Source: Loxodes magnus (taxonomy: Eukaryota > Ciliophora > Karyorelictea > Loxodida > Loxodidae). Taken from it: 64,000 nucleotides of DNA. This document shows, in pieces, positions 1 through 64,000 of this stretch (position 1 is the first letter of the stretch; each line of letters opens with the position of its first letter). Position numbers and translations under genes: made by a program. The DNA is taken from contig CAMPDV010000839.1 of assembly GCA_946699065.1 (NCBI GenBank), positions 1-64,000 on the forward strand, read 5' to 3'. Below the pieces are notes generated by a model. That model worked only from the letters and a program-made list of their open reading frames with translations. It had not been told where the DNA came from and did not search any database.

Positions 1-1976
1 GGTCAAAAAAAATTTCTACTTCTTAATGAAAATGCAAAAGATATGTTTTCCTAAGCCAAGAAAATTCTTAATCCTAGAAATAAAAAACTAAATGAATTTA
101 AACTAATAAAAATAAGATTAATTCGTTAACTAATGAGAGAACTTTGTATTCGATAAACATGAAAAACTCACTTAATAGTAAATTGATATAAGTACAAGAG
201 AATTGATCAAATTTACGAAAATATTGAAGAGATATAAAAGAAATAACCTTCACATTGCTAAGGATTTGATCTCTTTACTATTGAGGAAATTAAAGAAGCT
301 ATAAAAGAAATTCAAAATGGAAAAGCAGCAGGTCCAGATGGAATTAAAGGAGAATTGTTGAAATATGGAGGCAATTTATTTAACTTTAATACTTCGTTCC
401 TTTTTGAATAATATGTTTAGACTTGCAAAAATTCCTGATGAGCTCAACAAATCAATAATCATCCGATTTTTTAAAATGGAAACAAAGATGATTGAAAGAA
501 TTGACGACCAATCTCTTTTATAACACTATACTGAAATTGTTATGATAGAATATTCTCAAAAAGATTATATTAGTTAATATATTAAAGGAACTTAATCCAT
601 CAGAGTTAAATGGGATTTTTAAAATAGAAATAGACTACTCAGTAGATTTGAGTAATATAATAAATAATAGATTTATTTCGAAAGTAAACCAAAGGAAAAA
701 CAAAACTAATAGCAACTTTGATTGATGTGGAAAAAATGTTCGACTCAATAGAAAGAAAGTTGCTTTTTCATCACCTGAAACGAGTCAAGTTACCATTAGG
801 ATTGATATTAGCATTTGAATCTTTCTACAAAAATCTAAGTTCTTAATTCCTTATAGATGGAAACTTTTCTATAAAACTTAAATGTAGCAATGGAGTAATA
901 TAAGGAAGTTCGCATGTATCAGTGTTAGCGTTATTGTATTATGATATTGTTATCAGATATATAGAAAGTAAAGGAAATAGTATTGGATTCAAATGTAACA
1001 GCTTCAATAATAGTTTTACTTGCAGAGGATGGGCAGATGACTTAATACTCCTTTCAAAATCTAAAAAAACATGTAAAAATTAGCAGATGAAACAAATAGA
1101 GTTTTGAATTGAACTTAGCTTAAAATAAAAGCCTCTAAATGTGAATCAATTCAGTTTCTAAAAAAGCATAAAAGAAAAGAGGAAAATTTAAATTTGAAGA
1201 TTGGAAATCAGGTTATCGCTCAAAAATAGCAAGTTTTCATATATTTAGGAGCATTCGTTTTATAAAGTAGCCACTTAAAGAATAAAAGGATGCCCACTGC
1301 AAAGTTATTTATAGAATAATTCTAATAAAAATAAATAATTACTGTAAATATCCTATCCGAAATTAAATAAATAATATCCAAGAGAAATAATTAGTATATA
1401 CAAACTCAGAATATAAGACTACAACTTTCGAAAAAATCTCCAAGACAGACATTATTCTATCGAGAATCCCTACTGCATATGTGGAGAATTTGATAAGTTT
1501 GAGCATATTCTGGATTGCGATTGCTATATAGACATGCGGGAATGGATAATAGCAAAGGATTAGGTGATATTAGAAGACTAATATCATATGACCAAAACTA
1601 TATCAATTAATTTCCAAAAAACAAATTAGAATACATTGATCTACAAATAAAAAATTTTCATAGGATGTTAATTAAAAGAGATTAGAATTATTTGAACTGG
1701 AAAAAGATGATTGATTAGAAAATTCTGCAACTAAGGGAGAAGAAATTAAAGATCAAGAAAAAGATGAAGAGAATGAGGAAGATAAAGAGGACGAAGAAGA
1801 ACATGTGAGTAAAAGAAAGAATAGAGAAATAAACTGACGAAGAAGATGATCAAGCTGAAGAAGAAGATTAAGATGAAAGTTTGAAGAAATGAAAAACTTT
1901 TAAATAAAATTGTATCATCTTGAATTGAAGGAAGCAATTCCAACAATGAAAAGATGTTACAAGACAATTTTAGTTA
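1..1976 (+). mobile_element. Decayed non-LTR retrotransposon (LINE), 5' part outside the window
   Basis: Reverse transcriptase remnants are readable in several frames. A block near 317-370 reads GKAAGPDGIKGELLK, a typical LINE RT motif. The catalytic block near 1021-1060 reads GWADDLILLSK (the xADD motif). Near 1470-1530 there is a C-terminal Cys/His knuckle, CICGEFDKFEHILDC. The frames shift repeatedly, so this copy is dead. The same family recurs at 53050-55545 (shared DGIKGELLK and Cys/His tail). The endonuclease is not visible because the window starts inside the element. The 3' end lies right at the edge of the duplicated ATPase flank that begins near 1978. Confidence 0.85.
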
Positions 1977-2176
1977 AATTTAAATAAGTATAATGTTTAT
2001 TAAACAGAATATATACTTACTCACTTTAAGATGCTTATACTATATAAAAATTAATGCAGTCTTGCAAAGCAAAGATAAGTAGAAAGTATTGAACTTGGAA
2101 TTTTATTTAAGTTTTACTTAATTTTATTTAATATTTATTAAAGAGAAAAGTTTAATTTTAGAGTTTCTAAGTTATA

Positions 2177-5100
2177 TCACCAACTTGTATTTTTTTTCGA
2201 TCCAGCCAGGCTTGTTATCATGCTTAGTCCTATGTCTTCTTATGAGCGTTTTTCTTATTTCATCATAAATTACAATAACAATGAAGAAAGGAAAAGCAGG
2301 GAGACAAAAATGTTCAAATTATAAATCTCTCGTTCCAAGTCTTACTGCAATTTGTGGCTGATAACATATGAAAGCTGCTAGAACTATTTCAAAAATAATC
2401 CCTAGGTTAGCCATATTATTTTTCATTCCTTATTAAAAAAGACTCAACTTTCTAGTTTTAGCTACTAGCAAGCAACTAACTTAAACTACTACAATACTTA
2501 CAAAAAAGGCACTCTGAGCATGTCTTAATGCTTCTGTTGTATAGCAAATTGCATGACCTGAAACATACGAATCTCTATGAACTCTACATTATGACCATTC
2601 TTCATCAGCTCTATTTAAGTACCATATTCTCAGGTCATATTTATTATCTGAATCAGTTATAAAATCTACAGTATCCTACTTAGAATCAAAATTTAGAGGG
2701 TCTTCAATAACTTTTCCCATGCTTTAGAATTTCCTTTGAATCTATCTAGAGGATCATATAAATCAGTATGATGAGGTTTTATTCCTTTTTCTTTAACCAT
2801 GAAAAATAAAGTAGAAGGATAAAAGCCATAGTCATTCATTACTAAAAAGTAAGTATAAAATCCTGCACAAGCTTGGAATATTCCTATTTACATATAACTT
2901 CAATACATTAATCTTATATTAACAAGATGATCAGTAGCTGCATTTCTTGGCTTTCTTTACATAATATCAAGTTCAGAAGGCTCGTAAGCTAAAGAAATGG
3001 CAGGCCACATATTTGTTATATCAACACAAAGAATTAGAATAGTTGTAAAAGGTAAAGGAATTTAGCAGATAATGAATATAATGAAAGGGAAAAGTTCTGG
3101 AACATTGGAAGCTAATGTATACGCAATTGATTTCTTTAAGTTATCAAAAATAAGTCTTCCTTCTTCTATTCCTGCTACTATCGAAGTAAAATCATCATTT
3201 AATAGTAACATATCTGCGGCAATCTTTTGCAAAATCAGATCCTATTTTTCCCATAGCTATACCAATATCCGCTTTTTCTATCGCTGGAGAATCATTAACT
3301 ACATCACTTGTTACTGCAACTATATGTTTTAGTTTTTGACATCCTTCTACAATAATCAATTTCTGAGCAGGTGTCGTTCTAGCAAAGCTACATTCTTTTT
3401 TAAGAAGCCAACTTTCTAAAGCTTTTCCTCTTTCTTCTTCAGGTTTATTTTCATCTTTTCCACACTCTTTAGCCCAGTTTATCTCCATGAATAATTACAC
3501 ATTCTGCTTCTTCAATTGCTTAATCTTCTAATCTTTCTCTTTCAACTGGATCGTTTATTTTAGTAATATCAATTCCTTTTTCTGCAAGTACATCGAAGTT
3601 TGTTTTTCCAGTAAGAATTCCAACATCTTTAGCAATCAATTCTGCTGTACCAGGTTAATCACCAGTGATCATAATAACTTTTATACCTATGGAACGGCAC
3701 AAAGCAACAGCTTCAGGAACTCCTTGACGAGGTGGGTCCACAAAAGAAATAAGCCCAGGTGAAAATAAACTCATATCTACAAGCTTCAATTTCTAATTTT
3801 ATTTGATCCATATCGAGTTCCTAAAATTTACTCTTTGGCTAATACATATAAGCAAATCCTTAAGCTCTTTCTCCTCTTCTACCTAAGTATAAGTTAGTAG
3901 ACTTAAAATCTTCTTCCCAACTATTATCTTTAGGCATTTCTTTCTTATTTGCAAGAGCTTTAGTACAAAAAAGACCATACTTTTTCAGGAATTCCTTTCA
4001 ATAAAAATAAATAATCGTAAAGGTCTAAATTTATCTTCAATAATAGTAAGTGCATATTTATGGCTTGATGAAAATGGAATTGCTGCAGGTTAACCTTCTG
4101 TATTTAAGGCTTTTGGATATTTTCTTCTCATTTCAAGAACATCTTAAATAGGTTAGAAAAATTTGACTAAAGCATTTTCTGAAGCATCTGAGTTTACTTT
4201 TCTGTCTTTCCATTTTTTAGATTTCTCTTCTTATTCATATTATTAAGCTCTTTTAGCTTCTTCTTATTGTATCTTTTAATTATCATAATGTAAACGAGCT
4301 TTATCTTTTTCTGTTAATCCTTTTTCTGCTGGAATAGAGTAATCAAATTCTCCTTTATTATTTACTACTGCAATCACTTGTAACATTTAAAATGTTGGAT
4401 TTTCTTCGTCATATTCAGGAATTTCATTTTCATTAAGATCTTCTTTTGTAACTGCTCTAATTGGATTTTTTCTTATCATACCACATTGAACTTACAGACA
4501 TTGTATTTTGAGTTAGAATTCCTGTTTTTTCCGAGCAAATACAAGTAGTGGAGCCTAATGTCTCCACTGATTCTAAATTTTTTACAAGTACTTGCTTTTT
4601 CGCCATTCTTTGAGCAGTAAGTGTAAGAGAGACTGCTACAGTTGCTATTAAACCTTATGGGGACATTAGCTACAATAATTGCAATAGCAAATGTAAGGCA
4701 AGTAATAATAGGATAACCATAGATAAAACTTAAAACGAAAAAAACTATACCATAACTTATAGCAACAGCACTAATCATTTTTATAAAACGATTTATTTCT
4801 CTATGAAGAGGAGTTTTCTTCAGATTGAGTACTTTATGCCTTATTAGCTATTTATCCAATGACTGTATTATCTCCTATATTTATTACTATTCCTCTACAG
4901 TATCCTTCTTTACAAAGTGTACCGAAAAATGCCAGGTTTTCAGTTTCAAGTGGATTTTCAGAAGTTTACATGTGAGATCTTTTAAGAGCAAGATTTTCGC
5001 CTGTTAACGAAGAATTATCTACTTTCATATAACGAGCTTCAATCACACGAATATCCGCAGGAATTCTATCTCCTGGTCTTATTTCAACAACATCTCCTAA

Positions 5101-5938
5101 CACAATTTTTGAGGTAGGTAATTAAATCATTCTACCCTCTCGAATAACTATAGCTTATGGTGGTACAAAGTTTTTAAAGCTTGCTACGTCAGAAGAAGAT
5201 TTGCTCTCTTAATAAAAACTAAATATTCCAGTACCTAAAACAATAATGGCAATGACAACTCCTAGATATAAGTTAGTTGGATCAGAAGGAGACAATCCAT
5301 ATCCAATAAAACAAAGTACACATCCAGTCCATAGTAATAAACTAGAGAATCCAGTTAATTACTTGAAAAGTAATACATACCATGGAGTTCTAGGCTTTTC
5401 AGTTATAGCATTATCTCCATCTCTCAGCAAACGCTCTTTTACCTATTAAAATGTTAATCCTTATGAAAAATCTTCAAGTCCAAGATCTTCTAAAAGCATT
5501 TCTAAAGGTATTTTGTGATCATCCATATCTCTAAGCTTTTCATAAGCTTCTTTTCCCTTTTCTTTTTTATGTTTAACCTTGGCTTTAGGAATGTCTTTTT
5601 TTTCTTGAAGTTATTTCATTTGTTCTTAAGACTCTAATTACTACTTAAGCTTAGTAAATGTGCCAATAATATTGCTTGATTGATTTTTATCCAATTAAGG
5701 TGGTAAATCATAATCCGGAAGAGGCTGATACTCTTTCTCAAGACCTAATCCACTACTTAATCTTTTATTTAATCCAGGTTGAGCTTCTTAATCGGTAGTC
5801 TACTTATTAATAGTGCTAGATTGTTTTTTTTTGCAAACCAGTAGAGGTTTCATTATCTTATACACCATAGGTCTATTTTTAGGCTTGCGAATCTAAAATA
5901 TTCTAATTTGTATTTTGGTTAGTTTTCAGTTGTTCCAT
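2177..5938 (-). pseudogene. Broken copy of the Na+/K+-ATPase-like alpha subunit
   Basis: Reverse-strand sequence aligns end to end with the intact gene at 10216-14118, including an ATG-Glu-Gln start and the C-terminal GWIEK region. It is disabled several times over: frameshifts occur in the N-terminal A-run, around the TM4 ANVPEGL block, near the nucleotide-binding domain, after the hinge motif and near the C-terminus. Key residues are also gone. The phosphorylation loop reads CSEKTGI instead of CSDKTGT, so the phosphorylated Asp is Glu, and the hinge TGDGVND reads TSDVVND. It still has TGG at the conserved Met-Trp position after the phosphorylation site where the intact copy uses TGA, and both copies share TGA in the RLI-x-TGA block. 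A transcribed regulatory remnant cannot be excluded. Confidence 0.85.
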
Positions 5939-6637
5939 TTTTAGATTTTATAGTGTTCTTTTAGCCTTAAATAAGAATTTTAAATAGCTGCTTAAAATTT
6001 AATTAAAAGGGAATAATAATCATAATTTGATGAATTGTTTTTATTGGAGTAACTTTACCTATTTTATAAAAGTAGTAGGTACATTAATATTATAAAAAGA
6101 CTAAAGATAGTTACTTTAAAAAATAACTAAGACACTATCTTAAATATCTATAAAGCTAAACTTTTCTTAGTTTAATACAGAATAAATTAATATAAAGTAA
6201 AATCCTAAATTTATTTTAGATCAATTAGCATAACTTCAAATACTTAGTCTATATTCATGTATATTGAATTGTTGCTTTGGTCTAAGAGATTTAGCTATTA
6301 AAGGCAATAATAAATTACTTTCAAATATTAAAATAGTTATTTTACGTATATTAGATTAAGAATCAAAACTTAAAAGAAGCATTTCATATAAAGCAAATAT
6401 TTATAAAGCTAAAAGAAAATATACTTTCAGATATTAATGTTCCTATTTAAAATAGCATTTTGTACTAATAGTCAGAAAACAATAACTCAAATATAATCCT
6501 AGATGGAATATTAGATATAAATAAGTAATTGTTTATAATTAAAAATAGAATTTATCTAAATTTATTCCTTTAATATCATTTAAATCTTTTAAGAATTAAT
6601 TCAACTATAAATGCTTTTTATTCAATTGTTTTTATGA
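5939..6637. other. AT-rich spacer
   Basis: No coding pattern is recognised between the start of the broken ATPase copy and the end of the MLF-like gene. Confidence 0.5.
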
Positions 6638-7267
6638 TCAAAGCTTGGCTATAGGCACTTTTTCAGCACTATCATTTTAATTTTCTTTTGACTCTTTTTG
6701 GTTAGATTTTTTAGCTGAATAGTAACTTCCATTCCATTGAATATTTTCAGTATTTGGTTCTTATGAAGCAATCTTTTTCTCTTATTTCTGTTCTTTTTCA
6801 TACTAGTCTGTTAAATCTTAAATTGCTTTTTCATAGACTTTATCGAACTCCTAACTATCTTTGGTTTCAAGGTTACTGAACTTTTCTTCTTATTATGTTT
6901 TTCCGTTTCTTGTTTCCCTTATTATTTTCTTAGCTCTGCCATTTAAATTTCTCTCATCAATAAATTGCTTTTCTCCAGTTTATGTGTTTTCATAAATTGA
7001 TAGGTTTTAATATATTCTTTAGCCATCCTAAGTATAACCATTTATATACTTCGTTTCAACCTTCCTAAGTTAGGGTTTGTTGCTTTTGTCGTTTTAGGAA
7101 TGAATTTCTGTAAGATGCCTATATAAAGTTGGATTAGGGTTTTAAGGAGTTCTATATCTTACTTTCTATGGAGGAGGTGGTAATCTCCATGGAAAATCTT
7201 CTTAATTTTAGTGGAAAGGAAATACATTAGATGTGAATAAATAATCAAAAGCTTAGAAGAAATCCAT
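6638..7267 (-). CDS. Myeloid leukemia factor (MLF) family protein
   Basis: An open frame of 209 residues under the Gln code (TAA/TAG = Gln) runs from ATG at 7267 to TGA at 6638-6640 without introns. The middle holds the MLF signature: a Gly-Glu-Lys-x-x-Ile-Asp-x-Arg stretch, then GRAKKIIRETRNGKTQQEE and a following acidic Asn-Leu-Glu...Phe-Asp segment. This corresponds to the human MLF1/MLF2 core (GHHIHDRAHVIKKSKNKKTG...FDEEW). The N-terminus has Phe-Pro-Trp-Arg and a Pro run, also MLF-like. The C-terminal third is charged and low in complexity. MLF proteins bind chromatin-associated and chaperone partners in animals; the role in ciliates is unknown. It lies between the inverted ATPase arms, divergent from the MYND/RING gene. 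Confidence 0.8.
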
Positions 7268-7723
7268 AATAATTGTAATTTATAATTTTGAAAGTTTCTC
7301 AGTTTAAAGCACTATTCTAGAAAATAGTTTGGTTCTATAGAACAATATTACTTATGGCTTAATAGCATTATATACAATAGCTTAATTTGATATATTATAA
7401 AAATAAGAAGCTAATTATAAAGCTAACTATAAGATTTACTAATAAATAATTAGTTAATAGTGCTTTATGCTTATTATTAGTTTTCTTTTAAATAAAGAGA
7501 TATATTTTTATAATTAAGCTAATACACTGTAATCTTCTATTTAAGTTTCAATGTATTTCATTATTTATATTACTTTAACCTTGCTTTCTATATCTTCCAT
7601 ACTAGATTATTCAACTTACTGCTAAAACCCTTTAGCTTAGAAAACAGTCAATTAAGATAGTTCAATAATGTAAATAAGGAAGGCTATATGTTTAAATCAA
7701 ATTAAAAGCTTCTTCTTTTAAAA
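7268..7723. promoter_or_regulatory. Divergent intergenic region
   Basis: About 450 bp of AT-rich DNA separates two start codons on opposite strands (MLF-like at 7267, MYND/RING at 7724), so both promoters must lie here. No specific motif is recognised. Confidence 0.4.
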
Positions 7724-8609
7724 ATGCCAGATTGCTTAACTTGCAAGGCATCTGAGGCTATAATTAAATGCCATTTTTGTAATTAACTAAAATACTGCAG
7801 TGAGATTTGCAAAATAACAGATACAGCTCATCAAAGTGAGTGCAAATACAACAAAGGCAATTTACTTTCAATAATAAATCAAATTCAGTCTCTTACTCAG
7901 CAAGATTAATCTTCTGAAATAGAAAGTAAAGATGAAGAGTTCAACGACGAATTATCATAGAATGAAATAGATCATTATGGACTCAACTCTCTTAAACTAT
8001 AACTACAAACTGCTGAAGAATAGCTTCATAGGTATAAATCCTTATACCATAAGATTTTGGACTAAAACTTCCAATTTAAAAAGCAATTGGAATCATAGCA
8101 AGCTGAAATTAACAATAAGCATGACTTATAAAAGTAACTAATAATGAAGAATGAAGAGATTTAAAGCCTTAAACTGTAGAGTAAAGAAATTTAGATCTTT
8201 AAAGGTGATCCCAATGTAATTAAAAAACTTAGCTTAAATGAGCTATAGAATTATAGTTCTTAACTACTAAAATCTCTTACATAAATCTAGCAGATTTAAT
8301 AAAGTAAACTATAAGAAGAGCAATAAAAATATTAGTAATTATAGACTCAATTATCTGATATTTATAAATGCATTATTTGTGTAAATAGAGATGTAGAAAT
8401 TCTAGCAAAGCCATGCAATCATGCTTGCATGTGTGAATTTTGTGTTTTTAAAGTTGATTCATGCCCAATGTGTAGGAAAGCTATAATCTCCACTGAAAAG
8501 ATATTTTTGCTTCGTTCTTAATTAGCTAATTTATTAAAGAATTAAGTTCTAGTTTGTATAATTTAAGTAATATGCTCATTATTTAGCAGCTTTATAGAAG
8601 TTAAATTGA
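7724..8609 (+). CDS. MYND and RING zinc-finger protein, probable E3 ubiquitin ligase
   Basis: Starting at ATG 7724, residues 4-40 form a MYND-type finger (CLTC...KCHFC...YCSEIC...HQSEC). A long Gln-rich coiled coil follows. A C3HC4 RING starts near residue 216: CIICVNRD, then CNHACMCEFC and CPMC, close to the XIAP/MGRN class. Such proteins usually transfer ubiquitin to substrates bound through the coiled coil or MYND domain. The 3' end is uncertain. With a 16-nt intron at 8552-8567 (GTTTGTATAATTTAAG) the frame ends at TGA 8607-8609, giving 289 residues. Unspliced, it runs on in very AT-rich sequence to TGA 8894-8896. I prefer the spliced model because it is compact. Confidence 0.75.
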
Positions 8610-10215
8610 TTAGCTAGGCACAAAGTTATTACTCTTAGTTATAATCTAAAATATAAAATTTCTAATATGCTTATTAATATATTATATAACGAGAGCATTT
8701 AGAAAAGATATAGTCTAATTACAGTATAAAAATAGTTATTCACATTTAAGCAAATCTAATTAAGATATAGATAGTCAAATTTATAAACTAATCTTATAAA
8801 ATATTAAAATAATACTAAATATAGCTACTATTATTCAAACCTACTAGTTATATTAAGAAAAATAGATCTTCAGTTTCTTAAATAATAATTGGCTGATTAT
8901 TTAAAATCATAATCATATAAGATAATGCTATGTATAATTATATAAATTCTAATAATTTCAAGAGATAGGCTAGTAATACTGAACAAAGGAAAAATTAAAG
9001 ATATTTAGATAAATAAAATAAACTAAACTATCATATAAACATTTATAAAGATACTAATATACATTTAACTTTATTTTTTAATATTATACTTATTTATTCT
9101 TCAAATAACTATCTCCTTTATCATTTATCTTTCTATTGCTTTTCTTTACTTAAAGTTATTTAGCTATAGGAAAGAAAAACTTATATTACTAGACAAATCT
9201 TATAGAAATGTATTAAAGAATAAGAACATTTAATCATTATTAACTTTTCTTAGTTATATCGAATATTTAATGGCATATTATATAGCAAATTATTTAAGCT
9301 AGCATTTTACTTAAATGTATAGATTACTACTATATAGCAAAATAGGATGAAATAATAACTAATATCTGCTTTAAAGAAACTTAAATTTTATTCTAAATAA
9401 AACCAAAGCATCATTTAATTATATAAATCAAAAATTAAATGCTAAACCTTTACTAACTCTTAACTAAATTACTCTATAAGATAGAAGCTTAATCAACTCT
9501 TATACTTACAGTTTGCTTTTAATACTTAGTCCTTTAGAACATTATAATTTAAAACTTCTTAGTTTATTACTTTTTTAATTTTAGGTCTTTATAAAGTAGA
9601 AATAGTCAACTTAAGCAAAGTGATTAAAGCATATTCTTAATAAAGATATTCTAAATAATATGCTAATTAATAATTACCACTGCTAAATTGAGATATGCCA
9701 AACTATAATAGAATGTAAAGCTTAGCTATAGTAATAGAGATATTATAATATACTATATTTGCTTAAATCATTTTTATTATTTCCTTTCTATTTTGTTCCA
9801 ATTAAATTATATAGTTATATGCTTAAAGATAACTAATAAAATTCTCAGCTATTTCTAAATGTTACTATTCTAGAAAGTACTCAACTATTATTCAAGTACT
9901 TAGAAGATTCTTAAAAATTTAGTTTTGAAGATACTTAATAATCATAAAATTAAAGGTATTTTATAAATACACCTTATAATTAGCTAAGTGCGGGTATTAG
10001 ACTATTAAATAAAACGCTACCATATTTAATTTAATAGATACTTTTAATTTTACATCTAAAAGTAATGAAGTGTTTATAAGTGTTATTACTAAAGTTAGAC
10101 TTAAGTGAGAAAGAAGTTATTATTTATTTTTATTTTCGTTATTAAAGTAGAGATCTTAGAAGAAAATAAAGGAATGATAAGAAGAAAAAATGAATGTAAG
10201 TGTATTTATAGAACA
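8610..10215. other. AT-rich spacer upstream of the intact ATPase
   Basis: There is no recognisable gene. Just before the ATPase start, 10196-10211 reads GTAAGTGTATTTATAG, which fits the 16-nt introns seen elsewhere in this window and could be a 5' UTR intron. Confidence 0.4.
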
Positions 10216-13200
10216 ATGGAGCAAGAAATTACCTTTTAGAAGAACTTAACTATTATTATATAGTTTTGGTATTCTTCTAATATTTATTATATTAATCAGT
10301 AAATTGATCTTTATAACTAAACTTTTGTTTAAATCACTAAAATAATGCTAAAAGAAAAGCTAGTTTCTTAACAGGAACTGGAAGAGGAACAAAAAAGGCA
10401 GCTTTTAGTGAAGAAACGACCATTAACTATTGGAGTTTCTGGAAATGATGATTCTTAAGAATTGTAAAGAAACTTGATAAGAATTCAACATCGAACTACA
10501 GCTTAAGAAGGAACTGGAGCTTTTAGAAAGATATCAGGTTTCTATCGTCTTTTCTAAGATAGATAGCAACGTCTAGATTATGATTTAATTCCAGGATTAG
10601 ATAGAAAAACTTCAAGTCATATTGTTAGTGCTTATATTGAACTAAAATAGGAAGTAGATAATAAATTGCATATTAAATAAGTATCTGGGGATGATGAAGC
10701 TCCTAATACAAAACTAAAGTAAAAAGAAAAAAATAAAAATAAAAAAGCAGAAATTTATGAAAAATTTAGAGATATGGATGATCACAAAATTCCATTAGAA
10801 ATACTTTTCAAAAATCTTGAACTTGAAGAATTTTCTTAAGGATTAACAAATTAGAAAGTAGAGGAGCATTTGTTGAGAGATGGAGATAATGTTTTGACTG
10901 AAAAGCCTGGAACTCCATGGTATGTGCTTTTTATCAAGTAGTTAACTGGATTCTTTAGTTTATTACTATGGACTGGATGTGTGCTTTGTTTTATTGGATA
11001 TGGATTGTCTCCTTCTGATCCAACTAACTTATATCTAGGAGTTGTCATTGCCATTATTGTTTTAGGTACTGGAATATTTAGTTTTTATTAAGAGAACAAA
11101 TCTTCTTCTATTATGGCAAGCTTTAAAAACTTTGTACCACCATAAACTTAAGTTATTCGAGAGGGAAATTTGAAGTAAATAGCTGCTTCAAAAATTGCGT
11201 TAGGAGATGTTGTTGAAATAAGACCAGGAGATAGAATTCCTGCGGATATTCGTGTGATTGAAGCTCATGGAATGAAAGTAGATAATTCTTCGTTAACAGG
11301 CGAAAATCTTGCTCTTAAAAGATCTCACATGCAAACTTCTGAAAATCCACTTGAAACTGAAAACCTGGCATTTTTCGGTACACTTTGTAAAGAAGGAAAC
11401 GGTAAAGGAGTAGTAATAAATATAGGAGATAATACAGTTATTGGATAAATAGCAAATATGGCATAAAGTACTCATTCTGAAGAAACTCCTCTTCATAGAG
11501 AAATAAATCGTTTTATAAAAATGATTAGTGCTGTTGCTATAAGTTATGGTATAGTTTTTTTCGTTTTTGGACTTATCTATGGTTATCCTATTATTACTTG
11601 CCTTGTATTTGCTATTGGAATTATTGTAGCTAATGTCCCAGAAGGTTTATTAGCAACTGTAACAGTCTCTCTTACACTTACTGCTCAAAGAATGGCAAAA
11701 AAGCAAGTACTTGTAAAAAATTTAGAATCAGTGGAGACATTAGGCTCCACTACTTGTATTTGCTCAGATAAAACAGGAACTCTCACCCAAAATATTATGT
11801 CTGTAAGTTCAATGTGACTTGACAAGAAAAATCCAATTAGAGCAGTTACAAAAGAAGATCTTAATGAAAATGAAATTCCTGAATATGACGAAGAAAATCC
11901 AACTTTTTAAATGTTACAAGTGATTGCAGTAGTAAATAATAAAGGAGAATTTGATTACTCTATTCCAGCAGAAAAAGGACTAACAGAAAAAGATAAAGCA
12001 CGTTTAAATAATAATCCTTAAAGGATAGCGTAAGAAGAAAACGAAAGAGCTATGGAATATGAGATATTGGAAAGATAGAAAAAATGGAAAGAGAGAAAAG
12101 TAAACTCAGATGCTTCAGAAAATGCTTTAGTCAAATTTTTCTAACCTATTTAAGATGTTGTTGAATTAAGAAGAAAATATCCAAAAGCTTTAAATGTTGA
12201 AGATCAGCCTGCAGTAATTCCATTTTCATCAAGCCATAAATATGCACTTACTATTGTTGAAGATTGATCTAGATCTGATGATTATTTATTTTTATTGAAA
12301 GGAGCTCCTGAAAAAGTATGGTCTTTTTGTTCTAAAGCTCTTGCAAATTAGTAAGAAATGCCTAAAGATATTAGTTGGGAAGAAGATTTTAAGTCTACTA
12401 ACTTTAACTTAGGTAGAAGAGGAGAAAGAGTCTTAGGATTTGCTTATATGTACTAGCCAAAAAGTTATTTTGAGGAACTCGATATGGATAAAATAAAATT
12501 AGAAATTGAAGCTTGTAGATATGAGTTTATTTTCACAGGGCTTATTTCTTTAATGGACCCACCTCGTCCAGGAGTTTCTGAAGCTGTTGCTTTGTGCCGT
12601 TCTGCAGGTATAAAAGTTATTATGATCACTGGTGATTAACCTGTTACAGCAGAATCAATTGCTAAAGATGTTGGAATTCTTACCGGAAAAACAAACTTCG
12701 ATGTACTTGCAGAAAAAGGAATTGATATTACTAAGATAAACGATCCAGTTGAAAGAGAAAGATTAGAAGATTAAGCAATTGAAGAAGCAGAATGTGTAAT
12801 TATTCATGGAGATAAACTGGCTAAAGAGTGTGGAAAAGATGAAAATAAACCTGAAGAAGAAAGAGGAAAAGCTTTAGAAAGTTGGCTTCTTAAAAAAGAA
12901 TGTAGCTTTGCTAGAACGACACCTGCTCAGAAATTGATTATTGTAGAAGGATGTCAAAAACTAAAACATATAGTTGCAGTAACAGGTGATGGAGTTAATG
13001 ATTCTCCAGCAATGAAAAAAGCTGATATTGGTATAGCTATGGGAAAAATAGGATCTGATGTTGCAAAAGATGCCGCAGATATGTTACTATTAAATGATGA
13101 TTTTACTTCGATAGTAGCAGGAGTAGAAGAAGGAAGACTTATTTTTGATAACTTAAAGAAATCAATTGCATATACATTAGCTTCCAATGTTCCAGAACTT

Positions 13201-14118
13201 TTCCCTTTCATTATATTCATTATCTGCTAAATTCCTTTACCTCTTTCAACTGTATTAATACTATGTGTTGACGTTGGTACAGATATGTGGCCTGCCATTT
13301 CTTTAGCTTATGAGCCTTCTGAACTTGATATTATGTAAAGAAAGCCAAGAAACGCAGCTACTGATCATATGGTAACAGTAAGATTAATACATTGAGCTTA
13401 AATGTAAATAGGAATATTTCAAGCTTGTGCAGGATTTTATACTTACTTTTTAGTAATGAATGACTATGGCTTTTATCCTTCTACTTTACTTTTCATGGTT
13501 AAAGAAAAAGGAATAAAGCCTCATCATACTGATTTATATAATCCTCTAGATAGATTCAAAGGAAATTCTAAAGCATGGGAAAAGTTTATTGAAGACCCTC
13601 TAAATTTTGATTCTAAGTAGGATACTGTAGATTTTATAACTGATTCAGATAATAAATATGACCTGAGAATATGGTACTTAAATAGAGCTGATGATGAATG
13701 GTCATAATGTAGAGTTCATAGAGATTCGTATGTTTCAGGGTAACTAATTTGCTATACAACAGAAGCTCTAAAACATGCTTAATGTGCCTTTTTTGTAAGT
13801 ATTGTAGCAGCTTAAGTTAGTTGCTTGTTAGTAGCCAAAGCTAGAAAGTTGAGTCTTAGTTAGCAAGGAATGAAAAATAATATGGCTAACACAGGGATTA
13901 TTTTTGAAATAGCTCTAGCAGCTTTCATATGTTATCAGCCTCAAATTGCAGTAGGACTTGGAACGAGAGATTTATAATTTGAACATTTTTGTCTCCCTGC
14001 TTTTCCTTATTTCATTGTTATTGTAATTTATGATGAAATAAGAAAAACGCTCATAAGAAGATATAGGGTTAAGCACAACAACAAGCCTGGCTGGATCGAA
14101 AAAAATACAAGTTGGTGA
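10216..14118 (+). CDS. Na+/K+-ATPase-like (P-type IIC) alpha subunit, intact copy
   Basis: One frame of 1300 residues. P2C pumps exchange Na+ or H+ for K+ across membranes. Landmarks: a ~185-residue N-terminal extension; MDDHK at 187; TGE actuator loop near 361; [11 protein letters not shown] in TM4; the phosphorylated Asp518 in [22 protein letters not shown] near 923; SNVPELFPF in TM5; [13 protein letters not shown] in TM6; QQGMKN near the C-terminus. The end GWIEKNTSW matches animal GWVEKETYY residue for residue before TGA at 14116-14118. Three internal TGA codons (11815, 12265, 13393) are read as Trp. The first sits at the Met-Trp that follows the phosphorylation loop in all relatives, so it is sense. 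The start was chosen because ATG-Glu-Gln also opens the broken copy. The TM7-TM8 loop is longer than in animals. Transported ion not resolved. Confidence 0.93.
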
Positions 14119-14514
14119 TATAACTTAAAGACTCTCAAATTAAGCTTTTCTCTTTAATAAATATTAAATAAAATTAAATAAAACTTAAATAAATTCCAAG
14201 TTCAATACTTTCTACTTATCTTTGCTTTGCAAGACTGCATTAATTTTTATATAGTATAAGCATCTTTAAAGTGAGTAAGTATATCTTTGTTTAATAAACA
14301 TTATACTTATTTAAATGATATTCTTTTATCCCTAAAAATTTGTTTATTAAAGATAAAAGTTAATAGGCAAATATAATATCAAAATCTTTAAATGAACTAA
14401 AAACTAAAATGTCAATAGAATTAATGCTTGTTAAAGCTAATTATTTAATAGATTAATATACTTACTTTAATTAATTATAATCTTATTACTATTAAATTCC
14501 TTATTTTAAAAGTA

Positions 14515-15421
14515 AAACATCAATCTACTAATAAACATTTAAGAGGCAGAAACTATTTCATTTCGGATAAAAAAGCTAGAAAATAGTAATAGATGCTTAA
14601 GAAATACTTCTCTTGGAGATAATTTTTTTGCTAATATTGATAAAATCCTGATTTTGAAGCTTTTGCTAAATAGTAGTTTAATCTTCCTTTAGAGCTTGTT
14701 CCTTATAGAGAGTTTAAAGATTCTATTATGTTAGAATAAAATTCCATCTATAGTGGATAATGATACGCATATAAAAGAGATGGAAGAGGAGAATAAGTTT
14801 GATAAGATAATTCAAAATATGAAGGATATTGAAGAGAGATAAAGCCAATAGAAAAGCTAAACTTATTCATGCGGATATAGATTATTACGAAAGAGATTGA
14901 AAAGACGATAAAACTCATGGTATTGGATGGTATTTACATAAAAATAAAGCTAAATATTAGGCTACTGAAAATATTATAAATAAGACAGAAAAGGAATAGA
15001 AATATGATGGAAATAGTTATAAAGGAATGTATAAAGATGGCTATAATTGTGGTTAAGGTATTCTTACTTTTGTAGATGGAAGTATTTATTAAGGAAACTT
15101 TAAAGATAATGATCTTAACGGCTATGGTGTCTATAAATGATCTGATGAAAGAATTTATAGAGGAGAGTTATTAAAAATTAAAATGCATGTTCAATAAAAA
15201 TTAACATGAAAAGACAGAAGATTCTACGAAAGTGAGTATTATATGGATAAAAAGCATGATAATTAATATTCATTATAGGATATGGAATATTTTCTTAACC
15301 AGATGATAGAAAATATAAAGGTTACTGAAAAAAAGGTAAATAACATGGAAGAGGTAATTACGCAGATAAAGACAAAAGCATAAAGAAAGGAGAATGGCAG
15401 GAATGTAAAAGAATAAAGTGA
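14515..15421 (+). pseudogene. Decaying MORN-repeat protein gene
   Basis: Translation gives an N-terminal block with FSWRQFF and DFEAFAKQQF, then about six MORN repeats (patterns such as YSGQWYAYKRDGRGEQVW, YKGMYKDGYNCGQGIL and YKGYWKKGKQHGRGNY). Repeat Trp positions are often TGA, which supports TGA as Trp. Two frame breaks are seen. One is a 2-bp GA expansion in GAGAGA near 14837. The other is a 20-bp stretch ending TATAG near 15253-15272, placed like a small intron but lacking a GT donor. Several repeat glycines are changed (YYERDW, KANRKAK). MORN proteins bind membranes or scaffold cytoskeleton. It could be a live gene with unusual introns, but decay is simpler. No clear start; proposed end TGA 15419-15421. 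Confidence 0.65.
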
Positions 15422-15471
15422 ATAGAAAATAGAGAATAATAAGTAGAATAATTTAGTTTATTTTTAATAAA

Positions 15472-16011
15472 ATGTCTATAAATGATTTAAAGTTTAGAAA
15501 ATCACTAAGTCCTAAGTTCAAGTAACCCTTTATTGTTGATTGTTGTCGAAAAAAAAACAAAGTGAAAGAGTATAACAGTCTTACGGATGAACATCTCGCT
15601 TTATTTTTCTCAAGTCCACGAAGATAAAAACTATTGAAAGACAATGGAGTTGCATATAAAGAAAATATCTGATAAAAGTAGAATGAAATAAGTAAGTATT
15701 CTAATAAATGATTGAAGTAAGATAAATGAAGCATAACAAATAACAATTAAGCAACTAGAAAGTTGAAATTACCTGCAATAGTTTATTAGAAATAAAGAAT
15801 AAAATCTTAAACTTACTCAACGAATCAGCCTTTGGGTATGTAAAATTCTCTATAGAGGAAGATTGTAAACTTAGATTATGAACATAAATAATATGGAGAA
15901 CTTTCCAAAAAGGATTTCACCGCTTTAATAGACAATATGAGGAAGAAGGTGAATAAATAGTAAATACATATAAATGAATAACTTCCATTTAATTAAATCA
16001 AAGTATTGTGA
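15472..16011 (+). CDS. Hypothetical small basic protein
   Basis: A 179-residue frame from ATG 15472 to TGA 16009-16011 with three internal TGA (15670, 15709, 15727) read as Trp. The composition is protein-like rather than spacer-like: KQPFIVDCCRKKNKVKEY, then SLTDEHLALFFSSPRRQKLL, then a Lys/Gln/Asn-rich tail ending in a Tyr-Gly-Glu-Leu...Phe-Thr-Ala-Leu helix. No family is recognised and no membrane segment or signal peptide is seen. It starts about 50 bp after the MORN remnant on the same strand. The start is the first ATG after that gene's TGA. Confidence 0.55.
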
Positions 16012-16979
16012 GTAAATATTTGTATTTATATTGTACTTATATTCTTATATACACATTTATATAAATAGTTTATATACAAAGTACTTAGTCAAGCTTTATA
16101 TCTAACTATATTAACTTTAGAGTAGATTGGAAAAAGAATAATATAAAAGTTGATATAAGTTAAATATAGGATAGAGTTTAGTTTTAAAGTTGACTTTTTA
16201 TTTATCTTTTTAAATTTATCCTAATAAAGTAAAAATATTAAAATTTGTAATAATTATTTTAGTTTAGATGATTAAATTTGTTGATAATAGAGTCTCATAA
16301 AAGAATTAGATAAGAACTAGATCTGACATACTATTTGAGATATTTATGATAAAATGGATAACTTATTATGAAAGAAAGTAATTATAGTTAAGTTAATAGG
16401 CATATAAAGGTCATCTAATAGCAATCTATTTGTTTATTATAAGTAGCTAATTTCTAATAAGGCTGAATAAATCTACTTTATCAGCTTGCCTTTGTTTATA
16501 ATTTAGATCAGACTGAAAATTTAACTAAAATATATATTATTCTAACATGTTTATAATACCAGATGCTTTTTTATTTCTACAAAGCTTTATTAATTAGCAG
16601 AAAGAGAAAATTTAGAATGACCATAATGAAATTTATTAAATTAAGGTTTGAATACAAAAAATAAGCTATTAGATGCTATAGTGATTCTGTATAGGACTTA
16701 AGAAAAAACTTATATTGAAGCATGTTTATTAAATTGATTTCTATTTATAAATATCAGTCATTTAAATAAACAGACATGCAAACATACTAGATAATAAGCT
16801 TTAAGTTGAATTTTAGATTGATTTGATAACATTTAATTGTAAGGAAGGTAAACTAGGTAGACTTAGAAAAGTATTGGCGACTTTGGTAAATAGAATGACT
16901 TTAATTAAAGATATAAACGATTTATCTATATTCGTTATTTAATGCTTTAAATTGGTTTATTGAAATTAAATTGATTATA
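16012..16979. other. AT-rich spacer
   Basis: Nearly 1 kb of low-complexity AT-rich DNA upstream of the karyopherin gene. Nothing recognised. Confidence 0.5.
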
Positions 16980-19821
16980 ATGTATTCATCTTAAGAAATC
17001 GAAAGGTAGATTTAAATTCTATACAATGCTTAGGATGAGCAATAGCGCTAATTAGCAAATTCTTATTTAATAAATTTCTAAGGCTCGACTTAAGCTCTGG
17101 AAATTAGTATTTATCTAATGAACTAATCTCAAAATCCTCAGACTTTGTTTTTAGCTTCTTCAATTCTTTATTAGAAGATAAAAGAGAATGCTTTGAACGA
17201 AAATTGCTTGGATAACAAGTAATTACTCTTTGATTTAGTGTTTAACTCAAGTGGAAAGATTAAAGAGAATTATTAGCTTATTTTATAGCTTAAGTAAGTA
17301 TTGAGAAAACTATGCTAGTGCATTTCTATCCTAGCTGCTTATCATCTTTGAAACAAATGGTTCAATTTTATTGAAGACATTCTTTCTCTAAATGCTAATG
17401 TTTTTTCCTCTGAAATCATCTTAGAAATCTTAATAAGTCTTCCTTATGAAATTGATGTAGCCAATTAGCCTTACAAAATAGCAGCAAGAGTTAAAACCAT
17501 TTTACAAGATAAAAGCGACTTGATAATCTAATTTCTAATATAGTGCTTATAAAACGAAAACTTAGTTGAAAAAGCTTTAGAATTCATATACATTTGGGTA
17601 AAAATACAATTGAAATGGATTTAATCCTAAGACTTAATAAATATACTATTCTCTTTACTAGAAAACTAAAAGTTCTTCCTATAAACTTTATAAGCTTTCA
17701 CAGAAATAATTAATTATCATCAAGAATTTAGAATTATCAACTTTGGAAAAATCACTTCAGATCAGTAAATCATTAAGGTAATAAATTCAGTACCACCGTA
17801 AGAATTTACGATGTTATAACATCTGCTAAACAAGTCAGTTAACTGGCTATAATTAACAGATATATAGATTTTAAAACAAGTAGTAGAGTTAGTGGTAGCA
17901 ATAGGATCAAGCTATGATATTTACTTGCTAATTTAGAATGAATATTCTGATTTAGTTTTTAATGTTTTGCTGCATTTATGTTAATAATCAAATTTATTTT
18001 TATGTCACTTTAGTCTCGTTGAATTTTGGTACCAGTTTAAAGAAGCTTGCCAGCTGTTAAGTAATAGTGTTGTAAAGCCTCATGTCAAAGAAGTTTGACT
18101 GAAATTGACTGATTATTTGATTCAATAGTGTAGATATAGAGATGAATAAATGTTTAAAACAGCAAGTGAGAAGCAAGAATATGAAGGTGTTTTCGATAGT
18201 TTGAGTTTCGACGAATTTAGAACGACTTGTGAGGACATTTTCATATCTTCATATCATTCCCAAAAGAATTAACTTGAAAACTTCCAGAACCTTCTATTAA
18301 AGTATCATCAAGATAATGTTTCATGAGAGTATTAAGAAAGTGGATTATTCTGCTTAAGAGTAGTTCTTGGAGAGCTTGAAGAGGGTGAAAACTCAATACA
18401 GTGGTTTGCACAAGTAATTTAGCAACTTGTTCAACTAGCAACTCAGAAGCAGTTTCATGACTTGGTTCATAAGTAGTTGCTAATAACAGTAGCAGAGAAT
18501 TACTCCATAATAAAGTTCATTCAGCACAATTTTCTAATTGATTATGTATTAGAAATTTTGGAATAGCTACTAAACAGATAAGATAATTTTAATTTAAGTG
18601 GAAATATTTGCTTGTCCTTAATAAGCTTGTCCAAGAATGTTAACTTCTCAACATTACATCTACAGAAACTTCTTGATCTTTGCTCTAAATCTTATAATAT
18701 CTTTCAAATAGAAAATTCCTGCTTAATGATTGAGACGTTTTTCAATCTTTGTATAAGTAATCCAGAAATTTCATAAGAAACTTTGTTTACAACAGTAGGT
18801 TAGTTCATACCTACGAATGATCTGATATAATAGCAAGGAATCTCAAAAGGTTACAAGTGAATTGGAGCAATTTTGAGAGGATTTAACCAAGCAAATGCCG
18901 CTTAACTTTAATCTATTTTTCCAATATTTTCTGAAGTAAGTTCCTAAATGCAGCCAATTTCAGTATCAATTCAAATACTTCAAAGCATAAAAGATGATAT
19001 AAATGTGGTTGACATTTTGTGTATCTTTTTGGAGAAAGTAGTTCGAACTTTTAATATGCTCTTTGTAAGATACTAATTTAGATAAACTCGTTCTTAACTA
19101 TCTATGCTGCCATGAAATAATGTATTGAGAATAATTTAATTCCAGAAGTAATTTCTAGGAGTCTTTAAACTTTAAGCTGCTGCATTTCATTATATGGAAG
19201 TGATTAAAAAATAGGCTAGTTTTTGCTTGCTGATTATGCAAATTTAGTGAGTATTTGTGAATAAAAGATTACATTACTACAATAGGATCCTGAGGTTTTA
19301 TGTAGCTATTTCAACGTTTAGAGTAAAACAATAGAGTAAATAGGATGGAATTTAGAAGTAGAAATCCTATAAAAGCAACTAGCTCAAGCTCTTTAATCTC
19401 TTTAGTTCATAAAAGACCAGAACAAGGTAAAGCAAATAATTGAGTTAATTACTTCAATCAGTACATTTACATTGTAAAACTAGCAACTAGGAATGTACAT
19501 CTGTGAAGGAATTGTCTTACATCTTCCTTTTATTCCTCATTGGTAGCTTCATAAAGTAGCTTCAATTATAATAAATCTCAAAGAAAGCTGCACTTAGGAA
19601 TAAATCCTAAATAGTTTTAACTCAGGACTTTTGAAATTTACTTTGGAAGAAAAGGTTATTTAAAGAATATTAGCTTTAGTGTGCCAAATAAGCAACACGT
19701 AAGTAAGATGCTTGCTCAATGATATTAAGAACATTATTGAAGGATCAAGCTAGCCAGATTGTCTTTTGAGCCTGGAGATAAATTTAAAGGCAAATAAGCA
19801 AGTTCAATATGTAGAAATTGA
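16980..19821 (+). CDS. Transportin-3 / importin-13-like karyopherin
   Basis: Importin-beta superfamily nuclear transport receptor. Residues ~5-65 match the importin-beta N-terminal domain (LYNAQDEQQRQLANSYLINF, then a LASSILYQKIKE helix), followed by HEAT-type helical repeats. Internal TGA read as Trp at 17349, 18096, 18324 and 18858; 18324 gives the Trp of the W-x-x-x-E-x-x-L-F block (SWEYQESGLFCL) typical of this family. Two 17-nt introns are proposed: 19065-19081 (GTAAGATACTAATTTAG), strongly supported because helical repeats continue in the new frame, and 19761-19777 (GTCTTTTGAGCCTGGAG), weaker. The spliced product is 935 residues, against about 923 for human TNPO3. Without the second intron the frame runs on to TGA 20411. 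Cargo unknown. Confidence 0.82.
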
Positions 19822-20908
19822 TTAAATCATAACTGTTAAATATTAAATTAACTAATATAACTTTTAATTCTAGAATTACTATCAAATAACTTCAAACATA
19901 ACTACAAGCTGCTAAATTAACCTTTCGCAAAATGAGAATATATAACTACCTTATCAATCTTACACCTCAATTTATCTAGTAGTCAGCATTTAGTTGGATA
20001 AGACTTAGTTTTATATAAAACTGTAAAATCACTCTTAATTTTAGAAAATTCTATCCTTACATCAAGTGAAGAGATACACCAACAAAATTTATTAAAGCTA
20101 ACCATATATGAGAGTCACTTTATTAATATATAAACTGATTTTTTGTCATTTATTATTATTAAATTATAAGTTCTTCAATATTATAGCTTCAAATTAAGGA
20201 AAGGTGTAAAACTAAAGAAAGGCATTTAGAGTTCAGTTTGTATTAAAGTTGATTTACCTTAACTTTTTAAGTCTTTAATTCAAAATAAAATTTAAGTTTT
20301 TAAAGCATTTTTAAGACAAAGAAATAATGCTTAATAAAGCAGCTAAAAATATTAAAATAAATCAGCTTATTTAGAAGCTTAATTTGTAAATATTAGAATC
20401 AAACCTTGATTGACTTCATTTAATCTTTCTAATTACTTACTTTATAACAAAAACAGCAACTATAAATAAAACCAATTATAGAAATAGATGCTATTACTAT
20501 ATTAATACATCAATACCTTGAAAAAATTAACTTTTATATACTTTATCTATTAAGAAAAAAATTTCCTTTTTAGCTTAATTCTCTTTCTTAAAATCAAAAT
20601 TAAGCTGCTTTAAAATTTTAAACAATCAGTTTGAAAATACTAAAAGTAATTAAATATTAGATAAATAAAAGATATACTCAAGATCTTTAATAATAGATTG
20701 ATTTAAAACTTTATAAAATTAGCTTTGAATAGAACTTAGGTTTAATTTACAATTCTTGGAAAGAAGATATAAAAATATGTCTGGATATGAATAACATCTA
20801 AGTATAAAAGAATAAGAAGGGAAGATTTGCCAAGATAATAAATTAGGAATAAAATTAATTAATTTATAATATTTATTTAAACAAATAATTAGATTAGTCT
20901 TGCTCTGC
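19822..20908. other. 3' region and spacer between convergent genes
   Basis: The first ~300 bp keep a moderate GC content and an open frame, so the karyopherin tail could extend here if the second intron is wrong. The rest is AT-rich with no gene seen. Confidence 0.4.
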
Positions 20909-22140
20909 TCACTCTTAAGGTTTATTGTTTTATTAAGGTTTTATTTATCCTTAGTTATTTTTCTTAGATTCCTTCTGATTTTATGCTTATTAATCAATTA
21001 ATCCTTGATTTAGTTAAAAGCCTGGAATCTAACCCATATTATTATCGATCTCTTCAATTTGCCCACAAGCTTCTTTTTTAATTTTCTATTTCTGTACAAA
21101 TCGACAAACCTTACATTTATAAATAAATTCATAGCTCCATTTCAAGAGTCGCTTTAATGACACATTTTACAGAAAACTTTAATTTGCACTGTTACATTCC
21201 CATTATTTTCACTAACTGCAATGATTTTGCCTTTTAGAAGTCTAACAGCTAAGCTTATCCCTACAGCTTCTATACCATAAGTTTCAAATAAAAATTCGAA
21301 TTTTCTTTTATTTTTAACATGCTGATATGATTATAAAATTCGCGTCAAAGATTCTTCTGAAATTTCACTAGAGTAAAAGTTTAGTTGGATATTAAATCTA
21401 ACATAATCCTCTTGTTACTGAGTGCTTAATTAAAGATAAACTTAGTTCGAAATTTGAACTGAAAATCATAGTAAATTAAAAATAAGAAATTCGAAAGCCA
21501 TTCTATTACCAAAAATTTAGCTAGGAATAACACTGGTCTTTATTTCAATTGATTCTTTGTTTAGTAGGATTTGAATCTGACTAGTTATGTTGATAATAGT
21601 TTGTAGCATATCAAAATCTGATTGCTTCTTTTTATTGTTAAGTATATGAAGACAAATCTTATAGGCAATTACCTTATTTACATCAACTATTTAAAGTTCA
21701 GGAATTTACTCTATTGCTGCTCTGGATTAAATTACCTTTTTTTCATACTTAAGCATTTATATCAAGGATATTTCATCGTTGATTGCAAGTGATTTTTCAA
21801 ATGTCGCTAAATCAAAGTCTCTTTCTGGAGGATAATATGGCTTTTTAATCTCATTGTTTAATGAAGTATCAATCTCAAAAATAGGAACTTTGAGTAGCTT
21901 TCTTTTATTAATTTGTTTGAGCATGACTCTTAAGGCAGTAATGTCATTTCTGAGGAAGATTTATTACTGAGGATCTTTTTCTTGGTATAATAATTCTTTT
22001 AGCTTAATTCTTTTAATTTCAATAATATCATCCTCATCTATCATTTGTAAAGAGTTTCTCCTAACTACCTAGACCATACTTTACTGTTTTAAAGTAGCAC
22101 TCTATATTTCTCCCTTATCTTTTTAATATTTCTCCTCCAT
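20909..22140 (-). CDS. Degenerate histidine-kinase-type ATPase (HATPase) protein, frame break near 3' end
   Basis: From ATG 22140 the frame is open to TGA 21142-21144 (332 residues). Residues ~180-325 resemble the GHKL ATPase fold of sensor kinases: an N-box-like FEFLIFNLL segment and a G2-like YGIEAVGISLAVRLLKGKI ending NGNVTVQIKVF. The second Asn of the N-box is lost (NLL-Trp-Phe-Ser, the Trp being TGA) and no DxGxG box is seen, so it may bind nucleotide weakly or not at all. Just before the TGA is CKMC. In a frame shifted by +2 the reading continues with WSYEFIYKCKVC and a Gln-rich tail to TGA 20909-20911, which would complete a CxxC...CxxC zinc ribbon. No 16-17-nt GT-AG intron fits; a frameshift or an atypical intron remains possible. 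Confidence 0.6.
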
Positions 22141-22206
22141 TTTGCGAAGAATTATTTTTATCTTCATTAATCGTTTTTAAAACAAAAACATTAGCACTTT
22201 ATAATA
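22141..22206. promoter_or_regulatory. 66-bp divergent promoter region
   Basis: Only 66 bp separate the start codons of the HATPase-like gene (minus) and the PAP2-like gene (plus). Both 5' UTRs and core promoters must fit here or overlap. No motif recognised. Confidence 0.5.
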
Positions 22207-22998
22207 ATGACTTGGTTTGAGTAGTTCAAAACCTAGAATTTCAGCGATACTGTAGATAGAAATTTCTTCATTATAAGAGCGCTAAGTGTGCTTGGATCCG
22301 TTATAGTCTTGATTTACTTGGCTACGGTATCAGTTAGTGACGTTCCTAATCTTTCGTTTATCTGCTATTATGATGTCTTGTTTGAAATGGTTTCAAGCAT
22401 AAATCTTTTCTTATATGATCACAAAGAATGGAATGATGCCTTCCTAATTTTAGCTCAGTGGAGTATGGATGCTTTAGGGTTAGTAACACTTATTAGATGG
22501 ATGCTATGGGCAAAGAGTTGGGACCTTATGATCTCATTAGGTCTTTTATATGGATCAAGATAAATTTGTACTATATTATTTGTTATGCAAGAGCCAGAAT
22601 ATTATCTATGGCATTATCCAGGTGCTCCTAGTTTGATGGTCAGCTATCAGCAGCAATATGATTTCTTTTATTCAGGACATATGGGTTTCGCTACTCAAAT
22701 GATTTTATATTGGAATAGATTTGAAACATCAAGATGGCACGTATGGTTGGCATCTTGGACTTGGATAGTTACTTTTATGGCAATGATATGCATGAGAGGT
22801 CATTATTCCATAGATATTTTAACTGGTTGTGCTATGGGACATTATTGCTTAATAATATCAGAACTCTACCTTAGAGAATTTATAGACAATTTTGCCATTC
22901 ACCAATTCAGAGATAAGAGTAAGAAAAAAGTTGAAAGCAATTAGGGAAGTCCTGACTAGAAAGACGAAGAAGAGCCTTTAAAGGAAAAGTCATACTGA
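22207..22998 (+). CDS. PAP2-superfamily lipid phosphotransferase, PDCT / sphingomyelin synthase-like
   Basis: 263 residues from ATG 22207 to TGA 22996-22998, intron-free, with TAA/TAG as Gln. It has several hydrophobic segments. The two catalytic blocks of the PAP2_C class are visible: FFYSGHMGF (first catalytic His) around residue 160 and RGHYSIDILTG (second His and Asp) around residue 200. Plant phosphatidylcholine:diacylglycerol cholinephosphotransferase has TRGHYTIDLAVG at this place, and sphingomyelin synthases have HYTID. Members exchange phospholipid headgroups in ER or Golgi membranes. The charged C-terminus is probably cytosolic. Upstream in-frame GTG codons are not needed because a clean ATG opens the frame. 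The exact substrate cannot be told. Confidence 0.85.
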
Positions 22999-23089
22999 AT
23001 AAATTTAATTTTTGGCATTTATTTAAAAGAATTTATAATAATAAAACTGACTAACATATTTCTACTCTTCTATTCCCTAAGAATTATTG

Positions 23090-23308
23090 TCACAAAGATT
23101 CTCTAATTCTTGTAAATCCCAAGCATCTTGTATCTTTCATATTCTTTCTGAGTTCAGCATTTTTTATTTAAAAAGCGGGCTAATTATCTTTTAATTTACC
23201 TTAACGAGAAATTTAAATTGCCATCACATTGTTTGAATGACTAATTTCTGATTTTTAGCTAATTAGATAGTTTCATTGTTAATATGCCTTTAATTGCTCG
23301 AAAGGCAT
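23090..23308 (-). CDS. Small hypothetical ORF
   Basis: A 72-residue frame from ATG 23308 to TGA 23090-23092 with one internal TGA as Trp. It begins MPFEQLKAYQQW and ends in a basic ELRKNMKDTRCLGFTRIRE segment, more protein-like than the surrounding spacer. An alternative reading enters from another frame and uses a 20-nt GT...AG stretch (GTAAATTAAAAGATAATTAG) to reach the same C-terminus. No family recognised. Confidence 0.4.
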
Positions 23309-23836
23309 TAAATATTGAAGAATCTTACTCTCAAAGTAATGTATTAAAGCAGTCTTTTAGCTTCATTACTTAATCATTAAAAACTTAAATTTTTATAATT
23401 TTAGCATTGCTTTAATATTTGTTTAAATTTGCTAAGACGCTACAAAACAGATCAAAAAGAGCTAAAAGCATCAGTCAGTAAAACTAGATTTAAATAAACT
23501 TTTAAATAGCATTTACTCTTTAAACTAACTATTTCTTTAGGATAGTAGGCATTAAATAAAGAGCGAATCTGAATTTCAAATGAGATAAAATAAATGCTAA
23601 TATAGATAGTTATGCACAAAGAGATGATATAGCAATTTAAAGTAAAAGAATGAGATATATTTAACTTGCTTTATAAGCAAATAATATGAAAAGTGTATAA
23701 GATTGTAGACTAATAAAGTATTAAATGCATTTTAATATATAAGCTTAAGTTTGTACTTAGCTTACTTTACTCTTATAATAATAGGACTTTAAACAATTGT
23801 TATAATAGAAACTTAGTTAAGAAAGTTCTTTCGTAT
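23309..23836. other. AT-rich spacer
   Basis: No gene or structure recognised. Confidence 0.45.
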
Positions 23837-24628
23837 TCACAAATTCATTAGTAAACTTCTTTCCTTTTATAAGTCTACGCATCTAGAACTTGTTAACGAC
23901 ATTTCCTTTTGTTAAGATATGTTGTTTAACGTATCGGATCTAATTTGTATACCTTTATAACGAAGACAAAGTTTGAGAGCAATTAGAATAAAAAATCCTA
24001 TTAAAGTAGTTAGAAAAGCTATTAATCCATAAATAAATCCTATATCAAAGTTAACATGCCTGATATTCTATATATTCTTCATTTCTTCAGGCTTCATTTA
24101 CTATACAAATTCACTGGTTGGACTACAAATCAAACTTCAAACTACAATTGCTAGAAATTAAAACAGCAAAGCTAAAGAGATAGTAAAGAGTTGAATAAGA
24201 AGTCATTCCTAAGAAAAAATTTACTTTTTTATAAAAATATAAAGGATGAAGAGACAGCTAAGGAACTAGAATATTTAAGCAAAGTAGCAAAAAATAAGGT
24301 AAAATATTCCAGCATCATAAAAATTATCTCATATATCGCAATTAATCTATACGAATCTAAAAGTTAGTTCTTCACACTCTTAAAGCAAATAATCATACGA
24401 ATATCTATAATCTAGTTCATAAATTTGTTGCTGATTTAAGTAAATATTCATATTCATATTTTGGAGACCTCCATTAACAACATATCGTATTTCCTAATCA
24501 CTCATATCAAATCTAATTTTCCAATTAAAAAACGGCTTTAGCAAAGTAGAAAGAAGACTCAGTGAAAATGAAATAACAAAGAGAAAAAGGGTAATCATAT
24601 ATCATAATTTTAAGCTTTTCTTTTGCAT
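23837..24628 (-). CDS. Four-pass membrane protein of unknown function
   Basis: 263 residues from ATG 24628 to TGA 23837-23839, with four internal TGA read as Trp (LKLWYM, CDIWDN, SQEWLL, IVVWSL). Hydrophobic segments lie at ~9-28, ~115-137, ~150-172 and ~200-222, with a large polar loop of about 80 residues between the first and second. That layout resembles claudin/tetraspan-type proteins, but no signature motif of those families is certain. The C-terminal tail is polar and Ser/Lys rich, so probably cytosolic. It is transcribed away from the XK-related gene at 26035. Confidence 0.65.
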
Positions 24629-26034
24629 TTTAAATCTAATTATTAATACTTAGCATTAATGATATCGTTTATTTGTTCTTGCACCAAAATTCAATATCAT
24701 ACTCAGTTCTAAACCTTAAGTTACTATCCTTAGAGTATACATTTAACTGTTATTTCTTGCAATTAATTTACTTGTTTATCTCTTCTGATGAAGATTATTA
24801 TATATATTGAATTTGATTACTCTTGGTAATAGATAAAATTATAAGGTTAATTTTACTTCAAATTATTTAGTTACAAAGCTTTGAAAAGATAGTAGCTTTT
24901 CTTAAATATTTGATATAAATGAATCTAAAAATGAAAAATACTAAAATAGCTTAATAATTTAGCCCTTATCAATACTAAGGAAAAATAAGTACTGATGAGC
25001 TATATTATGAGAAATTCCACATTATTGATAATTTTTGCTTCTTTATAGAAGATAAACCAATCCTTTTAAGTATAAATTAAAAGCAAGTTTAAACAATTAG
25101 CATAGTGAGTACTCTAGAAATAGTAGTAATTTCAAATGATAAAATTAAAATAATAAGTAAATTATAATAATGAAAGAAACTTTACTCTTAGCTTGGTAAT
25201 TAAAGTAACTTCTTATGTACATTTAATTTTATTGCTTGAAGTCCATTTTATTTAATCTAATGGCATCTAAGTCACTAATCTTACTTCCTGCAAATTTTAT
25301 ATAGTTCTTACTAACAAGGGCTTTGAAAAGGTTTAACCAGGACTAAAGAATCATTTAAAGATTATATCCCTTTTTGATTATTTAAATATGAATTGATAAT
25401 TAAATTAACTAGACAAGACTATAGAAAAGCATAGCTATTTTATAATTAGAAATATCCTAGCTAGCTAAATTAAACTTATTTAAATAAGTCAAAGCACTTA
25501 CTATTACTATGCTACATTAATTAAAGCCTATTCTTATAAACTAAAGATAATTAACAATTAATCACTCTATTTAAGATAAATTTAATTAAATAGCATTAAA
25601 AGAATTATAAACTATAGTCACTTATCAATAGCAATACTTTCTACAAGCATTATTAAGAATAGTTTTAAATAGAAGTGTAACTGTTTGTATTTATATGGTA
25701 ACTAATTAGTTATAAGCTATAATAAATTTTATTTTCTATTATTATATTATCAAATATTAGGTACCTTGTAGCTTTCTATTTAAGATACTAATTTATTTTA
25801 TTTGGAGTATGTAGTTTTTATTTGATAGTACTCCAAATTATAGGATTTAAATATTACAGAGATTCTAGTTTAGCCTCGTTCTACTAGAAAGCTTTTATAA
25901 ATTGATATTTAGATTAGTTATACCTAAATATTATAGTTATAGTTAGATATTTATCTTATAAGTCTATAAGAATATTCCTATGCTATTCTTATTCAGTCTA
26001 TTAAATACCAAGATTACAAGTAAGTTAAAATAAA
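24629..26034. other. AT-rich spacer with one hairpin
   Basis: No gene seen. At 25801-25837 a perfect 9-bp inverted repeat (TTTGGAGTA / TACTCCAAA, 19-nt loop) stands out from the AT background. Confidence 0.5.
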
Positions 26035-26709
26035 ATGAAGCTTGGAGGTAGAAAAACTAAATGGAGTGAAATATTTGATTTTTTAGTAATTTTTTTAGGT
26101 TCCTTGTTTAGATTATTTGATTTCTTTACTGATATAATTTATTATGGAATTTAGGAATATGCTTATGAGGATCTTAAGCATTGTGCATTAGCCTTTATTA
26201 TAATTTGACCTCTTTTCCTATATACTTTTGGACTATGTATTATATTATATGAATGCTTCAAGCAAAGAAAGGATAGAAAAGGTGTTTGTGATAACTTTGT
26301 TGAATTTCTGGTTCTACCTATAAAAGTTTTTTTGCTAATTTCAGGAATTTTTGGTATCATAGATTATCTCTATGTTTGTTGTTGTCAATAAAAATAAGAT
26401 GATTAGAATAAGAACGAGAAAGAAAAGGCATTTGATATCATAAAAGAGTATGAAATTAAGCTAAGCTTCTGCGAAACTTTTCTAGAATCAATCCCATAAA
26501 TAGTAGTTCAAATAGTTAATAATACCTGCAAAAATTCCTGAGGCGCTCTCTAAATTATTAGCTTAATCTTCAGTTTTCTTGCAGTTATTTGGAATTTTAT
26601 TAAATATTTAGCATGAATTTTTGGATATTGTTAGAACAATTCAAAAAATAATAGTATTTCAGATGAAGAAATAAATGACTTTAGTTCAAGTAGGAAATTT
26701 AAATTGTGA
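26035..26709 (+). CDS. XK-related (XKR) membrane protein
   Basis: 224 residues from ATG 26035 to TGA 26707-26709, intron-free, with three internal TGA as Trp. XKR proteins are multi-pass plasma-membrane proteins; some are phospholipid scramblases. The sequence shows LFRLFDFFTDIIYYG near residue 30 (family Asp-x-x-x-Asp in the first segments), a hydrophobic hairpin, and the family core FCETFLESIPQIVVQ near residue 150, matching XKR ETFLE-x-x-PQL-x-LQ. It ends with a transmembrane segment SLIFSFLAVIWNFIKYL. It is shorter than animal XK proteins (about 350-450 residues), mainly in loops and C-terminus. The polar tail has no recognised caspase-type motif. Confidence 0.75.
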
Positions 26710-29434
26710 CTTTATAATAAATATTTAAGTTATACTTATTTATACTGAACACTTTAAACTATTACTTACATACTCTATATCCATCCTTCTTATTTCTAAT
26801 AGGTTTTGTAACTTGAAAATAATTAGTTGAAAATTAGGGATTTTATTATTATAATTTGTTATACTAGAAAGTAGCTAAGTTATTTATAAGTAGAACATAA
26901 TAGGTAATGCAAAGTTATAAGGTAAAATAGGATTAAGTCTTTTATAAGCAAAGAAAGCAACTTTAAGTTAATAATGAAGATATAAACTAGGATAGTTATT
27001 TGTAAGATATCAATATTTAAGCAAGCTAATGCTAGCAGCAGCACAAACTAGATTTTAGGAGTATTATATATACTAGGAATTAAATAAATAATCGTTTATC
27101 AGCAGCTTTATAAGCGGAAATGTTTAGATTTTAAAGTTTAGGATTATAAATAAGTTTGAAAAAGCAAGCATTTAGATTGCCAAATTAAGGAAATATTATA
27201 ATTTATGTTTATTTTAAGTTCTTGTTAAGACATTAGAAAGAAGTATATTATAGCTTAATTATATTGGTATAAATGAATCAGAACTATAAATTAAGTTGTA
27301 TTATTTAATTATTTCTTTAATAATCTTATGTTGAAGCATCAAAATAATCCATCTAAACTATGTAAATTTAATTTTTATTAGTTTTAGTATTAATATGATT
27401 TTAGCATTGTTATATTAGTGAAGCTAAATAGAAAAGCTATAACTTGTCTTTTATTTTAATATCTATGGATTAGCTAAAGACTTGCTTTAATCTCTTTTTA
27501 CTAAGTATTTTATTCTTAAAATTCTTCCTAAGACAGATAATTCTGTAATAGAAGCCTTTGTTATATTAAAGGCATGGAATTCTAATAATGAAAATAGCTG
27601 AATAGGTAGTAATATTAAAGAGATAAGCGATGGCAGGATTACATTAGTTATTAATTAAAAATAGCTTTTTTAATTTTAGGAAATATGAATTATGATACTA
27701 TTAAACAGCTTATAATAAACTTATTTTTACTATATTAAAATGATAGCAGAACTTATCTTTTTGATATAGGAATTGTAGATTAAAGAAGCTTTGAGAAGCT
27801 ATTTACCCTTATATTTCATTCACTTTTATATTAACCAAAAAAAACTATAAAATGAGACAAACTGGTAAAAATCGGTGTTTGCTTTTAAGATCTGAATATA
27901 TAAAATCGCTCAATCTTATTTTAGTTCAAGATACCAAAGAGAAAAAATAAAAATAAGTTGGGATAATACTCAGAAATGAATCTATCAATCTTTAAACTAA
28001 TCTTATGATTTAGGTTTATAACACTTTGGAAATAAAAGTATTTAGCAAGCTAAATTTTATTATAAATCCTTAATATTATTTACATTATAAAGGTATAAGC
28101 ATTCTTGCTTTATTAGCACCAAGCTTGCTAGCTATTTCCATATTATAATTATGTTAATAAAAAATTGGAAAGCATTTCAGCTTTTTAAATCTAAATAGAC
28201 TATAAGAATAATCTTTAGCTTTAGATTATCTAAATCTATAAAATTAAAAAGAACTAGAATCTAAAAGATAAATGAATATAGTTATTGAGTGTTATAGAGA
28301 CTTCATCTTTTAGTTTGTAGTTATTTATAATAATCTGCTAATGAGGAGTAAGCAATAGAGTAAAAGATTTGAAAACTAATAAATGATAAGAGAATTATTT
28401 AATTTAAATGAAAGATTGCTAGTTTAAAGCATCGTTTATTTATTCAAGTATAATAAACTTATCTTCACATGAATTATCGTATTTATTTCCTAATGTAGAT
28501 GAGATAAACAAGAGAACTCTATAATTTGCTAGAGAATATAAAATCCAAGTTATCAAAAATTGAAGCTATTCTTAAATAAAAACTCTATTTAATCTAAATT
28601 TTTACTTTTTTATCATTTTAAATTAAAAACATTATAAAATTTGCTTAAATCCAGAAGTTTTAAAAATGAAGAAGAAGCTGCAAAGAATGGAAAGAATATA
28701 AAGCTTTAAAAATAAATAAGTCTTTTTTAAATGAATTTAGTAATGAACAAATTAGAATAAATCTCCTAATTTTATCATATTATTATTTTAATACTCCAAT
28801 CTATAATCTAACACTACTAATTTAAATTGAAGATCTTTAAAATTAGGATTTCTATAATAACCTTAGCATTTTCATAACTAGGATATTTGCTAAGCTTTAT
28901 TATCATACTTTATTCTTAATATATTAGAATACTATTAAATTAAAACTATTTAAATAAAGGACTCTGACTTATTCGCAATATAACGAAATATGAAAGTGAC
29001 TAAGTTATTAATTTCTAATTTAAGAATAAGATTAGAACTTCAAAGGTATAATTAAAAATAAGAGCTTTCATTTATTTCATTGATCAAAATAGTATATTAA
29101 TAACCAACTTTATAAGCAATAGACAACAATAATTTAAATAATTAGTAGGGTTCCTTTACTATTAATGCTTATTTGTTTAATTGAAAACACTTATGTAATA
29201 AAATGAGAAAGGAAGAAATAATAAATTCTATAAAGTTACTTATTTAAATCTAAGCAAAGTAATATAGCAAGGCATTCAGTACATCTATAAAGTGTTTATA
29301 TATTAGAAGGATAAGTAAGGATGACTGTGTTCTAATTAAAATTGGTGATTTAGATTTGTATAAAGTAATAAAGATGAAATAAAAGCTTAATTAAATAGAT
29401 TGAAGAGAGTCTTTTAAAAGATATTAAATTTAAA
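26710..29434. other. Long AT-rich spacer
   Basis: About 2.7 kb rich in AGCT-containing words. Open frames exist only because TGA is rare; none shows domains or coding-like composition. Confidence 0.5.
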
Positions 29435-31204
29435 TTGATCACAAAGCCATATTTTAAAAAAATGAGAGCTTTGTTTAATCCAAAAACACTAGCAACTCTC
29501 ACTGCTTTTGGTTTCTCAGCTTTGGTATTCCCAGAAGATAACAAAGTAAAAGTTAATCTTGGAGATTTAAGTGATTTACCTGAAAATGAAATGAAGAGAG
29601 TTCAAGTTGGTGAAAACAAAGAAAACTATATTGTAGTGCTCAAGAAGCATGGAAGAGTTCAAGCTTTTTCTGGAAAATGCTGTCACTTTGGTGCTCCACT
29701 TGATACTGGATATTTTGATGGAAAAAAAATTTGGTGTCCATGGCATTTAGCTAGATTCTGCTCATTTTCTGGAGAACTTATAGGCGGACCTGGACTTAAT
29801 TCACTTAAGAAATACAAAGTTGAAAGATAACCAGATGGATCATTCTCAGCTTTAGTAGACGAAGATTCCGCATCTGCTAGTAGAGTTTCAGCTAGAATGG
29901 CGAAACCTAATTATGAAGCTGATAAAAGAACTTTCGTTATTGTAGGAGGTGGATAAGTTGCCTAGAATGGAGCTGAATAACTAAGAAAAAGTGGCTTCTA
30001 AGGAAGAATCGTTATAATTTCAAATGAAAAGCAAGGTCCATATGATAGAATAATTCTAACTAAATCCTTGAGAGCTGAAGCTTCAAAATTAAACTTAAGA
30101 AACGAATAGTTCTACTAAGAATATGGAATTGAACTAAAACTCAATTCTGAAGCTACTTAAATTTGCGCTCAGACTAAAAATGTAGTCTTAGCAAGCGGTG
30201 AAAAGGTTCCTTTTGACAAATTATTGTTAGCAACAGGATCAAGACCTAAGATCGTACATAAGAATGTCGTTGGAAATAAAAACGTTTTCACAATAAGATC
30301 AGCTGAAGATCATAGCAACTTAAAGAGATAACTAGCTGATGCCAAAAACGTAGTTGTTGTAGGAGGGTCTTTCATTGGTATGGAAGTTGCTTGGGCTATT
30401 AAGAAAGACTTTAAAGATAAAAATGTAACAGTTTTTGAAGTTGAAGAAAGACCTTTATAACGCATTTTTGGAACTGAAATCGCTGGTTAACTTGTAGAAT
30501 TATAAAGAAGAAATGGAGTTGAAGTTCTAAATAATCAGGCAGTGAAATCTTTCAATTCTGAAAATGATGCTATTGTCTCAATTACCTACACCTTAAATGA
30601 CGAATTCAGAGGTCCAAGAGACGTAACAGTACCTGCTGATGTTGTTATCTTGGCAACTGGCTCTTAGTTAAATAGCAACTTTGTTCCTAGTTGCTTACTA
30701 AACCCAGATGGATCAGTAGCAGTCGATAGTCATATGTAGACAAACCATCCAGATATCTATGCTGCAGGAGATATTGCAAGCTACTTTTCTTTACTTACTT
30801 AGTCTTAAGAAAGAACAGAACATTGGGCAGTAGCAGGAGATTAAGCTATAGTCGCAGCTAAAAATATGCTTGATCAAGGAGTAAATTACACAAATGTTCC
30901 TTTCTTCTGGACTAATTAATGGGTTAATGCCTAATTTGTTGGATACAATAGTGGTGCAGATTGGTCCCATACTGTAACTTGCAGCGAACAAGGAGCTGAA
31001 AAAACAGGAAGAATTACATTCTTCTTTAAAGGACATAAAGTTATCGGTGCAGCTATCATAAATTGTCCAGGAGCGGCAATTAGATTGGCACTTGCCTTGG
31101 AAAATGGATTAATGCCAAGCAGAGGATAAATTTGCAATGGACAAGTGACATATTAGGATATTGTAAAGAGAGTAGAAAGCGCAAAGCAATCCTGCTGCCA
31201 CTGA
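29435..31204 (+). CDS. AIFM3-like flavoprotein: Rieske domain plus pyridine nucleotide-disulfide oxidoreductase
   Basis: 589 residues from ATG 29435 to TGA 31202-31204, intron-free, with many TAA/TAG Gln codons and no internal TGA. The N-terminus has a short basic then hydrophobic stretch that may be a mitochondrial targeting or anchor sequence. A Rieske [2Fe-2S] domain follows, with ligands Cys82, His84, Cys101 and His104 (C-x-H, 16 residues, C-x2-H; CPWH). Then an FAD-binding fold with VIVGGG near 168, an NAD-binding VVVVGGSFIGMEVA near 307 and the FAD-contact IYAAGDIA near 445. This order is that of AIFM3/AIFL and related ferredoxin reductases, which pass electrons from NAD(P)H through FAD to the iron-sulfur centre. 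It ends QSCCH. The physiological acceptor is unknown. Confidence 0.9.
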
Positions 31205-32103
31205 CATTAACTTTTTAAATAACGTTATTAAGTTCAAATCATAATAAGTCTACAAATAAGTAAGCTCTATAAATTCTACATTTATTTAGTAATAAAGGAT
31301 TTATTGCTACCATATTATTATACCAATCCTTTTAATAATCTTTACTGTTAGAGAAAAATTCTTCTTCTCTTTTATTTAGCTTTTGCTATTATTGCTAAAT
31401 TAAAAATATTATCTATTATACCTATATTAATGGAACTTAATCCTTTAAAGTTATTAATGATATCCCTTCTTACTTTATACCTAAATATATTGGAATTATA
31501 TAGCGTTTTAATGCTTTTATCCTAGAACCAAAAAAGGTTTAACTCTAGTTATTTGATTTTATGTAGATAAATAGGACAAAATACGTCTATTAAGAGTAAT
31601 TCTATGACTTATATAATAATTTAAATTAAATTACTAAGAATTTAGGCACTTTAAGCTTTATAAAATGGTAACAATTAAAGGAAGCATCTAGGAAAGATAA
31701 CTAAAATCTAATACTCTGCTAATAATAAATCAATCTATCTATTTTTAAGAATAGTTCTACATAGTGCTAATAGCAATAACTTTAATACAGTTATTTTCTA
31801 GTTTATATTTATAAGTATTATTTAAGAAAGCTTATTATTAAAATGAAAATGCTTGTTAAGCTTAAAGTTTTATAATGCTAATAGGTTAATTGAATAACTT
31901 AAAAAATGTTATTGCTATTAAATAGAGTTGTTATTTAATTTTGCATTGTAATTAAATGAATGGAAACTTCTGTTTTAAGTTATAGAATTAAAGTTCTTAA
32001 GATAAGCTTATACTAATTTGGATGTATAGAGAAATAGAGTAGAAAGATATAAATTATGGTTAAAAAATTAATAGATTTTTAGTATTTTTAATAATCAATT
32101 GAA
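31205..32103. other. AT-rich spacer between convergent genes
   Basis: No gene recognised. Confidence 0.5.
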
Positions 32104-33330
32104 TCAGCAGCTTTCTCTCTTCTAAATATTAAAGACGTACAAAAGAGGACCATCCATTTGAATTAGCTAAGCTGAAATATCCAGCCAGTGGAAAAAAGCT
32201 TCCAGCCTCTCAACTGCTGTAACGTACTTAGAGGCATAGTGTTCTCTTCCAAAACACAGTTAAGATAAGAAAAATATTGCATTTTGAAAGATTTCGAAAG
32301 TAATATTCGATTCTTAAGGAATGTTTCTTATACAATGACGGAAAATCTGATTCAGAAAGTTACCTTTGCAACTTCTGATTAAGAAGCAAGATTTGGAATC
32401 AATTTGAATTAGAAAGCAAACTTGAGAAATTCTTGTTGATGCATAGTATTTTTAGTTTTTGCATCTTTATCCTCATAATATTCGAAAATCTGTATTTAAC
32501 CCATACTATCTTTAATTTGGAATTGCTGTACATCATTATGTTTATAATTTAAGGATCCTCAAGTTAATAATTTTATAATATCTCTACATTCTAATCTATT
32601 TGCTTATTCACTTCATTTAACAGAAGTTAAAGAGCAAAATAAACATCTGATTCTCATGGAAAACGTTATTTAGCGATTTTCATGAGAAGATCAATAAATC
32701 TTAACAGGTTTACTAAAGTGACAACTTACTGCTTTTAGATTTGTTTCCTTTAAAAAACTCCAAATCTACTTTTCCTTATATTTGCTTATCAATTCCTAAT
32801 TTTTCTTAGCAAAACCTTCTAAAGCTTGTTAACTCCATCTTATCGCATTTTAAAGGATGATTAATGCTGCTGTAAAACTCAAATAGTTCTCTAATGTCTG
32901 CAAAAATATCATTTCCAAGCTTATCTATTAAAAATTATAGCTTTTCTTAATCTAAATTTGCTGTTGAAGAATGTTAAGTACGAATTTGCAATTGCAATGG
33001 CGTTCTTTTCTGCTATTTTTATTTGACAATTTTATTTCCATTTTAGTGATCAGATTTGTCTTTACTATGATGAATAATTTATGCTTTTAAAGTCACGTTG
33101 TTTGTAACTTAGCTTTTTTTGCTTTTAAGTTGCAACTATTTCTAAGCCCTAAGTTAGTCAAGTGTTTACACTTACTCTATATCATACTACTCTACCTCAG
33201 ACTTGAATTTCTTCATTTCATCATACTCATTTTGAAAGTGCTAAAGTTCGTATTTTTAAAGCAATATATACTCCCAAGGATTTTCTCTATTGAAGTCAGT
33301 TTCTTAAACATATCCTTAAAATAATTACAT
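32104..33330 (-). CDS. Coiled-coil protein with EF-hand-like helical repeats and three 17-nt introns
   Basis: From ATG 33330 to TGA 32104-32106. Three reading-frame jumps are each explained by exactly 17 nt: 32713-32729 (GTAAGTTGTCACTTTAG), 32490-32506 (GTATGGGTTAAATACAG) and 32347-32363 (GTAACTTTCTGAATCAG), all read on the minus strand. The spliced protein has 391 residues. Residues 1-110 are a charged coiled coil (NEYDEMKKFKSEVEQYDIEQ). The C-terminal 280 residues show repeated Phe-rich helical hairpins such as FADIRELFEFYSSI and FLKFAFQFKLIPNLASQSEV, recalling calmodulin-like or p25-alpha-like ciliary proteins, but canonical calcium loops are not evident. Function unknown; a cytoskeletal role is a guess. 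Confidence 0.78.
32713..32729 (-). other. 17-nt spliceosomal intron
   Basis: GTAAGTTGTCACTTTAG, with a strong GTAAGT donor and TTTAG acceptor. Removal joins GNKSKS to INLLRFIDLLMKIAKQ in the shifted frame. It is the clearest of the introns in this gene. Confidence 0.85.
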
Positions 33331-34952
33331 AATTTATTCAAAAGACTTTAAAGGATTCTACTTTCTTTAGTCTAACTATATTTATAAAGGAATGTTTATC
33401 ATACTATTCTAATTTTCATTACTATAGCTATTTTCTATTTTCTACTATTATTAATCACTTTCTTATAGGTTCTACTCTTCATTTTCTAGATGATCTTTTG
33501 AAAAATGTTCAAAAACCTCAGGATTAAAAGGAGGAGATTATTAATTAGCTACTTATATTTAGTTAAGATCTAACTAAATAGAAGTTTATTTAATAAGATC
33601 CATATCACTTAAAAAATGATTGTCCTTATTATCACTTATACTAATACTCCTCATTTTAAAATATTAATCTTAGATATTTTAGTTTTTGATAATAGCTATT
33701 TTTATATCATTGTATAACTTAAATCTATATCCTTGCTTATCTTATTACTACATTTGTTTTTAGACTCTTATTATATAATTACAGGTCTTTTTTACTTTAT
33801 GACCTTATTGAGGTTTAGTTTACTATTTATAAACGTTTAGTTAATTCCTTTTATATTATACACTCTATTTATAGGTCTAAACTTATAACTATCAAGTATA
33901 TTATTATTTAAATTCGTTTAACTAAAACTTAGATCTCCTACTGCTGAAATGTTTGATAGCTTAATGATATATACCTTAGATAGCTAGCAATTTTACCTCA
34001 TTTAATTTAGATTTAAAAATAGAATAATTAACTCTTGACTTTGATATTACTAAAGCTTATTTTAGCTCCATAGCAAAGCTCCAATCTATCTAATATAAAC
34101 AATATACAATTTTGTTAGAATAAATCAATTAAGCAGAAATGTTTGATTATTGCTATTTCTATTATTTATTTTATAGTTTAAAGATTGTATAATTTCTTAC
34201 TATAAACTGTTTAAAATGCTAAATATTCTAAATATATAAAATTAATAGCTTTAGGTATTTTTAAAAGTTGCTATAATACTAGCTATTTCTAATACTCTCT
34301 TTTAATAGTTAAATAGCTCTTTTATCTCTTTTAAATTATTAAGAATAAATAAAAGCAAAAAGTGGATTTAATAATTAGCAAACTTATCACTATTAAAGTC
34401 TATATAAGATATCATAAATTAAAGTAAGCAATTATTGAAAATAATTGAAAGGAAGAAAAAGAAGATTTATAGATATTAAGATAAGATATTAGCTACTTTG
34501 CTCCTTTTATTATTTTACATAGATATAAGTATAATCCTCTTACAATCTTCAATTTAGACTCTAAAATTTTGAAGGACTATTCACTTCTAATTTTGTCTGA
34601 TTTTTGTTTTTATTATAATATTTAGAACTCTATATATAACTGAAAGAGCAAATAGACATAACTTGATAATAAAATTATAAATATAAGGCTTCTTTAGTAC
34701 AATAGGACTGTCTTTTTTGACTATTTGTATACATTTTTCTATTCGTCATGTCATAAAATTTAAATCTTCAAAAAGATCATAAATTTCTAGTTTAAATTAA
34801 AGTTCTTATGTAGTGTAACAGATAAAACTGGAAAGAGAAACAAATAAAGGTTAGATAGAGAGATATGTATTAATGCTTTTCTTAGCTTTAATATTGTTGA
34901 ATAAAAGAAACTATTTAAAGAGTTAGAATCAATAAAAAATTTATCAAAGCTA
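33331..34952. other. AT-rich spacer
   Basis: About 1.6 kb without a recognisable gene. Confidence 0.45.
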
Positions 34953-35510
34953 TCAAGCATCAAATTCTTTATGTACTCTGCTTGGTGTTAAAGCTGTATT
35001 CAACCTTGTGTCAGGAATTTTCTAACCCCCAACAAAACTTCCTGTAAATATATTGCTTTTTGGGTAAAATTTTTCGGGCAGATCATGGACTGCTGGTTTT
35101 AATTTTCCAAATTCTTGTGATGAAGTTTTATACATTGGATTATCTCCTTTATTTAATCCTTATTGAGGATACTAAGTTTATTCTGAACCTGGAAATTCAT
35201 ATGTAAATCCAGAAGGATTAAATGGATCAGGTATTTTTCGATATTGATCACTTGGCTTAAGTCCGGACTCCATGTCATAATACGTAGTGTCCTCTTTTCC
35301 TGTTTGAGCTATTTGCTTCTTCTTTTCTAGCAAAATTTAATGTTTTAGCACAGCAAGTCCTACCTTCTACGATTTCGCTTTGTCAGCCACTTCTTTATAA
35401 GTTGGAACCTGAACTTCTTATTTTCTAGGATCTTATCCCTGAGTAAAAATTCATCTACCACCATAATCACCATTAGTTGTAGATAAGAGAGGATTCTTTC
35501 CTTCAACCAT
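34953..35510 (-). CDS. PIERCE1-like microtubule inner protein
   Basis: 185 residues from ATG 35510 to TGA 34953-34955, intron-free, with one internal TGA as Trp (GGRWIFT). The C-terminal 60 residues match vertebrate PIERCE1 (C9orf116): YKTSSQEFGKLKPAVHDLPE, FYPKSNIFT and a final RLNTALTPSRV, against human YRTSNQAYG...APTVHEMP...FYPNSNKFS...TLNVYLEKSIV. PIERCE proteins lie inside the doublet microtubules of cilia and stabilise the tubule wall. The N-terminal part is Lys/Gln-rich with a short helix and has no counterpart I recognise. A cilia role suits the host. The start is the first in-frame ATG after an AT-rich stretch. Confidence 0.78.
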
Positions 35511-36685
35511 TTAAGTTACAGTTAGAAAAGTTTTTAATTCACAATTATATAGGATAAAGCTATATTTAATTATACATTTATCACATTTAGAAACTTCTAC
35601 CATACTCTTATCATCACATTCTTCTATATATCTAAGTATTAAAAGTTCTTCTAATTCAAAGTTAGAAAAGAAGGAATTCGCACTAATAATTTAAAAGAAT
35701 TCAGAGTTAGAATTAATTAAGAAGTTAAGCTTAGTAGTAATACTTGCTAAATTAACATTATCTAAGATCTTTATGATTTAGTACAGCATTAAATTTTAGG
35801 AGACTTTATTCATCTTAAAGTTTTTATTTGCTCTATTTTATACTAAAAATAGAGATAACAACTTAATAAATTAAGATGCCTATTATTATAACTTATGTAT
35901 ATAACCTAACTTTTATTTTTTTAAAAGCTATTATATGGCTTAATAGTGTTTTGGTTTATAAATATGCTGATAATTATAAAGGTTCTTAAGCATTGCTTTA
36001 GCATCTCAACTAATAAACTTACATTTGCGAACTAAAGATAATCTAATTGCTTTAAGTATTTTAAATCATTATTTAGTTATTTGACTATAAGTTTACCTAT
36101 TTAGCTCACTATTTGATAAAAGGCATTCTTTATTTATAATTATGTTCAAGTTGAAATATAGACAAGATATATTAGATAATGTAGTTAAAGGCTTAATTTA
36201 TTTAATAGCTAATAACGAAAGATAACTATTTCAATTCCACGAAATGGAATCTCAATGATGATTTAAAAGAAAAGCTTAATTTTATTGTAATTAACATATA
36301 ACTAGACTAGACTAATAATAATAAAAATGTAATAGTAGATTAACAAATATATAATTAAAGAACTGTCTAAAACTATAGCTGATATATAATTATAGTAGCT
36401 TAGGTATTCTATTTATATTATATATTTTCAGTTACTATTAATTTAATCTAGCTAAATAGATATTATCTAGACATTTAATTTTTCAATATACTCTTTTTAG
36501 CTAATTTTATATAGTTATTATGTTGAAATACTGAAAGAACAATTTTTTTAATATTTGTATTTTGAAGTTAAAACTAAAGAGACAAAGGTTTGATTTATAT
36601 AATTCATAGTACGTATAATTCCTAAATGATATAGACAAGATAGAATATACATTACTTTACGTTTATTATAAAAAGTTTTTTAGTC
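35511..36685. other. AT-rich spacer
   Basis: No gene. A small hairpin (ATTCCA-CGAA-ATGGAAT) lies near 36234-36250. Confidence 0.45.
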
Positions 36686-38023
36686 TCAAATATCATTTAT
36701 ATCAATTTCTTCCTCATCCATCTCTTTTTTAGCCGCTAGTAAATCCACTTTATCTTCAGAATTGCCTGCTTATTTCTGTTATTCTTGCTTTTGTTATTAT
36801 AGTTCTAATAATTTTTGTTTCTCTATTTCGATTTACTTCTTTTATTCTTCGATTTGTTGATTAATCAGCATCTTTTACTGCAGTTGTAGGTTATCTGTTT
36901 GATTTTCTATTTTTTACTCTTCTTGTTTAGAATTTCCATTTTAATTATTTTCCTGTCCATTTTATTTATTTCCTTCTTCTTCTTCGTCCTCGTCTTCTTC
37001 TTCTGCTTATTTTAGCCACTATAAGAGGTCTTTTGCATTAATTTGGAGATCATCCATCTAGGATTTATTGTAAAACGTATTCTTCTTAAACTTAACTTTG
37101 GAATCTTCCCACTTAAGCAAGATATTTTCAGAAAAAATTTCATTGTCAAGAAATCTTTTAAAAACGGTACTAACAAAATTAATCTGTACTGCATTATTCT
37201 TGAAGTAATGAGCCATAGCTATAAGTAAGGATTTATAAGAATATTTATAGTCGTTACATTCATCCAGTATTTAAAGTAGGTACTTATTGGTACACTTTTA
37301 TGGTAATTCATTTCCAAAAAGTACTTTGAAGATAATAAAGTATTTCAAATCCTCGTCAAAAGCTTAAGAAAGTTTAATATTTCTCATCTCTTCATATACT
37401 TTTGTATAAGGTTATTATGTCTCAACCATTTCGCTCAACCTAGCTATGCTTGTTTGAACTTCAGGGCTCTATAAAGATAAAGTTTCTAAATTTTATGTAA
37501 CTTGCAAATCTTTTTCTAAAAGATTTTCCTCTATTTGGACACCTTTTGCTTTAGTCTTAACAAATTCATGCATATTTTTCGGAGGATTTTTAATGATATA
37601 GTTAGCTGCTTTGTGTGTACTATCAAGATATTCGCGCTTTCCACAGGCATTACAATTTGAGCGCAGCAAATTTTTCTTTGTAACTTGAATGAAACTTTCT
37701 GGCAATTTGCATCGTGGGCAAAGAACGTATTTTTCGATAAATTTGTCAAGAAGTTAAATTATTCTTTATGTTGTGAAGCTTCCGTTTATAATCAATTTTA
37801 TATCTCCAGTTTTTTTATTTACAATCAAATCAGTATTAGTACATAGCTCATGTCCAAAGAACTTTAAAGGATATTCAGGAGGAATTCTCAGAGATTTAGC
37901 CACAGCTGGTAAGTTTAAAATGTTTGTTTTGATTCCATTGCCAGATCCTTCAACTTTGGTTTAAAGAGCTGGCATTTGGTATCTATAATTTGGGTCATTT
38001 ACGTAACTAGGTATGTTTATCAT
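36686..38023 (-). CDS. TIF5: Translation initiation factor eIF5
   Basis: 445 residues from ATG 38023 to TGA 36686-36688, intron-free, with no internal TGA. eIF5 is the GTPase-activating protein for eIF2 in the scanning 48S complex. The N-terminus reads IPSYVNDPNYRYQMP; Arg14 aligns with the catalytic Arg15 of human eIF5. KVEGSGNGIKT and the YPLKFFGHELC segment follow. The zinc-binding cysteines are Cys102, Cys105, Cys124 and Cys127. The C-terminal W2/HEAT domain has the acidic aromatic AA-box region (LLKWEDSKVKFKKN, then LLQWLKQAEEEDEDEEE), which binds eIF2-beta and eIF3. After it comes an unusually long Gln/Glu-rich coiled-coil tail ending DEEEIDINDI. A diverged second copy lies at 46335-47519. 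Confidence 0.93.
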
Positions 38024-40282
38024 TTTTAAACTAAATTCACATAAATTATTTCAAAAATGGCGCTTAAAAGCCTATTGCAGTGATTAGTTCATTCAATTTA
38101 TGAAATGAATTCATTTACTTTTCATTTCTATTCTTATCTTTTATATTCTACCATTGCAACTCTTCTTGTTCTGGGTAGAATAATTTAATATTTTACTCTG
38201 GGGTAAGCTTAGTCCCCTTTAATGCTATAAGTTTAGAAATATATAAAGGATAAGGGATTTAAATTTTAACAAATTAGGTTTTTTAATTAGAACTAATATA
38301 AAACTAAAGTACCAAACTAAAGCAGTAAGTGAAAGAAGGAAACTATTAATATTTAAGCGATCGTGGAAATTTCTTATTACTAGCTTAAGTAAATGCATAT
38401 AAAATTACATTAATGTTCTAAGATTAAGATTCGAGTTTTCAATATAAGCAAAACAACTATAAATTCTTCCTAATTTTAAAATCTAAAGCTAATTAGCAAT
38501 AGCATGGAGTATATTAAAGTGAAAGTATAATAAACTATTAAAGTTATCCTATTGTTACTATTTTAATATAGTTAGCTACCTTCACTTATTTTATTAATAT
38601 ATTAGCTAAAATATTATAACTAGGCTTGTAGAAATAATAGGGTTATTAAGCTTTAGCACTTTAATTAAAGAAATAAAAATCTGCTAAATAATAGCTAAAA
38701 TTAGCCTAGTTAGTTATTGATTATTTAATTAGTTTCTATTTTATAATCTTTCGATAACTTACACAGCTAAGCAAACTTTATTATATCAATGTAAATTATG
38801 AATCAACTATAGTACTTAAATTAAATTACATTCTTTTGTACTAAGGCTAAGCTTTATAGGCCTATCTTATGATAATATTATTTCAATTAGTGAAAGCTAA
38901 ATTTGCTTAACTTATTTGTAAAATATACAAACTGCTTGTATAATAAATAAGGTAATATGAAAGTTTACCAATGTATAGCAATACTAGATAATATCAGAAA
39001 GCTAATAAAATAGCCTTTATATCAGTCAGTTCCTTTTCGAAAAGAGTTATACCAGAAGCATTTTAGATATTTCATATATAGAACTTAAAATATAATAAAA
39101 TAAGCTTTAAATAGTAATGATATAGCTGATGCTTATAAAGCTGAACAGTTTATTAAATAATGGTGCATCTCTATAGCATAATTTTGCTTTGATAGTTAAT
39201 TTAAATTTAATGCTTAGAGACTCATCTGAACTCAATCAATTTAGCTCAGAATTTGTAATAAAGGTAATCAAATAGAACATAGAAATATAGTTATTTATAC
39301 TAAAATGCTTAATCATTTCAGATATGCTAATTGTCTTGAACAAATAGAATTAGAGACATTCAAGATAGTCAATAAAATTAGTAAAATAGCCAAATGTTTT
39401 ATATAAAGAGGCTTATTTATGATTAATACCTTTCATTTTTCAATCAAGAACATATTTACTAATATTTATCTAAAATCTATAAAGCATTCCTCAGTCTTTT
39501 AATTTGGTAGGAAAAAGGCTATTAATAAATAAACTAAATTCAAACTAATTAGAAATTACTCTAAAGCAAAAAAAGATTTTTGCTATTTAGAACAGCACTG
39601 AAGAAATAAGGCTTACTACAAATAAAATAAAGCAAGTAAAGAATAATACTAAAAATTACAAATTTCTAACTTAGTATCTAATTTAATTAATTTAAATTTA
39701 TCTTTAGCATTCTTTTTAAATAAAGTAATAAATAAAAAATAAACTTAATCTTAATAATTAAAATAATAAGCTAACTAACTTGTCTAGAATTATTAAAAGC
39801 TTTAAATATATCATAAGATAATTTAAATAGCTAAGCCTTTATTAATTAGTTTAGGTAAAAGATCTTAATTAAAGGAATAGATTAGCTTAATTTAATAATA
39901 GACTAATTAGCTTTGCTTTTTTAGTTTTAAACTGTTTATTATTAATTCTCTTATTATTTCACTAGTAATTTAGACTAAATAAAGGATAGAAATAGATTAT
40001 TTGTAAGGTTAGATTATTCATTTATTTCTATTGGATATAAATTAATAAGTAATAAGTACTTTGAATAATTAAACATAATATAACTAAGATTTATATTATA
40101 GCTATTACAGCACCTCACTTTAAGAAAGGTACCAGGATTTAAGAAAATTGAATAGACATTTGAAGATCTTAAATAATAAACTATTTTTATAGAAATTGAT
40201 GTAAAGTAAAATAATAAGATAAAGCTAGAAGCTATAAAGATAACTGACAAAATTCATATTTAGCAGAATCTTATTCTACAAG
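38024..40282. other. Long AT-rich spacer
   Basis: No gene with family support. The last ~280 bp show a possible coding-like frame on the plus strand with an F-box-like look, but all three plus frames are open there and I do not annotate it. Confidence 0.45.
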
Positions 40283-40662
40283 ATGTGTGAACCTACATAA
40301 TTCAATTTTTACGAATAGATCGAAAAATTTTGATATAATCTACCAAGAAATAGGAAAGATGGATAGTAAAATTGATTATGCTTTCAAATTAGAAGTAACA
40401 CTGAAATTTAGATAGTTGGAAATTACCTGTAAAGATAATTAGCTGTCTAAATTCAGTCGTAATGTTTGAAGATCTAGAATTAAAGAGATTTAAAATTATA
40501 ACAGGCAGATTGAAAATGAAATAGATTACATTTATTTACGAAGAGAGTTCTAGAAATATTAGCTTCTTTAGTATTAAAAAATTATCTAAAGCAAAATCTT
40601 ACAAATTACCTTAATTAACTCACAATACTTAAAGCATAAATAAGAAAAGCCGAAAGCTTTGA
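40283..40662 (+). CDS. Hypothetical small protein with one 17-nt intron
   Basis: ATG 40283 opens MCEPTQFNFYEQIEKFWYN. A 17-nt GT...AG segment at 40395-40411 (GTAACACTGAAATTTAG) joins the frame to LKRFKIITGRLKMKQITFIY and a Lys-rich C-terminus ending at TGA 40660-40662, giving 120 residues. The total is an exact multiple of three and both ends are clean. Caution: two other plus frames are also open here and also look partly protein-like, one of them running on to TGA 41118. No family recognised. Confidence 0.42.
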
Positions 40663-41513
40663 TCAGTGAAGATATACTTAAGAATCCTTAGATTAGAAAA
40701 TTATCTTTATAATTGAGAAAAAAGATTTGAGAAAATACATTTAGCAATATGAAGAAAATATCAATTAAATATTTAGATAAGGCAGATGCATCATAATATA
40801 TTGAAAACAACAATATAAAATTTTAATTGGATAAGTTGTAACTAAGGGTGAAATTTCAATATCTTAGATATTTGATTACAAATTTTGTCTAAAATCTGCA
40901 AGTTACTGTATGAAATGTCATTGATTCTAAAAATTAATTTTATATGAGAACAGGAATCATTAAATTTTTCCAAAAATATCAATTTATTTAGAAAAATTCT
41001 ATTTAGCTAAATCTTAATAATATCCAACTTCCTACAAATCATCAATAATAATTTATCGTTAAAGAAGCAATTTTCTAATTATTAAAAGTGCTTAGCATTC
41101 TTTAATTATTTCTTTAATGATATTAAAATAAAAAAAGATAAGTTATAAACAAATAGCTTTATTTATTAATAACCTGTTATAGATATAGCTATACTTATAT
41201 TTATTTTATTTAACAGTGATCATTATCTATTACAATCTTTAGCAATTAAAGCTGGAAATTTGTTTATTTTCTTTAAAATTTTTATTTCTGTCCTTCATTT
41301 ATCTCAGTATAAACAAATCTTGTATAAACAGCACTTAGATGTTTAAATCTGTTATTAATGGTAAATATCTTATTATTATAAGAGTTATAAAAAGTTAAAA
41401 CTATTATAAAAATAAGCTGATTTTAAATTATCAAAATGCTTGTAAATGACTGAAATAATTATAATTATATATAATTTAATTAGCATCTTTTATTCTTTCT
41501 TTTGTTGTTACTT
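40663..41513. other. AT-rich spacer
   Basis: An alternative frame of the upstream hypothetical gene may extend to 41120; otherwise nothing is seen. Confidence 0.4.
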
Positions 41514-42354
41514 TCATTTTAAATATTCAAAGAAGATTATTTTAGTAATATATAAAATAAAATAAAGTTGTTACCGAATTGAAAATAGTTGGATTATGAG
41601 CTTAAAAGAAAGAAAAAAGAGATATATATAATTTTAAGACTTAGTATTTTATTTGTTATATCTATAATAAAATTATTGAAGATGTATTTTATCCTACTTA
41701 TATACTTTCGTTTCTAAAATAGCAAGTATACACTAAAGATAATTCCAGAATTTTAATTGTATAATTGGCTATTTTTATTTTATTTTATCATTTTTCCATA
41801 TTAATTTTATAAAATAATGATTGCAAATATTTCGTATTTCTTCAGCATTTTCATCAATAAATCTTTTTAAATATAAAGAATTGCTTATTTTACCTTAAAG
41901 GCATTTTTGTAGCTGTGGCTGAGTTATTTATATCTGTCTCAAATAACTAATATGATTATTTTTTTATCTTTATTTTATAATTTTTCTCTATAATATTTTG
42001 AAATTCTTTCAGTTTAAAAATTTTTAGCAATATTATGATTTTTATTTTCCTTCAAAGAATTTAAATTTTCTAATTAATTCTTATGCGAGTTGTTAAAATA
42101 TTAAAATCCTTCTTATAAATTCCGTCTTGAGTTTGATTTATCCTAGTTAGTAAAGTTATTTATTTAAGTTCTAGTCTGCAGTCTTAAGAATTCTATTCTC
42201 TTCAACTAAGAAAAAATTAGTGATGCTTACAATCTTCTGTAATAATTCAAATTCATAAAGATATCTAAAATTGTTCTATTAGATCCATATTAAATTTAAG
42301 CCTCACACCATTTTCTCTTCTTAACCTTGTATCTCAATTTATATTATAAAGCAT
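41514..42354 (-). CDS. Hypothetical protein with a 25-nt intron
   Basis: ATG 42354 gives MLYNINWDTRLRRENGVRLK; the Trp is TGA. A frame change is explained by a 25-nt intron at 42206-42230 with a GTAAGC donor, an internal CACTAAT (branch-site-like) and a TTCTTAG acceptor. Reading resumes with EENRILKTADQNLNKQLYQL and ends at TGA 41514-41516, 271 residues. The first ~110 residues are convincing. The second half is AT-rich and Asn/Lys/Ile/Phe heavy, so the true end may lie earlier through another small intron. No domain recognised. Confidence 0.5.
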
Positions 42355-43389
42355 TTAAATACAATCATTTAATTATTAATTTAAACTAATAACTTTCTTT
42401 TAATAGCTAAGTAAAAATTTAAATTTTTAGAAAAATGAAGTAATAAGTTTTGATAAATATAGTTTAGATAGGAAATTAAGAAAAGCTTAATATATTTACA
42501 TAAATAAATTTTATAGTTAGCTTTAATTAATATCTTTCAATTAATTAATTATAATAATTTAATTATATTAAGTTGATTTCTTTCATTAATTCCTATTATA
42601 ATAAAATTATAGAAACAACTGAAAGTTAAACTAATAATTTAAATATTTTAGATATAAGTATATTTTATATTTTATTCTGCTTAATAATTTCAATCAATTG
42701 CTTTAGAAAAATAAATAGATGATTGATCTTTAAATTATAAGAAAATAAATATATAAATCTATGTTATAATTCCTTAGTTTATTAAATAAGAATAGCTAGT
42801 TATAAACAGTTTATTAAGTAATTATATAAAATATATATCAAAAAATAATAATTTAACTATGCTTTTATTATTATTTATTGTTATTTAAACTTTAAAACTT
42901 ATTAAATTATATTTAATTAATTTTACCTAAATTTTTAAAATAAATAACTATTTCATTATAAGTTTTTGTATTATATTATTAAAATTTAATTAGAGAGTAT
43001 CTAAATTTAAGTTTTAAACTAATTGTTTTTAATTTAATTAATATTAAAATGTTTCCTTTTACATTTTTTAAAGAAAGTATACTTTTTAAATTGCTTTATA
43101 TATTAAAAATATTCAATAATGCTAGTATTTAAAACTAGGAAAATTTTAATTTTATTAAGATTTATTTTAAAATTTAAATTCATCGATTGGAGTTCTTTTG
43201 ACTAAATTTTAAATTATATAATAAGATCCTTTTATTTATTCTACAACAGTTTTGAATAAAATTACTCATTAATATTTAAGAAGAAACTAATTTTAAAATG
43301 CTTTATTCTTAGTATACCTTATAACTTTATTAGTTAATAGAGAGGATATATTGATAAATAATCTTTTTAAATTAAGATTAAATTTTTTC
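42355..43389. other. Extremely AT-rich spacer
   Basis: Nearly pure A/T with few G or C. No gene. Confidence 0.5.
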
Positions 43390-44485
43390 TCAGTAATAAG
43401 TTTTTTGCCTAAAACATGATTTAAGTCGTTTATTGATCACCTCAGAAAGTTGAAATAAATCTTTTACATACCTGAATAAAAACTTACGAGTTAGGTAAAT
43501 TATCGAAGTTCCCATCGTTGCATTCAATTATATTAACCTATATTTACCGGATTTTTTCCAGAGTCAGTATTTCTTCTAGTAAAGGCTTTGTATTGTAAGG
43601 TGTATTTTTGCTAGTAACTTAGTTTTATTTATTTTCTCTATAAGATTCTAACTCTTCCCCTTCAAAAATTATTTTTTACTTGGGATTTTTGAAATCCTAA
43701 GTTTAATATCTAATGTATTCTTAACTTTATTGTCCTGCACTCTGTTAGCTATCTTGACTATATTACTCTTACTATAAATAAGGATGTAATTATTTTCTCA
43801 AGTTTTATATTTCTTCTCTTACAGAAGGACTTTGAGAAGTAATAGAAAACTATTACTATTATTTCTAGTTTCCTAAAGGATAAGTATTTTATCTTGTCTA
43901 TTAAACTCCCATTTTGTAGTACATATCATTTTTAATTTTCTCAAAACTAAGGGTTGTTTAATCTTATCTCGATTTCAGATTCTAAAGTTTTTATTGTAGC
44001 ATTTGAACGCTCTCTTAAGCTTTTTCTATTGTTGGAGATTATGGTTGATAGTTTTAGACTGTCAAAGGTACTTCTTACATTTTTTTTTCAAATATATCCA
44101 AATTAACTGGTTTTATAGGAATTCTAGGCGACGTAAATGCAGAAGTGGGAGATTTAATCTGTGAGTCATTTGAATCTTTTCGCCTGGTATTAAAGTGTCT
44201 GATATCATTTTAAAAGTTTATAATCTAGTTTTAAGGTGTTTACGAAGTAATTTCTAACATTCTGCTGGAACCCTTCATTTATGCTTTATGCATTCTCTAT
44301 AGATTTGTTGGCTCTATAGCTTAGACACTTAAATCACGTGAACTACTATTTTAACTCTAGTATACGTTTTCTCTTATTTGCTATCTAACAACTTACCACT
44401 ATGCTAAAGCATTTCTTGAAGGAACTACTGGATTTAAAATGGCATCATAATTACCAATATTCAATTTTTAAGAAAATCTTGACAT
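43390..44485 (-). CDS. Gln-rich hypothetical protein with a 16-nt intron
   Basis: ATG 44485 opens a frame rich in Gln, Ser and Pro, with Ser-Pro motifs (KSPTSAFTSPRIPIKP) and short coiled coils (SVQMLQQKLQNLKSRQ). A 16-nt intron at 43472-43487 (GTAAGTTTTTATTCAG) near the 3' end leads to an amphipathic C-terminal helix, VKDLFQLSEVINKRLKSC, ending at TGA 43390-43392, giving 359 residues. Unspliced, the frame would stop at TGA 43442 with a less helical end. Repeated Ser-Pro sites suggest phosphorylation by proline-directed kinases. No family recognised. Confidence 0.68.
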
Positions 44486-46334
44486 TTTTTAAACTAAAAT
44501 ACTAAAGAAAATATTAATTGATCGTTAAATTTATTACTTACTAAAAACCTTAAAAATAAATATAAAACCTCTATCTTTTTAAATTTAATATCCTTAATTA
44601 AATTAAACTAAATTATATCATGCATTTAAATTATCTTTATTATATTTATTTTTAATACTAAAGTTAATATATAATTTATTTATTTTTTATAAGAGAGAAT
44701 CAAGAAAATTGAAAATAGAATCTAGAGTAATTTTTGATACTTGGAGATTGAAATTTTTTGGTTGATATTGATAAAGGTTATATTTAAAATTAATTATAAT
44801 TTAAATATTTATTATTTTATATCATTTTGATTACTTTTGCACCCTAAATTTACGAAGTATTGTATGATTTTAATATATTTTTAAAGTGATTATTAATAAT
44901 CTATATTATCAATAGTTAAATCCAAATAAAAATAAGATTCTTTTAATATAGAGCTTACCATTCTATTATTTAATATTGTATCTATAAAATGAAATATCTA
45001 GACTTAGAAATATATAAAAGTTATATTTTTAATTATTTTTAATTTAATATTTAAAATAAATATCTAGAAAAAGAAATAAAAGTTTGTGATATTAAAATGA
45101 AATAATGATAAAGATAAAAAGAGTATTAATGTTAAATTATATAGCTTTATATTTTATTTATAGCTTAATACTTTTATTTCAGATTAAAATTAGAATTAAA
45201 AAAGTCATTTCTAAAATAAATCGAAATTAATATAAAATATTATTTAGCAATGCTAGAAGATAATTGATTTAATAAAGAACTATAGAAAATTTAATTTTAA
45301 TTATTGAATATTATTAAATGCTAGTTTATATATTTAAAATTTTTTAATTAAATAGATTATAAATTTTTATTTGCCTTTTCTTATTCATTTTTGAAAAGTT
45401 TAAAATATTAATTTTCGTTTTTAAATAAATACATTTTAGTAAATGATTTATTTATTAGATAATTTAAAGAATTTATTTCTTGAGATATCCTATTAATGTA
45501 TCTATTCCTTTTATTTTAATTTTTATATAAACTTTTTTAAGAAGTGACTATATTTATACTTATTTTTTATAAAAATTTAACCTTTAGTAGTAAATATATT
45601 CATTTTATTTAACTTAATTAATTCTTTTATCTATATTTAAAATATAAGTATAATTACTAAATATATTATAAAGATATTAACTTTTAAAATGCTTAGTTAT
45701 ATATAAATATATTTTATTTTTTGTCTATTATTTTAATTTAATTTTTTTGTTTTACTACAAAATTAAAAATAAAATCTTTATAAAATTAAATAGTTTCTTT
45801 CTACTTTAATATTAATTTAAAATAATTTTAACCTATAATTAATTCTACTTTTTTCAATTAATAATATTTAATTTATTTGCAGCTTATTTTGCTAAAATTC
45901 TTAAAATTAAAAAAATAATAAAAATTTAATGTTTATAAAACTAAATAATTATCTATTATTAAAATTAGATAGTTTTTATGTTTATAATCAATAGAAAAAA
46001 TCCTTATTTTCATTATCTTTTTGCGAATATTTTTGAATCACTTTAGATATATTTTTTTATTGCTTTGACAGGATATTATTTCCCACTTTGTTAAGATAAA
46101 CAAATGAACTCTGTCTCTTCAAAATATTTATTATATATTAAAGTATGTAAGAGTTGCTCTATATTAAATAATATTCAATCATAATAGCATTTTTGAAAGA
46201 TGAATCATCACTTGATACCTAGATCATCAATTTAATTTAAACATATATAAAAATAAAATAGCAAGAGAGCTTAATAAAATTGAATATGAAGGTTTTAATT
46301 CAAAAGAATACATTATAAATATAATTATTTATTT
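44486..46334. other. Extremely AT-rich spacer
   Basis: About 1.85 kb of almost pure A/T with long homopolymer runs, poorer in G and C than the spacers around 24700-29400. No gene. Confidence 0.5.
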
Positions 46335-47519
46335 TCATATCTCATCAATATTAATTTCTTCATTTTCTATTTCCTTTTTAGCTGCTAAAAGATCCCATTT
46401 ATCTTTTTAATTACTTATTTTCAAATTTTAGTTTGCTGGTTATATCTACTCTTACTATATAATAGAAATTTCCTAATCTATTTAGATTTATTTTTATTAA
46501 AGATTATGCTTTAAGATTATTTCATCTTTTTACTCTTCTTATGAATTTTAAGATTTAGCATTTAATATGTTTTCTATATTCTAGTTTTCATAAACTGCAT
46601 CTATTTCATGAAGTTATTGAATAAATTATTTCGCCTTTATTTTAAGTTTCTTCATCAAAAGACTATTATAAAGTGATTTTTTTTTTAAACTTATTTTTGA
46701 TTCTGCTCATCTCAACAAAACACTTCTGGATAAAATTTAGTTTTCAAGGAAACTTTTCAAAACAGTGCAAACAGATCTATTTTGCTCTTAATTATTTTTT
46801 TCAAAGCAATACGACATAGCTATTAGCAAAGATTAGTAGTAATACTGTTAGTCATTGCATTTTGCCAAAATTTGGAGAAGATATTTGTCAGTACATTTGT
46901 ATACTAACTCATTGTTAAATAATACGCTAAAAATTATTATATATTTCATATCTTCATCAAAAGCTTAAGAAAGTTAAAATTTTTTTATTTCCTCATGTAT
47001 TTATGTAGCAGGTAATTATCCTTTGACTTGTACTTTTAATATGTTAATTTAATCTTGTATTTTAGAATCTAATTCAATTTCTTTATGTTCTTAGTCTAAA
47101 TTTTTAGTCATAAACATTTCAATCTTTTATGTAGCATCATTTATTTATACTTTTCCACAAGCTTAGCAAACAGATTTTAGTTAATTTGTAGAAGTTATTT
47201 TTATAATAGTTTCAGGTAATTTGCATCTTTAGCAAATCACAAATTTATCAATAAATTCATCTATAAGTTTTCTGATTTGCTAGTTTGAAAATTCTCCATA
47301 TAACATCATTTATTAGGCATTTAAAATTTTAGTTTTCGTGCATAACTATATTCCAATAAACTTAAGCAAACATTACGGAGTAAATCTCAAAACCTTAGCT
47401 ATATCAGCTAAATTTAAAACATAGGTTAAGCTTTATTTGGAATATTCCTATATTTTAGTTTAAACAGCAGGCATCTTTCAGGCATAAAAACTATCTTAAA
47501 CATAGCTCGGAATATTCAT
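46335..47519 (-). CDS. Diverged eIF5 paralogue lacking the GAP arginine
   Basis: 394 residues from ATG 47519 to TGA 46335-46337, one unbroken frame. It aligns with the eIF5 at 36686-38023 along its length: start NIPSYVQD, zinc cysteines Cys96/Cys99/Cys118/Cys121, the QLSQAFDEDMKYII core and the final NEEINIDEI. The catalytic region differs: FYAWKMP replaces NYRYQMP, so the arginine finger (Arg15 in human) is Ala, and the Gly-rich KVEGSGNG loop is gone. LLRWAESK aligns with LKWEDSK of the other copy, and its Trp is TGA. It could be a non-catalytic competitor of eIF5, like metazoan 5MP, or a gene starting to decay; the intact frame argues for function. It is more AT-rich than its sister. Confidence 0.8.
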
Positions 47520-48402
47520 CGTTTTAGATTTAATATATCAGATAAAATTAATTTTTTCCAAAGAAAATTAAAAATATTTTAAGTTTTAATAACTAATATT
47601 TCTAAAATCTTTAATTTTCAATTTGTATAAAAACATTATAATTAGGTATATAAATAGTTTATTTTAATATAATATCAAATATCAAGCATAATTTTAAATA
47701 TGAAATAAGTTAGTTTAAAGATATTTCATAATATATAACTATTTTATTTATTTTTTAACAGTTAAAATTTATTAATGATATCAGATGCTAGCATTATTTA
47801 TATTATACTATTTTACTCATAAAAAACTAAAAATAAATTATTTATATAAAATATTAGTTTCTTTTAACTAGCAGTTAATCACTTATTTACTTATATCTAA
47901 ATAAATAAATTAGTTTTTAATATTAAATTTATTTTAATAGCATTTCAAATATATTTAATATAAGTATTATGTATAAGCATTTTTTTAGCTAAATATTCAG
48001 TTGAATAGAAAGGAAATTAATTTTTAGATAAATGAAATAAATTTTAGTCTATATATTGAGAACTTATAATAATGGATATTGATGTTAAATTATAAACACT
48101 AAGAATTTAATTAAATTTTAGGTAAAATAGCTTATAAAATAAAAATAGTTATTTTTATAAATTATTGATTCTAAGCAGCGGAATGTAAAGGCTTATTAAC
48201 TGTAATTACTTAGTACTAAAGCTAACGATTTTAATTTAGATAAAGTTAAAATCTATAAAAATTATTAAATTGAATTTCATATAAATTATAAGACTAAAGT
48301 ATAAGAGAATTTTTGATTAAGTATTATGAAATAAAATTATAAGGATATTAAAGCTTATATCTTAATACTTATATATGAAGTGGTTAAGAGTTAATAAGTT
48401 TA
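47520..48402. other. AT-rich spacer
   Basis: No gene recognised. Confidence 0.5.
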
Positions 48403-50910
48403 TCACAGCTTCATAGATTCCGCTTTTAGTATTTTTATCTTGTCTAGGTAGTAGTAAACAGAGACAGCTGGATAAAAAATATATTGATCAAAAGGAATAT
48501 TTCTGAAAGCAATTCCTGTATTTTAGTTTGCAAAACTAAATCGAATATATTTATCTACTGTATTAACTTCCATTGTTACATTATCATTAGGTTTAATTTT
48601 TCTTTATGAGTATTTGTACCGTTCTCCAAAATTTTGAATATCTCCATTTTCATCTAGTGAATATCCTCTAGAGTACCATGAAAAAAAGATATTTTTATTT
48701 TTCCAATCTTTATCATTTTCAGTAATTCCAATCTATAAAATCGGCGAGCTTGCACTAACTACTTAAAACTAAATTTTATACTTGAAGCCCTGCTAAAAAG
48801 GTTTTTTGGTAATTGCAGTTTTATAGCAATCATATGTACTTTTAACTGTAGTTTTATTAAAAATTTAATAAAACTTGTTAGTCAATTTATTATCAAATTC
48901 TAAATTGTACTAATTCCATTAATATATAGAATTATTTACCTCATTTTATTTTTACTTTTCTGCACTTAAAATTTAAACTTCTTCTCCCTGATAAAACATA
49001 GAAATTGCAGGATAAAAAGTAGTTGAGCTAAATGGAATATCTATATACGCAATTCCTGGAGATGTGTTTCCATACGAAAAGCTTAATAAATTCTAAGTTG
49101 TATCAATAAGCATAATTACTTAATCTCCATAAGCTATATTCCTTTATGAGTACTTCAAGGAGGTTTTATTGTTTTATAGCCATCCATCATCGTCTAGGGA
49201 GAATCCAGATTTATAATGACTAAATCTTAAGTTTTCTTAGTTCCAATTTTAGTTATTTTCTGTAATACCAATTTAAATTCAAGCCTCTTCTTAAAATTTA
49301 ACTAGAAATTTAAATTTGTACAAAAAACCTTTGAGGAGAGGAGTGGATATAATAGCTGTCTTGCTTAAGTCTTGATTGCTTTTTAAAGTATTATTATTTA
49401 TAAACTCAAAGGAATGGTGAGAAACTGTCTTATTGAAAAAAGCTTAAATCTAAACCCACTGTTCTCTTACTTTTGTTCCATTTTATTAATTCTCTTACGA
49501 GATATCTAACTAATCAAAGAAATCATATACTTCAGCTTTTAAAATATTTACTTGATCTCCAGTGTAGAACAAAGAGACAGCAGGATAGAAAAAGTCAGTG
49601 TCGAATGGAATATCTTTAAAAGCTATTCCTATATTTTCATCTTTAAAACTGAATTTGATAGTTCCTTCTATTGTATCTACTTCCATTACTACAATTTCAT
49701 CACTGTAAACATAATTCGTTGAATATTTATAGCTATAAGAACTTTTTACTATTTATCCGCTAGTCTATAATGCGTATCCTCCTTCATATCAGGCAAATGA
49801 TACATTGCTCTTTCAAGAAGCAATATTATTTGTAATTCCTATATATATTTATTAATAGTATTGATACTTTATCTTAAAATAAAACTTATATTTAAGTCCT
49901 ATGGTAATTGGAGTGTCTATGATAGCAGTTTAGAATTCAACGAATAAGCTTTTGATAGTCTAATTATTTAAAAAGTTTAGATATTTGTTACTGTATTTCT
50001 TACTAAAACTTGCCTCAATAGATTTTCATTATTTAGTTAGATTTTAGGGTTTTTAGTTCTAATTTTTTGGCTCTTATTTCCTTTTATCTTCATTTGTCAT
50101 ATTATTTTAAGTTACTTCAGCTTTCACTAATTTAACTAAATCACCTACATCATTTATTGCTATAGCTGGATAAAATGTAATATTATTGAAAGGAAGATTA
50201 GAAAAAGCAACATTCAGCTTTTAATTGCCATACTCAAATTAAATAGTATTTTTTATCGTATCAATTTCCATTGTTACTACTTATCCTGAAACTATAGCTC
50301 TTTATCCATATCTTATTTGCTTATTTTAATTTACTAAATTTCCATTATTCTTAAGAGCGTATCCTTATTTATTCTAAGAAAACTATGTCATTTCATTTCT
50401 TCAGTCCATATTATCTTCAGTTATTCCAATCTCAATATCACCTTTGTAGAAAGTTTCTATTTAAAATTAGAATCTATAAAAATAACCTTTTTTGATAGGT
50501 TTATTCAAAAGAGCTGATTTACTTTAATCAGTGTTACTTTTGAGAGTTTTATTGTTTAAAAATTGAATATATCTACAAGATTTTTTCTTATCGAACACTG
50601 TCTCCAATACTTCCCAATTTTAATTTTCACTTTAGCTTAATTAATTTTTACTATTGTTCTACTATTTTTATTAACCAAGCTATGATTCTTCTTATTTTAT
50701 AAGACCCTACTAAGGATTTGTAATGTTATAACCAGAATCAGTAAACTTATTTGTTTCATAAGCAAATACTAAACTTCCTAGAATTAAAGTCATAAGAACA
50801 AAGCCACAAAGTATCTTTACTCTCCGGTTGCTCAAACTTGTAATTTTTTCCTTTTAAAAGAATTCTTCTTATTCTTAATTAAAAGGTGTAGAATAAGTGC
50901 CCTAAAGCAT
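48403..50910 (-). CDS. Membrane-anchored protein with four tandem SPRY domains
   Basis: 835 residues from ATG 50910 to TGA 48403-48405, intron-free. Residues 31-50 (VKILCGFVLMTLILGSLVFA) form a signal anchor after a short polar N-terminus, so the repeats probably face the lumen or outside. Four repeats of about 190 residues follow. Each starts with a Trp-containing strand and a FxNNxTxKS block, then IGIT(E/N)N, a GY/GF turn, Val-x-Met-Glu-(V/I)-(D/N)-T, a GIAF...IPF strand and FYPA(V/I)S, the SPRY pattern for ligand-binding beta sandwiches. Repeat Trp positions use TGG in some copies and TGA in others (for example 50401-50403 and 50026-50028), an internal proof that TGA is Trp. Ligand unknown. 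Confidence 0.85.
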
Positions 50911-53049
50911 TTTATTATGAAATTAGAGTGACTAAAGTTATAAATAATATTTAAAATAATTTGCTTTATAAAATAAAAAACTTATGTTATAATAAGTTCT
51001 TTATATTTATAATCATTTATCCTTACCATTTACACTTTGTTAAGCTCATTCAATTCTTTATTTTCTCTTTATTTACTCTCAATCAGCTCGTTAGTATATT
51101 TAAAAGCAAATATATATTTAAAGAAAAATTGCATAATTAACTTTGGAAGCTAATGTTGATAACAAGCAGTGAAATAAGTGAGCAAAAGGAATTAAAATAA
51201 CTATTTTATAATTAGCTAACTATTTATGCTTTCAAGGGTTTTAGCTTGATGTTTTTTATGGATTATTAGCTAAGTTTGAGTTGCAGATTTCAGAAATAGA
51301 ATTATAATAATGAAAAGCCTATATATTAGTATATTAAACGATCCTAAGGAAATAGAGACATATATTAAGTACCATCTATTTTACATTTATATTTAGAATC
51401 ATCTTTTATTCTTAATTGCCTATATTTCATATGTAACCTTCAATAAGTTTACTAAAGGATTAAATATTAATAGATTTAATATAAAGGCTAAATATTTATC
51501 TAGCAGGTAAAGGGAGATAATATAAAATATAAAATAGTAGAAACTTAATTTCAAAAGAGTATTAAGTTGGGAAATAAATGATAAATGATATAATTTTTAA
51601 GAGGCAAATGAAAAATTATCTTAACTAAACACTTAATCAAGTTTTACTTAGTCAAAGTTTAAAAATTAACTAGTTCTTTATTAAAAAATGTGCTACTACT
51701 GACAATTTTAAATAATTAAGAATATATTAAAAACTCTCTAAGAATGATAGCAATTTTAAAATGAATAGTTTAATTTATTTAAAGTTAAGAGTAGAGTAAA
51801 TTATTCTAAATTCATTTTATAATTATAGTGAAAATAAAATTGAACTAGGAAAAAGTTTTATAAGCTTTCAAATATTAAGAAAGCTATATAGCAAAATAAT
51901 AACTTTCTAGTAATTATAATACTTTTATAAATATACTAATAACTTTAACAAGTTACTCTAATAATTAAATGAATGCTCGCTTACATTCTAATTTTTTGTT
52001 AATTTAATTAAGAAAATCCAAGCCTTGAGATCAGATTAATTTAGAAATTTTTGCTATATAATAGTTATTTGAACCTTAAATAATTAAATATAGATATAAG
52101 CTTAATTGAATAAAACTTAGAGGAAAAAGATAAAAATTGTTATAAGTTGAAAATTTTAGAAAGCTATTACTTATATCTATAATATTTCTTTATAAAATAT
52201 TTAATCTAATTGTTTCTAACTTAATTTTAAAACAATGCAAAATATGAATATTTACGCTAAAAGTCTGTTTCAATTTATTATTTTTAAAGAGGTAATCTTA
52301 TAAGAATCTCTCGTTTAAAAAAATTTAGCTTTTTTAAGAGAAATTCTTGGTAGTTATTGTGATTTTTTAATTTGTTGTCATATCCTAAAAATTTTTTATT
52401 TTCTATATGCATATAATTATTCATCTGAAATAAAAAATGATATAATTCCTATATAATTTCTATTCTATAATCTCAACTATCTATAAATGTATAATTACCC
52501 CTTAATTAGTAAAATATTATTGATTTAATTATAGTTAAAGCTAATTTTTATAAATTTTAAGCTATTTGAACTCCTCATAAGAATAAATTCTATATCTATT
52601 AAACTAACTTATAAAAATTATTGAATACATCTACCTTTTTATTTATAGTAGTAATGCAGTCTCTTTCACTAGCTTACTATCACTTAATCCTAATACTTAA
52701 GCTTTTAAATCCTAAAGTTATATACTTATGTATGCAATATTTAAATTAAGATAATATACTAAATCATACATTTTAATTAAGAAAGGAAACTAGCTTATTA
52801 TCACTTAATTATTCTAATTTAACTCTGTCTTATGCCAGATTATTATAAATATTGACTCTTATATCTAAAAATCTAAATAAATATAAGCAGATATATAAAA
52901 TTAGATGCTATATTTATTACTAAAAGTTTTAATTCACAATTAAATTATAAGCTTTATAATAAAGATGCTTTGATACAATAAGATTCTATATAGATTTAAA
53001 TACTAATTATCATAATTTGGAACTTATTTTGAATTTTTAGAGAATGATA
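50911..53049. other. Long AT-rich spacer
   Basis: About 2.1 kb; no gene recognised. Confidence 0.5.
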
Positions 53050-55545
53050 GAGATAACTTACAGTAGAAATATTAATGTATTAAACTAAATATGATAATGC
53101 AGATTAAATATTAGGCTCATTTGGTCCTGAACCTAAGTATAAAAAACTTGTAAGAGAACTCACAAAGAAATATATCGTTGTTAAAAGAGCAAATTAAGAG
53201 TATCTATAGGTTTTTGCTCAATTTGGATGGATAAATCAATAAATAATTAAAATTCATAGTACAGCTTGTAAATTTTGGGTAAATTAAAAGCATCATCTGT
53301 GGAAATTCAAAAAAAGAAAACGAAAAAAACCTACTACTCAATTAAAATCTTAAAAATAAGTTTTCTCAAATAAACAAAATTTTCAAACATAGACGTAAAA
53401 ATTTATTGAAATTTAATCAAGAAACTCTCTTGATTCCTGAGAAAATTTATTATTTAATAAATATAAAAGTTTGATATAGTAATAGATCAAATTTATCAAT
53501 CAAAAACTAATAATAAACTTTATAATAAAAATTAAGAAATTAATACTTATCCAGCGTTCTATTTATATAATTTTGAACCTTTTATTTTAAAAAAAATTAC
53601 AAATGGTAAAGCATTTGGTCTTGATGGAATCAAAGGAGAATTATTGAAATGTGGAGGAAACTATCTTTCTAAGATTCTACACTTATTTTAAAAAATATGC
53701 TAAGAATTGGGAGAATTCCTGATGAACTTAGCACTTCAATAATTATTTCAATTTCATTTTTAAACATAATTCTCAAACTGTATGATAAATTTTTAAAGAA
53801 AAAACTTTATAACATTATTTATTAAAGAAATTTAATCTATTCAATTAGATTTTATTCATGAAGAATAAATAAAAAAATTATTAGATTCGAGTGATCTATT
53901 AAATCATTCATACCATCCACAAGTAAAATGAAATACCAAGCTATTAGCAACTTTGGTTTATGTAGAGAAAATCTTTGATTCAACAGAAAGAAGATAAAAT
54001 ATGAATAACTTAGAAGAGTTGAGTTAACATTAAAATCATAATTACATTCGAATTATTTTACAAAAATTTAAATTTATCATTTCTTATGATGGAATAACTT
54101 AAAAATATAACAATAGAGTTATGCAGAGAAACTCATATGAGACAGTATTAATTCTATTGTACTATGATATTGTAATTCGAGATTTAGAAAATAAAAGTGG
54201 ATAAATAGAATTTATATATATGAATTTAGAGAAAGTTGTAGAGGATGAGTTGATGATTAAATTTTACTGTCAAAATCAAGAAAAAGTGGGCAATAGTTAA
54301 TTTAAGAAACTAAAACAGTTTTTGACTGATATATTTATCATCAAATATTCCTAAATATGAAATTATCTAATTTTTAAAGAAAAATAAAATAACTATAATC
54401 AATTTAGACGATTGAAACTTAATCAATCACGTATTTAGGAGTATAATTTACTAAAAAAATCGGAGTAATAATTATAAAGAAATAAGTTCCAAGTATCTAG
54501 CCACTATGAAAAAGTTGTTTACTAACTAATAAGGTATTAAAACATGATACCATGACATTCAAAAACTTTGTATGATATTTTACATTCTCCAATGTAGAAT
54601 ATGGAGGTGCTATAGTATCCTGAAGTACCAAAATAGAATTTCTGCCATAATGAATAGAATCATTATATTACTAGATTTATAGCTAGAAAAGCATTCTAAA
54701 GCAGATAAACCTATAATCACTAATGTTTTATAGATTCTAATTGAATGCCTTTCAGGCACTTATATTTTTTAATTTTTAAAATAAAATTAGAAAAGAAAGT
54801 ATCGAATTTCCTTAATCAACTATGAGAAAATTATTTAGAAATAATTGATATCAATACTTTAAAAAGTTTAATATCTGCATTTTATAATATTGAACTAGAT
54901 ATTTAAAAACACAACTCATACATAAAAACTTTTAATAGATATGTAAAGAACAAAATTGAGATTCAATTTTACGGAACTGCAACTTAGAGATAGAATAGAA
55001 TGTCTATTGTATAAATATAAACTTAATAATTTCTAAATTTCTAAAAATTTCCTTATATTGACTTTAAATATTTAGTAATAATAAGAAAATAAATTTTCAG
55101 TATATATAAATAAGGGTGCAATCTTATGGTTTTCGCAAGGATCTCAAGTCATAACCCTGATGAAAATCCCTTCTGTATTTGTGGAGGATAGGATGAATTT
55201 GAAAATATTATGGAATGTAATTTCTATAAAGATATAAGGGAATAATTTAAGCAAAAGGTTGTGCATTATGATTTAAGGCGTGTCATACAATATGACTAAT
55301 TTTATAATAGCTAACTCACAAAGAGTAGAAGAAAATTTTTTGGTAAATAAATAAAAATATACCTCAAATGTTATTTGGAGAAGACAAGAATTATTTACAT
55401 TTAAAAAATTTTAATAAAAAGACAAGAAAACTTGAGAAAGAGAAGAACTGTGAAGAACATTAAAAAATTAATATCTTTAATTGGAAGAAATCATTCTGAC
55501 AATTAAGATATCACTAAAAATAAAAGTTTAAATTTAAATTATATG
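53050..55545 (+). mobile_element. Second decayed LINE copy
   Basis: Same family as the element at 1-1976. RT blocks include NGKAFGLDGIKGELLKCGG near 53600, RGWVDDQILLSKS near 54240 (Trp = TGA, aligning with TGG in the other copy) and a C-terminal knuckle CICGGQDEFENIMEC near 55180. An upstream region (53100-53400) reads as a basic linker with KKYIVVKRANQEYLQ. Frames are broken many times. The 5' boundary is uncertain and no target-site duplication was found. Confidence 0.8.
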
Positions 55546-56238
55546 ACATTTTTTTATTTTACAAGCCTTGAATAGTTAAATAAAATCGTTAAAAAACTGA
55601 AAGATATAATTCATATAATACATCAATTTATTAAAGCAAGGATTAAAATTATAAATAATTATAATGCTTAATAATATCTTTATTTGAAGCATAGATGATG
55701 CTTATAATAAGTTATTTAATCAAGATTAATGAATTAAATAGAATATAATTTATTTCTAAGTATCATTAAAATAATCAGTTAAATCAAATTAAATCTATAA
55801 TAAAAATAGCATATCTTCGTATCTACGACCCAAATATATAAAGAAAAGGATTTCTTAAAATATTTGCTAAATTTTGGAATATATTTAAATAAAAGATTAT
55901 AGAATTAATAAAATTTTATCCTATAAACTTATAAAAATATTAATTTAAATACTATAAATCTTAAATAAGCAAATCTAATAATAATTATTATTAAAACTTC
56001 TATTTATTTTAGAGTTTAAAATAAAAAAAAGTAACTATTAAATAAACAATAAGATAGCTTTTAATTAAAAGTATGCTAATTTTATTGGCTTCATTAATTA
56101 TTTTTAAAAGATATTAAATAAATTATCTCTTTGTCTATTTATTGCTCTATTTTATGATTACAAAAGTAAATTAATTTATAATTAAATTTTATCTGTTTAA
56201 GTTATCTTTAGTTTTTATTAAATAAATAAATTTGATTA
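55546..56238. other. AT-rich spacer
   Basis: Nothing recognised between the LINE and the inverted-repeat element. Confidence 0.45.
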
Positions 56239-56240
56239 TA

Positions 56241-56274
56241 GAGCGTGTAGCACTCTCATTGGTGCGCAGCTCTT
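56241..56274 (+). repeat. Left terminal inverted repeat
   Basis: 34 bp, imperfectly matching the reverse complement of 59922-59954. Shared blocks are GAGCG at the tip and GCGCAGCTCTT at the inner end. Confidence 0.85.
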
Positions 56275-56287
56275 TAAAAAAAATGTT

Positions 56288-56400
56288 TCATACTGACAAG
56301 AATGTTTGTTACTGATAAAATTATCAGATACTGGTAGACCTTGTTCAATATTGGTATAATTATTCAGTACTGATAAAACGTTCAATACTGGTATAATTTA
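56288..56400 (+). repeat. About six tandem 19-bp units inside the left end of the element
   Basis: Degenerate units built on TACTG(A/G)TA followed by an A/T tail, for example TCAATACTGGTATAATTTA and TCAGTACTGATAAAACGT. Subterminal arrays like this often bind transposase. Confidence 0.7.
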
Positions 56401-56429
56401 AGAATACTCGTAATTTTATCTACTTGTTG

Positions 56430-56688
56430 GAGGTCCAAGGGCATGACAGGATTGTGTCTCATTGCATCACCAAAGCAGAGGACGACATGTGTCAATTATG
56501 GGTACTTAAATTCCCACTTCTGATGAAGCTCGCAATATTATTTCTTTTTAGTTCCAGAATTAAATTAAATTTTAACTAAGCCAGTGCCGAAGGTCTAAGA
56601 ATCTCATGTCTTGAGGCTAAACCAAAGTAGAGGAAGACATAAAGTCGATTATGGGTACTTAACTTCTCCAACCTCTGATGAAGATGAC
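56430..56688 (+). repeat. Two degenerate direct repeats of about 100 bp
   Basis: 56430-56531 and 56588-56688 share GGTC(C/T)AAG, AAAG(C/T)AGAGGA, ATTATGGGTACTTAA and CTCTGATGAAG-type blocks, with AT-rich DNA between. They lie just inside the 19-bp array. Confidence 0.65.
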
Positions 56689-57637
56689 CTTGTTGTTCAC
56701 CTTCGAACAACTATGGTGGTTTTAAAAAATATATATACTACTTCTTAGTTATATAAATAAATAACTTATTTCTTGATTATTTGAAATTTTACTTCTTGCT
56801 TTATTAGCTTAATTTTTAACTTCTTTCTCATATACGCATAGAGATATAAGATACTATTATATATATCAAATATTATAAAAATATTTTATTAAAATTATTG
56901 AATTAAGAAACTTATTTAAGCATTTTTTCTCGAATATATGATTTTTTTAAATAAAGAAAAGTTTGCTAGTAAAGAAGTATAAAAAATAATCTTTTATGTG
57001 ATAACTTTTATATTAAAAATTTTATATCTTGTCAAGACAATAAAAGATAGAAATATAAAGTACTATAGCAAGAATGTATTACAGTATTTGAAATTGAATT
57101 TAAATATTTTTGCTTCATACTATGCGACCTATTGTGAACTGGATGAAAAAAAGTAAAAATTTTAAGATTCATACTGGAAAAGCCTTGAAAGTCTTTCTTA
57201 GCTCTAATATTTTACATTTAAAAGCTGATAACTATTATTTGATTATATTTCAAATATATTATATTCATTTAAATTTAAAAAAAAGATAAAGTAAGTATAA
57301 TAATCTTTATTAATTTCTATTTTTATTTCAAATAAGAAAAATTATTTAATTTTCTTATTAATTTATATATATCTAAATTATTATAGTCTTCTTCTGTAAA
57401 ATTAAAATGATTTTAAGAATTTTTTTAATATTATATGATATATTTATAATTTTAAATTAAGCTTGCAAGATTTTAATTTAAGCACTACTTAATCAACTAA
57501 ATTAAAAAATATTATAGTTTTAGACTTTTAAATTACTTAGACATAATAGATTATTTTATTTAATAAAAAATAAATTAATAAATCACTGTTAAAAAAACGA
57601 AGGATTCAAATCAGGATTTTTCGCGGCTCCAAAAAGA

Positions 57638-58591
57638 ATGGAGTTTACAATATCCTAGAGAGGATATGAACAGGAAAAGGAAAATAAAAAGATTAGCCAT
57701 CAAATTGAATCTCCTACTTCTGAAGAAAAACCTAGAAAATAGGTTAAAAGTATTATACACTCGGAAGTCTCTAATCTCACCACAGAGAAGTAAATAAATT
57801 ATGATTAGCTGATAAAATTAGTGTTGGATCTCCAGAAAGAGGTTAAAAACTAAAGAAAGATAATAAGAGAATGAAGTAAAATTTTAGATGAAATAGAATC
57901 GAAATTCCTGACCTAAGAAAGAGACCTTAACGCATTTTGAAATATTTCACAAGACCAGAACAATTAATCATAACACTAACAATAGAAGCAGAAATAACTG
58001 GTCAATAAATTGAAAAAATAAAAGAAAACTATCAAAAATTGAAGCCTTAAATGTATCTATAAGAATAAAGAAATAATCCAATTATAATTGAAGGAGAAAA
58101 TAACTAAAGATTTCAGCCTAAACAAGAGACAAAAATATGCTATTATTGTAACTCTTAAATGTATCTAAGGAAAAGACGCTAGAAATTTCAAAAATGTAAA
58201 TAAGAATACTGAAAACACTAGAAGAAGTTGGAAAATAAAAAGAAAAAAAAACAATAATTAAAACTATAAAGAGAAAGATTATATTGCAAAAAATTTGAAA
58301 ATATATAATATCAAAGATACTAATCATTATTTAAGCGAAATGATACTTCAGCGACAGTATGTATAACAAGGAGATGAGTTGAAAAGTAATTTAAGCTTTT
58401 ATATTTGCCTCTAGAGCAATCTAGAGGCTGGCAAGAAAGAGGTTGAAATACCTCCAAGAACGCCAAACATTTAATTCTGTATATGTATTTGTATAAATAA
58501 CTTTTCGATTTATATAAAAGAAAATTTTAATAAATTAAATTTAGTAATATTATATATAATAATGAATAGGGAGGAGCAATCCTCCAACTGA
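57638..58591 (+). CDS. Unrecognised ORF carried by the inverted-repeat element
   Basis: 317 residues from ATG 57638 to TGA 58589-58591 with three internal TGA as Trp. The first 110 residues are clearly protein-like: KPRKQVKSIIHSEVSNLTTE, then a coiled coil (QLIKLVLDLQKEVKNQRKII). The middle is very Lys/Gln/Asn rich, with a helical block KRQKYAIIVTLKCIQGKDAR. The last ~80 codons overlap the hairpins at 58408-58585 and may be untranslated. It could be a DNA-binding or accessory element protein. No transposase motif found. Confidence 0.5.
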
Positions 58592-58623
58592 GATTGACTT
58601 AAGATCTGGTATCAGGAAATACC
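58408..58623 (+). other. Cluster of four hairpins, two capped by GCAA
   Basis: 58408-58427: CCTCTAGA-GCAA-TCTAGAGG (8-bp stem). 58570-58585: GGAGGA-GCAA-TCCTCC (6-bp stem). 58439-58454: GAGGT, 6-nt loop, ACCTC. 58608-58623: GGTAT-CAGGAA-ATACC. GCAA is a GNRA-type tetraloop, common in structured RNAs. The stems differ in sequence while the loop is kept, which favours RNA structure over simple duplication. Confidence 0.5.
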
Positions 58624-58624
58624 C

Positions 58625-58843
58625 ATGGGCGAAGAGCCAAGAGAGAAGACAAAGACTGAAGAGGCATCAAGATTTCTATTATTCTTGAAAATTAATAATT
58701 GTGTTTTTCACATAATTAAAGAAAGAATTTTGAACAAATTTTTTGACACAATTAAGTATGGAATAAAATACCAACAGCAAAGAAAGGAAAGATATGCAGC
58801 TAAAGAAAAGTTATTCAAGAATACGAATTTGGAGAAGAAATGA
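58625..58843 (+). CDS. Small ORF in the inverted-repeat element
   Basis: 72 residues, ATG 58625 to TGA 58841-58843. It starts with an acidic/basic MGEEPREKTKTEEAS, then a hydrophobic helix and a Lys-rich end. No family. It could be a second exon of the ORF upstream, which ends 33 bp before. Confidence 0.4.
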   Translation: MGEEPREKTKTEEASRFLLFLKINNCVFHIIKERILNKFFDTIKYGIKYQQQRKERYAAKEKLFKNTNLEKK

Positions 58844-59111
58844 ACGATTTAAATGATTCTATAATAATTTTCTATGTTTTAAAAAAAAATTAACAAACCA
58901 AAAGAAAGCCCGACATCATATTAATATATTATGTAAATCATTTTATATTTTATTTCTTAGCAAATATTTTATTTTTACTTTTTTATGAAGTTAGAGATAA
59001 ATATATTTTCCTTCCTTGGTTCATTGCGTATATTTAATATTTTAACTTTTCAAGCAGTCAGAATAAATTAACTCTTTAAAATATCTAGTATTTTCAATAG
59101 CATTTAAATTG

Positions 59112-59621
59112 TCAGATTAATTACTCATTTAATGGAATAAATTAATTATATTATTATTATTTTTATATATTTGTCAATAAAATGGAAAAAACAGAAAAAT
59201 CTTTATTTTTTCTCATATGGAATATGAAACATAGTCGCTAAGACTTTCTCTTTGTTATCTCATTATTTAATATAAGTTGGTAATTTCTTTATTTCAACCT
59301 TGGAACATTTCTCTGATTAAGAAAATTAAAGAAATGGAAGAAATTTTTAAAATGTCATCTTTTTTGGAATCGACTATGTTGAATGAATATTTCGGCAAAA
59401 TTGAGTCTTTATACTGTTGAAAATATCTTTTTACTTTTATATTTTTTGTGTCCAGAACATATATAATCTGCTAAACTTTCATTTTTAATTTTGCAAACTA
59501 GACACTAGAAAGATTTATTGAAGATATCTAAGTTTTTTACGTTTTCTTTTGAAATAATCGTAAAATTATTATATAATTTAAAATATGACGGAGATTAGTT
59601 TGTCTCTAGCTTGAGACTCAT
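59112..59621 (-). CDS. Zinc-finger-like ORF in the inverted-repeat element
   Basis: ATG 59621 opens MSLKLETNQSPSYFKLYNNF and then a candidate zinc-binding block, CLVCKIKNESLADYICSGHK (Cys-x2-Cys...Cys-x2-His). With the TGA at 59357 read as Trp the frame continues to TGA 59112-59114 (169 residues); if it is a stop, the protein has 88 residues. It is transcribed toward the plus-strand ORFs of the same element. It may be the DNA-binding part of a transposition protein, but this is inference. Confidence 0.45.
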
Positions 59622-59921
59622 TATCAGAAAAAGCGAGTCTTATTCTATAGTCCGCGTCTAAGAAACTCTCCTATTCTCTATGCCGTCAACATGGATAGGG
59701 GATTGGATAGAATCAAGGCATAGTTGAGACTCAAATAAAATTAACTAAGATTTCAATTATAGAAGAATTCCTAAGATTGATATTTGTGCAAGAATGAGAA
59801 TTTTATATAGCTTCAACTCCGGCCTTTGACAGTACCCGCAAGAATCAAAAGAATAGGGTTTCAAATTTTTGAATTAAAGCAAAGAGAAAAGAAGTTAAAG
59901 TAATTTTAATTTAAATAATTT

Positions 59922-59954
59922 AAGAGCTGCGCGCCAGTGATGTTCTTCGCGCTC
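59922..59954 (-). repeat. Right terminal inverted repeat
   Basis: 33 bp, imperfect partner of 56241-56274 with one length difference and several substitutions in the middle. Confidence 0.85.
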
Positions 59955-59974
59955 TATTTAATCTATGTTTTTTT

Positions 59975-60898
59975 ATGCTAGAATTAAAATCACAACAAAA
60001 ACTAATTGGTCATATTTTTTAAGATTTACAGAAATGATTGCTATTTATTCTTTAGAAACATGCTTTGCAACATTGGGAATCTTATTTTTATTGAGTTGAG
60101 CTGATATAGACGTGCGCTTGCTTTGATGCTTCAATATAAAGAATATCAAAAAGAAATCGGCAAGTTGTGTTAAGTTTTATTAGATTTTTTAACCTATTTA
60201 TAAGGATAAGTCTATTGATATGAATAGAAAAAATTTTATCATGCCAACAAGCTGTCTTTATTTTTATTTATGCTTTTCCTGATTGCTTAAATTATTTACC
60301 TAAAATTATTAATCTTCATCTATTTGAATCTTCAAAAATTTATTCTTTAGATGAAGTTTTTCTCTTAAAATAACTTTTCTCTTATTTCATTTATTTAAAT
60401 GATAGCATAAAATTACTTTTGTCTTAACTAATTTTATTCTTTTATCTTGCCATAGAAACTGTAATAAATAACTTTAAACGATATCTTTATTTCTGCTCCA
60501 TTCTTAAAAATTAAGAAATTGAAAGCAGAATTAATAATTTTTTCTACTATAATTATGTTTTTTCTTCTAATTTAACCTAATAATTTTGCAAACTTTGGTT
60601 TAAGACTATAAATCCGTAGCTGTAAAGCTAGTCACAAGTTTTATTTTAATTTTATATCTTGTCGATTTTATTTTAGAATCATGTTTATATTTAATACTAA
60701 TATGAAACAATTTTTATCATTAGTATTTAATTGTTTAAATATTAAAAAAATGAAAAACTCAGTATATAGTTATATATGCAAGTTAATTTATACTAAATGA
60801 AATTTATCAAACTTCCACTTTATAAGGAAAAATATAATTCCAGAGAAAAATTAGACTTAATGCAAATTTTATTTAAAAAAGTGAAAAAATTTAATTGA
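59975..60898 (+). CDS. Hypothetical helical protein starting next to the element
   Basis: ATG 59975 lies 21 bp beyond the right end of the inverted-repeat element. The frame reads MLELKSQQKLIGHIFQDLQK, then long amphipathic and hydrophobic helices (QHWESYFYWVELIQ, IRFFNLFIRISLLIW, SLDEVFLLKQLFSYFIYL), with TGA as Trp several times. The coding character is good to about 60620; beyond that it is AT-rich until TGA 60896-60898 (307 residues). No family recognised. Other frames are open over parts of it, including an ATG at 60034. Confidence 0.48.
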
Positions 60899-62558
60899 AA
60901 TTTTTTTTCGAATCTAGTTTGAAATATAAAATTTCGAAATTTTTTTTTCAAATAAGTCTTCAAACTTGAAGTAAGCAAATAAAAACATAAAATAGAAATG
61001 AAATTCTAATTATAATCTAGTTTAGAAATTGATTTTAGCATTATTTACTACTCCAAATTTAAAAATTAGTATGCTTATTTTTTCTCTCCAGCTTTTAGAG
61101 TGAAATAATAGAAGCAAATGAAATACTAACAATATATTACATAAAAAATTTTATAATTAAAGCAAATTAAAATTCTACATTCGCGACTCCAAGAATAGTT
61201 AATATTATTTCGCTGAATTTTGTTTTTTATTTTTTTTAAATTAAATATTTTTCAATTAATACCTCCTTAAAGAAAATATTATGTCAAGATTTTTTTAATT
61301 AAATTTACCCAGAATGATTTCTCCTTTTTTTAAGCTCAGCTTTCTAAATTTTTAATTAAAAAGAACAATTTTTAATTAACTAATTATTTTTTATTTATTC
61401 TATATAATTTTTAAATCCTATATCTATTTATTCATATAGAAATGAATGCTCTTAATATCAAGAAAGTTATTATCCAAATATAAAATATCTATTTAATTAT
61501 ATTTGAGACTTTAAGGCATAATTATTTTCAAATTTCAATTCTTTCAAATAATAAGCTATTATTAAAGTTTTTAGCTTTAATCATTTTTATATTTCTAAAA
61601 ATAACTAACTTATCTCCAAACTTAGTAACTATTTAATAAGTAAATTCATTGTTGCTTTCATAAAATATAAAGATTATAATTTAAATCAAAATTAGATTTA
61701 AAAAGGAGATAATTTGTCTATGAGAAATGTATGAAAATTATTTGAATTATTTAAAATCTTAAAAATTTAGAATTTTCCATTTATTAATAATTTCAACCTT
61801 AAAAATCGTTACATTATAGACAACTTAAACATACAAATTATAAAAAATGTAAGATAAATTTTCCTATATTTTCTATTTATTTACCTAGCAAACCTTAGCT
61901 AAAAATAATCTTAAAGCTAATTCCCAGTGATGAAAGCTATTAATTAAATTTATACTAGTTTTGCATTAAAGATTATTCTTATTTTTGCTTTAAATAAAAC
62001 TTAATTATTGCATTTATTGTAGTTAAGGAAACCCATTTTCAATTTTAAAGCTTTAACTATTCTTAACTTTTATTAACAATTAACTTTTAATAATTTCCTT
62101 TTATTATATAGAACTACTATGCTAAATTAAAAATAGAACTTTATTTACAAACCTCTTAGCATATGATACTCAAAGCTTTTCTATCTAATATTTAATATTA
62201 AAGCTCTTTTAATTTAGACGTTTGTAGGATTTAATTATAGTTGCTTATGATTTAAGAGAAAAGATTTATTTAAGATATACAGAAATTAAGTTTATTAGAT
62301 TTAACCTATGAAAGGAAATATTTCTAATTTTATACAAGGTTATATGAAATAATTGTTAGGTATTAATTAATATCTAAATACATACTAAAAGCAATTTATT
62401 ATTAAACTAGTTGTTTAATCCTTTTCATAAGAGATAAGGCTAGTTTTAAATTACTTAGATTTAAAGCTAATTTAAATTAATAACTTGCTTCCTTTTTATT
62501 AATTTCCTTAGTGTAGATAAACTTAATTAGTTTAAATAAAAATTACAAGAGAATAAAA
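60899..62558. other. AT-rich spacer
   Basis: About 1.65 kb with long T and A runs and no gene. Confidence 0.5.
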
Positions 62559-64000
62559 ATGGATTAATTGAAGTGTACATGCCCATAAGGCTAAATATGT
62601 CCTTAGCATTTATAAAATACTTAATCTCCTAGCAATGCTGAAGAAACTAATTAACCGACAAATCAATCAACTGAATTTGAAATTTGCTAAGAGCATGGTA
62701 ATGAAAAGAGAAATTATTGCAAAAACCATAACTAGGAGTTGTGCATTAACTGCTTACAATAAAAACATCCAAGTTGTGAAATTCTTGAAATTAGGAATAT
62801 TAAGGAAATACTAATTAAGCAATATTAAGAATAATTAAAATAGCTTGAAGACTATAAGAAATCTCAGAGGCAGAATTTAAATTATTAACTATCAACAATA
62901 GAATAAGAAATCTAAATTTAAGAAAATCTATAAAGATAGCTTTTGATTTAATTTGAGGAGAGAACCATTAGTAATATCTAAGAGTTTATTATTGATAAAT
63001 AAATAAAAATATCTTAAGAAAAAAATAATCAGATAGAAAAAAATAGAGATATAATGAAGTAATAAGAAGATTATATTTATAAAGAAATGGATAATGTAAA
63101 AAGTTAAAAGTATAAAACAACATCTGATATTACTAATCTAATACAAAATATTTAAAATATGCCTAAAAATAAAACTAAAAATCCTTTTTAAAAGAAAAAA
63201 TAAAAAGATTAATAATAGATTATTTAAGAAACCAATGAAGAAATGCTCTAATTTTTGTTTGAGAGTGAGTTAAAATATTAAACCATATAGATACAAGAGT
63301 AAAAGTCCAGTTTTTAATAGGAGCTTTAATAAAAAAAATTATAGCTAAAATAAAATTAGAAGATAAGTGAATAATAAGAAGAAAATTATTAAGTCCAAAG
63401 CAGCAATTAATATCAGAACACTATTTAAATTCAAGATGATAATTCTATAATGTACTTAGAGAGCTATTAACAAATGGAAGATAAATAAAAAATATGCTTT
63501 TTGGAATAATAAATTAAGTAGTTAAAATTGAACTACACGAAGAACATTGTTCATAGATTTGAGTATAAGTCTAATAAACTTCATACCTATTGCCATGAAA
63601 ATAATATATATAAATGCTTATAAATTGATTAAGAAGTACCAATTTTTCATAGAAGTATTTAACATTTAGAGAAATTCTATTTAATCGGCGGAGAAGTTTC
63701 GAATAGTTAAAACCAAATCGAATCAAGTAATAAAGTATATGAAGTGGATTATGATGGTAGATCCAAACAGCTATCAAATCTTAATCAAGCTAGAAGCAGT
63801 TGCGGAGTAACTGTAGCAAAAGATACCATCTTCGTAGTAGGAGGAACTTTCTTTAGCTAAAGCATTCACTAAACTAATAAGAATAAAAAATGCATTGATA
63901 ACGTAGAAAGTTTGGATATCAAAGGAAACGATAGATGAAAAATTTGTTCGTCTCTACCAATAAAACTGAGAAACATGACTTTAGGAAGTGACAAAGAGGA
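62559..64000 (+). CDS. B-box, coiled-coil and Kelch-repeat protein (TRIM-like), 3' end outside window
   Basis: ATG 62559; 480 codons visible, one internal TGA as Trp. A Cys-rich start (CTCPQGQICPQH) is followed at ~40-75 by a B-box zinc finger: ICQEHGNEKRNYCKNH and LCINCLQQKHPSC. Next is ~250 residues of Gln/Lys/Glu coiled coil. From residue ~365 Kelch-type blades begin: FYLIGGEV, a YEVD strand, LNQARSSCGVTV and IFVVGGT, then a DRWKICSSLP strand whose Trp is TGA, at the place where Kelch repeats carry a conserved Trp. This layout occurs in ciliate and protist TRIM-like proteins; no RING is seen at the N-terminus. Kelch propellers bind protein partners. Confidence 0.82.

Follow-up and report, generated by a model that had tools for sequence, protein, structure and literature searches.

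Context-dependent use of UGA is rare but already known in karyorelictean ciliates such as Loxodes, and is catalogued as NCBI table 27, the karyorelict code, which was named in a 2022 paper cited in PMC11441545. A codon that carries two meanings within a single nucleus offers a test of how ribosomes tell sense from stop. In the account of Swart et al. 2016 (PMC4967479), tRNAs win by default at such codons and eRF1 prevails where the poly(A) tail is close. In the parts of that source used here, sense UGA use is given as 0.120% for Parduczia and 0.042% for Condylostoma magnum. For Loxodes magnus, the excerpts of PMC11441545 on which we draw report that UGA and UAA are depleted before the stop and that UAG is not, that G+C is 33.5% in coding sequence and 18.6% in the 3' UTR, and that introns have a modal length of 17 nt, compared with 15-16 nt in heterotrichs. 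Here we analyze a single stretch of DNA of 64,000 nucleotides, referred to below as the window, and compare the code that its genes appear to use with these systems.

The Na,K-ATPase gene

The window carries a Na,K-ATPase alpha-like gene (copy A) on the forward strand at 10216..14118, with 1300 sense codons followed by a TGA at 14116-14118. Its start at 10216 is provisional, with homology to the animal proteins from about residue 160-170 onward. A phmmer search aligns most of the product with Na,K-ATPase alpha (E 7e-270), and its score against TIGR01106 is 1048 bits. An earlier note on this DNA had claimed that the frame passes through TAA, TAG and three TGA codons and that its terminal TGA coincides with the end of the animal protein, and both statements hold: 34 TAA and 11 TAG are found in frame together with 13 TGG and three internal TGAs at 11815, 12265 and 13393 (codons 534, 684 and 1060), and residue 1298 of the 1300 in the query aligns with residue 1019 of the 1021 in the animal chain. 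Between 10744 and 14115 the true frame contains 3 TGA in 1124 codons, compared with 14, 14, 15, 17 and 60 in the other five frames.

The same note had placed the TGA at 11815..11817 (forward strand) on the tryptophan that follows the phosphorylation loop. The PDB alignments agree, in that this codon aligns with the Trp in the conserved motif HMWFD of all three chains with an alignment shown, and TGG is found at this position in the decayed sister copy. Among the three TGAs of copy A it is the only one with a conserved Trp beneath it; the TGA at 12265 lies in a variable column (Ala, Glu or Pro across three PDB chains), and the one at 13393 corresponds to Met in animals and is also TGA in the sister copy B, where the neighboring codons differ. 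When six residues were tried for UGA against TIGR01106, tryptophan came out on top, while with some more distant P-type ATPase models, such as TIGR01647, it was not the top residue.

Gene ends and codons near stops

Further genes were found through Pfam and PDB searches of the window, whose matches also include a reverse transcriptase. Together with the ATPase, seven intact genes have a clear end, and all seven stop at UGA. On the forward strand these include a PAP2_C / lipid phosphatase-like gene at 22207..22998 (12 TGG, no internal TGA, stop TGA at 22996-22998) and an AIF-like gene with Rieske and Pyr_redox_2 matches at 29462..31204 (7 TGG, no internal TGA). The reverse strand carries a PIERCE/CFAP182-like gene at 34953..35510, with one sense TGA at 35453 and its stop near the end of the homologue; two copies of eIF5; and a gene at 48403..50793 for a four-SPRY-repeat protein with a signal-peptide-like start, which has 796 sense codons and five sense TGAs at 50403, 50028, 49815, 49791 and 49281. 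The first eIF5 copy (eIF5-1, 36686..38023) matches human eIF5 at E 3.4e-45, has no internal TGA and ends in EEIDINDI-TGA; the second (eIF5-2, 46335..47519) has sense TGAs at 47480 and 46709 and ends in EEINIDEI-TGA. The divergence between the two (dN 0.425, dS 1.88) shows that the pair has evolved under purifying selection.

The seven genes comprise 3853 sense codons, including 11 UGA, 41 UGG, 143 UAA, 46 UAG, 55 CAA and 21 CAG, with the SPRY gene counted from 50457 and not from the longer start at 50793, and the PAP2 and AIF-like genes counted from one codon before ATG. Sense UGA use is therefore 0.285%, and all 11 internal UGAs are located within four of the seven genes, as PAP2, AIF-like and eIF5-1 have none. 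The 143 TAA and 46 TAG found in frame are sense codons, and homology supports glutamine as their probable meaning inside genes.

The remainder of the window was also searched. Pfam scans of further segments left 4 of 10, 6 of 10 and then, at E up to 0.05, about 8-9 of 10 segments without a match. Codon-score scans returned many weak segments, which we did not take as genes because the reversed sequence reaches scores of up to 31.8. A search for relatives in viral contigs gave nine pattern matches, none of them confirmed; an Rfam scan of the window gave no match and no rRNA, and ARAGORN found no tRNA in it.

One more gene end could be judged, bringing the total to eight. It belongs to a RING gene on the forward strand at 7688..8521 (start approximate), whose coiled coil and MYND-like part were labeled by eye and whose apparent stop is the TAA at 8519-8521. 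The gene aligns to XIAP through KIFL/KIFM, one residue short of the XIAP chain end, and reads KIFLLRS-TAA; the next in-frame TGA lies 125 codons further on, and the DNA past the TAA has 17-26% G+C and many TAA. The gene appears to end at this TAA, which may mean either that UAA still stops, or that the stop has been lost in a decaying copy, or that a short intron shifts the reading into another frame that ends at a TGA, the intron choices having been inspected by eye only. The claim that TAA and TAG are needless as stops is thus upheld by seven of the eight judged ends, and the RING gene, with its apparent TAA end, would go against it.

To describe the codons that precede the stops, we counted the last 20 codons of each of the seven genes. 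TAA is absent from these 140 codons, against 143 in the 3713 codons elsewhere (Fisher P = 0.0045), and the depletion persists when glutamine codons alone are considered (P = 0.020); in draws of random internal windows, zero TAA turns up in 0.35%. TAG occurs three times in the same 140 codons, in two of the seven genes (PAP2, codons -13 and -18; AIF-like, codon -16). TGA is absent as well, although this is uninformative with about 0.4 expected, and the nearest internal UGA to any stop lies 124 codons upstream. The window is like Loxodes magnus in that UAA, and not UAG, is depleted ahead of the stop. Base composition gives a match to L. magnus in four of the seven genes: ATPase, PAP2, AIF-like and PIERCE have 31-36% G+C in the coding sequence and 21-23% after the stop (for the ATPase, 31% in the gene and 21% in the next 150 bases), and coding G+C is lower, at 24-30%, in eIF5-1, eIF5-2 and SPRY.

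These patterns bear on the possibility of a Condylostoma-type code (table 28), in which UAA, UAG and UGA alike carry sense within genes and act as stops close to the ends of transcripts. Under such a code the absence of TAA from the last 20 codons would be expected if UAA still terminates there, and the apparent end of the RING gene would be an ordinary one, but seven of the eight judged ends are UGA. In addition, two of the seven window genes carry TAG a short way upstream of the stop (at 13, 16 and 18 codons), whereas in C. magnum such codons lie 24-66 nt upstream in only 16 of 1672 transcripts (PMC4967479, as far as the excerpt goes). Sense UGA is used at 0.285% here and at 0.042% in C. magnum, and a candidate intron described below, identified by frame evidence, has a length of 17 nt as opposed to the 15-16 nt of heterotrichs, which counts weakly against this code. 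Overall, we consider a Condylostoma-type code unlikely.

An intermediate arrangement is somewhat more probable than that, although we would still bet against it: UAA may be dual, coding for glutamine inside genes, kept out of the last 20 codons and ending at least one gene (the RING gene). If true, the code would be a step between that of Condylostoma, where three codons are dual, and a strict table 27, and would have UAG fully sense, UGA dual and UAA weakly dual; if the UAA exception held, a dual code would be seen changing one codon at a time.

Candidate introns and taxonomic affinity

An importin-13/transportin-3-like gene is represented by an open frame at 16980..19064 on the forward strand, with sense TGAs at 17349, 18096, 18324 and 18858. 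Its matches in a phmmer search of PDB are weak but clear (E 4.6e-6 and 3.1e-5). Immediately downstream, at 19065..19081 on the same strand, the 17-nt GT-AG sequence GTAAGATACTAATTTAG would join this frame to the next open frame, and we propose it as a candidate intron solely from the continuity of the frames. It stays a candidate because the downstream frame is without importin homology: after 19081 the frame finds no importin in PDB at E up to 10, gives no meaningful Pfam family and no codon-score segment, and a weak IPO9-type HEAT match (E 0.004) was gone when a longer query was used. More 17-nt candidates, identified by frame alone, are located at 32.3-32.7 kb, and a simple exon-chaining script added zero introns at the penalty used.

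With respect to the taxon, for which the signs are indirect, a karyorelict had been suggested in the earlier note and is indeed favored, because the last 20 codons lack TAA and retain TAG; the candidate 17-nt intron is a weaker sign in the same direction. The code by itself would fit equally a syndinean dinoflagellate such as Amoebophrya sp. ex Karlodinium veneficum, for which the same assignments are described, with UAA and UAG coding for glutamine, and UGA for tryptophan while also being the sole stop (PMC6394959), and whose genome is more AT-rich than those of other Amoebophrya (PMC12005148). We regard such a source as very unlikely. The commonest glutamine codon is CAA in Amoebophrya, according to the excerpted text of PMC6394959, and TAA in the window (143 TAA, 46 TAG, 55 CAA and 21 CAG); four dynein rows in that source read 52.67-57.05, which we take as AT%, against 75% AT here; and MAKER genes average 2.6 exons (PMC12005148, in part), whereas the seven window genes are open over their matched parts. 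The ciliary protein CFAP182 has its best PDB match in Tetrahymena, which also argues against a dinoflagellate, although PDB may hold no dinoflagellate homologue.

Decayed copies in the window

The window contains two genes in a state of decay. The first is the sister ATPase (copy B), on the reverse strand at 2150..5811, which has nine 1-base insertions within the gene and in which the DKTGT motif has become EKTGI; the insertions come from a script that lists insertions only, and one single-base deletion was spotted by eye. Copy A, by comparison, shows no frame shift over 1300 codons and has intact catalytic motifs. The pN/pS between A and B is 0.59 over 1122 aligned codons, as would be expected of one constrained and one unconstrained ATPase copy. 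All 12 alignable TGG codons of copy A are TGG in copy B.

The second is a decayed MORN-repeat gene on the forward strand at 14740..15406, which is broken by frame shifts and was read in six pieces picked by motif. All nine in-frame TGAs in these pieces fall, by eye, on MORN tryptophan positions, which we take to be those of the MORN consensus, and these positions hold 9 TGA, 1 TGG, 1 TAA and 0 TAG in total. In the first piece the Pfam MORN model is found only with UGA read as tryptophan, among five residues tried.

The presence of decayed copies (ATPase B and MORN), together with the fact that TGG to TGA is one transition, speaks for a Tetrahymena-type code (table 6), under which UGA would be a stop only and the internal UGAs would have arisen by nonsense mutation as copies decayed. 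This explanation is even less probable than a dinoflagellate source, given that ATPase A is unshifted with its motifs intact while B carries the nine insertions and an altered catalytic Asp, and that the UGA-bearing frames of the SPRY, PIERCE, eIF5-2 and importin-like genes are open. Copy B also retains the 12 alignable TGG, and the TGA at 13393 is common to A and B despite the changes that flank it. As for the MORN gene, neutral decay of TGG should yield TAG as often as TGA, and random decay from TGG is a poor account of this remnant because TAG is found 0 times and TGA 9 times. We rejected this reading of the UGAs as marks of decay; 11 internal UGAs sit in open, conserved genes.

The residue encoded by internal UGA

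To assess which residue is encoded by the internal UGAs of the seven intact genes, the 11 sites were scored against the residues found in the homologous columns. Tryptophan scores 34.0, followed by tyrosine at 10.7, phenylalanine at 3.0 and cysteine at -23.0. For the ATPase, PIERCE and eIF5 genes the homologue residues were entered by hand from the alignments; the importin-like, Kelch and MORN sites stand outside this score, and the PIERCE column (Phe) included in it, that of TGA 35453 in the stretch aligned to Tetrahymena CFAP182A, is of low alignment confidence. The eIF5 pair allows a comparison within the window, where the UGA at 46709 in eIF5-2 corresponds to a TGG tryptophan in eIF5-1 and to Trp in human eIF5, and the UGA at 47480 corresponds to Tyr in both.

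Evidence from the SPRY gene is mixed. Three of its five UGAs share a column with a TGG of a sister repeat, against a random mean of 0.09 and with none of 20000 draws as high; this count comes from a mechanical alignment, and visual inspection puts a fourth UGA one gap off a Trp column. When ten residues were tried jointly at the five sites, the Pfam SPRY model did not favor tryptophan (W 124.0, R 132.6, Q 131.2, Cys 124.3) and ranked R, Q, K or S above it; the column of the UGA at 49281 holds Asp, Gln or Ile. In the importin-like gene, the UGA at 18324 aligns with a Trp of both human IPO13 and TNPO3, the one at 18096 with Tyr in both human proteins and the one at 17349 with Pro or Met, and the one at 18858 is outside the PDB alignment. 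Finally, a Kelch-repeat gene truncated by the edge of the window (63501..63998, forward strand) has a TGA at 63936-63938 on a Kelch Trp, where tryptophan came first of five residues tried (over R, S, Q and C); a PDB search with this region found nothing. These comparisons support the reading of internal UGA as tryptophan in the window genes, and the code first proposed from the ATPase, with UGA as tryptophan and stop and UAA and UAG as glutamine, is borne out beyond that gene by the 11-site score, eIF5-2, the importin-like gene and the MORN remnant. That internal UGA encodes another residue, in the way that it encodes cysteine in Euplotes or is used in selenoproteins, is scarcely credible, since cysteine falls far behind tryptophan over the 11 sites (-23.0 against 34.0), loses with TIGR01106 and Kelch_1, and draws level only in the SPRY Pfam scan (124.3 against 124.0).

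Comparison with known systems

We conclude that the window is very probably nuclear DNA of a Loxodes-like karyorelictean ciliate, and perhaps of Loxodes itself, using NCBI code 27. Under this code UAA and UAG would be read as glutamine inside genes; an internal UGA would be read as tryptophan, presumably through a tRNA-Trp that outcompetes eRF1; and a UGA near the 3' end would act as a stop, presumably with a nearby poly(A) tail favoring eRF1. The sequence itself shows, through homology, how UAA, UAG and internal UGA are read, together with UGA at the ends of genes and a want of UAA in their last 20 codons; we infer the part played by the tRNA, the role of the distance to the poly(A) tail and the taxon from published ciliate work. 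The window mainly adds an independent case of such a code from raw genomic DNA, and shows that 64 kb of sequence suffice to read the code when transcripts are lacking.

Among the systems compared, Amoebophrya sp. ex Karlodinium veneficum has inferred codon meanings identical to those of the window and differs, as far as the excerpted sources describe it, in having CAA as its main glutamine codon, genes with more exons and longer 3' UTRs, and apparently less AT-rich DNA. Condylostoma magnum (table 28) shares with the window the context-dependent UGA and the use of UAA and UAG as glutamine. It differs in that UAA and UAG are also stops, whereas the window has UGA at seven of eight ends and TAG near stops. 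The table 27 ciliates, Loxodes magnus and Parduczia sp., have the assignments of the window, namely glutamine for UAA and UAG, tryptophan for an internal UGA, and UGA as the stop. Depletion of UAA but not UAG ahead of the stop and AT-rich flanks are also shared, and the candidate intron, if real, would have the modal Loxodes length. Sense UGA is used at 0.285% in the window and at 0.120% in Parduczia. Nothing clearly sets the window apart from the table 27 systems, with one possible UAA end, that of the RING gene, as the point at which it may differ from them.

Duplicated genes and element remnants

We compared the decayed copy of the ATPase gene (2150-5560, minus strand) with copy A, its Na,K-ATPase alpha-like sister, and found that identity between the two is unbroken across long stretches, which suggests gene conversion or an effect of the assembly. 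The decayed copy carries nine single-base insertions, most of which extend a base run, and one single-base deletion, spotted by eye; this excess of insertions over deletions (9 vs 1) is an odd bias.

Two eIF5 genes lie about 9 kb apart, both on the minus strand (36686-38023 and 46335-47519), with identical residues at 178 of 393 aligned codons and a higher AT content in the copy at 46335-47519. Two remnants of a reverse-transcriptase element are found on the plus strand: the first (1-1200), with an RVT_1 match, contains numerous in-frame TGAs, and the second lies at 53588-54195, the DNA likeness between them being 65% over 302-972. A short direct repeat of 63 bases (83%) occupies 56469-56683.

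Other genes and the RING gene end

On the minus strand, a gene at 48403-50793 encodes four tandem SPRY repeats, preceded N-terminally by a start that looks, by eye, like a signal peptide (MTLILGSLVFA). An unnamed gene (32122-33633, minus strand) has candidate introns of 17 to 19 nt, placed by frame, and an open frame at 6622-7276 (minus strand) has a good codon score and ends in TGA, with no match found in a Pfam scan. For the RING gene, the TAA at 8519-8521 (plus strand) seems to be the terminus, matching the end position of XIAP-type RING proteins.
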